A stretch of 47,847 nt of DNA from Acidimicrobiales bacterium (GTDB taxonomy: Bacteria > Actinomycetota > Acidimicrobiia > Acidimicrobiales > VFJN01). The notes under the pieces are model-generated. The model was not told the DNA's origin and made no database searches. It saw nothing but the letters and a program-made list of their open reading frames with translations. This document shows, one piece after another, positions 1-47,847 of this stretch. Location of the stretch: NCBI GenBank assembly GCA_030681555.1, contig JAUXRW010000031.1, positions 1-47,847 on the forward strand. The letters are read 5' to 3'. The position numbers and the translations under genes are program-made. Each line of letters starts with the position of its first letter. The first letter of the stretch is position 1.

Positions 1-519
1 CGTGGCCGGCTCGCGCTGGGCACCTCGTTCGCCCATCACGTGCAGCCGCAGCGCGCCGTGCGGCACCTGGGCGCCGACCTCGATGTCGTGGGGGATGCGG
101 TCCACCGCGTCGAGGTACTCGGCGATCGTCCTCCACTCCCAGCTCAGGCCCTCGTGGAGGGCGGCACCGGGGATGTCCTCCACGCCCTCCATGAGCTCGA
201 TCAGCCGTTGGTGATCCTCGGGCCGCACGGGAGCGAACCCCACACCGCAGTTGCCCATCACCACGGTCGTCACACCTTGCCAGGAGGACGGGGCGAGGTG
301 GTGGTCCCAGGTGGCCTGGCCGTCGTAGTGGGCGTGGATGTCGACGAAGCCGGGTGCCACCAGCGCCCCGTCGGCGGTGATCTCCCGCCGGCCCGCTCCG
401 ATCCGGCTGCCCATCTCGACGATGCGGTCGCCGTCGATGGCGATGTCGGCGGCGCGCGCGGGCGCCCCGGTGCCATCGACGACCGTGCCGCCACGGATGA
501 CGAGATCGAAGGCGTTCAC
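1..519 (-). CDS. N-acyl-D-amino-acid deacylase-family amidohydrolase, N-terminal part
   Basis: The gene runs off the left edge, leaving 173 N-terminal codons. Translation from the GTG gives an N-terminal beta-sandwich with [12 protein letters not shown], then a TIM-barrel entry with HAHYDGQ (His62, His64) and an MGNCG motif (Cys91). In D-aminoacylases and related amidohydrolases these positions hold metal-binding His and Cys residues. The family hydrolyses N-acyl-D-amino acids or similar cyclic amides in the cytoplasm; the substrate here is unknown. A GGGGAGGGG tract precedes the GTG. It is the last visible gene of a minus-strand operon, 52 nt after the amidohydrolase. The C-terminal half cannot be judged. 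Confidence 0.8.
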
Positions 520-571
520 GATCCGGCCCCTCCCCTCACGGGGGTTCCGGGTGGAGAGGTGACGGCCCCGC

Positions 572-1693
572 TCACGCCGGGACCAGCGTCGTCACGTCGA
601 TGCCGTACAGCTCGGCGACGTTGCCGCACAGGATGGCCCGGCGCTGGTCCTCGGTCAGCTGGGCCGTGTGCTTGTCCAGCAGGTCCTGGGACCACGGCCA
701 GGTGGAGTCGGAGTGCGGGAAGTCGTTGGCCCACATGAGCCGCCGCCAGTTCATCGCGTCGGCGAAGCGGAACGCCGTCCAGTCGTCCTGGAACGTGACA
801 TAGATGTTCTCGGCGAAGTACTCGCTGGGCAGGCGCGTGAGGTCGGCGCCTGGCTTCAGCCAGTAGCGGTGCCGGTTGAAGGCGTGGTCCATGCGGTACA
901 TGAAGTGGGGCACCCACCCTGCGTCGGCCTCGACGCACACGACCTTCAGGTCGGGATGGCGCTCGAACACACCCCCGAAGACCAGCATCGCCATGATGTC
1001 TTGGCAGCCCCGCACGATCGACAGGAAGCTGCAGAGCTTGGCGCCACGGGTCTTCCCACTCTTGGTGGTGAGGATGTGGAAGCTGAGGGGAAGGCCGAGG
1101 TCGATGGCCGCCTCCCAGAACCCGTCGTAGATCGGCGAGTCGTAGTCCTCCACCGCGGGCTGGCCGGGCATCATGACGCCGCGGAGCCCGAGGGCCTTGA
1201 TCGCCTCGAGGTCGGCGATCCCCTCCTCCGGGGAGCGCATCGCCGTCTGCCCGCACCCGAGGAGGCGGTGGGGGTGCGACGCGCAGTAGGCGGCGATCCA
1301 CCGGTTGTACGCGTCGAAGCATGCCTTCTTGTAGTCGAAGTCGTCGTGGTTGCAGAGCACCATGCCCACGGTGGGGTAGATCACCTCGGCGGACACGCCG
1401 TCGCGCAGCTGCTCGGCGAGGCGCGCCTCCGGGTCCCACCCCCCGGGGTGCAGCTGGTCGAACTTGACGCCGGAGACCCTGATCTCCGACGGGTCCTTTC
1501 CTGCTGCGGCCACCAGGCCCATGGGGATGGGAACCCGCTCACCCTCGATCACGAACAGGTCGCCGACACCCTCGCCTCCGTCGACCATCCGCGGCGCACG
1601 GTCGCGCCATGCGGGGTCGATGAAGTCCACGTAGGTGTTCGGCGGCTCGGTGATGTGCGAGTCGGCCGAGATCACCGGGTAGTCATTGGTCAT
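572..1693 (-). CDS. amidohydrolase family protein (PF04909-type metal-dependent hydrolase)
   Basis: A complete 373-aa TIM-barrel amidohydrolase. The N-terminus carries SADSHITEP (the DxHxxE-like metal motif), a His lies in LSFHIL near residue 200, and the C-terminal part holds [13 protein letters not shown] with the Asp/His expected late in the barrel. This family includes decarboxylases and hydrolases of aromatic or ring-derived acids, and relatives are common in actinobacterial sterol and aromatic gene clusters. AAGGGGGATC precedes the ATG, which supports the start. It lies 75 nt downstream of the crotonase gene on the same strand. The exact reaction cannot be read from sequence; hydrolysis or decarboxylation of a CoA-derived or ring-cleavage intermediate is the likely range. 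Confidence 0.85.
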
Positions 1694-1768
1694 TTGATCC
1701 CCCTTCGTCGCGGCGTGGCCGGGTGGCCCGCGCGTTGAGCTTCTGGACGTGTGCCTGCGCCATGCATG

Positions 1769-2533
1769 TCACCGGCCCACGAACTGGCCCGGTCGGCGTT
1801 CGAGCACCGAGGCGATGCCCTCCGCGGCGTCGGCGGTGGCGCCGAGACGGGCCTGCTCCCCGGCCTCGAGTCGGGTCGCCTGGCGCAGGCGGTCACTCAA
1901 GCCGGCCCGTAGGGTCCGGTTGATGGCACGGATGGCGAGCGGTGCGCCCTGCGCGATCTCGCCCGCGAGCGCGAGCGCCGATGCCCGGACCTCCTCGGCC
2001 GGCACGCAGAGATCGGCCAGACCCAGCACGGTCGCCTCGTCGCCGTGGAACCGGCGTCCGGTGAGGAGCACGAGGGCGGCTCGCGACGGCCCCACCAGCT
2101 CCGGCAGCGTGACGGACAGACCGAAGCCCTGATGGATCCCGAGGCGGACGAAGTTGGCCGCGAATCGGGCCTCCGGGCAGGTGACCCTGAGGTTCGCGGT
2201 GAGGGCGAGGCCGAGCCCGCCCCCGATGGCCGGGCCATGCACCGCCGCGATCCACGGCAGGTCGACGGCGCAGAGGCGGGCCGCGGCCGAGTAGAGCCGC
2301 TCGGTCGAGGAGCCGACTCCGAGCAGGTCGCCGTCGTCGCTGCCGCTGAAGTCGGCGCCGGCGCAGAACGACCGTCCCTGCGCCACCAGGACAGCCGCGC
2401 CCACGGCGACGTCGCTCGCCCCCTCCTCGAAGGCGGAGGCGATGGCTTCGACCATGGCGACGGAGAAGTGGTTGTGGGGCGGCCGCTGCAGCTCCACGAC
2501 GAGCACCCGACCGTCGCGTTCGATCCCGAGCAC
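1769..2533 (-). CDS. enoyl-CoA hydratase/isomerase (crotonase) family protein
   Basis: A 254-aa crotonase-fold protein. CAGADF (57-62) and HGPAIGGG (99-106) mark the two oxyanion-hole loops that hold an acyl-CoA thioester. I chose GTG 2533 because CGGAGG lies 5 nt upstream. A longer reading from 2587 would place the palindrome at 2556-2567 inside the coding region. The two glutamates of classical hydratases seem absent: the GGGCE-type Glu is Gly108, and the PE of the second motif reads NF near residue 127. It may therefore be an isomerase, a hydrolase or another crotonase activity rather than a true hydratase. It is the first gene of the minus operon and is divergent from the alcohol dehydrogenase gene. 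Confidence 0.85.
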   Translation of the reverse strand: MLGIERDGRVLVVELQRPPHNHFSVAMVEAIASAFEEGASDVAVGAAVLVAQGRSFCAGADFSGSDDGDLLGVGSSTERLYSAAARLCAVDLPWIAAVHGPAIGGGLGLALTANLRVTCPEARFAANFVRLGIHQGFGLSVTLPELVGPSRAALVLLTGRRFHGDEATVLGLADLCVPAEEVRASALALAGEIAQGAPLAIRAINRTLRAGLSDRLRQATRLEAGEQARLGATADAAEGIASVLERRPGQFVGR

Positions 2534-2550
2534 CGCGCCTCCGAGGTGAT

Positions 2551-2580
2551 GTTGACACTCATGAGTGACACGCCGATACT
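2551..2580 (+). promoter_or_regulatory. divergent promoter with palindromic operator CACTCATGAGTG
   Basis: TTGACA (2552-2557), a 17-nt spacer and GATACT (2575-2580) form a good sigma-70-like promoter reading toward the alcohol dehydrogenase. The perfect 12-bp palindrome CACTCATGAGTG (2556-2567) sits between and overlaps the -35, as a repressor site would. The 20 bp at 2551-2570 recur exactly at 41033-41052, beside a TetR gene. On the minus strand the palindrome lies about 23 nt before the crotonase GTG. Repression of both genes by a TetR protein is an inference. Confidence 0.65.
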
Positions 2581-2704
2581 GCCTCACGCGCCTGGGTGCG
2601 GCAAGGGCCGCCGAGGGGGATCACACGAGATGCAAGCGTCGCTGTCCTACTTCCCGACCGTCGGCGACCGTGCCGAGATCGACCAAGGGAGGCCCGTCCC
2701 CGCC

Positions 2705-2722
2705 ATGGTGCCTCCCTCGTGA
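2705..2722 (+). CDS. possible 5-codon leader ORF (MVPPS)
   Basis: AAGGGAGG at 2685-2692 is well placed for ATG 2705, which opens a five-codon ORF whose TGA overlaps the GTG start of the alcohol dehydrogenase (GTGA at 2719-2722). The dehydrogenase GTG itself lacks a close Shine-Dalgarno site, so translation may be coupled through this mini-ORF. This rests on spacing only. Confidence 0.25.
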   Translation: MVPPS

Positions 2723-3825
2723 GCGCCACCGGCCGGGCCGCCCTGTTCTTCGGCCCGGGCCAGCCGATGGAGCTCGTCGAGCTGCCCGTGCCTTCCCCCG
2801 AGCCCGGGGCTGTGGTCGTGCGGGTGACGCGGGCCAACATCTGCGGCTCCGACCTCCACATCTGGCGCGGCGACGGTTTGCTCGCGGCCATGGCCCGGCC
2901 CGACGGCCGGATCATCGGGCACGAGATGACCGGCGTCGTGCACGCCCTCGGTGCGGGCGTCACGGTTGACTGGGCTGGCACGCCGTTGGCCGAGGGCGAC
3001 CGGGTCGTCTACCAGTACTTCGCCCCCTGCGGACGTTGCCGGTCCTGCCTGCGGGGGATGACGGAGGCCTGCGCTCGCTCGTTCAAGGTGCTCCAGGGCA
3101 AGCCCGATGTGTTCCCGCACTTCCGGGGGGCCTTCGCCGACTACTTCTACGTCACCCCGCAGATGGCGATCTTCAAGGTGCCCGACATCGTCACCGACAC
3201 GATGGTGGCTGGCGTGAACTGTGCGCTGGCGCAGGTGGTGATGGGGTTGGAGCGGGTGTCGGTCGGCCTGGGCGATCGCGTGGTCGTCCAGGGAGCCGGG
3301 GGCCTCGGCCTGTACGCCACCGCGGTGGCCCGTGACCGCGGGGCCGAGCAGATCATCGTCATCGACGGCATCGACGAGCGGCTGGAGCTGGCTCGGGCCA
3401 TGGGCGCCGACGCCGTCATCGACCTGCGGACCACGACGCCCGACTCGCGGGTCGCCGAGGTGAAGGAGCGCACCGGCGGGTGGGGGGCCGACGTGGTCTG
3501 CGAGCTGGTGGGGCGCCCGGAGGCCATCTCCGAGGGTCTGCGCATGGTCGGCATCGGCGGCCGCTACCTCGAGATCGGCACGTTCTACCCCGGCACCAGC
3601 CTCGAGCTCGACCCGGGCTTCCTGGTGATGGCCAACATACGCCTCGAGGCCGTGGCCGCCTACGATGCACGGAGCCTGCACCTGGCCCTCGGCTTCCTCC
3701 ACCGCCACGTCGGTGACCTGCCGCTCGACGCCGTCGTCTCGGACTACCCGCTGGAGCGCATCAACGACGCCTTCGCCGATCAGGACGCCGGCCGGGTCAC
3801 GCGGGCTTCCTTGGTGACCATGTGA
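2719..3825 (+). CDS. zinc-dependent alcohol dehydrogenase (MDR superfamily)
   Basis: A 368-aa medium-chain dehydrogenase. It has the catalytic-zinc motif CGSD (Cys42), GHE (67-69) and the structural zinc cysteines Cys104, Cys107, Cys110 and Cys118. The Rossmann motif GAGGLG follows near residue 195. It should oxidise an alcohol or reduce an aldehyde/ketone with NAD(P). In this operon that may prepare a substrate for the acyl-CoA ligase encoded next, which overlaps it by 4 nt (ATGTGA). The start is GTG 2719; upstream in-frame codons give Arg/Pro-rich sequence unlike the family. The promoter at 2552-2580 with its palindrome suggests TetR-type control. The substrate is unknown. Confidence 0.9.
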   Translation: MSATGRAALFFGPGQPMELVELPVPSPEPGAVVVRVTRANICGSDLHIWRGDGLLAAMARPDGRIIGHEMTGVVHALGAGVTVDWAGTPLAEGDRVVYQYFAPCGRCRSCLRGMTEACARSFKVLQGKPDVFPHFRGAFADYFYVTPQMAIFKVPDIVTDTMVAGVNCALAQVVMGLERVSVGLGDRVVVQGAGGLGLYATAVARDRGAEQIIVIDGIDERLELARAMGADAVIDLRTTTPDSRVAEVKERTGGWGADVVCELVGRPEAISEGLRMVGIGGRYLEIGTFYPGTSLELDPGFLVMANIRLEAVAAYDARSLHLALGFLHRHVGDLPLDAVVSDYPLERINDAFADQDAGRVTRASLVTM

Positions 3826-5429
3826 CCGAGGGCTGGCACTACGGGAACCTGTGGGATGTCGCGGCGGAGGTCCGCGGCGACCAGCCGGCCCTCGTCCACG
3901 GCGAGCTCCGCCGGTCCTGGGCCGCCTTCCAAGCTCGCTCGGGAGCCTTGGCCGCGGCGCTGGTCTCGGGAGGCGCCCGTCGCGGTGACCGAGTGGCCCT
4001 CCACCTCCACAACAGCCCCGAGTACCTGGAAGGCGTCTATGCCACCTTCCAGGCGGGGCTCACGCCGGTCAACACCAACTACCGCTATCGCGGCGACGAG
4101 CTGACCTATCTCTGGGACAACGCCGATGCCGTAGCCGTGATCTTCCACGGGGCCTTCACCGACACCATCGCCGGCGTGCGCGATCGTGTGCCGGCCGTGC
4201 AGCGTTGGCTGTGGGTCGCCGACGGCACCGGCCCCTGCCCGCCGTGGGCAGCGCCCTACGAGGAGGTCGTGGCTGGCGGCGACGGGCCCTTCCTGGCGCC
4301 GTGGGGCCGAAGCGGAGACGACATCGTCATGATCTACACCGGTGGCACGACGGGGCTGCCCAAGGGCGTCATGTGGCGTCACCACGAGATGCATCGCGCC
4401 TTCTCGACATCGAATGACGGCGAGACGGCAGACCTGGCCGTGGCTCGCCAGCGCGTCGCCGCAGCCGAACGAGGCCCGGTCGGCCTCCCGGGATCGCCGC
4501 TCATGCATGCGACCGGGTTCATGTTCGCGGTCAGCACCCTCACCCAGGGCGGAACCGTCGTCACCCTGCCCAATCGCTCCTTCGATCCAGCGGCGCTGCT
4601 CGATGCGGTGGAGCGGGAGCGGGTGCAAGCGGTGGCCATCGTCGGAGACGCCTTCGCCCGCCCGCTGCTCGAGGTGCTCGAGAGAGACCGTGGCCGCCGG
4701 GATCTGTCCGCGCTGGCCATGCTGGTGTCGGCCGGGGTGATGTGGAGCGCGGACACGAAGGCCGCGCTGGCCGCTCACCTGCCCACGACGGCGCTCGTCG
4801 ACCTCCTCGGGTCGACCGAGGCCCACGGGCTCGGGTCGTCGGTCTCCGCGCCGGGAGCCGATCCCACAACCGCCCGCTTCCGACTCGGGCACCACGCCAT
4901 GGTCATCGACGAACAGGATCAGCCGGTCGGGCCCGGTCACACGGGGCTGCTGGCCGTCGGTGGGCCCTGCCCGGTCGGGTACCACAAGGACCCCGAGAAG
5001 ACGGCCCGGACCTTTCGCATGGTGGATGGGCAGCGCGTGTCCGTTCCTGGCGACTGGGCGGCCGTCGAGGACGACGGGTCCATCACCCTCCTCGGCCGTG
5101 GCTCCCTGTGCATCAACACCGGGGGGGAGAAGGTCTTCCCCGAGGAGGTCGAGGAAGCGCTCGAGACGCACCCCTGCGTGCGCGATTCCACCGTCGTGGG
5201 TGTTCCCGACACCGACCTGGGCGAGGCAGTGGCGGCCATCGTCGAGGTCGTCGACGGCGCGTCGACCACCCCGGAGGAGCTCATTGCCCACGTGAAGCAG
5301 CGCCTGGCCGGCTACAAGGCTCCCCGGCACCTGCTGTTCGTCCCCGACGTCGGTCGCTCCCCGAACGGCAAAGCCGACTACGGGGGTGCCCGCCGCTGCC
5401 TGCTCGACCACCTCGCCGCGGCCACCTGA
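3822..5429 (+). CDS. acyl-CoA synthetase (AMP-binding, ANL superfamily)
   Basis: A 535-aa adenylate-forming ligase. It shows the phosphate loop TGGTTGLPKG (173-182), a GSTE aromatic/adenine motif in the middle, GDW before the hinge region, and the C-terminal catalytic lysine in NGKADY (about 517). It activates a carboxylic acid to its acyl-CoA thioester via acyl-AMP. The start GTG 3822 overlaps the stop of the alcohol dehydrogenase gene, so the two are translationally coupled. Length is normal for the fatty or steroid side-chain acid ligase group. With the acyl-CoA dehydrogenase and thioesterase downstream it forms a plausible beta-oxidation-like module. The acid substrate cannot be assigned. 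Confidence 0.9.
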   Translation: MTEGWHYGNLWDVAAEVRGDQPALVHGELRRSWAAFQARSGALAAALVSGGARRGDRVALHLHNSPEYLEGVYATFQAGLTPVNTNYRYRGDELTYLWDNADAVAVIFHGAFTDTIAGVRDRVPAVQRWLWVADGTGPCPPWAAPYEEVVAGGDGPFLAPWGRSGDDIVMIYTGGTTGLPKGVMWRHHEMHRAFSTSNDGETADLAVARQRVAAAERGPVGLPGSPLMHATGFMFAVSTLTQGGTVVTLPNRSFDPAALLDAVERERVQAVAIVGDAFARPLLEVLERDRGRRDLSALAMLVSAGVMWSADTKAALAAHLPTTALVDLLGSTEAHGLGSSVSAPGADPTTARFRLGHHAMVIDEQDQPVGPGHTGLLAVGGPCPVGYHKDPEKTARTFRMVDGQRVSVPGDWAAVEDDGSITLLGRGSLCINTGGEKVFPEEVEEALETHPCVRDSTVVGVPDTDLGEAVAAIVEVVDGASTTPEELIAHVKQRLAGYKAPRHLLFVPDVGRSPNGKADYGGARRCLLDHLAAAT

Positions 5430-5438
5430 GGAGAGCCG

Positions 5439-5519
5439 GTGCCAACGACCGTGAGCTCCGCCGAGCGCAACCGCATCGTCCCCACGGGCGGCGCCGACCT
5501 CTACGCGCGCGACGCCTGA
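5439..5519 (+). CDS. small 26-aa ORF of unknown function
   Basis: A GTG at 5439 follows GAGGAG with a 5-nt gap and opens a 26-codon frame ending TGA at 5517-5519. It is squeezed between the acyl-CoA ligase (9 nt upstream) and the acyl-CoA dehydrogenase (2 nt downstream). I recognise no family. It could be a coupling peptide or the residue of a deleted gene. The ribosome-binding site and spacing are the only evidence. Confidence 0.35.
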   Translation: MPTTVSSAERNRIVPTGGADLYARDA

Positions 5520-5521
5520 AC

Positions 5522-6793
5522 GTGGCCGACTCTCTCGAGCCTGACGACATCCGGGCCGAGGTCCGAGCCTGGCTCGCCGACGCATGGGCCCCGGACCGCC
5601 CGCTCCGGGAGTGGCGGGCCGATCTGGCCGAGGCTGGTTGGGGTTGTCCCACCTGGCCCCGCCAGTGGTACGGGCGGGGGCTGCCAGCTGAGCTCGGGCG
5701 AGTCGTCGCCGAGGAGCTCCGCGCCGCCGGGGCCGTCGGGCCGGCCATCGGGGTGGGGATGTCCCTGGCTGCGCCGACGCTGCTGGCCCATGCGCCAGAC
5801 GACCTGAAGGTCCGCCTCTTGCGACCCATCGTGACCGGCGAGGACACCTGGTGCCAGCTCTTCAGCGAGCCCGGCAACGGGTCGGACCTGGCCGGTCTCA
5901 CCACCCGGGCTACCCGCGACGGCGACGAGTTCGTGGTCGAGGGCCAGAAGGTGTGGACGACCGGCGCCCACCACGCGGCCTACGGGATGCTGCTGGCTCG
6001 CACCGACTGGGACCTCCCGAAGCACAAGGGGATCACCTTCTTCGCCTTCCCGATGCGCCAGCCCGGGATCGAGGTGCGCCCGCTGCGCCAGATGAACGGT
6101 CGCGCCTCGTTCAACGAGGTGTTCCTCACCGAAGCCCGGGTACCGGTGGCCAACGTCGTGGGGGAGCTGCACGGCGGCTGGACCGTCGCGCTCACCACCT
6201 TGGCCCACGAGCGCGGCCTGGCGGCAGGGCTCTTCGGTGCGCTGCCGCCCAGCGGCGGGGGGCGCACCCGCGAGGAGGCGCGCGCCGAGGCCAGCGCCTA
6301 CCTCACGACCTACGAGTGGTATCCCCAGCGAGCGGGGCGCGCCGACCTCGTCCCGGTACGAGCCGTGGCCACGGGAGCGGCCGGGGATCCCGTCACCCGG
6401 CAAGTCGTCGCCCACCTGGCGGCGACGGAGCGAACGGCGCGGTGGACCGCCGAGCGGGCCTCAGCGGCCCGTCGCGCCGGTCGACCACCGGGGGCCGAGG
6501 GGTCGATCGGCAAGCTGGCGGCCAGCACCATCGCTCGGGAGGCGGCCGCCGCCCACGCCACCATCGCCGGCGCCGATGGCATGCTCACCGGCCCAGATTC
6601 GCCCGAGGGCGGGATCGTGGCCGAGGTGCTCGTGTCGGTGCCCGGGGCCTCGATCGCCGGCGGCACGGACGAGGTCCAGCACAACATCGTGGGGGAACGG
6701 GTCCTTGGTCTCCCCAAAGAGCCGTCGGTCGACGCCGACGTGCCCTTCCGCCAGGTCAAAGTGAATCGACGAGGAGCGAAGGAGGACCGATGA
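5522..6793 (+). CDS. acyl-CoA dehydrogenase family protein
   Basis: A 423-aa flavoprotein. Family signatures include the FSEPGNGSDLA substrate/FAD-binding stretch, EGQKVWTTGAH, and near the C-terminus GGTDEVQHNIVGERVLGLP, typical of actinobacterial FadE proteins of the cholesterol-catabolic type. It should introduce an alpha-beta double bond in an acyl-CoA using FAD. The GTG start 5522 is 2 nt after the small ORF, and the 3' end overlaps the next gene in ATGA. Only one subunit gene is present here, unlike the paired FadE heterotetramers of sterol side-chain degradation. It may therefore be homomeric or partner with a subunit encoded elsewhere. Confidence 0.9.
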   Translation: MADSLEPDDIRAEVRAWLADAWAPDRPLREWRADLAEAGWGCPTWPRQWYGRGLPAELGRVVAEELRAAGAVGPAIGVGMSLAAPTLLAHAPDDLKVRLLRPIVTGEDTWCQLFSEPGNGSDLAGLTTRATRDGDEFVVEGQKVWTTGAHHAAYGMLLARTDWDLPKHKGITFFAFPMRQPGIEVRPLRQMNGRASFNEVFLTEARVPVANVVGELHGGWTVALTTLAHERGLAAGLFGALPPSGGGRTREEARAEASAYLTTYEWYPQRAGRADLVPVRAVATGAAGDPVTRQVVAHLAATERTARWTAERASAARRAGRPPGAEGSIGKLAASTIAREAAAAHATIAGADGMLTGPDSPEGGIVAEVLVSVPGASIAGGTDEVQHNIVGERVLGLPKEPSVDADVPFRQVKVNRRGAKEDR

Positions 6794-7869
6794 AGGTCGG
6801 CGTGCAGATGGTGTTCCAGTCCTACGGCTACGGCCCGGAGGTGACCGACCGAGAGGTCGTGCGGGAGGAGGTGCACCTCGGGGTGCTCGCCGACGAGCTG
6901 GGCTTCGACGCCCTCTGGCCCGTCGAGCACCACTTCGCCGATTACGCGTTCTGTCCCGACAACACGCTCTTCCTCGCCCACATGGCGGCCCGCACGCAGC
7001 GCATCAGCCTGGGGACCGGGGCCGTCATCCTGCCGTGGAACGACCCCCTGCGGGTGGCCGAGCGGATCGCCCTGCTCGACAGCCTGGCTGAGGGCCGAGT
7101 GCTCTTCGGCGTCGGACGAGGTCTGGCCCGCAAGGAGTACGACGGGTTCGGTATCCCGATGGACGAGTCGCGCGAGCGCTTCGACGAGGCGGCCGCCATG
7201 GTGATCGACGCGCTGGAGACGGGCTGGATCGAGGGCAAGGGACCCTTCTACCCGCAGCCTCGCACGCCGATCCGCCCCGCCCCCGACCGCACCTTCCGCG
7301 ACCGGTTCTTCTGTGTGGCCATGTCCCCGGACTCGGTCCTCGCAGCGGCCGATCTCGGCGCCCGCATGGTGGTGTTCAGCCAGCGACCCTACGAGGACCA
7401 AGCTGTGGCGATGGCCACCTACCGGGAGCGCTTCATCGAGCGCCACGGCGGCCCACCAGGTCCACCGGTGACGTGTGACTTCGTCTACTGCGACACCGAC
7501 GCCGACCGGGCCGAGGCGAAGGCTCGGACCCACATCGCCGGTTACCTCACCAGCGTCATGCAGCACTACGAGCTGGCCTCGGAGCACTTCAAGGATGCCA
7601 AGGGCTACGAGTCCTATGGCGACGCCGTCGACCTGCTGCAGGCGATCGGTCTCGAGAAGATGTGCGAGATGTACCTCGGGGTCAACGTCTGGGGCACACC
7701 GGAGCAGATCCTCGAACGGCTGCGTCGACGCCGCGAGATCATCGGACCGTTCGACCTCACGGCCTGTTTCCGCTACGCCGGGCTCCCCTTGGAGGACGCC
7801 GAGCGCAGCATGCGTACCTTTGCCACCGAGGTGCTCCCCGCGCTGCACGACGACCTGGCGGTGGTCTGA
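6790..7869 (+). CDS. LLM class flavin-dependent oxidoreductase
   Basis: A 359-aa luciferase-like TIM-barrel protein. The N-terminal MKVGVQM strand, WPVEHHF (first barrel active-site region), the TGAVILPWNDPLRVAER segment and GVGRGLARKEYDGFG are typical of bacterial luciferase-like monooxygenases and F420- or FMN-dependent relatives. The ATG overlaps the acyl-CoA dehydrogenase stop (ATGA). It probably oxidises a ketone or CoA intermediate of this operon using a reduced flavin or F420. The cofactor cannot be told from sequence here. A larger paralogue-like protein is encoded at 21387-22754. Confidence 0.88.
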   Translation: MKVGVQMVFQSYGYGPEVTDREVVREEVHLGVLADELGFDALWPVEHHFADYAFCPDNTLFLAHMAARTQRISLGTGAVILPWNDPLRVAERIALLDSLAEGRVLFGVGRGLARKEYDGFGIPMDESRERFDEAAAMVIDALETGWIEGKGPFYPQPRTPIRPAPDRTFRDRFFCVAMSPDSVLAAADLGARMVVFSQRPYEDQAVAMATYRERFIERHGGPPGPPVTCDFVYCDTDADRAEAKARTHIAGYLTSVMQHYELASEHFKDAKGYESYGDAVDLLQAIGLEKMCEMYLGVNVWGTPEQILERLRRRREIIGPFDLTACFRYAGLPLEDAERSMRTFATEVLPALHDDLAVV

Positions 7870-8432
7870 TGGCAGAAGGGCGCGTCCCTCGTCTTACCCC
7901 CGGCGAGGCTCGGGCGGCGGCCGCCGGCGTCGACATCCCGGAGTTCATGGCCGACCTGTCCGTGTTCCAGGTGCTGCTCCACAGCCCCAAGGCGGCGGCG
8001 GGACTCTACGGGATGCTCCAGCGGCTGCTGTGGGAAGGGACGCTCGATGCCAGGCTACGAGAGCTGATCATCATGCGACTCGGGTGGAGCACGGCGTCGG
8101 AGTACGAGTGGACCCAGCACTGGCGGGTGGCCCGGCAGCTGGACGTCGCGGAGGAAGACCTTCTCGCCGTGCGAGACTGGCGGGCCTCGGAGCGCTTCGG
8201 CCCCGTGGAGCAGGCGGTGCTGGCCGCCACCGACGATGTCGTGGCGACGGGGGTCATCAGCGAGGAGAGCTGGACCCGGTGCGCCCAGGAGCTCCAGGAC
8301 CCGGCCTTGCTGGTGGAGCTGGTCGTCGCCATCGGCAACTGGCACCTGTTCTCGTCGCTCCTGCGCTCGTTGCAGATCCCTCTCGAAGACGGCGTCACGC
8401 CGTGGCCACCCGACGGACGCTCGCCAGCCTGA
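7869..8432 (+). CDS. carboxymuconolactone decarboxylase (CMD/AhpD-fold) family protein
   Basis: A 187-aa all-helical protein with the CMD core: LRELIIMRLGWSTASEYEW, then QHWRVARQLDV. The AhpD CxxC pair is absent, so a peroxidase-type thiol role is unlikely and it belongs to the non-redox CMD group often found in actinobacterial catabolic operons. The ATG overlaps the LLM stop by one base (TGATG). The function may be a decarboxylase, lactonase or unknown step; context only says it acts with the acyl-CoA enzymes around it. Confidence 0.8.
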   Translation: MAEGRVPRLTPGEARAAAAGVDIPEFMADLSVFQVLLHSPKAAAGLYGMLQRLLWEGTLDARLRELIIMRLGWSTASEYEWTQHWRVARQLDVAEEDLLAVRDWRASERFGPVEQAVLAATDDVVATGVISEESWTRCAQELQDPALLVELVVAIGNWHLFSSLLRSLQIPLEDGVTPWPPDGRSPA

Positions 8433-8490
8433 CCCAACCACGTGCGGCAAGCCCCGAGCCCCGCACCCTTCGATCGACAGGAGCCCACGC

Positions 8491-8943
8491 GTGCCACACC
8501 CGACCTTCGACGAGCGCTTCGACCAGGAGGTGGCCGACACGTTCCTGGCTGCCGGCAACCGAGCGGTTGGTGGCCTCCCGGACTATCTGGGGATCGAGCT
8601 GGTCCGCTTCGAGCCGGGCCGGCTGTTCGCCCGCGCCACGATCCGCGACGAGCTCCTGACGCCCTTCGGCAACGCACACGGGGGCGTGATGGCCGGCATC
8701 GTCGACCACATCACCGGTGTCGTCGTCTACCCGCTGATGAAGCGGGGGCAGTGGGCCGCGACCACGGAGTTCAAGCTGAACTACCTGGCACCGGTCAAGG
8801 CGGAGGTGCTCGACGCAGAGGCGACGGTGCTGGCCATGACGACCCGCAGCGCGGTCGTGCGTGGTGAGATCTTCTCGGGTGACCGCCTCGTGTGCGCGGC
8901 GCAGGGCACGCTGACGATCGTGGACCCCAAGCCGGCGGTCTGA
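8491..8943 (+). CDS. PaaI-like hotdog thioesterase
   Basis: A 150-aa hotdog-fold protein. The HGGVMAGIVDHITG helix with preceding TPFGNAHGG is the PaaI/YdiI active-site arrangement, with Asn and His near the thioester and Asp on the long helix. It should hydrolyse an acyl-CoA to free acid and CoA, possibly to recycle CoA in this operon. The GTG start has AGGAG 7 nt upstream. It is the last gene of the plus operon, converging on a P450 gene 16 nt away. A longer, more distant hotdog protein is encoded at 11689-12369. Confidence 0.85.
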   Translation: MPHPTFDERFDQEVADTFLAAGNRAVGGLPDYLGIELVRFEPGRLFARATIRDELLTPFGNAHGGVMAGIVDHITGVVVYPLMKRGQWAATTEFKLNYLAPVKAEVLDAEATVLAMTTRSAVVRGEIFSGDRLVCAAQGTLTIVDPKPAV

Positions 8944-8959
8944 CCGCCTTGGGCCGTCC

Positions 8960-10168
8960 TCAGAAGCTGATCGGCACGTAACGAGGGCCACGCACCTGGC
9001 CGCCCGTCCAGGTCACCGCGTCCGGATCGGACAAGGTGAAGGTGGGCACGTGCTCGAGGAAGGCCTCGATCGCAACCTGCAGCTCCATGCGGGCCAGGTT
9101 CGAACCCAGGCACCGGTGGATCCCCGAACCAAACGCGAAGTGCCGGTTGCGCTCCCGGTCGATCACGAATTCGTCCGCCCGATCGAACATCTCCGGGTCA
9201 TGGTTCCCAGCCGGGAACGCCATGAGAACCTTGTCCCCGGCCTTCATCGGACACCCCGCGTACTCGGTGTCCTCGGTTACGTAGCGCGCCATGGTCACCG
9301 GGCTGTACACCCGCAGGATCTCCTCCACCGCCATCGGCATCAGCGACGGCTCCGCCCGTAGCCGGGCCTGGTCCTCAGGGTGTGAAGCGAGATGCCAGAG
9401 GCCTGACGCGATGGCGCTCCACGTCGTGTCGATGCCGGCCACCAGCAGCAGGAAGCAGGTGCCGAGAAGGTGTTCGTCGGTCATCTCCTCCTCGGTTTCA
9501 GCCTCGATGAGCAGCGTCAGGAGGTCGTCGGGGCGCTCCCCTTCGGGGACGGCCCGTCGGGCCGCCACCTTCTCGGCGAAATAGGCGACGACTTCCCCGA
9601 GGGTGTCCATCGCCTTATCCATGTATTGGAAGCCCTCTTGGAGGAGCCGCACGACCCACCCGGTGAAGCGGCTCTCGTCTTCCAGCGGGACCCCGAGCAT
9701 GATGGCGATGACGCGCACCGGGATGTGCCGGGCGTAGTCGGCGGCAGCGTCGCCCGTGCCGTCGGCGAAGTGCTCCTCGATCAACCTGACAGCTCGGTCG
9801 TGCGTTATCGGGGTCATGCGGTCGATGGCGGAGGGGCCGAAGGCTGGAAGCAACAGGCGCCGGGCCCAGGTGTGGACCGGCGGGTCCGACGTGATCGGCG
9901 GGGCAGACAGAAAGTCCTCGCCGACCATGTTCTCGAATGGGGAGATGACGGCGATGTCGCGCGACGAGAACCGCTCCACGTCGTGTGCGATGGCAGCGAG
10001 GTCCTCGTAACGGACGGGCAGCCAGGTGCGCTGGCGGCGCTCCGTGAACGCGATTGGGCACCGCGCCCGCTGCTCCTCCCAGCGGTGCTCGGGGTGCACC
10101 ACGTAGTCCCGGTCGAGGATGTCGAAGTCGTCGGCCCAGTTCGTGATGGGGTCGGTGAGGTCGGTCAT
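8960..10168 (-). CDS. cytochrome P450 (paralogue 1 of 3)
   Basis: A 402-aa soluble bacterial P450. The I-helix oxygen-activation motif is AGIDTT (244-249), the K-helix ExxR is Glu283-Arg286, and the haem loop FGSGIHRCLG places the axial ligand at Cys353. It needs a ferredoxin and ferredoxin reductase for electrons; the nearest ferredoxin gene is at 20821-21027. Its sequence is strikingly close to the P450s at 10401-11651 and 19590-20795, with shared N-terminal RTWLPVRYEDL-type and C-terminal WTGGQVRGPR segments, so the three are recent duplicates. The upstream region is divergent with the second P450. The substrate is unknown; hydroxylation of a terpenoid or sterol-like ring or chain is the contextual guess. 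Confidence 0.93.
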   Translation of the reverse strand: MTDLTDPITNWADDFDILDRDYVVHPEHRWEEQRARCPIAFTERRQRTWLPVRYEDLAAIAHDVERFSSRDIAVISPFENMVGEDFLSAPPITSDPPVHTWARRLLLPAFGPSAIDRMTPITHDRAVRLIEEHFADGTGDAAADYARHIPVRVIAIMLGVPLEDESRFTGWVVRLLQEGFQYMDKAMDTLGEVVAYFAEKVAARRAVPEGERPDDLLTLLIEAETEEEMTDEHLLGTCFLLLVAGIDTTWSAIASGLWHLASHPEDQARLRAEPSLMPMAVEEILRVYSPVTMARYVTEDTEYAGCPMKAGDKVLMAFPAGNHDPEMFDRADEFVIDRERNRHFAFGSGIHRCLGSNLARMELQVAIEAFLEHVPTFTLSDPDAVTWTGGQVRGPRYVPISF

Positions 10169-10344
10169 GGTGTTGTTCTCGTCTCAGTTCCGGGGCTCGC
10201 TCGCGACGCCATCGGCGACGCCACGACAAGACACTAGACGGAATTCATCTCGCGTCGCTACCCACTGGTTGACCGAGACCGGCGGGCGGGCTGATCGCGG
10301 GGGCCACGGTCTCTTGCCAGAGGCCGGACTCCGGTTCTGGGTGT

Positions 10345-10374
10345 CATGAGATAGGTCACGTTGCATGTAGTATG
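10345..10374 (+). promoter_or_regulatory. 30-bp CATG-N15-CATGTA-NN-ATG element, copy 1
   Basis: The element lies 27-56 nt upstream of the second P450 and ends at the ATG of a short upstream ORF. The same layout, with an identical 19-nt distance between the two CATG words, occurs at 21025-21054 (upstream of ferredoxin) and 39513-39542 (next to a P450 fossil). With copy 3 it also shares ATAGGTC and CATGTAG. It is probably an operator or extended promoter for P450-type genes. Confidence 0.5.
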
Positions 10375-10401
10375 GCGAGCACCAACTCGGAGGAAACGTG
10401 A
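10372..10401 (+). CDS. possible 9-aa upstream ORF of P450 paralogue 2
   Basis: ATG 10372 opens nine codons (MASTNSEET) closed by TGA at 10399-10401, overlapping the P450 ATG as TGATG. The P450 Shine-Dalgarno GGAGG (10389-10393) lies inside this ORF. It could be a coupling leader, or the residual start of a lost gene, since the ferredoxin gene also begins ATGGCG after the same upstream element. Confidence 0.25.
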   Translation: MASTNSEET

Positions 10402-11651
10402 TGACCGACACCACACCTGAAGCGGGCGTGCATTTTCGCACAGACGTAGTACAGGATTACGGGCCGGTGGGGGATTGGGCCACGGACTTCGACATCCTGG
10501 ATGAGGACTACGTCGTGCACCCGGAGCGCCGGTGGGACGAGCAGCGAGAGCGTTGCCCCATCGCCCTCACGCAGCGCCGCCAGCGTACCTGGCTTCCCGT
10601 ACGCTACGAGGACCTCTCAGAGATCGCCCACGACGTGGAGCGGTTCTCCTCGCGGGACATCACCGTCGTCTCGCCGTTCGACCAGCCGCTCAACGACCTC
10701 ATGCCAGTTCCGCCGATCAGCTCTGACCCGCCCGTGCACACCTGGGCCCGGCGGCTGCTGTTGCCGGCCTTCGGACCGTCGGCCGTCGAGCAGATGACCC
10801 CCATCACCCGAGCGTTGTCGATCAAGCTGATCGAGGAGCACTTCTCCGATGGAGGCGGAGACGCCGCGGCGGACTACGCCCGCCACATCCCCGTGCGCAT
10901 CATCGCCCAGATGCTCGGCATTCCCCTGGAGGACGAGGACAAGTTCACGGGCTGGGTGGTGCGCACGCTGCAGAACGGCTTCCAGAACATCGATGGCGCC
11001 ATGGACGCCCTCGGCGAGATGACCATGTACTTCTCCGGCAAGATCGCCGAGCGCCGGGCCATGCCCCAAGGTTCGCGGCCCGACGACGTGCTCACCATGC
11101 TCATCGAGGCCGAGACCGAAGAGCCTATGAGCGACAGCCATCTCTTCGGAAGCGTCTTCCTGCTCCTCATCGCGGGCATCGACACCACTTGGAGTGCGAT
11201 CGGATCCTCCCTCTGGCACCTGGCCACGCACCCGGAGGACCAGCAGCGGCTGCGGGACAACCCGGCGCTGATGCCGAGCGCGGTGGAGGAGTTCCTTCGG
11301 GTCTACAGCCCGGTCACGATGGCCCGGTACGTCACCCAGGACACCGAGTTCCAGGGATGTCCCATGCGGGAGGGCGACAAGATCCTGATGGCCTTCCCGG
11401 CCGGCAACCAGGATCCAGAGATGTTCGAGGACGCCGATCAGGTGCGCATCGACCGCCAGAAGAACCGGCACTTCGCGTTCGGCGCCGGCATCCATCGCTG
11501 TCTTGGGTCGAACCTCGCCCGCATGGAGATGAAGGTCGCAGTGGAGACGTTCCTCGAGCGGGTCCCGACCTTCGAGCTCGCCGATCCCGCCGCCGTCACC
11601 TGGACCGGCGGCCAGGTGCGTGGCCCGCGGTGCGTGCCGATCCGCTACTGA
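10401..11651 (+). CDS. cytochrome P450 (paralogue 2 of 3)
   Basis: A 416-aa P450. It has AGIDTT in the I helix, an EEFLR ExxR motif and FGAGIHRCLG with Cys367 as haem ligand. Compared with paralogue 1 it has a longer N-terminus (EAGVHFRTDVVQDYGPVGDW) before the common DFDILDEDYVVHPERRW block. GGAGG lies 7 nt before ATG 10401; a GTG immediately upstream (10398) is an alternative start. It is divergent from paralogue 1 across a 232-bp region and followed by a convergent thioesterase gene. No ferredoxin is adjacent, so electrons must come from a protein encoded elsewhere, perhaps the ferredoxin at 20821-21027. Confidence 0.93.
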   Translation: MTDTTPEAGVHFRTDVVQDYGPVGDWATDFDILDEDYVVHPERRWDEQRERCPIALTQRRQRTWLPVRYEDLSEIAHDVERFSSRDITVVSPFDQPLNDLMPVPPISSDPPVHTWARRLLLPAFGPSAVEQMTPITRALSIKLIEEHFSDGGGDAAADYARHIPVRIIAQMLGIPLEDEDKFTGWVVRTLQNGFQNIDGAMDALGEMTMYFSGKIAERRAMPQGSRPDDVLTMLIEAETEEPMSDSHLFGSVFLLLIAGIDTTWSAIGSSLWHLATHPEDQQRLRDNPALMPSAVEEFLRVYSPVTMARYVTQDTEFQGCPMREGDKILMAFPAGNQDPEMFEDADQVRIDRQKNRHFAFGAGIHRCLGSNLARMEMKVAVETFLERVPTFELADPAAVTWTGGQVRGPRCVPIRY

Positions 11652-11688
11652 CAGCCGAGGCGGCTACGGCACGCTGGCGTGCCGAGCA

Positions 11689-12369
11689 CTAGGAGACCTG
11701 GAATCGTTCGAGGTCCACGGTGATGAACACCGCGTGGGCCCGGACGAACACCCGGCCTTCGGCAGTGCCCGTGCAGGAGATGAACAGCTTGCGGCGCTCC
11801 CGCCGCTCCAACCAGGCGCGGAACTCGATCGCCTCGCGCATCGGACAGGGTCCCTCGTACCGCAGCGAGAGCTCGCCGGTGAACGCCATCTCACCGATGA
11901 GGGGAAGCAGGCCGCCGATGGTCTCGTCCACGCATGCGGCGACGATCCCGCCGTGTGCGCGCCCGGGTGCGCCCTCCCAGCCGTCCTGGAGGGTGACCAC
12001 CCCGATCGCGGCCTCGCCGTCGTGGCCGACGCGGAGCCCCATCGTGAGCGGGTTGGCGGATCCGGACACGGGAGAGTCGTGGAACATGTCGATGAACGCG
12101 CCATCCTCGACCACCTCCCCGAGGGCCCGGCCCTCGAGGATGGCACGGGCCAACCGAGGACTCCCCGCCACCTCGCCGCCCCTGTCTCGGCGCGGCTCCG
12201 CCTCGATCTCCGATGCGAGCCGGGCGGCCTCATCGGCGATCCGGCGCAGGACGCCAGGATCGGCGCGGTGGCCCACCAGGGCGTGGCTGAGCCGGTTCAG
12301 TGCCGCAGCCGCATCGACTCGGTTCGCCAGATCGGTCTCGTCACCGAAGCAGGGCGGTGCGCTCGTCAT
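11689..12369 (-). CDS. hotdog-fold (PaaI-like) thioesterase with N-terminal extension
   Basis: A 226-aa protein. The C-terminal half is a hotdog domain with RAHGGIVAACVDETIGG as the active-site helix. The first ~90 residues are an Ala/Arg/Glu-rich helical region with no family I recognise. It probably hydrolyses an acyl-CoA. ATG 12369 is preceded by a weak AGG; the true start could be slightly different. It converges with the P450 at 10401-11651 and is divergent from the exported protein at 12546. Confidence 0.8.
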   Translation of the reverse strand: MTSAPPCFGDETDLANRVDAAAALNRLSHALVGHRADPGVLRRIADEAARLASEIEAEPRRDRGGEVAGSPRLARAILEGRALGEVVEDGAFIDMFHDSPVSGSANPLTMGLRVGHDGEAAIGVVTLQDGWEGAPGRAHGGIVAACVDETIGGLLPLIGEMAFTGELSLRYEGPCPMREAIEFRAWLERRERRKLFISCTGTAEGRVFVRAHAVFITVDLERFQVS

Positions 12370-12545
12370 CACCTGAGTCTGTCCGACGTGCGGTCCGCAG
12401 GCCGAACCGTCGCACCTCCACGAGGTGGCCTCGCGCCCTCGAATGTCTCTCGCTGAGCAGGAAATCGCCAATGTGTGGCGAATGCACTTGAGACAACGTA
12501 TCGTCGTCGTGTCGGTTCTCTGCCGACGATCGTCCGGGGGGACCG
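12370..12545. promoter_or_regulatory. divergent intergenic region with TCGCCA/TGGCGA inverted repeat
   Basis: A 176-bp divergent region between the thioesterase and the transporter operon. A 6-bp inverted repeat, TCGCCA-N5-TGGCGA (12465-12481), is followed by TTGAGA (12488-12493), a -35 candidate for the plus operon, with no convincing -10. A repressor site for either gene is plausible but unproven. Confidence 0.3.
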
Positions 12546-14006
12546 ATGGGCCACAACACTTGGCGTACTCGCTACCGGCGGGTGGCTGCGGCCGGAGCAG
12601 CGGCGGTGGTCCTCTTCGCCATCGCGGCCCAATTTCCCCGGGCGGTCGCCCAGGAGCCGGCCCCGGAGGACCCCCCGACAGCAGACACGGCCAGCTCCGG
12701 TGACACGGCCAGCTCCGGTGGCGAGACGCTGGCGCTGGCCAACGGGCAGCTCCTCGTCGTCGCGCCCTTTGCCGGGGGGCTCGCCTTGCCGGTGAAGGTG
12801 GGCACCTCCGGGGCCCGGGTGCGGGGCCAGTCGGCGACCGCGTCCTCGGCCGTGCTCGACCTGGGACTGGTCGGCGAGCTGGGCCTCCTGGCTGTGGCCA
12901 ACAGCCCGACACTGCAGCGCCTCGGCATCGATACCTCGGACGCGGCCCGCTACACGCCTCTGCCACGACCGGTGACGGCCGACTCACGAGCAGAGGTAGA
13001 GGTCGACCGCCGCCTGGCCCTCGACGCTGCCCGCCTGGGCCCGCTCGTCGTTGGCGCCGGGCACGAGACGGTACGGGCCCCGGAGGGGGGGCCGGCCGTG
13101 AGCCGAACCGAGCTGGCGGACCTCGACCTCGATCTCGGCCTCGTCCGCATCAAGTTGGCGGGGGGTGTCGCCGAGACGAGCGCGAGCTCGACGGACGCTC
13201 GCGGCACGATCGCCTTCGGCGAGTTCCGCGTGGACAGCGCCGGGGCGCCGCTGGTGCTGCTCCGGGGCATCGAATGGAACGTCGAGCAACAGCTCGGCGC
13301 CGAACCGGTGGCGGCGTTCAGCCTCGGAACCGCACACGTCGCCGGCGTGCCGTTCGCAGCGCCCGGGGCCGAGGACCTGGCGGTCCTCGGCACGCAGATC
13401 AACGACCTGCTCGCGCCATCAGGGCTGTCGCTCCAGCTGCCGACGGTCACGGCCGACGGCGTGAGCTCCTTGCGGCTCATGGCGCGTGACTCCCCGGCCG
13501 CCTTCCAGTACCTGAACCCGGTGTACTCCGTGGCGTTGGCCGAAGCCGTCAACCAGGCCGAGGCGGCGCTGGTCGGTGGCGTGCCGGAGACCGGGCTGGC
13601 CGTCACGGTGGCCAACGTCGTGCTCGCCGCCGCGACCGGGAGGGGCGGTCTTTCCCTCGACCTCGGCGGCCTCACCGTCGACGTCGCCCGAACGCCCGTG
13701 GAGTCGTATGCGTACGCGTCGTCGCCGTCAGCGGGCCCTGCGCAACCCTCAGCTCCGCCCGGTCCGCGACCGGCATCCAGCACGAACCGGATCCCCGCCG
13801 CCACCGCCGCGCCTGGGCCCGCGCCAACCCCGGCCGACTCGGCCCGACCGCCGGCGGCCCCCGTGGCCGACGCCGTCGCGACGGTGGCGTCGGTGGCGAC
13901 CGAGGACCTGCCGGCGGCGCTCGTGCTCGGACTGGGCGCCGCCGCCATTGCGGCGGCTGCGGTCGCCGATCGCCGCCGCATCGCCGACTGGGAGGCGCCA
14001 CCGTGA
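12546..14006 (+). CDS. exported, C-terminally anchored protein of unknown function
   Basis: 486 aa. The N-terminus has basic residues (RTRYRR), a hydrophobic stretch at about 13-30 and an AVAQ-EP signal-peptidase-like site near 36. A low-complexity Pro/Ala/Thr linker spans about 390-440. A C-terminal hydrophobic helix (LVLGLGAAAIAAAAVA) is followed by Arg-rich residues, as in a cell-surface anchor. The middle is beta-rich with no recognisable domain; VDLGLVRIKLAGG-type segments alternate. Its stop overlaps the substrate-binding protein start (GTGA), so it should serve the same uptake system, for example as a surface capture or docking protein. It contains a 2 x 18-bp tandem repeat at 12684-12719. 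Confidence 0.75.
   Translation: MGHNTWRTRYRRVAAAGAAAVVLFAIAAQFPRAVAQEPAPEDPPTADTASSGDTASSGGETLALANGQLLVVAPFAGGLALPVKVGTSGARVRGQSATASSAVLDLGLVGELGLLAVANSPTLQRLGIDTSDAARYTPLPRPVTADSRAEVEVDRRLALDAARLGPLVVGAGHETVRAPEGGPAVSRTELADLDLDLGLVRIKLAGGVAETSASSTDARGTIAFGEFRVDSAGAPLVLLRGIEWNVEQQLGAEPVAAFSLGTAHVAGVPFAAPGAEDLAVLGTQINDLLAPSGLSLQLPTVTADGVSSLRLMARDSPAAFQYLNPVYSVALAEAVNQAEAALVGGVPETGLAVTVANVVLAAATGRGGLSLDLGGLTVDVARTPVESYAYASSPSAGPAQPSAPPGPRPASSTNRIPAATAAPGPAPTPADSARPPAAPVADAVATVASVATEDLPAALVLGLGAAAIAAAAVADRRRIADWEAPP
12684..12719 (+). repeat. 2 x 18-bp tandem repeat within the exported protein gene
   Basis: GACACGGCCAGCTCCGGT occurs twice in tandem and in frame, encoding repeated DTASSG just after the signal peptide. 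It looks like slippage in a flexible linker. Confidence 0.9.
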
Positions 14007-15655
14007 GACCCGTAGCCGGCCGCGACGTTCCGAAGCTCATGCTCGGCGGCTATCTCCCGCTCGCCGCGTTCCTGGTGGTGTGCGCCCTGCTCGTCGCCTT
14101 CGTGCCCAGCGTCCCACCGACCGACACCGCCGTCGGGGCCGTCGGTGGCGGCGGTGTCGACGCTGCTGGGCCATCGCAAGGCTCTGCTGGTGGTTCCGGC
14201 CCGGACGGGGCGACCGCCACCACGGTGGGCGGCGCCGCGGCCTCCGGCCCGATGGCGCCACCGGCAACCCCGGGCGGCACGGTGGCACTGGCCGACACCT
14301 GCGCCGGAGGCGACCGCCAGACGCGCGAGCCCTACTCCCCGCCGTGCATCACCTTCGAAGGCGACAACGGGGGCGCCACCGCCCCGGGTGTCACCGCCGA
14401 CACCATCACCGTCACCTTCCGTGAAGGTGATCTACCCAGCGTGTACGCGGTGGCCGGGCAGGTGGCCGAGAAGGCCAACATCCGCGACACCCAGGACGAC
14501 ATCCGCCGCACCATCGAGGCCTACGCCGACTACTTCAACGAGCACTTCCAGATGTACGGCCGCCGGGTCGAGATAAAGTTCTTCAAGGGCCAGGGCGACC
14601 AGCTGAGCGAGTTCTTCGGCGGCGGGGCCGAGGGCGCCAACGCCGACGCCATCCAAGTCGCCCAGGAGATCGGCGCGTTCGCCGACCTGTCGGTCCTCAC
14701 CACCCCGTACGCCGAGGCGCTCGTCCGTCAAAAGGTCGTGGCGATCCCGCCCGTGCACATGTCGCAGCGTTGGTACGACGAGCACGCCCCCTACGCCTAC
14801 GGCGTGCTCGTCGACTGCTCGAGGTTGGCGTCGTCGTTCGTGGACTGGACCATGAAGCGGCTCTGGGGCCGGCCGGCCCAGTACGCGGGCGACCCCGCGC
14901 TCCGCGGCCAGGAGCGACGCATCGGCCTCATCGTTCCCGAAGAACCCTGGTACCAGGAGTGCGGCAACTCCGGGACTGCGGAGCTCGAAGCTCGGGGCGG
15001 CGCGTTCGCGCATCGCATCAACTACACGCTCGACTTCCAACGACTGTCGCAGGAAGCGGCCGGGATGATCGCCCAGATGAAGGATCGCGGCGTCACCACC
15101 GTGGCCTGCATATGCGACCCGGTGCTGCCGCTGTTCCTCACGACCCAGGCGACCCAGCAGGAGTACCGGCCAGAGTGGGTGGTCACGGGCAGCGCGCTCA
15201 CCGACGTGGACCTCCTGGGCCAGATCTACGACCCCGAGCAGTGGCGCCACGCCTTCGGGATCAGCTTCCTCAACGACATCCACCAGGGAGTGCGGTCGGA
15301 GTCCTACCGCGCCTACCGGGCCGTTCGCGACGACGAACCGGCGTTCATCCACGACATCCTGTACTACCCGATGCTGATCATGTTCCTCGGCGTGCACCTC
15401 GCGGGGCCGGAGCTGACCGCCCAGACGTTCCAGCAGGGACTCTTCTCGTACCCACCGACCTCTGGGGAGACCGGTCGCTGGTCCTTCAGCCCGGGCGACC
15501 GCACCGCAACCGACGACGCTCGGGAGATCTACTGGGACCCCAACGCGGTGTCGCCGTTCAACGGCGAACCCGGCCGCTGGATCACCACCCTGGAGGGCAA
15601 CCGCTACATCACCGACTGGCCCGAAGGCGACGCGGTGTTCCCGATCACGCCGTGA
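14003..15655 (+). CDS. ABC-transporter substrate-binding protein (branched-chain amino acid/LivK-like), membrane-anchored
   Basis: 550 aa. A single N-terminal hydrophobic segment (about 13-33, GGYLPLAAFLVVCALLVAFV) has no clear cleavage or lipobox Cys, so the protein is probably anchored. A Gly/Ala/Thr linker leads to a periplasmic-binding-type domain starting near residue 125 (GVTADTITVTF). The rest matches type I binding proteins of the Leu/Ile/Val family, which in actinobacteria often bind bulky carboxylates or sterols instead of amino acids. GTG 14003 overlaps the previous stop. It is followed directly by the fused permease and ATPase genes, so it should deliver the ligand to them. Confidence 0.85.
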   Translation: MRPVAGRDVPKLMLGGYLPLAAFLVVCALLVAFVPSVPPTDTAVGAVGGGGVDAAGPSQGSAGGSGPDGATATTVGGAAASGPMAPPATPGGTVALADTCAGGDRQTREPYSPPCITFEGDNGGATAPGVTADTITVTFREGDLPSVYAVAGQVAEKANIRDTQDDIRRTIEAYADYFNEHFQMYGRRVEIKFFKGQGDQLSEFFGGGAEGANADAIQVAQEIGAFADLSVLTTPYAEALVRQKVVAIPPVHMSQRWYDEHAPYAYGVLVDCSRLASSFVDWTMKRLWGRPAQYAGDPALRGQERRIGLIVPEEPWYQECGNSGTAELEARGGAFAHRINYTLDFQRLSQEAAGMIAQMKDRGVTTVACICDPVLPLFLTTQATQQEYRPEWVVTGSALTDVDLLGQIYDPEQWRHAFGISFLNDIHQGVRSESYRAYRAVRDDEPAFIHDILYYPMLIMFLGVHLAGPELTAQTFQQGLFSYPPTSGETGRWSFSPGDRTATDDAREIYWDPNAVSPFNGEPGRWITTLEGNRYITDWPEGDAVFPITP

Positions 15656-17859
15656 CCCGCTCTCGGACGTTCGACGTCGTCGACCCTCGCTGGCGGGTCC
15701 CGATGGCCCTCGCCGCCGCGGCGGTCGCCTGGGCAGTCCTCGCACGTGTCCTCCCGCACGGCATGCCCGTCGGCATCGTCGTGCTCGGCGCGGTCCTCGG
15801 GTCCTTGACCGGGCTGTCAGCGGTGGGACTCGTGCTCGTCTACCGGGCCAGCCGGGTCGTGAACTTCGCCCAGGCATCCCTCGGGTCGGCCGCGGGGGTG
15901 CTGGCCATCCTCGTGTTCATCTCGTGGGGATGGAACTACTTCCTGTGTCTCGTGCTCGGGCTGGCGGCGGCATCCGCGACCGGCGCGGCCGTCGACCGGC
16001 TGGTGATCCGCCGGTTCTTCTGGGCGCCGCGGCTCATCCTCACGCTGGCGACGATCGGCTTGGCGCAGGTGCTCGGCGGGGTCGAGCTCGGTCTCCCGAG
16101 CCTCTTCAACCAGCCCTTGGTGACCAACTCGTTCCGGACGCCTCTATCCGCGAGCTTCACCCTCGACCCGGTCCTGTTCACCGGCAACCACGTTTTGATC
16201 CTCGTGGCAGTCCCGATCGTCGCCGGGGCGCTGGCCTGGTTCCTGACCCGCACGTCGCTCGGCGTGGCGATCCGCGCCGCGTCGGAGAACGCCGAGCGGG
16301 CGATGGTGCTCGGGATCCCCGTCCGGCGCCTGTCAACGGTGGTGTGGGCCGTGGCCGGCGGGCTGTCGGCGCTGGCGATCATGCTCACTGCGCCGATCCA
16401 GGCGTTGCCGCCCACGGTGCTGTCGGGACCGTCGCTGCTGCTGCCGGCTCTGGCCGCTGCGGTGGTCGCTCGGATGGAGCACCTCGCCCGAGCCTTCTTC
16501 GCCGGCATCGGCATTGGCATCCTCCAGCAGGTGACGTTCTGGACCACGTCACGCTCCTCGGCCACCGACGTGGCGTTCCTGGTCGTGATCATGGTGGCGC
16601 TGCTGACCCAGCGCGACCGACTGTCGCGGGCCGACGACGCTGCCGCCTCGAGCTGGGTCTCGGCCGCCGAGGCGACACCGGTCCCGACCGAGCTGCGCGA
16701 CCTGCCCGAGGTGGTGTGGGCCCGGCGGGCCGTGCTGGCCACCGTGGCCGCGGCTGCGCTGGCCGCCCCGGCGATGCTGTCGGTGAGCCAGGTCAGCCTG
16801 GTGGGCACGGTGGCGTTGATCTACGCCCTCATCGGGGTGTCGCTCGTGGTGCTCACCGGCTGGGCAGGCCAGCTGAGCCTCGGCCAGTTCGCCCTGGCCG
16901 GCGTGGGCGGCGTCGTGGCCGCCAACCTCCTCGACGGCGACACGGACCTGCTGCTCGTCCTCGCCGGGGCCTGGGTCGGCGGGGCCGCCGGCGCCCTCCT
17001 CGTCGGCCTCCCGGCGCTGCGCATACGCGGGCTGTTCCTCGGCGTGACCACCCTGGCCTTGGCGGTGGCGATGTCCACCTACTTCCTCAACCCGAGCTAC
17101 TTCCCGGAGTGGCTCCCATCGGACCTCGAACGGCCGGTGGTGCTCACCCGCTTCGACCTCGCCGATGAGACCACCCTCTACTACTTCACCCTCCTCGTGG
17201 TGATCGCTGGCGCATGGGCTGCCCGCAACCTGCGCCATAGCCGCCTGGGCCGGTTGCTCGTCGCGGTGCGAGACAACGAGCGGGCCGCCCGCGCCCGGGG
17301 CATCGACGCCACGAAGATCAAGCTTTCAGCGTTCATCTTCAGCGGGGGACTCGCCGGGGTCGCCGGAGGGCTGCTCGTGCTGGCGCTCCTCACCGTCGGC
17401 TCGGGGACGTTCGCAGCCAAGCAGAGCTTCGACGCCTTCAGCATGGTCGTCGTCGGCGGCATGACCTCCGTCTCAGGGGCCGTGGTCGGCGCCTTCGTGC
17501 TCCGCTGGACGCAGTACGCCATCGGCGGGTCGCTCCAGCTGATCGTCACCGGGGCCGGCGTTCTGGCGCTGCTCCTGGCGTTCCCGGGCGGGGTCGGTCA
17601 GCTGCTGACCAGCGCCCGCGACCGCTACCTCCGCGCCGTCGCAGCACGGCGAGGATTGGTGGTCCCGAGCCTGATCGCCGACATGGCGCTGCCCGAGGCC
17701 TCGGCGCCGCCGGCGCGTCGCCTCGAGGACCTTCTGGGCTCTCGCCGTGCCGGCGAGCCGTCGACAGTGGCAGAGGTCGAAGGGCTGCGCCGGGAGGGTG
17801 CCGAGCTGCGGCAGCGGCTGGAGGAACTCGAGCGCGCCGTCCAGCGGGGACCGACGTGA
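15652..17859 (+). CDS. fused LivH-LivM ABC-transporter permease
   Basis: 735 aa combining both membrane subunits normally encoded by two genes. Residues ~25-325 match LivH (GLSAVGLVLVYRASRVVNFAQ, then IRAASENAERAMVLGIP, the coupling-loop EAA-like segment). Residues ~365-660 match LivM (LTGWAGQLSLGQFALAGVGG and LRIRGLFLGVTTLALAVA, with AVRDNERAARARGID as the second coupling loop). The last ~75 residues are cytoplasmic and end in a short coiled coil (VEGLRREGAELRQRLEELE). Both ends overlap neighbours in GTGA. It should form the whole transmembrane pore for the ligand of the preceding binding protein. Confidence 0.9.
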   Translation: MTRSRTFDVVDPRWRVPMALAAAAVAWAVLARVLPHGMPVGIVVLGAVLGSLTGLSAVGLVLVYRASRVVNFAQASLGSAAGVLAILVFISWGWNYFLCLVLGLAAASATGAAVDRLVIRRFFWAPRLILTLATIGLAQVLGGVELGLPSLFNQPLVTNSFRTPLSASFTLDPVLFTGNHVLILVAVPIVAGALAWFLTRTSLGVAIRAASENAERAMVLGIPVRRLSTVVWAVAGGLSALAIMLTAPIQALPPTVLSGPSLLLPALAAAVVARMEHLARAFFAGIGIGILQQVTFWTTSRSSATDVAFLVVIMVALLTQRDRLSRADDAAASSWVSAAEATPVPTELRDLPEVVWARRAVLATVAAAALAAPAMLSVSQVSLVGTVALIYALIGVSLVVLTGWAGQLSLGQFALAGVGGVVAANLLDGDTDLLLVLAGAWVGGAAGALLVGLPALRIRGLFLGVTTLALAVAMSTYFLNPSYFPEWLPSDLERPVVLTRFDLADETTLYYFTLLVVIAGAWAARNLRHSRLGRLLVAVRDNERAARARGIDATKIKLSAFIFSGGLAGVAGGLLVLALLTVGSGTFAAKQSFDAFSMVVVGGMTSVSGAVVGAFVLRWTQYAIGGSLQLIVTGAGVLALLLAFPGGVGQLLTSARDRYLRAVAARRGLVVPSLIADMALPEASAPPARRLEDLLGSRRAGEPSTVAEVEGLRREGAELRQRLEELERAVQRGPT

Positions 17860-19538
17860 CCGCCGCGGCTGCGCCGCAGCACCCGTCCCCGCTCCTGCGG
17901 TGCCGGGACATCGAGGTCCGCTACGGGCAGGTCCAGGTCCTCTTCGGGGTCGACCTCGACGTCCACGAAGGCGAGATCGTGGCGTTGCTCGGCACCAACG
18001 GCGCAGGAAAGTCGACGCTCCTTCGAGCGGTGACGGGGCTGACCCCGCCGTCGGCAGGTACCGTCGAGCTCGACGGGCAGCCGGTGACCGGTGCCGACCC
18101 CGCCGAGCTCGCCGCCCGCGGCGTGGGCTTCATGCCTGGCGGGCGTGCCGTGTTCCCGGGCCTGAGCGTCCGGGAGAACCTGGAGCTGGCGGCCTGGCTG
18201 TACCGCGACGATCGCCGACGGGTCGACGCCGCCATCGACGGGGCCTTGGAGCTGTTCCCCGCGCTACGGGCCCGCCTCGGCGAGCGCGCCGCGCTGTTGT
18301 CGGGCGGCCAGCAGCAGATGGTGGCGCTGGCTCAGACGCTCGTCGCCGAGCCCCGCCTGCTCCTGCTCGACGAGCTGTCCCTGGGCCTGGCGCCGGTGGT
18401 CGTGGGCCAGCTGCTCGAGGTGGTGCGTGACCTGCGTGACCGTGGTCTGACCGTTCTGCTCGTGGAGCAATCGGTCAACGTCGCGCTCGACGTCGCCGAC
18501 CGGGCCGTCTTCATGGAGAAGGGCGAGGTCCGCTTCAGCGGGGCCGCCGCCGACCTCCGAGGCCGCGATGACCTGCTGCGCTCGGTCTTCATCGGCCGAG
18601 GTGAGAGCGACGGCGTCGCCCGCGATGCCGCCCGGACGTGGGTGCCCACGTCGGCGGAGCCGGTGCTCACGGCGCGGGGCATCGGGTGCAGCTTCGGCGG
18701 GGTCCGGGCGGTCGCCGACGTCGATCTCGACGTCGGCGACGGGGAGATCGTGGGCATCCTCGGGGCCAACGGCGCCGGCAAGACCACGCTGCTGGACCTG
18801 CTCTCGGGGTTCGTGACTGCGGACCAGGGCATCGTGCGCCTGGCCGGTGAGGACGTCACCGAGCTCCCCCCGCACCGACGAGCGACGATGGGGCTGGCCC
18901 GCACGTTTCAGGACGCCCGTCTCTTCCCGGGGCTGACCGTGGCCGAGAACCTGCAGGTCGCCCTCGATGGTGAGGCCTTCACCCACGACCCGGTGGCCGC
19001 CACCCTGCGGCTCCCGCCGGCCATCCTCACCGAGATCCTGCTCGGCGAGCGAGCCGAGGCGCTCATCGTTGCCCTCGGTCTCGAGGCCTTCCGCGACAAG
19101 AGGGTGTCCCAGCTCTCCACCGGGTCGCGTCGGGTCGTCGAATTGGCCTCCCTGGTCGCTCAAAACGCCCGGGTGCTGCTGCTCGACGAGCCGTCGGCGG
19201 GGATCGCGCAGCGCGAGGCCGAAGCGCTCGGACCCCTGCTGCGCCGCCTGCGGGACGCCACGGGATCGGCGCTGGTGATCGTCGAGCACGACGTCGCGCT
19301 GCTGCGCTCGACCTGTGACCGCCTGGTCGCCATGGACCTCGGTGCGGTCATCGCCGTCGGACCGCCCGACGAGGTCCTTGCCGACCCGCTCGTGGCCACC
19401 GCCTACCTCGGTTCGAACATCGTCGCCGTGGAGCGCTCGGGAAAGGGCAGGCGCCGTCAGCCGCTTCGTTCGTCGGGTGGCAACGCCCGTCCGACGGGTG
19501 GCGGCAGCGTGGCGGCGGCCTCGAGCCCTCGACGGTGA
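17856..19538 (+). CDS. fused LivF-LivG ABC-transporter ATPase
   Basis: 560 aa with two nucleotide-binding domains in F-then-G order. Domain 1: Walker A GTNGAGKST (46-54), signature LSGGQQQ (148-154), Walker B LLLLDE (168-173). Domain 2: Walker A GANGAGKT (303-310), signature LSTGS (420-424), Walker B ending DE (444-445). The second signature departs from LSGGQ, so the two ATP sites may differ in activity. A basic tail of about 30 residues (KGRRRQP) follows. It drives import through the fused permease encoded just upstream, which it overlaps by 4 nt. The operon ends 51 nt before a convergent P450 gene. Confidence 0.92.
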   Translation: MTAAAAPQHPSPLLRCRDIEVRYGQVQVLFGVDLDVHEGEIVALLGTNGAGKSTLLRAVTGLTPPSAGTVELDGQPVTGADPAELAARGVGFMPGGRAVFPGLSVRENLELAAWLYRDDRRRVDAAIDGALELFPALRARLGERAALLSGGQQQMVALAQTLVAEPRLLLLDELSLGLAPVVVGQLLEVVRDLRDRGLTVLLVEQSVNVALDVADRAVFMEKGEVRFSGAAADLRGRDDLLRSVFIGRGESDGVARDAARTWVPTSAEPVLTARGIGCSFGGVRAVADVDLDVGDGEIVGILGANGAGKTTLLDLLSGFVTADQGIVRLAGEDVTELPPHRRATMGLARTFQDARLFPGLTVAENLQVALDGEAFTHDPVAATLRLPPAILTEILLGERAEALIVALGLEAFRDKRVSQLSTGSRRVVELASLVAQNARVLLLDEPSAGIAQREAEALGPLLRRLRDATGSALVIVEHDVALLRSTCDRLVAMDLGAVIAVGPPDEVLADPLVATAYLGSNIVAVERSGKGRRRQPLRSSGGNARPTGGGSVAAASSPRR

Positions 19539-19589
19539 TCCTGGGGCCTCAGGCCTGGCATCCCGCCGGGCGGAGGCCGAACGCTCTCG

Positions 19590-20795
19590 CTACCAGCGCA
19601 CGGGCAGCCGCCGTGGGCCGCGGACCTGGCCACCTGTCCACACGACGGCGTCGGGGTCGGCCAGCTCGAAGGTGGGCACCCGTCGTAGCCACTCCTCGAG
19701 GGCGACTCGCAGCTCCATGCGGGCCAGATTCGACCCGAGACACCTATGGATCCCGGATCCGAAGGCGAAGTGGCGGTTGCGGGCTCGGTCGATCACGAAC
19801 TTGTCGGCGTCCTCGAACATCTTGGGGTCGCGGTTGCCGGCAGGGAAGGTCATGAGGACCTTGTCGCCCTTGCGCATCGGGCACCCCTCGAAGTCAATGT
19901 CTTCCGGCACGTAGCGGGCCATGGTGACCGGGCTGTAGAAGCGGAGGAACTCCTCCACCGCCGTGGTCATGAGCTCGGGCTCGGCTCGTAGGCGGGCCTG
20001 GTCCTCGGGGTTGGCGGCGAGGTGCCAGAGGCTCGAGCCGATGGCGCTCCAGGTCGTGTCGATGCCGGCAAGCAGCAGCAGGAAGCACGAACCGATCACG
20101 TGGCGGTCGGTGAGCGGCTCACCGTCGACCTCTGCTTCGACGAGCAGGGTGAGCAGGTCGGCGGGCCGTTCGCCCGGCGGCACGGCGCGACGCTCTGCTG
20201 CGCGCTCGCCGAAGTAGGTGATCAGCTCCATCACCGACCCGATGGCGTGGTTGATGTTGGTGAGGCCTTCCTGGAGGATCACCACGGCCCAGCGGGTGAA
20301 GGTCTCCTCGTCGTCGAGAGGGACACCGAGCATCTGGGCGATGACCCGGACCGGGACGTGCTGCGCGTAGTCGCTGGCGGCGTCGGCCTCACCGCGTTCG
20401 ATGACCCCGTCGATCAGCCCGTTGGCCACGTCTCTCGTCACGGGGGTGACCGCGTCGATGGCACTCGGCCCGAAGGCCGGCAGGAGGAGACGACGAGCCC
20501 AGGTGTGCACCGGGGGATCCGAGGTGATCGGAGGGGCCTCGAGCATGATCGTCGCGGTGGGATCGAGTTCGCGATTGGGGGTGATCACGGCGATGTCACG
20601 AGAGGAGAAGTGCTCGACATCGTGCGCGATCTTGGCGATGACCTCGTACTCGACCGGCATCCAGGTGCGCCCGTAGCGTGTGGTCTGGGCGACGGGGCAC
20701 ACCCCCCGGAGCTGGGACCAGATGCTGGCCGGGTCGAGAATGTAGCGAGGGTCGAGGATGTCGAAGTCGGCGGCCCAGTCGGTGGTTGTGCTCAT
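19590..20795 (-). CDS. cytochrome P450 (paralogue 3 of 3), ferredoxin-linked
   Basis: A 401-aa P450 with AGIDTT, an EEFLR ExxR motif and FGSGIHRCLG with Cys352 as haem ligand. It lies 25 nt downstream of a ferredoxin gene on the same strand, so the two should be co-expressed and work together. AAAGGA precedes the ATG. It differs from the other two mainly in the B-C region (TPNRELDPTATIMLEAPP) and D-E loop, which usually shape substrate choice. Its last 20 codons match the fossil at 39411-39470. Confidence 0.93.
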   Translation of the reverse strand: MSTTTDWAADFDILDPRYILDPASIWSQLRGVCPVAQTTRYGRTWMPVEYEVIAKIAHDVEHFSSRDIAVITPNRELDPTATIMLEAPPITSDPPVHTWARRLLLPAFGPSAIDAVTPVTRDVANGLIDGVIERGEADAASDYAQHVPVRVIAQMLGVPLDDEETFTRWAVVILQEGLTNINHAIGSVMELITYFGERAAERRAVPPGERPADLLTLLVEAEVDGEPLTDRHVIGSCFLLLLAGIDTTWSAIGSSLWHLAANPEDQARLRAEPELMTTAVEEFLRFYSPVTMARYVPEDIDFEGCPMRKGDKVLMTFPAGNRDPKMFEDADKFVIDRARNRHFAFGSGIHRCLGSNLARMELRVALEEWLRRVPTFELADPDAVVWTGGQVRGPRRLPVRW

Positions 20796-20820
20796 GTGCT
20801 CGGTCCTTTGATGCCGTCGG

Positions 20821-21027
20821 TCAGTCGTCGGTTATCGTGATGGCGTATTCGGGGCAGTTGTCGACCGCGAGGCGAGCATCGGCCTCCTGGCCGGGGGGCA
20901 CGCGGCCGTCGCCGATCACCCAGGCGGTCCCGAGGTCATCGACGTGGAAGAGAGAGGGCGCCAGGACAACGCATCGGTTGTGGCCCTGGCACTTTTCTTG
21001 GTCGACGTGCACGCGCATGACCGCCAT
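20821..21027 (-). CDS. P450-type ferredoxin (3Fe-4S-like, CxxHxxC)
   Basis: A 68-aa acidic ferredoxin. Cluster ligands are Cys13 and Cys19 in CQGHNRC, with His16 in place of the second Cys, and Cys58 followed by Pro. This arrangement occurs in actinobacterial ferredoxins that carry a 3Fe-4S cluster and feed P450s. It precedes P450 paralogue 3 in one operon and may also serve the other three P450s here, which have no ferredoxin of their own. No Shine-Dalgarno site is visible before ATG 21027, and the ATG is the end of the 30-bp element at 21025-21054, so the transcript may be leaderless; ATG 21018 is an alternative. Confidence 0.92.
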   Translation of the reverse strand: MAVMRVHVDQEKCQGHNRCVVLAPSLFHVDDLGTAWVIGDGRVPPGQEADARLAVDNCPEYAITITDD

Positions 21028-21054
21028 GGTACATGGTTCGCAGATCGTGTCATG
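21025..21054 (-). promoter_or_regulatory. 30-bp CATG-N15-CATGTA-NN-ATG element, copy 2
   Basis: On the minus strand this runs directly into the ferredoxin start codon. It contains the small inverted repeat CCATG-TAC-CATGG (21024-21036) and keeps the 19-nt CATG-to-CATG distance of copies 1 and 3. Its middle differs more from copies 1 and 3 than those do from each other. Confidence 0.45.
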
Positions 21055-21079
21055 TTGACGTCGTCGCCGACGGCGGTGT

Positions 21080-21180
21080 TCAGGAGAGGTCGATGTGCAC
21101 GTTCTCGGGCTGGGGGAGAGCTCGAAGCCCCACGGCCCGCCGTCACGGCTCTGGCCGCTCTGCTCGCCCCGAGGGGTGGA
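21080..21180 (-). pseudogene. 3'-end fossil of an aldehyde dehydrogenase gene
   Basis: Read on the minus strand, this gives QSGQSRDGGPWGFEL, then after a 1-nt loss QPENVHIDLS-stop. The intact aldehyde dehydrogenase at 39564-41012 ends QSGHGREGGPWGFEL, then QPKNVYVDLA-stop. The alignment covers about 30 codons and stops abruptly upstream. The rest of the gene is gone. It lies just upstream of the ferredoxin, so the ancestral order was aldehyde dehydrogenase, ferredoxin, P450. Confidence 0.75.
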
Positions 21181-21297
21181 GCTGGGGGCCCGAACTCAAC
21201 AGGGCGATCGGTAGGACCCGACCGAGCTCACTGCCAGCGTTCCCGATCTCGTGGCCAAGGCGCATCCCCTGCCGGCTGTTCGCCTGAGCGAGCCACC

Positions 21298-21330
21298 TTG
21301 CGAGACAACAGGACAATCTTGTATAACAAG
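21298..21330 (+). promoter_or_regulatory. promoter with CTTGT-ATA-ACAAG palindrome
   Basis: TTGCGA (21298-21303) and TATAAC (21322-21327) at 18-nt spacing form a promoter toward the LLM gene at 21387. The perfect inverted repeat CTTGT-ATA-ACAAG (21318-21330) covers the -10, as expected for a repressor site. Confidence 0.55.
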
Positions 21331-21386
21331 CACGCCACTGCGATGCGCCACGCGCTCGACGCGCCCGTGACCACTGGAGGTCCGTC

Positions 21387-22754
21387 GTGAAGTTCGGCAT
21401 CTTCTACGAGCACCAGCTGCCTCGCCCTTGGCACGAGGACAGCGAGTACGAGCTGATCCGCAACGCCCTCGAGCAGTGCGAGCTGGCCGACCAGCTCGGC
21501 ATCGACTACGTGTGGGAGGTCGAGCACCACTTCCTCGAGGAGTACAGCCACTCGAGCGCGCCCGAGGTGTTCCTGGCTGCGGTCTCCCAGCGCACGAAGA
21601 ACATCCGGCTCGGACACGGCATCGTGCAGACCCCCCCGCCGTTCAACCACCCGGCGCGCATCGCTGAGCGGGTGGCCATGCTCGACCTCGTGTCGGGGGG
21701 CCGGGCGGAGTTCGGCACCGGGGAGTCCTCATCGGAGGCCGAGCTGGGCGGCTTCGAGGTCGACCCCGTGATGAAGCGGGAGATGTGGGAGGAGGGCCTC
21801 CGGGTGGCCGTGCGCTGCATGACCGAGGAGCCCTTTACGGGGCACTCGGGCCGGTTCGTCACCATGCCGCCCCGCAACGTGGTGCCCAAGCCTCGTCAGA
21901 AGCCGCATCCCCCCATCTGGGTGGCGTGCAGCCGGCGCGACACCATCCACCTCGCCGCCCAGAAGGGGATCGGCGCACTCAGCTTCGCCTTCATCAACCC
22001 GGAGGAGGCCAAGCACTGGGTCGACGACTACTACGGCACGCTCGAGACCGAGGGCGTGCCCATCGGCGACGCCGTCAACCCCAACGTGGCCTGCGTCACC
22101 ACGATGATGTGTGCCCCCACGGCCGAGGAGGCCCTCGCCCGTGGCGTGGAGGGCGGCAACTTCTTCGGGTACTCGTTGGCCCACTACTACGTGTTCGGGC
22201 GTCACCAGCCAGGGCGCACCGACGTGTGGGCCGAGTACCAGGACCGCCGCGAGCATCACGGCTACTCACCTGAGGCGGTGCTGGAGGCCGCCCAGAACGA
22301 CGAGCGGCTGGGGGCCAAGATCGTCCAGGGCGAGACAGCCGGCCTGCGTGGTGCCACCGGCACCCCCCAGCAGATCCGCGAGTACCTCCTTCGCTTCGAG
22401 GAGTGCGGCGTCGACCAGGTGATCTTCGTCAGCCAGGCGGGCAAGAACCGCCATGAGCACATCATGGAGAGCCTGGCGCTGTTCGGGAAGGAGGTCCTGC
22501 CCGAGTTCCGCGATCGCGACGACAAGGCCCAGGCGGACAAGGCCAAGCGCCTGGCTCCCGTGCTCGAGCGGGTCATGGCTCGCAAGCCCGCGGAGGACCA
22601 CCCGCCCCTGCCGGACCCGGACTACTCGTTCCCCTCGATCCCGGTGGCCATGGCCGACCGCATGGGCAACGACGAGTTCTACAAGATGCTCGACGACATC
22701 GGTGAGCGCATCGCCCGAGGGGAGACCGACGCTCTCCTCGGCGGGCTGGCCTGA
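21387..22754 (+). CDS. LLM class flavin-dependent oxidoreductase, long form
   Basis: A 455-aa luciferase-like monooxygenase. MKFGIFYEHQLPRPW, VWEVEHHFLEEYSHSSAPEV and GHGIVQTPPPFNHPARIAER are the barrel-core signatures of the family. About 70 residues beyond the usual length form an acidic, helical C-terminus (KAQADKAKRLAPVLERVMA). GGAGG lies 6 nt before GTG 21387. It stands alone between a fossil and a convergent P450, under the promoter at 21298-21327. It likely oxygenates a hydrophobic intermediate; the flavin donor is unknown. Confidence 0.9.
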   Translation: MKFGIFYEHQLPRPWHEDSEYELIRNALEQCELADQLGIDYVWEVEHHFLEEYSHSSAPEVFLAAVSQRTKNIRLGHGIVQTPPPFNHPARIAERVAMLDLVSGGRAEFGTGESSSEAELGGFEVDPVMKREMWEEGLRVAVRCMTEEPFTGHSGRFVTMPPRNVVPKPRQKPHPPIWVACSRRDTIHLAAQKGIGALSFAFINPEEAKHWVDDYYGTLETEGVPIGDAVNPNVACVTTMMCAPTAEEALARGVEGGNFFGYSLAHYYVFGRHQPGRTDVWAEYQDRREHHGYSPEAVLEAAQNDERLGAKIVQGETAGLRGATGTPQQIREYLLRFEECGVDQVIFVSQAGKNRHEHIMESLALFGKEVLPEFRDRDDKAQADKAKRLAPVLERVMARKPAEDHPPLPDPDYSFPSIPVAMADRMGNDEFYKMLDDIGERIARGETDALLGGLA

Positions 22755-22849
22755 GGCATCCGGCCTGGAGGCCGTCACGCGGGCCATCCCGCCGGTGCCG
22801 ACCCGAGGTCGTCTATGACGTTGTGACCGCTCGGGGCCGCGGCTCGGCC

Positions 22850-24112
22850 TCAGGCGGACTGAATCCTCAGGGGCTGGGCCCGCACACCCCGGAGCACCGG
22901 GCTGAGGGGGCGTTGCGGTTCGCCGGCGCGCTCGATGCTGGACGTGCGCTCGAGGAGCGTCGAGATCGCCACGCGGGTCTCCAGCCGGGCCAGGGCCGCG
23001 CCCAGGCACACGTGGATGCCCGTGCCGAAGGCCACGTGGTCGATCGGGTTCCGGTCGGCGCGGAACTCCTCGGCGTCGTCGCCGTAGGCGGCTCTGTCGC
23101 GGTTCCCCGCCGCGAAGAGCATCATCACCCTGGCCCCGGCGGGCAGCTCGACACCGCCGACCTCGGCCGGCCGGGTGAGGCCACGCCACAGCCCTTGCAC
23201 CGGCGAGTCGTAGCGGAGCGCCTCCTCGACCGCGCTGGGGATCAGCTCCGGGTCGTCCCGGAGGCGCTGGAGCTCGTCGGGGTGGTCGTGCATCGCCTCG
23301 AAGAAGTTGCCCAGCAGGTTGGTGGTGGTCTCGTTACCGGCGATGAGCAGCAGCACGCAGAACGCGATGAGCTCGGATGTGGTCAGGGGCTCCTCGCCGT
23401 CGCCCGTGTCCTGCACGATCAGGCTGATGAGGTCGTCGCGGGGCTCGGCCCGCCGTTCGGCGATCACGCCGTCGAAGTACTGGAACATCTCCAGCGCGCC
23501 GGCCGCGCCCTGCGCCATGTCCCCGCCGCCACCGAGGGACATGCCGTTCACGATGGCATCGGACCATCGCTTGAAGTCGGCCTTGCGCTGCGAGGGGATG
23601 CCGAGCATCTCGGCGATCACCATGGTGGGCAGCGGGTAGCTGATGTGCTGCCACAGGTCGGTCACGCCGTCCACGCGCGCCGCGAGCAGCTCGTCGACCA
23701 GGGTGTCGCAGATCTCGCGCAAGCGCGGCTCGAGCGCCCAGATGCTCTTGGGTGAGAAGGGTCTGCTCACCAGCCGGCGCAGCCGGGTGTGGTCGGGCGG
23801 GTCGGCGGCGATGAGCACGCGCAGGCCGGCGAAGCCCTGCATCATCACGCCCATCCCGGAATCCGTGAGGGCTCGGCGCCGTGCGGGGTCGCCGCCGCGC
23901 ATCATCGTGTCGGTGCCACCGCCCATCATGCCGCCGTAGCCGAGCTCCGAGGAGAACACCGTGGGGTTGCGCAGCACCCGGACGATGTCGTCGTGGCGGC
24001 TCAGAGCCCAGAAGTCGCCACCGAGGTGGTGCACGGGGCTGTTGTCCCGCAGCCAGGCGTAGGTGGGGTACGGGTCGATGAGGAAGCCAGGGTCGAACAG
24101 GTCGACCTTCAC
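22850..24112 (-). CDS. cytochrome P450, different family from the three paralogues
   Basis: A 420-aa P450. It has the I-helix AGNETT, an ExxR motif (EEALR), and FGTGIHVCLGAALARLE with Cys369 as haem ligand. A Gly/Met-rich stretch at about 58-97 (GYGGMMGGGTDTMM, then GMGVMMQGFAG) lengthens the B-C region, which normally forms the substrate roof. The GTG start overlaps the carboxylesterase stop (GTGA), and GGGGAGG lies 5 nt upstream. It is third in an ABC1-esterase-P450 operon. The esterase could release an alcohol or acid that this enzyme oxidises. Confidence 0.93.
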   Translation of the reverse strand: MKVDLFDPGFLIDPYPTYAWLRDNSPVHHLGGDFWALSRHDDIVRVLRNPTVFSSELGYGGMMGGGTDTMMRGGDPARRRALTDSGMGVMMQGFAGLRVLIAADPPDHTRLRRLVSRPFSPKSIWALEPRLREICDTLVDELLAARVDGVTDLWQHISYPLPTMVIAEMLGIPSQRKADFKRWSDAIVNGMSLGGGGDMAQGAAGALEMFQYFDGVIAERRAEPRDDLISLIVQDTGDGEEPLTTSELIAFCVLLLIAGNETTTNLLGNFFEAMHDHPDELQRLRDDPELIPSAVEEALRYDSPVQGLWRGLTRPAEVGGVELPAGARVMMLFAAGNRDRAAYGDDAEEFRADRNPIDHVAFGTGIHVCLGAALARLETRVAISTLLERTSSIERAGEPQRPLSPVLRGVRAQPLRIQSA

Positions 24113-25671
24113 GTCAGCCTCCCCGTCGCCCGTGAGCCCGAGGGTGGGTCGGCTCCGACGAGCCCGCCCCCCACGTCCCAGCACGCGAGCTCAGGCGCTC
24201 GGGGGGCGTCCTGGGCGTCGCAGGTCGGACCGAGCACCATTGTCGCTCGTCTGCCGCCGTCGAAGCGGGGCCAGGTGCCGAGCTCGGGCGTCGAGGGGTC
24301 ACCGGTGCGGGCGAAGGCGCTCCACGCCCCTTGCACGATCGCGCAGAGGTGCTCGGCCTCCGGCCCGCTGCCGGCGAAGAGCTCGATCATCGGGGCGTCG
24401 AGGGTACCGAACACGAACGGCAGCTCGATGGCGTGGGCCGCGCCCAGCATGGCCATCGGTGACGGCCAGCAGAAGAGGTAGGCGAACGTGGGGGACCCTG
24501 TGGCCGCGTGGTCCGCCGCCAGCCGCATGGAGGGACCTCGGAAGAAGCGGTCGGTCTCCATGGCGCTCCACAGCTCCTTGGGCTCGACCTCTTCGCCGCG
24601 GTCGCTCCTCGCGGCACGGTAGGCCTCGATGACCCGCTGGGGCGCATCGCCGTCGAGCTGGGCCCCCAGGCGGGCCAGGAGGCCCGCCTCGTCGAGGTCC
24701 CCCTGGTCGAGCAGGGAGAAGAGCTTCATCTCGTCGCGGTTTGTGCCGATCAGCAGCTCGATGCCGGCCGCCTCACCGTCGGCCACTGCCTCCTGCGGGT
24801 CGCGCGGCAGGACGGCGCCGTCGACGTTGGGCCGGAAGGCCATGGCCTCGCCCGACAAGCCGCCGCCGGCCTGCTGGCCGGCCATCATGATCTGCTGCTG
24901 CACCTCGACGAACCGCTCGGCGGGGACCTCGCGCAGCTCGGCGGGCGTCACGCCGAGGGCGTCGATCACGCGCTCGGCGGTGGCCGCTGCTTCTTGCGCG
25001 GTGGCCACCAGGGGAGCGCCGCTCTGCGCGATGGCGCGCTGGAACAGCCCGCGGGCGCTAGGGGCCGCCATCATCGTCGTGACGCTCATCGAACCCGCCG
25101 ACTCGCCGAACACGGTGATCTGGTCGGGGTCGCCGCCGAAGGCCTCGGCGTTGTCGCGCACCCACTCGATCGCAGCGATCTGGTCGAGCAGGCCCCAGTT
25201 CCCGCATGCACCCGTGGCGTCGTCCCGCAGCGAGGGGTGGGCGAGGTAGCCGAGCGCGCCCAACCGGTAGTTGATGGTGACCACGACGACGTCGCCGCGG
25301 GAGGCCAGGCGGCTTCCGTCGTAGAGCGGCTCGGAGCCAGCGCCCAGCAGGAAGGCGCCGCCGTGCACCCACACCATCACGGGTCGGCGACCACCGAGGT
25401 CCGGGGTCCAGACGTTGAGGTAGAGGCAGTCCTCGCTCTGGGTCTGCTGGCCGGCGCCCATGAACCCGAGGCCGATCGTGCCTTGGTGGCTGACGGGCCC
25501 GCAGGTCTCAGCCGATCGGATCCCCCTCCACGGCTCGGCGGGCTGGGGCGGGGCGAACCGCAGGGGGCCGACCGGCGGACGGGCGAAGGGAACCCCGCGG
25601 AAGGCTCGGATGCCCTCCTCGACGATGGCGCCCTGGAGGCGTCCTGTGGTGGTCTCGGTCACGGTGCCCAT
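24109..25671 (-). CDS. type B carboxylesterase
   Basis: A 520-aa alpha/beta-hydrolase of the carboxylesterase/lipase group. It shows EDCLYLNVW (80-88), the oxyanion-hole HGG (103-105), the nucleophile elbow GESAG with Ser191, and the family start FRGVPFARPPVGPLRF. It hydrolyses carboxylic esters. No signal peptide is visible, so it acts inside the cell. AGGAG lies 5 nt before the ATG. It is encoded 16 nt after the ABC1 kinase and overlaps the P450 start, which suggests a shared pathway, perhaps side-chain or steryl-ester cleavage. Confidence 0.9.
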   Translation of the reverse strand: MGTVTETTTGRLQGAIVEEGIRAFRGVPFARPPVGPLRFAPPQPAEPWRGIRSAETCGPVSHQGTIGLGFMGAGQQTQSEDCLYLNVWTPDLGGRRPVMVWVHGGAFLLGAGSEPLYDGSRLASRGDVVVVTINYRLGALGYLAHPSLRDDATGACGNWGLLDQIAAIEWVRDNAEAFGGDPDQITVFGESAGSMSVTTMMAAPSARGLFQRAIAQSGAPLVATAQEAAATAERVIDALGVTPAELREVPAERFVEVQQQIMMAGQQAGGGLSGEAMAFRPNVDGAVLPRDPQEAVADGEAAGIELLIGTNRDEMKLFSLLDQGDLDEAGLLARLGAQLDGDAPQRVIEAYRAARSDRGEEVEPKELWSAMETDRFFRGPSMRLAADHAATGSPTFAYLFCWPSPMAMLGAAHAIELPFVFGTLDAPMIELFAGSGPEAEHLCAIVQGAWSAFARTGDPSTPELGTWPRFDGGRRATMVLGPTCDAQDAPRAPELACWDVGGGLVGADPPSGSRATGRLT

Positions 25672-25687
25672 GGCGACTCCTGGTGGG

Positions 25688-27262
25688 TCACGAGTTGGCG
25701 GTGCGGAGGCGCTTGCGGATGAGCTCCCGGCGAGCCTGCAGGTCGGCGTAGCTGAGATCGTCCTCGGGGAGGCCCAGCGAGCGCTTGATGCTGTCGAGGT
25801 CGACGACCAGGTCGCTGGCGTCGATGCCGGCCTCGCGGGCCAGGCGCTCCCCGTGGGTCTCGGTGAAGTAGGTCGAGATCTCCATGATCTCGGCGAACAG
25901 GTCCATCTGGGGGGCGTGCAGCGCGATGGCCCCGTCGAGGAACAGCATGTTCTTCACGAACAGCATCAAGGGCTTGGGAAGGCGGGCGCCATAGCCAAGA
26001 AGCGCCTTCATGAGGTGCTGCAGCTCACCCATGAGCTCTTCGGCCGACATGGCGGTCGGGTCGGCCAACGGCTTATCGAGCCCAAGGTCGGCGATCACCG
26101 CGTCCAGATCGGTGTCGGGCGGCAGCGCACCGAGGTCGCGCAGGGCTGCCAGCTGGCCGGAGACGTCGTTGACCCCGCCGGCCACGAGGAGGCGCACGAA
26201 CCCAAGTCGGTTGGTGTCGTCGAGCCGGCCGGTCATGCCGTAGTCGAGCAGTGCGATCCGGCCGTCACCTTGGATGAAAAGGTTCCCCCCGTGGAGGTCA
26301 CCGTGGAACACGCCGTTGAACAGCGCACCCTCGAGGAACGCGATCAGGGTGGCCCGCAACATGGCCGTGGCGTCGATCCCTGCGTCACGGACGCCGTCGA
26401 CGTCGTCGAACGCGTAGCCGTCGAGCCGCTCCATCACCAGCACCCTGGCGGTGACCAGCTCAGGGTGGGGGCGCGGCACCACGATGATTCGCTGGCCCGC
26501 CTCGGACAGGACGTGCGCGATGTCGAGCATGTTCTCCGCCTCGAGGCGGAAGTCGAGCTCCTCGAGGATGGTCTCAGCGAACACCTCGACGAGCGCGGGC
26601 GGGTTGGCCAGCGCGGTGACGGGGATCCGGCCGATCAGGTGCGGTGCGATCCACGACATCGCCTTGATGTCGCGTCGCACGAGCTGCTGCACCTGCGGGC
26701 GCTGGACCTTGACCACCACCTCCTCACCCGTGTGCAGCGTGGCCCGGTGCACCTGGGCGATGGATGCCGCGGCGACCGGCGTGGGCTCGAAGGTGCTGAA
26801 GACGGCCTCGATCGGTTGGCCCAGATCGGCCTCCACGACCGTTCGGACCGTGCTGAAGGACTCGGCGGGCACGCGGTCGCGGCACCGCTTGAACTCCTCC
26901 ACCAGGTACTCAGGGAATAGCCCCTGGCCCGAGGAGATGATCTGGCCGAGCTTGATGTAGGTGGGACCGAGCGCCTCGAAGGCTTCGCGGAGGCGGCGGG
27001 AGAGCCCGGCGCCGGAGATCTCGGCACCCTTGCGCCGATCGAGGAGCCACCAGGTCATCAGCGCACGGGACAGGCGGACGCCCGTGACGACGAAGCGCCC
27101 CAGCGGGGGCACCAGGCGCCGTCGCATGAGCACGGGGACCTCCGCCCGGGCGGCATCGCGCAGGGCGCCGAGATCATGCCGCCACGCCAGCGCATCGGGG
27201 CGGATCTCCCACGGCGGGTGCTCGCTGAACGCGCCGATGGCCAGGTCCCCAGGAGGCATCAT
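25688..27262 (-). CDS. ABC1/UbiB family atypical kinase (canonical)
   Basis: A 524-aa UbiB-type protein. It has the KxGQ motif in YIKLGQIIS (Lys104, Gln107), the Ala-rich loop AAASIAQVHRA (164-174), VKVQRP (184-189), HGDLHGGN (320-327) and LLDYG (338-342), so all ABC1 kinase-like motifs are intact. Members bind ATP and support quinone or isoprenoid lipid handling rather than protein phosphorylation. It is the first gene of the esterase-P450 operon and reads from a promoter only 8 nt before the ATG, so it is likely leaderless. A role in moving or extracting hydrophobic substrate is an inference. Confidence 0.92.
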   Translation of the reverse strand: MMPPGDLAIGAFSEHPPWEIRPDALAWRHDLGALRDAARAEVPVLMRRRLVPPLGRFVVTGVRLSRALMTWWLLDRRKGAEISGAGLSRRLREAFEALGPTYIKLGQIISSGQGLFPEYLVEEFKRCRDRVPAESFSTVRTVVEADLGQPIEAVFSTFEPTPVAAASIAQVHRATLHTGEEVVVKVQRPQVQQLVRRDIKAMSWIAPHLIGRIPVTALANPPALVEVFAETILEELDFRLEAENMLDIAHVLSEAGQRIIVVPRPHPELVTARVLVMERLDGYAFDDVDGVRDAGIDATAMLRATLIAFLEGALFNGVFHGDLHGGNLFIQGDGRIALLDYGMTGRLDDTNRLGFVRLLVAGGVNDVSGQLAALRDLGALPPDTDLDAVIADLGLDKPLADPTAMSAEELMGELQHLMKALLGYGARLPKPLMLFVKNMLFLDGAIALHAPQMDLFAEIMEISTYFTETHGERLAREAGIDASDLVVDLDSIKRSLGLPEDDLSYADLQARRELIRKRLRTANS

Positions 27263-27270
27263 CGCTGCGC

Positions 27271-27300
27271 ACTATCGTCGGGTGGCGGCTGCTTGTCAAG
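27271..27300 (-). promoter_or_regulatory. leaderless-type promoter with GTCTTGACAAG core
   Basis: On the minus strand TTGACA (27299-27294), a 17-nt spacer and GATAGT (27276-27271) sit 8 nt before the ABC1 ATG. The -35 is embedded in CTTGACAAG, a small palindrome (27292-27300), and the 11-mer GTCTTGACAAG recurs at 37514-37524 upstream of SCP2. The site is a candidate operator overlapping the -35. Confidence 0.6.
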
Positions 27301-27373
27301 ACAATGAAGCGCCGCTGTCGCAACGCGGGAACAGGAGATGACCTCCGTCGAGGCGCCCTGGCGCGGTCTGGCC

Positions 27374-27400
27374 GGTCGGTCAGGTCTGGTCGGTCAGGTC
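27374..27400 (+). repeat. 14-bp tandem repeat GGTCGGTCAGGTCT
   Basis: Two near-identical 14-bp units in tandem overlap the 3' end of the ADH/thioesterase chimera. No function is evident. Confidence 0.7.
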
Positions 27401-28377
27401 CTCAGCAGCAGCGACGACGAGACACCGATGGCCACCAGCCGACCGACCGACCAGACCTCCACACGGACGCTGGCCAGCCCGGCGTCGATGCCCTCGAGGC
27501 GGCCGATGCCGGTCACCACGTCGGCCACGGGAGCACCGGTGAAGCGAACCGACAGATCGGGGTTGGGGTGCGGGATCCACGTGTCCGGAAAGGCGCCGGC
27601 CACCGGCGGACCCACGCAGAAGTCAGCGGCAAGGCAGGCGGCTTCGGCGTCGTTGCCCGGCTCGTTCCAGGGGACCGGTATCGACGTGCCGATGCCCCGC
27701 CCGCCGCGTGCCGTCGCCCGGGGCGAGAAGGTGGTGATGATCGGCACCTCGACCCCAGGCGGGTTCCGCCACGCCACGCCGTCGCCATAGGGGGTGATCG
27801 CGGGTGGGTCCCCGCTCGCGCCGTCGTGGTCGAGGGGGTCGAGCACGTCCGAGGACACCAGCGACACGGTGGCGCGGGTCGCCAAGCGGCCACGCTGGTC
27901 GATCACGTCGACGCTCACGCAGCTCAGGCTCTTGCCCTCGTGGATGCTGGTGCACGCGACGCGGGCGTCGCCGGCGGGCAGCCCGCGCAGGAACCGGGCA
28001 TCGAGCGCCTCCGGGCGGCGACCAGGGGCGAGCGAGCGGGCGGCGTGGACGCAGCAGGCGGCCACGAGGCCACCGAAGGCTCCGCCGAACGCGCCGTGGC
28101 GCTCTCGACCGATGGCGAAGCTCCACTCGCCATCCCCGGTGGGTTCTCCGTGGAGGAACTCGCCGGCCCTCACGGCACCAGGACGCCACGGACGGGAGGC
28201 CTCGTGGCCCGGCACGAAGCCGAAACCGGGTGCGATGGCATCGGTGTAGAGCTCGTGGTCGGTTCCGCAGAGCAGGCAGGCCTCCACGCGCAGGAGCCCG
28301 TCGTCGCCGATCTCGGGCAGCGCGAGCTCGCGGTGCACGAGCGTGCGCGGCTCCTCGAGGACCAGGGCCTCGGCCAT
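27394..28377 (-). CDS. chimera: Zn-alcohol dehydrogenase N-terminus fused to acyl-CoA thioesterase-like domain
   Basis: 327 aa in one frame. Residues 1-59 are the start of a zinc alcohol dehydrogenase (MAEALVLEEPRTLVHREL, CGTDHELY, then FVPGHEA). At PGHE the homology ends and a thioesterase-like double-hotdog protein begins (HGAFGGAFGGLVAACCVHA, then ALDARFLRGLPAG) that runs to the stop. No Rossmann domain exists, so dehydrogenase activity is impossible; the thioesterase part may still work, perhaps from an internal GTG at 28173. A Shine-Dalgarno GAGAGGG fits an ATG at 28391 in a different frame better than ATG 28377, which hints at an extra frameshift. It looks like deletion between two neighbouring genes. 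Confidence 0.7.
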   Translation of the reverse strand: MAEALVLEEPRTLVHRELALPEIGDDGLLRVEACLLCGTDHELYTDAIAPGFGFVPGHEASRPWRPGAVRAGEFLHGEPTGDGEWSFAIGRERHGAFGGAFGGLVAACCVHAARSLAPGRRPEALDARFLRGLPAGDARVACTSIHEGKSLSCVSVDVIDQRGRLATRATVSLVSSDVLDPLDHDGASGDPPAITPYGDGVAWRNPPGVEVPIITTFSPRATARGGRGIGTSIPVPWNEPGNDAEAACLAADFCVGPPVAGAFPDTWIPHPNPDLSVRFTGAPVADVVTGIGRLEGIDAGLASVRVEVWSVGRLVAIGVSSSLLLRT

Positions 28378-28404
28378 CGCGACGTCGTCATCGTTTCCCT
28401 CTCG

Positions 28405-28968
28405 TCAGCTCAGAGCCCGCACCTCGAGCCCCAGCTCCTCGATCAGCGGCTGCGAGAAGGCGATCCGACCCGTGAGCGTGGCTGGATCACCCGTGCAGAG
28501 CGCGTGGGCGGCTTCGGCCATGTACTCCACCGGCTCATGGCGGTCCTCCGGGATGAGCTTGTCGAGGTGGTGGTGGACCACGCCCGGCGTGGGGACCAGC
28601 CCCGAAGGCGACAGCGCGTTCACGGCGATCCCGTCGGGGAAGACCTCGGCGGCCAGCCCCGTGGTGAATCGCTCCAGGGCGGCCTTGCACATCCCGTACA
28701 CCGTGCCGCCGAATGCGGCGATGGAAAACGGCGGGCCCTGGGAGCGCCTCGCGACGACCGTCGAGCGCGGGCTCGACGTACAGGTCCGCGCCCCGTTCGA
28801 CCTGGCCCAGCGCGTCCTGCCGGGCATGCGCGAGCGCGGGTCCGGGTGGATCCTCACCATCTCCTCGCCCGCCGCCATCCACCCCCCGGCGCAGCGACGG
28901 GCGATGGCCCCGCCGATCCCGCGGCTGGCGCCGGTGACGATCACGACCTTCGACTCGAGGTTGGACAT
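28405..28968 (-). pseudogene. short-chain dehydrogenase gene with an inverted internal segment
   Basis: From ATG 28968 (GGGAGGG just upstream) the frame gives a normal SDR start, KVVIVTGASRGIGGAIARR, and a normal end, FGGTVYGMCKAALERFTTG onward. The middle is Arg/Ser-rich nonsense. Reading the opposite strand at 28739-28884 restores typical SDR sequence: VQVRAPFDLAQRVLPGM, then GWILTISSPAAIHPP. The NNAG region is missing altogether. So the gene suffered an inversion plus a deletion of roughly 60-70 codons and cannot make an active SDR. It sits between the Baeyer-Villiger monooxygenase and the chimera on the same strand. Confidence 0.8.
28739..28884 (+). other. inverted coding segment of the SDR gene
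   Basis: Translated on the plus strand, these bases encode the central SDR strand and helix up to the catalytic-serine strand (ILTISS). Rejoined in the opposite orientation they would read straight into GPPFSIAAFGG of the flanking minus-strand gene, as intact relatives do. Breakpoints are approximate; both edges are G/C runs (GGGCCC and CCCCCCGG). Confidence 0.75.
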
Positions 28969-29040
28969 CGTCCCTCCCGGTACGCCGACGATGCGCTCGA
29001 CGCTACCCATCGGTTCGGTGCCGTGTCGCGCCGGGTGCAG

Positions 29041-30873
29041 TCAACGGAACGCGAGGCCCTCGAAGTCTCCCGTGGCGCACCACGCCTTGAGGTACTCGAA
29101 GTAGGCGACGGGCCCGGCGGGATAGGCGAGGAGCAGCTCGTGTCCGAGACCGCCGGGCTGGCCCTCGTTGTTGTAGTACCCGGGGGTGCAGTCCGAGGAT
29201 CCGATGACCCCGGCGAGCCCGAGGCCTGATCCGCCATGGAGCAGCTCCATCCACTGGTCCTCGCCGGCCTCGGTGACCTCGACCTCGTCGTAGCCGCCCT
29301 TCAGGGCGTGGTTGACGGCGGCGGCGATGGCTCGCCCGGCCTCGGTGAAGTTGTGAGGAACGTTCGAGATGAGGTTGGCGGCATGGGTGAGCTGCACGAT
29401 GAAGAGGTTGGGGAAGCCGTGCACGTGGATGCCGTGCCTGCTCCTCATGCCATCGGCCCAGTACTCCGACAGCTTCAGACCGCCGCGCCCCGTGGCGTCG
29501 TAGCCGGCACGATCGGTGAACGACGTGCCCACCTCGAACCCCGAGGCGAAGACGATGCAGTCCAGCTCGTACTCCCTGCCGTCGACCACGACCCCCTTGT
29601 CGGTGATGCGCTCCACGCCCTTCCCGTCGGTGTCGACGAGGGTGACCCCCGGCTCGTTGTAGGCCTGCAGGTACTCGTCGTGGAAGCACGGCCGCTTGCA
29701 GAGCTGGCGATACCAGGCCTTCAGCTTCTGCGCCGTGTCCGGGTCCTCCACGATCGAGTCGACGCGGGCTCGGATCTCGGTCATTTTCTCGAAGTCGGAG
29801 TCCTCGAAGGCCGTCATGAGCCCATCGGGGGTGAACTGATCGGCCGGGAGGCTCATGACCTTGGTGACGACTCGGCGGGCCAGGTCGGTCCACCCGTCCA
29901 TCACCAGGTCCTCGGCGGCCAGCCCACCCGTCTGGTTGAGGGTGAAGTTCTCCAGCCAGCGCTGCTGCCAGCCCGGCTCGTTGATGGTCGCGAACCACTC
30001 GGGGTCGGTCGGCTGGTTGGCCCGCACGTCGACCGACGAGGGGGTGCGCTGGAAGACGTAGAGCTCCTGGCAGTCCTTGGCCAGCTGGGGGATGCACTGC
30101 ACGGCGGTGGCGCCCGTACCGATGATGCCGACGCGCTTGTCGGAGAGATTCGTCATCGGCGCACCCTCGTGGTCCCCACCCGTGTAGCCGTAGTCCCACC
30201 TGCTGGTGTGGAAGGAGTGCCCGGCGAAGTCCTCGATGCCGGGCAGGCCGGGGAGCTTGGCCACGTGCAGGGGCCCGGTGCCCATCCCGAGGAACTGGGC
30301 GGTGAACTCGTCGCCACGGTTGGTGCGGATCACCCAGCGGGACCGAGCGTCGTCCCAGGTCAGGTCGGTGACCTCGGTGTGGAAGAGGGCCTGGTCGTAC
30401 AGGCCGTACTGGTTGGCGATCCGCTGGCAGTGCTCGAGGATCTCGGGACCGTGGGCGTACTTCTCCGTGGGCATGTGCCCGGTCTCTTCCAGCAGCGGCA
30501 TGTACACGAACGAGGCGGTGTCGCACTGGGCCCCCGGGTAGCGGTTCCAGTACCAGGTGCCGCCCACGTCGCCGGCTTTGTCGATGAGCCGGACGTCGGT
30601 CACGCCGGCCTCCACGAGGCGCGCCGCCGTGACCAGGCCGGCGAACCCGGCGCCGATGAAGGCGAAGGTGACGTGATCGGTCTTGGGCGCGCGTTCCACG
30701 AAGGGGGTGTGTGGATCCACGGCGTAGTGCGCGAAGCGGCCGGTGAGCCGCTCGTACTGGTCGTTCCCGTCCGGCCGCAGGCGCTTGTCGCGCTCCTCGC
30801 GGTACCTGGCCTTGAGCGCCTCCTTGTCGATGGTGATCGACGGTGGCGCCGGCGCGGTCGTCTGATCGGTCAT
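29041..30873 (-). CDS. Baeyer-Villiger-type flavin monooxygenase
   Basis: 610 aa. It has the FAD Rossmann motif GAGFAG (74-79), GGTWYWNRYPGAQCD (104-118), the type I Baeyer-Villiger fingerprint FAGHSFHTSRWD (216-227) and a second nucleotide motif GTGATA for NADPH. It inserts oxygen next to a ketone, giving an ester or lactone. Steroid- and cyclic-ketone monooxygenases have the same layout with a long N-terminus like this one. CGGAGG lies 6 nt before ATG 30873. The product ester could feed the carboxylesterase nearby. It heads an operon whose next two genes are damaged. Confidence 0.92.
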   Translation of the reverse strand: MTDQTTAPAPPSITIDKEALKARYREERDKRLRPDGNDQYERLTGRFAHYAVDPHTPFVERAPKTDHVTFAFIGAGFAGLVTAARLVEAGVTDVRLIDKAGDVGGTWYWNRYPGAQCDTASFVYMPLLEETGHMPTEKYAHGPEILEHCQRIANQYGLYDQALFHTEVTDLTWDDARSRWVIRTNRGDEFTAQFLGMGTGPLHVAKLPGLPGIEDFAGHSFHTSRWDYGYTGGDHEGAPMTNLSDKRVGIIGTGATAVQCIPQLAKDCQELYVFQRTPSSVDVRANQPTDPEWFATINEPGWQQRWLENFTLNQTGGLAAEDLVMDGWTDLARRVVTKVMSLPADQFTPDGLMTAFEDSDFEKMTEIRARVDSIVEDPDTAQKLKAWYRQLCKRPCFHDEYLQAYNEPGVTLVDTDGKGVERITDKGVVVDGREYELDCIVFASGFEVGTSFTDRAGYDATGRGGLKLSEYWADGMRSRHGIHVHGFPNLFIVQLTHAANLISNVPHNFTEAGRAIAAAVNHALKGGYDEVEVTEAGEDQWMELLHGGSGLGLAGVIGSSDCTPGYYNNEGQPGGLGHELLLAYPAGPVAYFEYLKAWCATGDFEGLAFR

Positions 30874-30945
30874 GTTCGGCCTCCGGTCGTCTCTCTCGTT
30901 CGCGGCCCGGCGACGCACGGACCGCGCATTGCACATCGGGACGTA

Positions 30946-30956
30946 GTTGTCACAAC
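30946..30956. promoter_or_regulatory. GTTGT-C-ACAAC palindrome upstream of the monooxygenase
   Basis: A perfect odd palindrome in an AT-richer patch about 73 nt before the monooxygenase ATG. A repressor site is plausible; no -10/-35 pair could be placed with confidence. Confidence 0.35.
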
Positions 30957-31084
30957 GATACACATCCGAAGCCACGGGGCCGCCACGGCGTTCCAGAACG
31001 CTGAGCTGCTTGCGGCTACGCCGAGCTGCTGAGGGCCGCCGGGCCGCGGCACCCATCGAGCGTTCAACCGCACCATGACGATCG

Positions 31085-31282
31085 GACTACAACCGGCACG
31101 ACTTCCATCCTGACGACCACGACAACGCCGAGCTCACCGCCATGTGGCGCGACCCGCTCTTCGGCGACGAGGTCACGCTGCGGGACCGGGTCAGGGTCGC
31201 GGGCGCCAGCGCCGGACGTCCTGACCCGCCTCCAGCGCCGGGTCAACGACCCCGTCGGGATCGCCGCCCGGCGCAGGGCTAG
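31085..31282 (+). pseudogene. possible C-terminal fragment of a PF10118-like metal-dependent hydrolase
   Basis: An open plus-strand stretch of 65 codons without a start. It begins DYNRHDFHPDDHDNAEL and continues TAMWRDPLFGDEVTLRDRV, then turns Arg/Pro-rich up to a TAG. The DFHP-D-HDN pattern resembles C-termini of the metal-dependent hydrolase family whose intact member is encoded convergently at 31279-32163. The assignment is from memory of the family and is weak. The remaining ~210 bp up to the monooxygenase start hold only its promoter. Confidence 0.3.
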
Positions 31283-32163
31283 CTCCGACGCCCTCGGTAG
31301 CCGACCACCGACGGCGCAGACTCGAGGTACTCCAGGGCCAGGTCCAACGAGCCCGGCAGGTCCGCGGGGTGGTGGTCCGTCTTGAGGTACAGACGGATGT
31401 CCCACACCGCTCGTGGGAGCGAGAACACGTCGCCCCGCCGCGCCCGTGTCAGGTGCTTCCGCCAGCTCCAGATGCCCTTGGCATGGGGATCCCGGCGCAT
31501 GATCTCCGTCGTCAGCAGCGGCCAGGCCACGAGGATGAGCAGGCCGATCGGGAGCATCGTGGCCACCCGGCGGAGGTACCCGCCCCCGACGTGGTGGTAC
31601 ACGTCGTAGGCCACGTGCCGATGCTCGACCTCCTCGGCGGCATGCCACAGAAACAGGTGCCGCATCTCGGGGTCGACGTCGATGTCCGACCAGCTGTTGT
31701 CCTCCAGGACGTAGCCGGCGAGCGATGCCGTGAGGTGCTCGGCGGCCGCCGTGGCCGCCAGCATCAGGAGCACCGCTTGACGTCGCAACGGCTCGGGCAG
31801 CGAGTCGACACGCGCGTTCAGCCGGCGCCTCAGCGCCTCGAAGCGCTTCAGCGGTCGTGAGAAGTCGATCCCGTGCTCGTGCATGCGCTCCACGCAGCGC
31901 TCGTGCTCGTTGGCGTGGGTGACCTCTTGGCCGAGGAAGCCCCGGATCTGCCGACGGACCTCCTCGTCGGTGACATAGGGCAAGGCGTTGCGGAGCGAGT
32001 CGTTGAAGAACCGCTCGCCGGTGGGGAACAGCAGGTTGCCCACGTTGAGCGTGTGGGTGCTCTGCGGGTCGCCGTCGAGCCAGTGCACCGGCGCCGATCC
32101 GAGGTCGAAGTCGGTCTTGCGGGGCGCCACGGGGTGGACGGTCTTGGTCATGACAGCGGTCAT
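31279..32163 (-). CDS. PF10118-like predicted metal-dependent hydrolase (diiron-type)
   Basis: 294 aa, helical. Metal-ligand candidates recur as E/H clusters: QEVTHANEHE, AAAEHLTASLAG and HAAEEVEHRHVAYDVYHH, the last resembling an ExxH diiron site. A hydrophobic segment (LPIGLLILVAWPLL) follows, so the protein may touch the membrane. Three ATGs lie close together; ATG 32163 has GAAGGA at the best distance. The family is described as predicted metal-dependent hydrolases; its reaction is not established. It converges with the fragment at 31085-31282, sharing CTAG. Confidence 0.8.
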   Translation of the reverse strand: MTAVMTKTVHPVAPRKTDFDLGSAPVHWLDGDPQSTHTLNVGNLLFPTGERFFNDSLRNALPYVTDEEVRRQIRGFLGQEVTHANEHERCVERMHEHGIDFSRPLKRFEALRRRLNARVDSLPEPLRRQAVLLMLAATAAAEHLTASLAGYVLEDNSWSDIDVDPEMRHLFLWHAAEEVEHRHVAYDVYHHVGGGYLRRVATMLPIGLLILVAWPLLTTEIMRRDPHAKGIWSWRKHLTRARRGDVFSLPRAVWDIRLYLKTDHHPADLPGSLDLALEYLESAPSVVGYRGRRS

Positions 32164-32299
32164 CGCTCGCATCCTTCGGTGCTCGACACGGGACCTCCGG
32201 GGTCGGGGACCTGGATTGTCTATCGACGGTAGTATAACAACGAGACGGTACCGGTCCACTGTTTCATCGAGGAGCGCGACGACAACGCGCGCTTCGGTA

Positions 32300-32490
32300 G
32301 TGTGTTGCGCGCTCGTCGACGAGCAGGGGGGCGTTGTTCGCAGGTCACGTGCGGACAGGCGCCGCCGGGTGGGTCGGCCGCCTCGGAGCGATGCCGAGCG
32401 GGCCGCGTATCGGTCGCGACTGGTGGCTGGATGCATCGACGGGATCCGGGCCCACGGCTCGACTCGCGAAATTCATGGCTCGGATGGTTC
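32300..32490 (+). pseudogene. possible 5' fragment of a TetR-family regulator gene
   Basis: The plus frame reads RRVGRPPRSDAERAAYRSRL then VAGCIDGIRAHG, the classic basic start and first helix of TetR regulators. It then degenerates without a helix-turn-helix. Sequence further down in another frame (ARLAKFMARMVLEGEVHLDL) belongs to something else I could not identify. The whole 32164-32631 gap (468 bp) holds this remnant and the promoter region of the flanking genes, including TATAAC at 32233-32238. Confidence 0.35.
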
Positions 32491-32631
32491 TCGAGGGCGA
32501 GGTGCACCTGGACCTGCGCCCTTCGTCGGAGGCCCCCGGTCGCGGACGGGTTGACGACTGAAAGACAGTCATGCAACGGTGTCTCATGGAGGGCCTTCCC
32601 ATCCGGGTGACCCGAGCCGAGGAGCCAGATC

Positions 32632-33696
32632 ATGTCCCTCACCTACACGCGGGATCAGCTGCTTGCCGACCCCCCCTTCGCCCAGCGCCTACGTCACGAC
32701 GGCCGCCTGCTCCACGGCGGCCTGGATGCTGCGGGACAGTACCTTCCACCTCGATCTGCGCATCGCCTGGCCGCCATCAGGGGCTGGCGGGAGCAGCTCG
32801 CCGCGGCCGGCCATCTCACCGACGTCCTCGGCCCTGAGGTGATCCCCGATGACTTCTTCCCCAGCGAGGAGCAGGCCAAGGTCCTGCTCCGGAACGGGGC
32901 GCGCGGCGCGATGGCTCGCATCCTCACGCTCATCGGGCTGGTGGAGGGGTTCGGCAACGACGGCATCAAGCTCATGCCGCCCATCGACTTCCGCGACCAC
33001 CTCGTCGAGCCGATCGACGGCACCTGCCTGGCCCACCTCCACGCGGGGCTCCTGGAGGCGCACGGCAACGACGAGTCGGGACGCGGCGAGGAGTGCGGCC
33101 ACGACCAGATGTGGTTCGCGATCCGGGACGCGGCGCTGGACCGGCCCGAGATCTTGCCGGAGTACTTCACCAACCTGCCGATCGCGCCGCCGCCCGGGTA
33201 CGAGGGCCCAGCGCAGGCCGCCCCGGAGGCCATCTCCGTCGGCTCGATGATGGAACCGCTGCTCGACGGTGTCGATCCGTTCTTCGAGCTGACGATCCGG
33301 GGCATGGCCACGATCCTCGTCATCGAGCTCATGGCCTTCCGGACGTTCGAGTGGGCGGCGCGCGTCCTGAGCGACTCAGCGTGCTCGGTGGATCCGGACT
33401 TCGCCATCTCCACGATCGACCACATCCGCGTTGACGAGGAGATCCACGTCGACTATCTGCAGACGGCCCTCGCCGAGCTGTCGACCCTGACGGTCAGGAA
33501 GACCGACGGCAGCACCCTCCCAGGGGCCGAGCTCGTTGCGGCGGCGTGCCGCAGCGCCGTCGACAACCAGACCGGCGACCGCTTCGATCGCATCCTCGCC
33601 TACCGCTACGCCCAGATCCGCACCGAGCTGCTCGAGCGCGAGGACGGGGAGCAGCTCATCGCCGAGTTCGACGCGCTCGGCCCGGTACCTGCTTGA
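32632..33696 (+). CDS. conserved protein with ferritin-like diiron signature, unknown function
   Basis: 354 aa. Two helices carry likely metal ligands: HLHAGLLEAHGNDESGRGEE and GHDQMWFAIRD in the middle, ELMAFRTFEW and DEEIHVDYLQTAL (an ExxH) further on. This spacing suits a four-helix diiron oxidase or oxygenase. The N-terminal RLLHGGLDAAGQYLPPR segment is recognisable from hypothetical proteins of the same type but has no assigned role. GAGGAG lies 7 nt before the ATG. It precedes a degenerate ABC1 gene by 79 bp, possibly in one transcript. A monooxygenase role is a guess. Confidence 0.7.
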   Translation: MSLTYTRDQLLADPPFAQRLRHDGRLLHGGLDAAGQYLPPRSAHRLAAIRGWREQLAAAGHLTDVLGPEVIPDDFFPSEEQAKVLLRNGARGAMARILTLIGLVEGFGNDGIKLMPPIDFRDHLVEPIDGTCLAHLHAGLLEAHGNDESGRGEECGHDQMWFAIRDAALDRPEILPEYFTNLPIAPPPGYEGPAQAAPEAISVGSMMEPLLDGVDPFFELTIRGMATILVIELMAFRTFEWAARVLSDSACSVDPDFAISTIDHIRVDEEIHVDYLQTALAELSTLTVRKTDGSTLPGAELVAAACRSAVDNQTGDRFDRILAYRYAQIRTELLEREDGEQLIAEFDALGPVPA

Positions 33697-33775
33697 CGAT
33701 GGGGTCGGGCCTCACCCGGCCCAACGACGACTGGACACACATGGGCGACCGCACCGGACGCCCGCGGGTCATGCC

Positions 33776-35218
33776 GTGACCGGCGAGGAGTTGGGCGTTC
33801 GGCTGGCATCCTCGCCGTGGGCCCGGGCGGAGCCCGGCCTCGGGGCCGCCATCGCCGATCTCGACCGCGACCTGCGCATCGAACGCCAGACGCTGGTCGA
33901 CCACGCCGCCCACCTCGCCCGACCCGGACCGGTCGACCCGTTCCGGGCAGCCCGCCACCTCCGGGCGATGACCACCGCCCGCTGGCGCTGGCAGTACGGT
34001 CGCCTCCCGCTCGACCTCCTCGGCGGCCGGGTGCTGGGCAACCCGGCCGCCTACGCCAAGGCGACCGTCGCCGGCCTCGTGCGCGACCACCTGGCGAGCA
34101 TGGGTCCCGCGGCGGCCGAGACGGCCCGGATCATCGAGACGAGCGAAGGCCTCCTCCCCGGGGTCCTGGTCGGGGCGGTCAAGGCCCGTCCCGTGAGGGT
34201 GCCGCCGATGTCGAGGATCACCGTCGAGGCCATCGTGACGAGGGCCTTGGGGGAGGCGGTCCAGGCCATCGAGGCGGAGCCGACGGCAGCCACGCCGCTC
34301 GGCCAGGTGCACCGGGCCAAGCTGGCGAGCGACGGCCGGCCGGTGCTCGTGCGTGTCCGCCGTCCCCACGTCGACCGCGACCTCCACGCCGACGCCCGCA
34401 TCACCGCCTCGGTGGTCGGCTCCCTCGAGCGGCTCGTGCCCGCGCTCCGCGACCCTCACCCGCTGGGCTTCGTGGAGTTGGCCGCCCGGCAGACGCTCGA
34501 GGAGGGCGACCTCAGGAACGAGGCGCTGAACGCCGTCGAGCTCGCGCTCAGCGCCGAGGCCCTCGGGCTCGACTCGGTTCGCATCCCCCACCCCATTCCC
34601 GGGCTGGCCGATGCTCGGGCCGTGGTGCTCGAAGACATCGGGGGCGTCTCTCTCGAGGCGGGATCGGGGTCCTTCGACGTCGAGCGGGTGCTGCGCGGGT
34701 TCCTCGGTCTCAGCGTCGAGTCGGCGCTGGCCACCGGGGTCTTCCACGCCGACCTCCGAGCTGAGAACCTGGTGATCTGTGACGACGGCTGTCTCGGGGT
34801 CATCGGCTTCGGTGCCCTTGGGTGCTTCGACCTCTCCTTACGCCGCGGGGCGCTCAAGTACCTGACCTCGATCGTCACCGGTGATGTCGAGGGCCAGATC
34901 GAGGCCATGCGCATCACCGACGCGGTTCCCCCCGACGTCGACGTCGCTGCCCTCGCCCGCGACCTGGAGGCCAGCGAGGCGCTCCAACCGATGCAGCTGA
35001 TGGTCGGCGGCGAGGAGGCGATGATGGCCGGGCTGCGCGAGGGCGTGCAGCTCCTGCTCCGCCACCGCCTGCGCCCACCGACCGAGATCACCCTCTTCGT
35101 GCGCAACCTGTTCGCCCTCAACGCCTTCGTCCGCCAGGTGGCGCCGGAGTCGGACCTCCTCGTGGTGCTCGCCCCCCTGGTCCAGCTGCTGCCGGCCATC
35201 GCCGCCGAGCTCGACTGA
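33776..35218 (+). CDS. degenerate ABC1/UbiB family protein (pseudokinase-like)
   Basis: 480 aa that align end to end with ABC1 proteins but lack the catalytic residues. KLGQ reads TARI (ETARIIETSEGLLP, 115-128). The Ala-rich loop is TPLGQVHRA (173-181). VKVQRP is VRVRRP (192-197). HGDLHGGN is HADLRAEN (324-331), and the DFG Asp is lost in VIGFGALG (342-349). ATP binding as in UbiB is therefore doubtful; it may be a scaffold or regulator of an active paralogue, such as the one encoded convergently at 35394-36776. The GTG start overlaps the stop of a 12-codon ORF (33741-33779). Confidence 0.82.
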   Translation: MTGEELGVRLASSPWARAEPGLGAAIADLDRDLRIERQTLVDHAAHLARPGPVDPFRAARHLRAMTTARWRWQYGRLPLDLLGGRVLGNPAAYAKATVAGLVRDHLASMGPAAAETARIIETSEGLLPGVLVGAVKARPVRVPPMSRITVEAIVTRALGEAVQAIEAEPTAATPLGQVHRAKLASDGRPVLVRVRRPHVDRDLHADARITASVVGSLERLVPALRDPHPLGFVELAARQTLEEGDLRNEALNAVELALSAEALGLDSVRIPHPIPGLADARAVVLEDIGGVSLEAGSGSFDVERVLRGFLGLSVESALATGVFHADLRAENLVICDDGCLGVIGFGALGCFDLSLRRGALKYLTSIVTGDVEGQIEAMRITDAVPPDVDVAALARDLEASEALQPMQLMVGGEEAMMAGLREGVQLLLRHRLRPPTEITLFVRNLFALNAFVRQVAPESDLLVVLAPLVQLLPAIAAELD

Positions 35219-35259
35219 CTGCGTCCGCGCCGTCTCCCCTGGGGCGCGGTGCCGGGTGA

Positions 35260-35357
35260 TCAGACGTTGTGGGTGTCGTGACCCATCCAGTACCGCTCGC
35301 GGTGCTTGCCCTTGTAGAGCTTGCCCGTCGGGAGTCGCGGGAGCGGTAAGACGGAGG
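35260..35357 (-). pseudogene. 3'-end fossil of an acyl-CoA synthetase gene
   Basis: On the minus strand the frame reads VLPLPRLPTGKLYKGKHR then ERYWMGHDTHNV-stop (TGA 35262-35260). PRxPTGKLxK is the A10 lysine motif that closes acyl-CoA synthetases. Nothing of the upstream 500 codons remains. The 175-bp gap between two convergent ABC1 genes is mostly this fossil. Confidence 0.7.
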
Positions 35358-35393
35358 CGATACATGTCCTACGTCGCACCCAGGCGGGCGCCT

Positions 35394-36776
35394 TCAGCCG
35401 CTGTGGCCTTGGTCACCGCTGTCGAGCAGGTGGATGAGGATGCTGGGGTCAGCCAGAAGGGGGTAGTCGGGAGCCAGCAGCTTGCTGTAGCGCTCGAAGT
35501 ACGCGAGCTGCTTGACGACCAGCACGAACTCACGGGGCAGTCGCACCTGATAGCGCGTCGCGATCCGAAGCACCTGACCGAGCACCTCGCCGTAGCTGAT
35601 GTCGGCCAGGTTGCGCTCGAGCATCGGCGCCACCAGAGCTTCCACGTCGCGGGCTGCGGCGCCGAGGTCCGGCGTCCGGGCCGCGATGCCCAGCTCGAAG
35701 ATCGCCGCGACCGCGCGGTCGAAGTCGCGCTCGACGAGGAGGGCGGGCAGGGTGGCACGCAGCACTCGGCGGATGCGCTCGTCGAGCTGGCCCATGATCC
35801 CGAAGTCCAGAATCGCCACCTCGCCGCTGCCGGTGACGAACAGGTTCCCCGCGTGGACGTCCCCGTGGAACTCGCCATGGACCAGCGCGCCCTCCATCCA
35901 GGCCCGCACAAAGCAGCGCAACACCTCCTCGAGATCGTGCCCTTGCTCGCGCAGGGTATCGATCTCGTCGATGGGCGTACCGCGCAGGAAGGTCATCACG
36001 AGCACCCGGCGGGAGACGAGACCGGCGATCGGCCGGGGCACGACCACGCGGTCGTTGGTCGGGGTGGAGCGCAGGTTGCGCTCGAAGCGCACCAGCGCGC
36101 CCGCCTCGTTACGGAAGTCGAGCTCGCTGCGCAGCGTGGACGCGAAGTCCTCCACGATGGCACCCGGGTTGATCACTGCGCCGAGCGGGCCGAGACGACC
36201 GAGGATGCCAGCCAGCAGCTTCAGCAGGCGCAGATCGCGCTCGACGGTGCGTCGGAGCCGCGGGCGTCGCACCTTGACCGCGACCTCGGTCCCGTCGGTG
36301 AGGACCGCCCGGTGGACCTGCGCCACAGACGCCGCCGCCACCGGTTCGTCGTCGAAGTGCGCGAACAGGGCGTCCACGGGCACGCCGAAGTCGTGCTCGA
36401 TCACCGCGCGGATCCGACCCACCGGCTCGGGGGGGACGTTGTCGAGCAGCCGACGCAGCTCGTCGGAGAGCACGACCGGGAACAATCCCGGGCTCGACGC
36501 GATCAGCTGGCCGAGCTTCACGAAGGTCGGGCCCAGGTCGACAAAGGCCCGCCGCAGGGCGACCGCCGTGGTCCGCGGGGCCAGCTGGCGTGGACGGATG
36601 ACCAAGAGCGGGCCGCGCCGAGCCACGGCGACGACCCCGTGACGGGCCAGCACCACCGCTATCTCGACCAGCCGGGCCGCGTCCAGCGGAGAGAGCCGAC
36701 GGAGGTCGATGGAGCCGGACCGGTCGACCGGCGAGGACCCGAGAGGCGGGGGAAGCACCCCGGCATGCTGCCGCAC
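35394..36776 (-). CDS. ABC1/UbiB family atypical kinase (canonical)
   Basis: 460 aa with intact motifs: FVKLGQLIAS (Lys87, Gln90), AAASVAQVHRA, VAVKVRRP, FHGDVHAGNLF and ILDFGIMG. It is shorter at the N-terminus than the 25688-27262 protein. The C-terminus has no clear transmembrane pair, unlike many bacterial UbiB proteins. GTG 36776 begins 5 nt after the TetR stop, so the two are one transcript. Control by that TetR, and a link with SCP2 across the divergent promoter, suggest handling of a sterol-like ligand. Confidence 0.92.
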   Translation of the reverse strand: MRQHAGVLPPPLGSSPVDRSGSIDLRRLSPLDAARLVEIAVVLARHGVVAVARRGPLLVIRPRQLAPRTTAVALRRAFVDLGPTFVKLGQLIASSPGLFPVVLSDELRRLLDNVPPEPVGRIRAVIEHDFGVPVDALFAHFDDEPVAAASVAQVHRAVLTDGTEVAVKVRRPRLRRTVERDLRLLKLLAGILGRLGPLGAVINPGAIVEDFASTLRSELDFRNEAGALVRFERNLRSTPTNDRVVVPRPIAGLVSRRVLVMTFLRGTPIDEIDTLREQGHDLEEVLRCFVRAWMEGALVHGEFHGDVHAGNLFVTGSGEVAILDFGIMGQLDERIRRVLRATLPALLVERDFDRAVAAIFELGIAARTPDLGAAARDVEALVAPMLERNLADISYGEVLGQVLRIATRYQVRLPREFVLVVKQLAYFERYSKLLAPDYPLLADPSILIHLLDSGDQGHSG

Positions 36777-36781
36777 GGCGC

Positions 36782-37435
36782 TCAGGGCTCCAGCAGTGGG
36801 ACGAGGATCTGATCCATGACCTCACCGATGTCCGACGACGGGGGCACGATGATGCAGGTGACCACCAAACGGACGAGCAACTCCGCCAGGGGACCCGGCT
36901 CGCAGCAGCGGACGAGCCCGCGCTCCATGCCCACCCTGAGGAGGGGCTCGGCGGCCAGTTGCACCTGCTCGACCACCGCGGGCAGCTGGCGCAGGAGGAA
37001 TGCGCCGATGAGCTCCGGTTCGTCGGCCAGCACCTTGGTCACCACCGGGTGCTGCTGGGCGAACTGGACCACACCGGTGAGCAGGCAGGTCAGGGCGCGT
37101 GGACCTTCCGCCCCCTCGAGGATGGTAGGGAGGCCAGCGAGGAGCGCGTGGAGCTCCCGGGCGAGGAGCAGGCTGGCCAGTCGCTCGATGCTCCCGGCCC
37201 GGCGGTACACGGTGGTGCGGCTGACGCCCAGCTCCCTCGCGATGTCTGGCAAGGAGGTTCTGCTGACCCCGTGGCGCGCGAAGCACCGCGCCGCGGTGTC
37301 GAGGTAGACATCGAGCGGCGCCGGCGGCGGCGGCGGCAGCGCGGCCCACAGGAGCGACACCGGCAAGCCCGGCGTGGGCGCGCGATCCGACACGGTCACC
37401 GCGCACGACCGACTCTGAGACGATGAGACGACCAT
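36782..37435 (-). CDS. TetR family transcriptional regulator
   Basis: 217 aa. After a Pro-rich start (ALPPPPPAPLD) comes the DNA-binding domain: ARCFARHGVSRTSLPDIARE, then LGVSRTTVYRRAGSIERLAS. The C-terminal ligand domain is unlike known relatives I can name. The ATG lies inside the palindrome ACCATG-T-CATGGT (37431-37443) and has no Shine-Dalgarno site, so transcripts are perhaps leaderless and self-repressed. It is divergent from SCP2 with GTCTTGACAAGAC in between, and upstream of an ABC1 gene. A ligand such as an acyl-CoA or sterol intermediate is likely but unseen. Confidence 0.88.
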   Translation of the reverse strand: MVVSSSQSRSCAVTVSDRAPTPGLPVSLLWAALPPPPPAPLDVYLDTAARCFARHGVSRTSLPDIARELGVSRTTVYRRAGSIERLASLLLARELHALLAGLPTILEGAEGPRALTCLLTGVVQFAQQHPVVTKVLADEPELIGAFLLRQLPAVVEQVQLAAEPLLRVGMERGLVRCCEPGPLAELLVRLVVTCIIVPPSSDIGEVMDQILVPLLEP

Positions 37436-37443
37436 GTCATGGT
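37431..37443. promoter_or_regulatory. ACCATG-T-CATGGT palindrome over the TetR start codon
   Basis: A perfect 13-bp odd palindrome containing the TetR ATG. Its position would allow direct autorepression. Confidence 0.4.
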
Positions 37444-37513
37444 GTTGAAGCTACACCCGTGCGAACGGCTCGGCGCGTGTAACCGGCGACGCCCACAAGA
37501 CGGTTCACGTCGC

Positions 37514-37526
37514 GTCTTGACAAGAC
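37514..37526 (+). promoter_or_regulatory. GTCTTG-A-CAAGAC palindrome with -35 TTGACA
   Basis: A perfect 13-bp palindrome between divergent TetR and SCP2 genes, with TTGACA (37517-37522) as its core. Eleven of 13 bases recur at the ABC1-esterase-P450 promoter (27290-27300). The -10 toward SCP2 is poor. Confidence 0.5.
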
Positions 37527-37594
37527 CTTCCGTCTCATCAGACTGCCGCACCGAACCCCGGTCCCGCACCGGGATCGATGAAAAGGGGCCCCTC

Positions 37595-37978
37595 GTGGCG
37601 CACAACTTCCTCTCTGATCCGTGGATGGACGCCGTGGAGGCGCTTCGCGACGAGGCTCCCGAGCCGCCTGCCATGATGAAGGACCTGATCCTCAACATCA
37701 CCGTCACGGGCGGACCCGACGGCGATCGCGACGTGCATCTCAGCAGCGGCCAGTTCGAGCGTGGGCACGCCGAGGGCGCCCCCACGAAGCTGACCGTCCC
37801 CTACGACGTCGCCAAATCCCTCTTCATCGAGGGGAACCCCCAGGCGGGGATGCAGGCGTTCATGTCCGGTCAGATCAAGGTGGAAGGCGACATGAGCAAG
37901 ATGGCGATGCAGGCCGCGGGGACGCCGTCGGCCGAGCAGCAGGCCTTCCAGGAGAAGATCAAGGCCCTCACCGCCTGA
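37595..37978 (+). CDS. SCP2 sterol-binding domain protein
   Basis: A 127-aa stand-alone SCP2 domain. The central sheet and helices include ITVTGGPDGDRDVHL, TVPYDVAKSLFIEGNPQAGMQ and GQIKVEGDMSKMA, the last being the typical SCP2 lipid-cavity helix start. It should bind or shuttle sterols, fatty acyl chains or their CoA esters in the cytoplasm. AAAAGGGG lies 6 nt before GTG 37595. It is divergent from the TetR gene and followed by a broken acyl-CoA dehydrogenase gene. Confidence 0.88.
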   Translation: MAHNFLSDPWMDAVEALRDEAPEPPAMMKDLILNITVTGGPDGDRDVHLSSGQFERGHAEGAPTKLTVPYDVAKSLFIEGNPQAGMQAFMSGQIKVEGDMSKMAMQAAGTPSAEQQAFQEKIKALTA

Positions 37979-38015
37979 CGCTCGCCGGACCGGCCGGCAC
38001 GACATCGGACGGACG

Positions 38016-38214
38016 ATGAGCGACAACCTCACCGACGGCGACCCCGGGCTGCGGGCCGAGGAGCGTCGCTGGTTCGAGGAGAGTTGCGCTGGGGATGCGC
38101 CGCGCCGGGCGCGATGTCGGTGGCCAACCCCTCGCCGAGCGCCGACAGCTCGCCGAGGCGGGGTACCTCGCCCCGCACTGGCCAGCACCCGGCGTCGCCT
38201 CGTGGCCGCCCTGA
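38016..38214 (+). pseudogene. 5' fragment of an acyl-CoA dehydrogenase gene, frameshifted
   Basis: ATG 38016 opens MSDNLTDGDPGLRAEERRWF, then the frame is lost. A shifted frame continues with PLAERRQLAEAGYLAPHWPA, the N-terminal signature of actinobacterial acyl-CoA dehydrogenases, and stops at 38212-38214. The remaining ~350 codons are absent. It would have been the second gene after SCP2. Confidence 0.65.
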
Positions 38215-38615
38215 CGGGCAGCCACCGGCCTTACACCATCGACCACTGATCCCAAGCCGCCGGCCTGAGAAGACCGGCGAGCGCTCGTCGGAAGGCTCAG
38301 TGCGACGGGGCCGAGCCGGCCTTGACGGGGGCGGGATCGCTGATCACAGGGTCGGAGGTTCGAGATCGTGGAAGTCCGCGAGGATGCTGGCCCGCCGCGG
38401 GTGGCCCTCGAGCTCGGACCCGATCACCGACAGGAACAGCCGGCGGGTGGCCCTGGCGCTTCCCACCCAGGCCGAACACCGGTCGCTGGTCCTCCTATGC
38501 GCGGGCGCCTCGCCCACGGGTGATACTACAGTGTAGGTCAGTTGTCGTATTGTGCCAGCACGAGACCGAAGGGCGCGCCCGGTCGGGCGCCACGAGCAGA
38601 TCGAAGGGGACCAGG
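38215..38615. other. intergenic region with CTACA-G-TGTAG palindrome
   Basis: About 400 bp without a convincing gene. A minus-strand open stretch near 38340-38480 (RRLFLSVIGSELEGHPRRAS) has protein-like composition but no start or known family and may be another remnant. CTACA-G-TGTAG (38526-38536), 80 nt before the SDR ATG, is a candidate operator. Confidence 0.4.
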
Positions 38616-39389
38616 ATGGGGGCGTTGGACGGTAAGGTGGCGATCGTCACCGGGGCGGCGCGAGGCCAGGGCGAGGCGCAGGCCCGCCTGTTCGCGGTCG
38701 AGGGCGCAAAAGTGCTCCTCGGCGATGTCCTCGACGATGAGGGAACCGAGGTGGCGGCCAGCATCGGTGAGGCCGCCGCATACCGACACATGGACGTCAC
38801 CCAGGAATCCCAGTGGCAGGAGGCGATGGCCGACGTCGAGGGCCGGTGGGGCAGGGTCGACGTCCTGGTCAACAACGCCGGGATCGCCCGGTTCGCGCCG
38901 CTGGTGATGACCCCCCTGGAGGACTACATGGCGGTCATCGGCGTCAACCAGGTCGGGGTGTTCTTGGGCATGAAGACCGTGGTGCCGCTCATGGCCCGCA
39001 CCGGCGGGGGGTCGATCGTCAACACCTCCTCGGTCGACGGCATGACGGGGATGGTCGGCGTCAGCGCCTATGTAGCCAGCAAGTTCGCGGTACGCGGGAT
39101 GACCAAGACCGCCGCGCTCGAGCTGGGTTCGGCGGGAATCCGGGTCAACTCGATCCATCCCGGTGGGGTGGACACGCCGATGCTCCACCCCGAGGGCATG
39201 CCCGCCATCGACCTCTCGTCGGTCTTCACGAAGGTCCCTCTCCAGCGGATCGGCACCGTTGACGACGTGGCCGAGCTGGCCCTGTTCCTCGCCTCGGAGC
39301 GCAGCGCCTACTGCACGGGAAGTGAGTTCGTGATCGACGGGGGCCTGCTAGCAGGCTTCGGGATGGGCTCGTTCGGAGCTCTGGGCTGA
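38616..39389 (+). CDS. short-chain dehydrogenase, 3-alpha/20-beta-hydroxysteroid dehydrogenase-like
   Basis: A complete 257-aa classical SDR. The cofactor motif is TGAARGQG (12-19), followed by NNAG (86-89) and the catalytic triad Ser139, Tyr152, Lys156 (YVASK). The IHPGGVDTPM loop is also standard. The sequence style matches actinobacterial 3-alpha/20-beta-hydroxysteroid dehydrogenases, which interconvert keto and hydroxy groups on steroids with NAD(H); other secondary alcohols are possible. GAAGGGG precedes the ATG. It stands alone between the fossil-rich region and the convergent aldehyde dehydrogenase. Confidence 0.88.
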   Translation: MGALDGKVAIVTGAARGQGEAQARLFAVEGAKVLLGDVLDDEGTEVAASIGEAAAYRHMDVTQESQWQEAMADVEGRWGRVDVLVNNAGIARFAPLVMTPLEDYMAVIGVNQVGVFLGMKTVVPLMARTGGGSIVNTSSVDGMTGMVGVSAYVASKFAVRGMTKTAALELGSAGIRVNSIHPGGVDTPMLHPEGMPAIDLSSVFTKVPLQRIGTVDDVAELALFLASERSAYCTGSEFVIDGGLLAGFGMGSFGALG

Positions 39390-39410
39390 CCCCGCGGTCG
39401 GCTCGCCCTG

Positions 39411-39470
39411 CTACCAGCGTACGGGTACCCGCGCCGCGGGCTGCGCACCTGGCCTGCCGGTCCAGGCTGC
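39411..39470 (-). pseudogene. 3'-end fossil of a cytochrome P450 gene
   Basis: The minus strand reads AWTGRPGAQPAARVPVRW-stop. P450 paralogue 3 ends VWTGGQVRGPRRLPVRW-stop, and the DNA aligns with two small indels. Only about 20 codons survive. The 30-bp P450-type element lies 43 nt upstream in the correct orientation, so promoter and 3' end remain while the body was deleted. Confidence 0.65.
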
Positions 39471-39512
39471 ATGCCCGAACCGACTCCTGGTCGACGGACA
39501 CGCGCCTGCATC

Positions 39513-39542
39513 CATGCTACATAGGTCGACCCATGTAGCATG
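39513..39542. promoter_or_regulatory. 30-bp near-perfect palindrome; CATG-N15-CATGTA-NN-ATG element, copy 3
   Basis: CATGCTACAT and ATGTAGCATG are perfect inverted arms around GGTCGACC; only one base pair of 15 mismatches. It is the most symmetric of three copies (others at 10345 and 21025). It lacks a T-run, so a terminator for the convergent genes is less likely than a protein-binding site. Confidence 0.6.
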
Positions 39543-39563
39543 TCCAGGCCGGCAGTGACGGTG

Positions 39564-41012
39564 TCAGGCGAGGTCCACGTACACGTTCTTGGGCTGGGTG
39601 TAGAGCTCGAAGCCCCATGGGCCGCCCTCGCGCCCGTGTCCGCTCTGCTTGAAGCCCCCGAAGGGCGCGCTGTGCGGCACGACGCCGTAGCTGTTTACCC
39701 AGACGGTGCCGGCACGGATGCGCCGAGCGACCCGGTGTGCCCGGCCGATGTCGCGGGTCCAGACCCCGGCGGCGAGGCCGTAGGCGGTGTCGTTCGCTCG
39801 CCTGACGAGCTCGTCTTCGTCGCGGAAGGGCAGCACGGCCACCACGGGACCGAACACCTCTTCGCGCACCAGCTCCGTTTCGTCGCCGCCGTTGACCACG
39901 ACGGTGGGGTTCAGGTACCAGCCGGAGGAAAGGTCGGCGCCGCCGGGGCGGTCTCCACCGCACACAACCTCGGCCCCGCCGGAGGTGGCCCGCTCCAGCA
40001 TCCCTTCGACCCGCGTGCGGTGCGCGTCGGTGATCAGTGGCCCCAACACGGTCCCCGACCGGGCCGGGTCGCCCACCGGCAGCGACCGCGCCACGTCGGA
40101 GACAGCGGAGACGACGTCGTCGAGGACCGGCTCCTCCACGAACAGCCGGCTCCCGGCGACGCAGGCCTGACCGGTGAGGGCGAAGGCGGCCAGCGCCGCC
40201 CCCAGGCCGATGCGGGTCATGTCGGCGTCGGCGAACACGGCGTTGGGGGACTTGCCGCCCAGCTCGAGGGCGACAGGCACCAGGTGCTCGGCGGCGAGCC
40301 GGGAGATCGCAACGCCGGCATCACGCGAGCCGGTGAAGCTCACGCGGTCGACCTCGCGGTGCCCGACGAGCGCCTGGCCCTGCTCGACCCCCCCGAGGAC
40401 CACGTTGACCGTCCCGTCGGGGAGCCCGGCCTCCTGGCACAGCTCGGCGAAGCGCAGCGCAGGGAGCGACGCAAGCGGGGAGGGCTTGACCACCACCGTG
40501 TTGCCGGCGGCCAGCGCCGGACCCACCTTCGAACCGAGGAACAGCGAGGGGGTGTTGTATGCCGTCAGGATCGCGACCACGCCGTAGGGCTCGGGGATCA
40601 CGTAATCGAACGCGCCAGTGGAGGTCAACGGGATGACGTGGCCGCCCATCTTGTCGATCCACGAGGCGTAGTAGCTGAGGTTCTTGCCCATCGCCGCGAC
40701 CGAGAAGCGCCGCGTGACGTCGATCGGCACGCCGTTCTCGGCGCTCTCGAGGGCGGCCAGCTCCTCGGCGTGCTCGTCGATCAGCGACGCCAGGCGAGCG
40801 AGGGTGTGCTGGCGACGGCCGGGCGACATGGAGCCCCACGGGCCCTCGAAGGCAGATCGAGCAGCGGCGACGGCGCGATCGACCCCGGTGACAGGTGTGG
40901 CCGGCAGCTCGCAGAGGGTGGTGCCGGTGGCCGGGTTGTCGCAGCCGAACGGCACCCCGTCGTCGTCCCAGCACCCACCGATCAGCGCAGCACGCCGCGG
41001 CAACTCCACCAT
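39564..41012 (-). CDS. aldehyde dehydrogenase (NAD(P)-dependent)
   Basis: 482 aa, the usual length. It has PWGVVAILT-type AYNTPS (N-terminal catalytic Asn region), the cofactor motif FTGSRDAG, the general base Glu250 in LELGGKSPN and the nucleophile Cys284 in GQACVAG. It oxidises an aldehyde to the acid, which could feed acyl-CoA ligation. GGGAGG lies 7 nt before ATG 41012. It is divergent from a TetR gene, with the CACTCATGAGTG operator 26 nt upstream. Its 3' end is the intact counterpart of the fossil at 21080-21180. Confidence 0.93.
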   Translation of the reverse strand: MVELPRRAALIGGCWDDDGVPFGCDNPATGTTLCELPATPVTGVDRAVAAARSAFEGPWGSMSPGRRQHTLARLASLIDEHAEELAALESAENGVPIDVTRRFSVAAMGKNLSYYASWIDKMGGHVIPLTSTGAFDYVIPEPYGVVAILTAYNTPSLFLGSKVGPALAAGNTVVVKPSPLASLPALRFAELCQEAGLPDGTVNVVLGGVEQGQALVGHREVDRVSFTGSRDAGVAISRLAAEHLVPVALELGGKSPNAVFADADMTRIGLGAALAAFALTGQACVAGSRLFVEEPVLDDVVSAVSDVARSLPVGDPARSGTVLGPLITDAHRTRVEGMLERATSGGAEVVCGGDRPGGADLSSGWYLNPTVVVNGGDETELVREEVFGPVVAVLPFRDEDELVRRANDTAYGLAAGVWTRDIGRAHRVARRIRAGTVWVNSYGVVPHSAPFGGFKQSGHGREGGPWGFELYTQPKNVYVDLA

Positions 41013-41032
41013 CGTGTGACCTCCCATCGAGG

Positions 41033-41062
41033 GTTGACACTCATGAGTGACATGTGGATCAT
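41033..41062 (+). promoter_or_regulatory. second copy of the TTGACA/CACTCATGAGTG promoter-operator
   Basis: Bases 41033-41052 equal 2551-2570 exactly. TTGACA (41034-41039) plus a 17-nt spacer leads to GATCAT, a weak -10, toward the TetR gene. The palindrome also fronts the aldehyde dehydrogenase. Autoregulation and control of the 2.5-kb locus follow as the simplest model. Confidence 0.65.
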
Positions 41063-41130
41063 GCCCGGCGTGCCGCGGTGGTGCAATCCTGGAACTTCCG
41101 CCTCGGCAGACGACTCGGAAGGAGGTGGAG

Positions 41131-41745
41131 GTGGTCCAGCAGCCCGCGCACGTGGCGATGCTCGAGGAGCAGCGCCGCACCGCGCGTGAGCGGATCCTTC
41201 GTGCGGCCCGCGTGGTGCTGGCCGAGCGAGGGCTGTCGGTTCGGGTGGAGGACGTGGCCGACGCCGCTGGCATCAGCCGCAGGACCGTGTTCCGCCACTT
41301 CGAGTCGCGCGACGCGCTACTCGCCGCGGCGTTGCGGGATTCGATGCGCAGCTACGGCGACCGCATCCCCCGCTACGAGGCGGGCCGTCCGCTTGCGGAC
41401 TGGCTGCACGACGCCTTCGTCGCGGCTCATGAGATGAACGCACGCCACGGGCGCGTCTACTTCGAGCTGGCGCTGGCCACCGAGTTGGAAGGACCCCTCG
41501 CCGAGGTGGCCGCCCTGCGCCGCGTCGCACGAGGCGAGTTCGTCCGGCGCTTCTCCGACGCTGCCTGGCGGGCCTCGGGAGCGAGCGGCCATCCGCCCGG
41601 CTGGCTCGTGGACACCGCGGCCATCCTGCTGTCTGCCTTCGCGACCGAAGCCCTCGTCGGCGACTTCGGGCGGACCCCGGCGGAGGCAGGCGAGGTGGCC
41701 GCCCGAGCCCTGCAGCACTCCATCGCCGGCGCCGCCGCTCGCTGA
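41131..41745 (+). CDS. TetR family transcriptional regulator
   Basis: 204 aa. The DNA-binding domain is clear: RTARERILRAARVVLAERGL, then DVADAAGISRRTVFRHFESR. A helical ligand domain follows with no family-specific feature I can name. AAGGAGG lies 5 nt before GTG 41131, which fixes the start although the frame is open upstream. It is divergent from the aldehyde dehydrogenase and sits next to CACTCATGAGTG. It probably senses an aldehyde, acid or acyl-CoA of this pathway. Confidence 0.9.
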   Translation: MVQQPAHVAMLEEQRRTARERILRAARVVLAERGLSVRVEDVADAAGISRRTVFRHFESRDALLAAALRDSMRSYGDRIPRYEAGRPLADWLHDAFVAAHEMNARHGRVYFELALATELEGPLAEVAALRRVARGEFVRRFSDAAWRASGASGHPPGWLVDTAAILLSAFATEALVGDFGRTPAEAGEVAARALQHSIAGAAAR

Positions 41746-41758
41746 GGTCCGCCGCCTG

Positions 41759-42169
41759 TCACCGGTCGGCGGGTCGGAAGCGGTACAGCGCGGTCGCCTC
41801 GCCGGTGTCGGCGAAGGTCACGACGACCCGCTGGCCCACGGTGACGTCGTCGGGCCGGCACCCGACGATGTTGGTCATCACCCTCGGCCCCTCGTCGAGT
41901 TCGACGTAGGCGAGCACGTACGGCGCGGCCGGCGCGAAGGGCCCTTGCCCCTTGCGGACCACCGTGAAGCTGTACACCGTCCCGGTGCCTGCGGCGTCGA
42001 CCCACGACACGTCGTCGCTGGCGCAGCTCGGGCAGAACAGCCGGGGGTACCAGATGACGGTGCTGCAGGCGTTGCACCGAGGCAGGATCAACCGGCCTTC
42101 TGCGGTGGCGTCCCAGAACGGCCGGGTCTCGAGGGTGACCGCCGGAGCGATCTCGGGCAGGTCGGTCAC
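41759..42169 (-). CDS. DUF35 OB-fold/zinc-ribbon acyl-CoA-associated protein (1)
   Basis: 136 aa. A rubredoxin-like zinc ribbon has Cys32-x2-Cys35 and Cys46-x2-Cys49 (RCNAC, FCPSC), followed by an OB fold (GTGTVYSFTVVRKGQGP). DUF35 proteins pair with thiolase-like partners; in sterol catabolism the ChsH2 DUF35 domain pairs with Ltp2 aldolase. The GTG start overlaps the thiolase stop (GTGA), which fits complex formation. Confidence 0.9.
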   Translation of the reverse strand: MTDLPEIAPAVTLETRPFWDATAEGRLILPRCNACSTVIWYPRLFCPSCASDDVSWVDAAGTGTVYSFTVVRKGQGPFAPAAPYVLAYVELDEGPRVMTNIVGCRPDDVTVGQRVVVTFADTGEATALYRFRPADR

Positions 42170-43329
42170 GTGTCTTCCCTTCCGAGGACGAGCGTCGCCG
42201 AGCCCATGCGCGTGGCCAGTGAGCCGCCCGTGCCGTGGGCCAGCGCGAGCTCGCAGTCGGCGACCTGGACCGCCGGGTGGGCCTCGCCGCGCAGCTGGCG
42301 GACCGCCTCGACGACCTTGGTCATGCCACCCCGGTTCGCCGGGTGGTTGTTGCACAGGCCGCCCCCGTCGGTGTTGAACGGCAAGCGACCATACGGGGCC
42401 TGCAGCCCGCCCTCGGCGACGAACTGGCCACCCTTGCCCTTCTCGCAGAACCCGAGGTCCTCGATGCTCACGAGGACCGTGATGGTGAAGGAGTCGTAGA
42501 TCGAGGCGTAGTCGATGTCCGCTGGCGTCACCCCCGCCTCCTCGAAGGCCCGCGGGCCCGACCAGAGCGCACCGGTGTGGGTGAGGTCGATGCGGCCGTT
42601 GTTGGTGTGCTTGGGCGCCTCGCCCGCTCCGAGCACCTTGACGCAGGTGCGATCGAGGTCGCGCGCCACCTCGGGAGCGACCACCACGATCGCACCGCCA
42701 CCGTCGGTGATGACGCAGCAGTCGAGGCGGTGGAGCGGGTCGGCCACCAGCGGTGAGTCGAGCACCTGCTCGACGGTGACCAGATCGCGCAGGAAGGCGT
42801 GGCGGTTGTGCTGAGCGTGCACCGACGCAGCAACCTTGATCTCGGCCAGCTGAGCGCTGGTGGTGCCGAACTCGTGCATGTGCCGGGTGGCAGCCAGCGC
42901 GTAGCCGGCATAGATCGTGGCCCCCCACGGCGTCTCGAAGCCGGCCTCGGGCGCCTTTGAGAAGCCGGCCCCGCGCTCCCAGCCCCCCGAGCGCGGGTTG
43001 CCGGCCAGGGTGATCAGCGCGACCCGGCACTTGCCGGCCGCGATCGCCTGCGCCGCATGGGCGACGTGCACCAGGTAGGACGAACCACCGGTCTCGGTCG
43101 AGTCGACATGGCTCAGATGCAGGCCGAGGTACTCGGCCATCGACAGGGGCCCGAAGCCGGGAGCGTCCCCGGCGCAGAAGTACCCGTCGACGTCGGCCAG
43201 CGCGAGCCCGGCGTCGGCGAGGGCGCCGAGGGCCACCTCCGCATGGATCTGGGGGATCGTCCGATCAGGGATCTCGCGCCGGGGGTGCTCGTAGACCCCG
43301 GCGATGAGCGCAGCGCCGCGGATGGTCAC
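42166..43329 (-). CDS. thiolase-fold lipid-transfer protein (SCP-x/Ltp-like) (1)
   Basis: 387 aa, thiolase fold. The position of the nucleophilic Cys in true thiolases is Thr/Gly here (DSTETGGSSYLVHV, ~77-89). The later motifs IYDSFTIT and NTDGGGLCNNHP remain. This pattern is that of Ltp2-type proteins, which do retro-aldol cleavage of a steroid side-chain CoA together with a DUF35 partner, so that reaction is more likely than thiolysis. GTG 43329 overlaps the end of a small ORF. Its partner is the overlapping DUF35 gene. Confidence 0.88.
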   Translation of the reverse strand: MTIRGAALIAGVYEHPRREIPDRTIPQIHAEVALGALADAGLALADVDGYFCAGDAPGFGPLSMAEYLGLHLSHVDSTETGGSSYLVHVAHAAQAIAAGKCRVALITLAGNPRSGGWERGAGFSKAPEAGFETPWGATIYAGYALAATRHMHEFGTTSAQLAEIKVAASVHAQHNRHAFLRDLVTVEQVLDSPLVADPLHRLDCCVITDGGGAIVVVAPEVARDLDRTCVKVLGAGEAPKHTNNGRIDLTHTGALWSGPRAFEEAGVTPADIDYASIYDSFTITVLVSIEDLGFCEKGKGGQFVAEGGLQAPYGRLPFNTDGGGLCNNHPANRGGMTKVVEAVRQLRGEAHPAVQVADCELALAHGTGGSLATRMGSATLVLGREDT

Positions 43330-43466
43330 GCCGCGTGCTCCGAGGCGACGGGGCCACCCCGAGAGGCCAGCGGGAGGGTGCGACCGAGCCCGGCGTGCCG
43401 CCGGTGCGCCCAAGGCACCTCGGCTCGGGAGGTCTCGACGGTTGCGTCAGCGCGGTGGCGGTGCAC
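43326..43466 (-). CDS. small 46-aa ORF coupled to thiolase 1
   Basis: A perfect AGGAGG lies 4 nt before GTG 43466. The 46-codon frame (VHRHRADATVETSRAEVPWA at the start) ends in a TGA overlapping the thiolase GTG. The ribosome-binding site is stronger than that of the thiolase. Arg/His-rich, no known family; it may serve only for translational coupling or be the stub of a deleted gene. Confidence 0.4.
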   Translation of the reverse strand: MHRHRADATVETSRAEVPWAHRRHAGLGRTLPLASRGGPVASEHAA

Positions 43467-43614
43467 GATTCCTCCTGGTGGCGGGACGGACGGGCGACAG
43501 CATGGGTGCCCTGTGTCGCAGCGGTCAACACGCGCGCTCCGGGAGCGGTGGTGGCTCACCCGGCAGCTCCCGACGGGCTTCGGTCGGCCGCGTGCCGTAG
43601 CACTCGAGACGGCG

Positions 43615-44019
43615 CTAGCCGACGGGGCGGAAGACGGGCAGCCGGCGGCCGTCCGTGAGCTCCACGTCCCAGGCGACCTCGACAGCCATCCCGCAGTGGA
43701 CCTCCTCCGGCTCGCAACCGACCACGTTGGTCGCCATGCGGTGCCCCTCTTCGAGCTCGACCAGCGCGATGACGTAGGGGGTGAGGTCGGCCATCATCGG
43801 GTTGCCAGGCTTGCGCATCACGTTGAACGTGTGGACCTCGCCGCGGCCGCTGGCCTCGATCCAGCGGAGCTGGTCGCCGAGGCAGGAGGGGCATCGATCC
43901 CGTGGATACCACACCACGGCCTGGCACTCGTCGCAGCGCTGCACCAGCAGCTGCTTTGAGCGGGTCGCCTCCCAGAACGGCTCGCTGAGCGGCGTGGACG
44001 AGGGCTCGAGACGGGGCAT
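43615..44019 (-). CDS. DUF35 OB-fold/zinc-ribbon protein (2)
   Basis: 134 aa. Zinc ribbon Cys29-x2-Cys32 and Cys43-x2-Cys46 (RCDEC, RCPSC), then the OB-fold GRGEVHTFNVMRKPGNP. It is a paralogue of the protein at 41759-42169. AGGAG lies 5 nt before ATG 44019, and thiolase 2 ends 8 nt upstream, so it should partner that protein. Confidence 0.9.
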   Translation of the reverse strand: MPRLEPSSTPLSEPFWEATRSKQLLVQRCDECQAVVWYPRDRCPSCLGDQLRWIEASGRGEVHTFNVMRKPGNPMMADLTPYVIALVELEEGHRMATNVVGCEPEEVHCGMAVEVAWDVELTDGRRLPVFRPVG

Positions 44020-44027
44020 CAGGACTC

Positions 44028-45197
44028 CTAGAGGGTCGACTCGGTGCCGAGCACGATGGTGGAGGTGCACGACAGGACCCCGCCGCAGCCGTTGGCCACC
44101 GCGATCTCGGCACCGGCGACCTGGCGGTCGACGACCTCGCCTCGCAGCTGGCGCACTGCTTCGACGAGCACGAACATGCCGTACATCCCGGGGTGGGTGT
44201 AGGACAAGCCCCCACCGTTGGTGTTGGTCGGTAGGTCTCCGCCGGGGCCGAGCCGGCCCCCTTCGACGAAGGCTCCCCCCTCTCCCTTGGCGCAGAAGCC
44301 GAGGTCTTCGAGGGTCATCAGCGCCGTGATGGTGAAGCTGTCGTAGAGCTCGACAACGTCGACGTCGGCGGGCCTGACGCCGGCCATCGCGAAGGCGTTC
44401 GGCCCCGACACCGCCGCGCCGGAGGTCGTGAGGTCAGGCATCTGGCTGATGGACATGCCATGGGTGTGCGCCGTCCCCGCGCCGAGGACGTACACCGGCG
44501 AGCGCCGGAGATCACGAGCCCGCTCGGCGCTGGTCATGACGAGAGCCCCGGCGCCATCGGTGACGAGGCAGCAGTCCAGCTTGTGGAGCGGCTCGGCCAC
44601 CATCGGCGATGCGAGGACGTCGTCGACGCTGATCGGATCTCGCCGGTAGGCGTTGGGGTTCTTGGCGGCCCAGGCGCGGAACGCGACGGCGATCTCGGCC
44701 AGCTGCTCGCTGGTGGTGCCGTACTCGTGCATGTGGCGGCGGGCGGCGAGGCTGTAGCTGGATGCGGGCAGGCCGAAGCCGTACGGCAGGTCCCACTCGA
44801 GGAACGGGAGATCGCCCCCCATCGACGGACCCCCTGCGAAGGGGTTCTTCCCGCTTCGCGGCGTGGCGGCGTAGACGATGACCGCAACCTCGCAGTACCC
44901 GGCGCTGATCGCCGCGGCGGCGTGCTCGACGTGGACCTCGAAGCTCGAGCCCCCGGTCATGGTGGTGTCGGTGTAGCGGCCCCGCACGCCCATCCGCTCG
45001 GCGAGGTCGAGTGATGCCATCATGCCGCTGGTCGAGATCACCGAGTCGACGTCCCTGATCGAGAGCCCGGCGTCGTCCAGCGCGGCCCGCACCATGTCCA
45101 CCTCCAGCTGCGACGCAGTGCGATCCAGCGAGCCGGTGGGTGACACGGCGTCGACGGCGCCGACGATGGCACTCTGACCTCGAAGCGGGTGGGTCAC
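44028..45197 (-). CDS. thiolase-fold lipid-transfer protein (SCP-x/Ltp-like) (2)
   Basis: 389 aa. The nucleophile loop reads DTTMTGGSSFEVHV (~77-90) with no Cys, as in thiolase-like protein 1. LYDSFTITALMTLEDLGF and NTNGGGLSYTHP are conserved. It is clearly a paralogue of the protein at 42166-43329, with a DUF35 gene directly downstream. AGGAGG lies before GTG 45197, which also overlaps the stop of the DUF2993-like gene. It probably acts on a different acyl-CoA chain or ring intermediate. Confidence 0.88.
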   Translation of the reverse strand: MTHPLRGQSAIVGAVDAVSPTGSLDRTASQLEVDMVRAALDDAGLSIRDVDSVISTSGMMASLDLAERMGVRGRYTDTTMTGGSSFEVHVEHAAAAISAGYCEVAVIVYAATPRSGKNPFAGGPSMGGDLPFLEWDLPYGFGLPASSYSLAARRHMHEYGTTSEQLAEIAVAFRAWAAKNPNAYRRDPISVDDVLASPMVAEPLHKLDCCLVTDGAGALVMTSAERARDLRRSPVYVLGAGTAHTHGMSISQMPDLTTSGAAVSGPNAFAMAGVRPADVDVVELYDSFTITALMTLEDLGFCAKGEGGAFVEGGRLGPGGDLPTNTNGGGLSYTHPGMYGMFVLVEAVRQLRGEVVDRQVAGAEIAVANGCGGVLSCTSTIVLGTESTL

Positions 45198-46048
45198 GGG
45201 GTTTCCTCCTGAGGGGCCAGCGAAGCCTCAACAACGCGAGGCGACACCATACGCATGCTGTTAGTTGTTGCGCCACCGGGGTCGTGGCCCGGGGACCTTC
45301 CGGCTCGCGGTCTTCCTCCACGGCTCGGCGGGGCACCGACGGTGAGGCGTCCGGAGCGGGCGAGGGCGATGCCCTCCCGCAGCGTGGCCCGGCCGATCGG
45401 CACCGTGGTGGCGGGCAGCGAGAGCCTGGCCGTCACGCGCCCGCCTTCGGTCCGCAGACCGGTGAGGCGAGCGGAGCGTGGCAACGGCGGGAGGGGCAGC
45501 CGTGTGGGAGGCAACGCGGCGGTGGACAAGCCGATCCCCAGCACGGCCACCCGCCGCGACGACAGGTGCAGCACGCCCGCGTCCAGTGACACCTTCACGT
45601 CGGCGGTGCCGAGTGCCAGGCCACCCATCCCGGTACGGGCCTGGATGCCGTCGGCACTGAAGCGCAGCCGCACGGGCAGGTGGGCATCGGCGAGCCATGC
45701 GTTGACGTCCGGCTCTGTGAGGGTCGCCCCCACCGTGATGCGGCCCGCCCGCAACGCCAGGGGCATCCCCGGTCGACTCGCGATGTCGGCCACTCGGACC
45801 GTGACCCGATGGAGCCTCAGCCCGCTCACCACCACCCCGCGGGCTCGCAGCTCCAGACCGAGGGGCGGGAGCCGGCGCGGCACGTGCCACCCTCCGATGG
45901 GCCGGACGTCCACGGCCGGTCTGTGGACGCGCAGCACCCGGCGTGGCTGGGCTACCGCCGCGCCCGCGGCCTCGGAGAGCACACGCTGGCTCTTGGCGAG
46001 CACCGACCGGCCTATCGACAAGACCTGCTCCCGGCGATCAGCGGTCAT
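45194..46048 (-). CDS. DUF2993/LmeA-like lipid-binding protein
   Basis: 284 aa, beta-rich. GLELRARGVVVSGLRLHRVTV and TLTEPDVNAWLADAHLPVRL resemble the LmeA/DUF2993 family, thought to bind phospholipids at the actinobacterial envelope. No N-terminal signal peptide is present, unlike LmeA. The last ~40 residues are Arg/Gly/Pro-rich and unlike the family. It overlaps the degenerate ABC1 gene by 11 nt and thiolase 2 by 4 nt, placing lipid handling and CoA chemistry in one transcript. Confidence 0.65.
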   Translation of the reverse strand: MTADRREQVLSIGRSVLAKSQRVLSEAAGAAVAQPRRVLRVHRPAVDVRPIGGWHVPRRLPPLGLELRARGVVVSGLRLHRVTVRVADIASRPGMPLALRAGRITVGATLTEPDVNAWLADAHLPVRLRFSADGIQARTGMGGLALGTADVKVSLDAGVLHLSSRRVAVLGIGLSTAALPPTRLPLPPLPRSARLTGLRTEGGRVTARLSLPATTVPIGRATLREGIALARSGRLTVGAPPSRGGRPRAGRSPGHDPGGATTNSMRMVSPRVVEASLAPQEETP

Positions 46049-47477
46049 CGGCGGCGAGCTCGGGTAGTCGAGGCAGCAGCGGCAGGAGGGCCCCGGTCAG
46101 GGAGGCGCCGGGTGCCGCCAGTGGGAGGACCTGCTGCAGAGCGAAGAGCCCACGAACGAGCAGCACGACCTCGAGAGGTGGGCGCAGCCGGTGGCGGAGC
46201 AAGATGCCGACCGCGTCACGGAGCCCCTCGAGCAGAGCCCCCTGACCGCTCGAGTCCATCAATGCCATGGGGTCGATCGAGCCACCGGCCACCAGGTCGG
46301 CGATCAGCGCCCCCTCGTCGATGCCGTCCGGCACGGCCCCCGCCTGGCGCATGGCCTCGACCTGCGCCGCGTGGTCGCCGCTCAGCACGGCGGTGAGGTA
46401 GGCGTACCCGGCGCGGCGGAGCTCCGGGGTGAGTCGACCGAGCACCGGGCACCCCACGAGCGTGATGGTTCCGTCCGAGGATCGGAGGAGGTGCTCGGGT
46501 CCGGCGTCGGCGTGGAACACGCCGCGCCCCACCGCGCTGAGCACGAGGAGCGCGGCCAGCCCCACCTCGGGCTCTGCGCTCGCGGTCGGGGTGTGGTCTG
46601 CGTGCAGGGGATCGCCGTCGACGTGCTCGAAGAGTGCGGCGCTCGCGGTGATGCCGGCGGGGATCGGTCGGGCGATCCGCACCCCCGCGATGTCGAGCGC
46701 CTCGACGGCGAGACCGAGCTCGATGGCGTTGAGCGCGTGGTTGCGGAGATCGAGGCTGTCGAGGAGCTGGCGGACGGCAAGCTGGACGAACCCCTGCGGG
46801 TGTGCGTCGCGCACGCCGGGCGCCACCTGCTCGACGGCCCAGGCCAGGGTGCCCGAGAAGCGGGCGTCGGCGAGCAGGGCGCGGCGAGCACCGGGCCGGC
46901 GCACGCGGACGATGGCGGGTGTGCCATCGGCAAGGTGACAGCGATGCGCCTGGAGGACGGGCGTGGCGCCCAGCGGTTCGGGCTCGATCGAGCGGATGAG
47001 CCCCGGCAGCGCGCGGTCGGTCACTCGCTCGACGAGGTGCGCGGGCTGGGGATCCCACGGGATCGGTTCCTCCCGGAGGCGCTGCACCACGCGGTCGGGG
47101 GCCATGCTCCCGCTGCCGACGAAGATGCGGGCCACCTCCGCGCCGGGTGGGCCCAGCAGGGCGAGGTGGTGGCGCATCAGGTCGGCGACGCCGTCCTTCA
47201 GCACCTCCATCGGCGGGGTCGCACGGCGCCCCGCCTCAGGCAGCCGGCGCAGCACCGAGCGAAGCTGGGCGACCTGCAGCGCGGCCACCTGGTGCAGCGT
47301 GCGCGGGGCCGGCCCCAGGCCGGGGCTCGCGATGCGCTCTGCCCGGCTGGCAAGGGGCTCCCTCCCGCCCAGCTCGCGCTCCAGCCGGCACGCGGCCAGC
47401 TCGAGGCCGGGTTGCGCTTGGACCCAGGGGCTCTGCGCGCACTGCTGCGCCAGATCTGTGATTGCCGCTGGGCTCAC
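46038..47477 (-). CDS. degenerate ABC1/UbiB family protein (pseudokinase-like), second copy
   Basis: 479 aa, colinear with the degenerate ABC1 protein at 33776-35218. KLGQ reads VARI (PPGAEVARIFVGSGSMAP, 111-128). The Ala-rich loop is ATPVLQAHR, VRVRRP is kept, HGDLHGGN is HADAGPEHLL and the DFG region is LVGCPVLG. Decay is stronger than in the first copy. The C-terminal LRHRLRPPLEVVLLVRGLFAL is nearly shared between the two, showing common descent. It starts the DUF2993-thiolase-DUF35 transcript; a TGTGAC/CATACC pair about 40 nt upstream may be its promoter. Confidence 0.8.
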   Translation of the reverse strand: MSPAAITDLAQQCAQSPWVQAQPGLELAACRLERELGGREPLASRAERIASPGLGPAPRTLHQVAALQVAQLRSVLRRLPEAGRRATPPMEVLKDGVADLMRHHLALLGPPGAEVARIFVGSGSMAPDRVVQRLREEPIPWDPQPAHLVERVTDRALPGLIRSIEPEPLGATPVLQAHRCHLADGTPAIVRVRRPGARRALLADARFSGTLAWAVEQVAPGVRDAHPQGFVQLAVRQLLDSLDLRNHALNAIELGLAVEALDIAGVRIARPIPAGITASAALFEHVDGDPLHADHTPTASAEPEVGLAALLVLSAVGRGVFHADAGPEHLLRSSDGTITLVGCPVLGRLTPELRRAGYAYLTAVLSGDHAAQVEAMRQAGAVPDGIDEGALIADLVAGGSIDPMALMDSSGQGALLEGLRDAVGILLRHRLRPPLEVVLLVRGLFALQQVLPLAAPGASLTGALLPLLPRLPELAADDR

Positions 47478-47568
47478 TCCGTCACCTCGGATCCGACCAG
47501 GTATGACATCAGGACGACGCTGTCACATCGCTTCCCGTCTCGTCGAGCCGGGAAGCGGTGCGGTGCCC

Positions 47569-47847
47569 TCAGGTGGCGGCGGTCAGCTCCTCGTCGGCGA
47601 GGGCGAAGGTCTCGTACTCCTCGCCGGTGTCGACAAAGTTCTCGAACTCGATGACGCGCAGCTCGGTGAACTTCTCTCGCAGCCAGCCGCCGTTGGCATC
47701 GAGGAGGCCCAGCTTCTTGCAGTTGGGGACGATCTTGGTGAACAGCATCCGCTGGAACTCCTGTCGGTACGGGGACTCCTGCGCGATGGGGATGGCCTCC
47801 TTCGGGTCGATTCCCATCCGCTCCCACACTTCCTGCTGGAGGAAGCG
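47569..47847 (-). CDS. ferritin-like domain protein, C-terminal fragment at window edge
   Basis: The last 92 residues of a gene entering from the right edge: FLQQEVWERMGIDPKEA, then YRQEFQRMLFTKIVPNCKKL and ELRVIEFENFVDTGEEYE. Style and helical content resemble ferritin-like proteins of actinobacteria, but the metal-binding part lies outside the window, so the assignment is tentative. It is 91 nt upstream of the degenerate ABC1 gene on the same strand. Confidence 0.5.
   Translation of the reverse strand, partial: RFLQQEVWERMGIDPKEAIPIAQESPYRQEFQRMLFTKIVPNCKKLGLLDANGGWLREKFTELRVIEFENFVDTGEEYETFALADEELTAAT

Follow-up and report, generated by a model that had tools for sequence, protein, structure and literature searches.

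Importers of the LIV type are taken to have five parts, which in the LIV-I system of the HAAT class are LivJ(K), LivH, LivM, LivG and LivF. Among importers of bulkier compounds, CamABCD of Rhodococcus jostii RHA1 is an ABC importer of cholate metabolites (PMC8399759).

Here we analyze a locus from an Acidimicrobiales genome in which the usual components are preceded by an additional exported protein, designated U. Our main reading, to which we assign a probability of about 0.55, is that the genes at 12546-19538 form a single operon encoding a LIV-type (HAAT, TC 3.A.1.4) importer whose six functional parts are distributed over four genes. U is inherited with the other three and the ATPase is asymmetric; the substrate-binding protein (SBP) would deliver the ligand to the permease with the help of U. 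Our literature search, on the choice-of-anchor family name, on LIV systems of Acidimicrobiia and on accessory proteins of ABC importers, returned no description of such a component.

Gene organization and transporter core

The window, i.e. the whole stretch of DNA that was analyzed, has 47,847 nucleotides and represents an entire contig (C135) of a 3.28 Mb genome, which is 98% complete and consists of 162 contigs. All four ORFs of the locus were verified at the coordinates in Table 1. A previous sequence-only reading had proposed that five Liv components are packed into three genes and that three successive GTGA overlaps join the genes, and both statements were confirmed.

Table 1. Features of the operon and its immediate flanks (window coordinates in nucleotides; residue numbers marked aa)
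Feature	Position	Strand	Remarks
Cytochrome P450, upstream	10398..11651	+	85% identical fragment precedes the homologous operon in L038
4HBT thioesterase, upstream of U	11689..12375	-	Same-strand ORF, 71% identical, at this place in L038
U, exported protein	12546..14006	+	486 aa; AF2 model, topology, homologues upstream of SBPs
Parts of U	aa ~13-36; aa 60-389; aa ~390-455; aa 455-474		Signal peptide; beta-rich core; Pro/Ala-rich linker; TM followed by DRRR tail
GTGA stop/start overlap, U-SBP	14003..14006	+	4 bp; sequence
SBP (P0002)	14003..15655	+	Topology, alignment, fold model
Parts of SBP	aa 12-34; to aa ~91; aa ~130-540		N-terminal TM anchor; disordered linker; type I PBP fold
GTGA overlap, SBP-permease	15652..15655	+	4 bp; sequence
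Fused LivH-LivM-type permease (P0003)	15652..17859	+	735 aa; two BPD_transp_2 domains
GTGA overlap, permease-ATPase	17856..17859	+	4 bp; sequence
Fused LivF-LivG-type ATPase (P0004)	17856..19538	+	560 aa; two NBDs
NBD1 signature LSGGQ	18297..18311	+	Walker A 17991-18017; H-loop position Gln (VEQS) 18459-18473
NBD2 signature LSTGS (aa 420-424)	19113..19127	+	Walker A 18762-18788; H-loop VEHD 19281-19292
Cytochrome P450, convergent with ATPase gene	19590..20795	-	64% identical to the upstream P450

In Pfam, the permease matches BPD_transp_2 (PF02653) in two stretches (169.5 bits), and the ATPase has two ABC_tran stretches together with a LivG-type C-terminal motif (BCA_ABC_TP_C, 30.8 bits versus a cut-off of 25.5). 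The SBP had no significant match in Pfam or NCBIfam, and searching the sequences of solved structures with the SBP and U profiles was not productive. In its AlphaFold model (built with 43 relatives, pLDDT 80.7), the SBP adopts the type I fold of periplasmic binding proteins, with a Foldseek E of 2.5e-16 and a Z of 24.4 across 340 residues. Cys100 and Cys115 are invariant in the alignment (A5). We read the protein as tethered, since an N-terminal TM segment is followed by predicted disorder to about residue 91. The best structural matches, nearly tied in Z, include binding proteins for hydroxybenzoate, vanillate, GABA and leucine. With two permease domains, two NBDs and a type I PBP (by model fold), the locus belongs to the LIV-type or HAAT class (TC 3.A.1.4).

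Asymmetry of the ATPase

The second ATPase signature had been described as atypical. The LSTGS motif is indeed present, but it is a clade-wide trait and not unusual among relatives: in every relative with readable motifs, NBD2 has LS[TS]G[ST] (with EH in all but one of them) and NBD1 carries LSGG[EQ], DELS and EQ (one unrelated NBD in L080 aside). NBDs dimerize head to tail, with the signature of NBD2 facing the nucleotide of NBD1. Because of this geometry, LSTGS and the absent H-loop histidine share one site.

The difference between the two NBDs resembles the motif pattern of LivF and LivG, and the LSTGS/Gln combination would then be a further step of a known asymmetry rather than a peculiarity of the window copy. 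ATP would probably be hydrolyzed mainly at the canonical site, made up of the Walker motifs and histidine of NBD2 opposite LSGGQ of NBD1. The other site, with the Walker motifs of NBD1 and glutamine opposite LSTGS, would be degenerate if the same LivF/LivG pattern applies.

Association of U with the transporter

Most of the 20 regions around the best SBP relatives had a U homologue directly upstream, in four-gene as well as three-gene (all-in-one) versions of the operon. Named genomes were also scanned and yielded 49 loci, of which five (cut before the upstream gene) and four (distant SBPs) were set aside. Among the remaining 40 assessable loci, U was found directly upstream of the SBP gene and on the same strand in 37, often with overlapping start and stop codons. 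The three exceptions (L079, L080 and L087) are close relatives. In the L080 operon, a different small exported protein (6815-7663) precedes the SBP. In L065 (6247-9374), a single U gene is followed by two tandem SBP genes.

We also searched 395 genomes of the class with a U profile, scoring four candidates per genome, so that the count of genomes is a lower bound. The SBP gene was next on the same strand for 25 of the 26 distinct U genes found; the last one is cut off by a contig edge. Thus, no clear U homologue occurred without the transporter where the flank was readable, so that the survey proposed with the sequence-only reading speaks in favor of that reading. The wider SBP family, present in 91 of 198 genomes of the order, is commoner than U. 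U implies the transporter, and the transporter does not imply U.

Two further operons of the own genome illustrate both situations. L001 (contig C86) has the same four-gene set with a 487-aa U paralogue (30% identity over the best-matching region, E 8e-7). In L002 (contig C3), the SBP is followed by a single 1355-aa chain that combines the two permease halves with the two ATPase halves, and there is no U. The absence of U from this paralogous operon and from the three exceptions above shows that not all transporters of this kind require it. The end of the all-in-one gene of L002 is overlapped by the gene for P0012 (13119-14207), an exported, C-terminally anchored protein of 362 aa. BLAST detected no homology to U, and P0012 may be an analogue of the U component. 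An ABC1/UbiB-type atypical kinase gene lies just after this operon (14247-15623); the window itself contains four genes of this type (25688-27262, 33536-35218, 35394-36776 and 46038-47477).

In 29 loci, distances between U proteins correlated with those of the SBP, permease and ATPase (Mantel r 0.77, 0.80 and 0.74, respectively) nearly as well as the core transporter parts correlated among themselves (0.80-0.87), and none of 2000 permutations exceeded 0.30. The mean distance of U was about twice that of the SBP. The correlations show joint inheritance of U and transporter, and alone they are no evidence of contact.

More distant U-like proteins were sought in other Actinomycetota with a profile over the beta domain (positions 141-298). 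Matches over the linker and TM (positions 350-475) were dropped as low-complexity. The U-like proteins found through the beta domain adjoined LIV permease or NBD genes in 5/5 cases, and the same applied to L159 and L195-L198. Other weak matches to the family model (L199-L201, L203-L205, L209 and L210) were not beside LIV genes. The U-like gene had no fixed position: it followed the ATPases, preceded the permease, or lay between the two kinds of gene, which suggests either repeated association or an old association followed by rearrangement. In L159 (2489-7491), a LIV-type operon of the own genome, the ATPase and permease genes are separated by one for a choice-of-anchor P protein (4097-5635).

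We regard it as highly probable that U genuinely belongs to the transporter system. An alternative is that the locus has an ordinary LIV function, i.e. that it imports branched-chain amino acids or small aromatic acids, with U as a structural surface passenger. The nearly equal similarity of the SBP to binding proteins for such compounds would fit, as would the surroundings of L001, which lies outside a catabolic island and near aminotransferase, CMAS and Cys/Met PLP-enzyme genes. We nevertheless consider this explanation unlikely, as U is co-inherited at nearly the correlation of the core parts, as LIV operons with other gene orders again contain U-like proteins, which would not be expected of a passenger, and as the window and L038 share the P450 and thioesterase context described below.

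Topology, fold and family of U

U was expected to be exported and anchored at its C-terminus, and the topology agrees: a hydrophobic signal is located at the N-terminus, and the protein ends in a TM and a basic tail. The TM is present in all 38 aligned family members, with at least three basic residues behind it in 37. A sortase-like motif occurs in one of the 38, and the anchor is a plain TM. In the AF2 model (mean pLDDT 76, above 90 for much of the core), U forms a large structure of antiparallel beta strands, with helices beyond residue 275. Comparison of this model with solved structures yielded weak similarity to parts of beta barrels (best Foldseek hit: E 4e-3, TM-score 0.14). We attribute the hits to outer-membrane barrels, with Foldseek TM-scores near 0.1 and VIA-align Z mostly 6-7, to generic long antiparallel strands and do not take them to indicate a pore. 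As there is no confident structural match, the role of U is not readable from its fold.

The sequence-only reading had placed U in no known family. This holds for the window protein when it is searched alone against Pfam and NCBIfam, including the choice-of-anchor P model NF040603 (curated cut-off 27 bits), but not quite for its relatives: 9 of the 38 family members match NF040603 weakly (best E 7.5e-5). In the NF040603 search, the paralogous U reached 25.8 bits, just under the cut-off, and three family members had 16-18 bits. Based on the weak matches and the paralogue below the cut-off, we class U as a remote, fast-evolving relative of choice-of-anchor P and not as a member.

These similarities raise the possibility that U is a choice-of-anchor P-type adhesin or wall protein, co-transcribed with the transporter for envelope reasons and without a role in transport. 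Apart from the profile scores, including that of the paralogous U, the data speak against it. LIV genes were found within 1.5 kb of none of 29 classical choice-of-anchor P proteins (the thirtieth locus was U-like), in contrast to U and U-like proteins, and the anchor is a plain TM, a sortase-like motif being confined to a single member. We regard this explanation as quite improbable.

Genomic context and ligand

The window carries four of the seven P450s of the genome, and three of them (64-74% identical) flank the operon. Other genes of the window encode SCP2-type thiolases, thioesterases, luciferase-like monooxygenases, an acyl-CoA ligase and a carboxylesterase, as well as a weak SCP2 domain (20.4 bits, just under the cut-off). 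A Baeyer-Villiger monooxygenase (29041-31056) is PtlE-like (734.7 bits versus a cut-off of 1100), and its closest solved relative is 5mq6 (E 4e-126), which we take to be polycyclic ketone monooxygenase (PKMO). The closest solved P450s did not indicate a P450 substrate, as P450cin, a reconstructed CYP125 ancestor and macrolide P450s scored alike.

The order P450, thioesterase, U, SBP, permease and ATPase (10398-19538 in the window) is kept in L038 (G134:C43, 3-9836), which belongs to a second family of the order. Identity is 85% for the P450 and 71% for the ORF on the thioesterase strand, and only 43-52% for the transporter proteins (SBP 43%). A nitronate monooxygenase gene is inserted within the otherwise conserved order. 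In L058, a luciferase-like enzyme (~60% identical) is encoded upstream of U, with one gene, for a short-chain dehydrogenase, in between. A Pfam tally of 128 neighbors around relatives revealed mixed genes and no conserved catabolic context.

The earlier interpretation is supported in part, and its suggestion of a bulky hydrophobic ligand, drawn from a sterol/terpenoid-type island, is plausible. The island (P450s, Baeyer-Villiger and luciferase-like monooxygenases, thiolases) and the synteny in the second family favor a bulky cyclic hydrophobic ligand, whereas the varying context and the lack of two steroid markers do not. We would give a hydrophobic cyclic compound as ligand of the window copy slightly less than an even chance. 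The data support this link for the window branch, and we do not extend it to the whole family. Steroid 9,10-seco degradation was assessed by two markers: the 98%-complete, 162-contig genome has no true 3-ketosteroid 1-dehydrogenase (best 103 bits versus a cut-off of 788) and no BphC/HsaC-type extradiol dioxygenase. Import of steroids (sterol or bile-acid metabolites), similar to CamABCD-mediated re-uptake of cholate metabolites (PMC8399759), is very improbable given these two absences, even though P450s, SCP2-type thiolases, the weak SCP2 domain and the PKMO-like enzyme would suit it.

Proposed mechanism

According to sequence and model, the SBP is held by its N-terminal TM and about 60-90 disordered residues, and U is an exported, beta-rich domain held at the membrane by its C-terminal TM. 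The SBP would capture a small-to-medium hydrophobic, probably cyclic and oxygenated compound and pass it to the permease. U would be located beside the permease and might aid ligand capture or hand-over, or dock the SBP. A role of U in capture or hand-off is a tentative suggestion. It is more doubtful still that U is a dedicated sixth component in a large class of actinobacterial LIV-type importers, with the tethered beta domain binding poorly soluble ligands and shuttling them through the envelope to the SBP. Such an action of U in LIV-type importers is not described in the literature that we found.

A sixth part from an undescribed family of its own, inherited with the transporter across Acidimicrobiia and recurring with LIV operons in other Actinomycetota, would offer a handle on how uncultured actinobacteria may import hydrophobic cyclic compounds. 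Moreover, many hypothetical proteins could be named at once through the U family.

Comparison with known systems

CamABCD is comparable as an actinobacterial ABC importer tied to the degradation of bulky alicyclic compounds (PMC8399759); it differs in that the window genome is devoid of the two steroid pathway markers. Choice-of-anchor P proteins share export, a C-terminal anchor and the weak profile match with the U family, but U is below the family cut-off, much diverged, and sits in LIV operons.

The urea importer UrtABCDE is similar in that the permease halves score as UrtB/UrtC, NBD1 as UrtE and NBD2 as UrtD. Membership was rejected: UrtE alone passes its equivalog cut-off (331.9 bits for NBD1), UrtD is below its own, and the permease is far under those of UrtB and UrtC. 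The locus also differs from Urt by its fusions, its other SBP and the presence of U.

With LIV-I, the locus shares the two BPD_transp_2 domains, the LivF- and LivG-like NBD motifs and the type I binding protein. In contrast to LIV-I, the permease halves are fused and so are the ATPase halves (in some relatives, all four halves form a single chain of about 1250-1350 aa), the SBP is carried on an N-terminal TM and a long linker and is missed by Pfam, and the NBD2 signature is LS[TS]G[ST]. The locus thus represents an ordinary class of transporter in which subunits are fused and a widespread component, the anchored beta protein U, is added.
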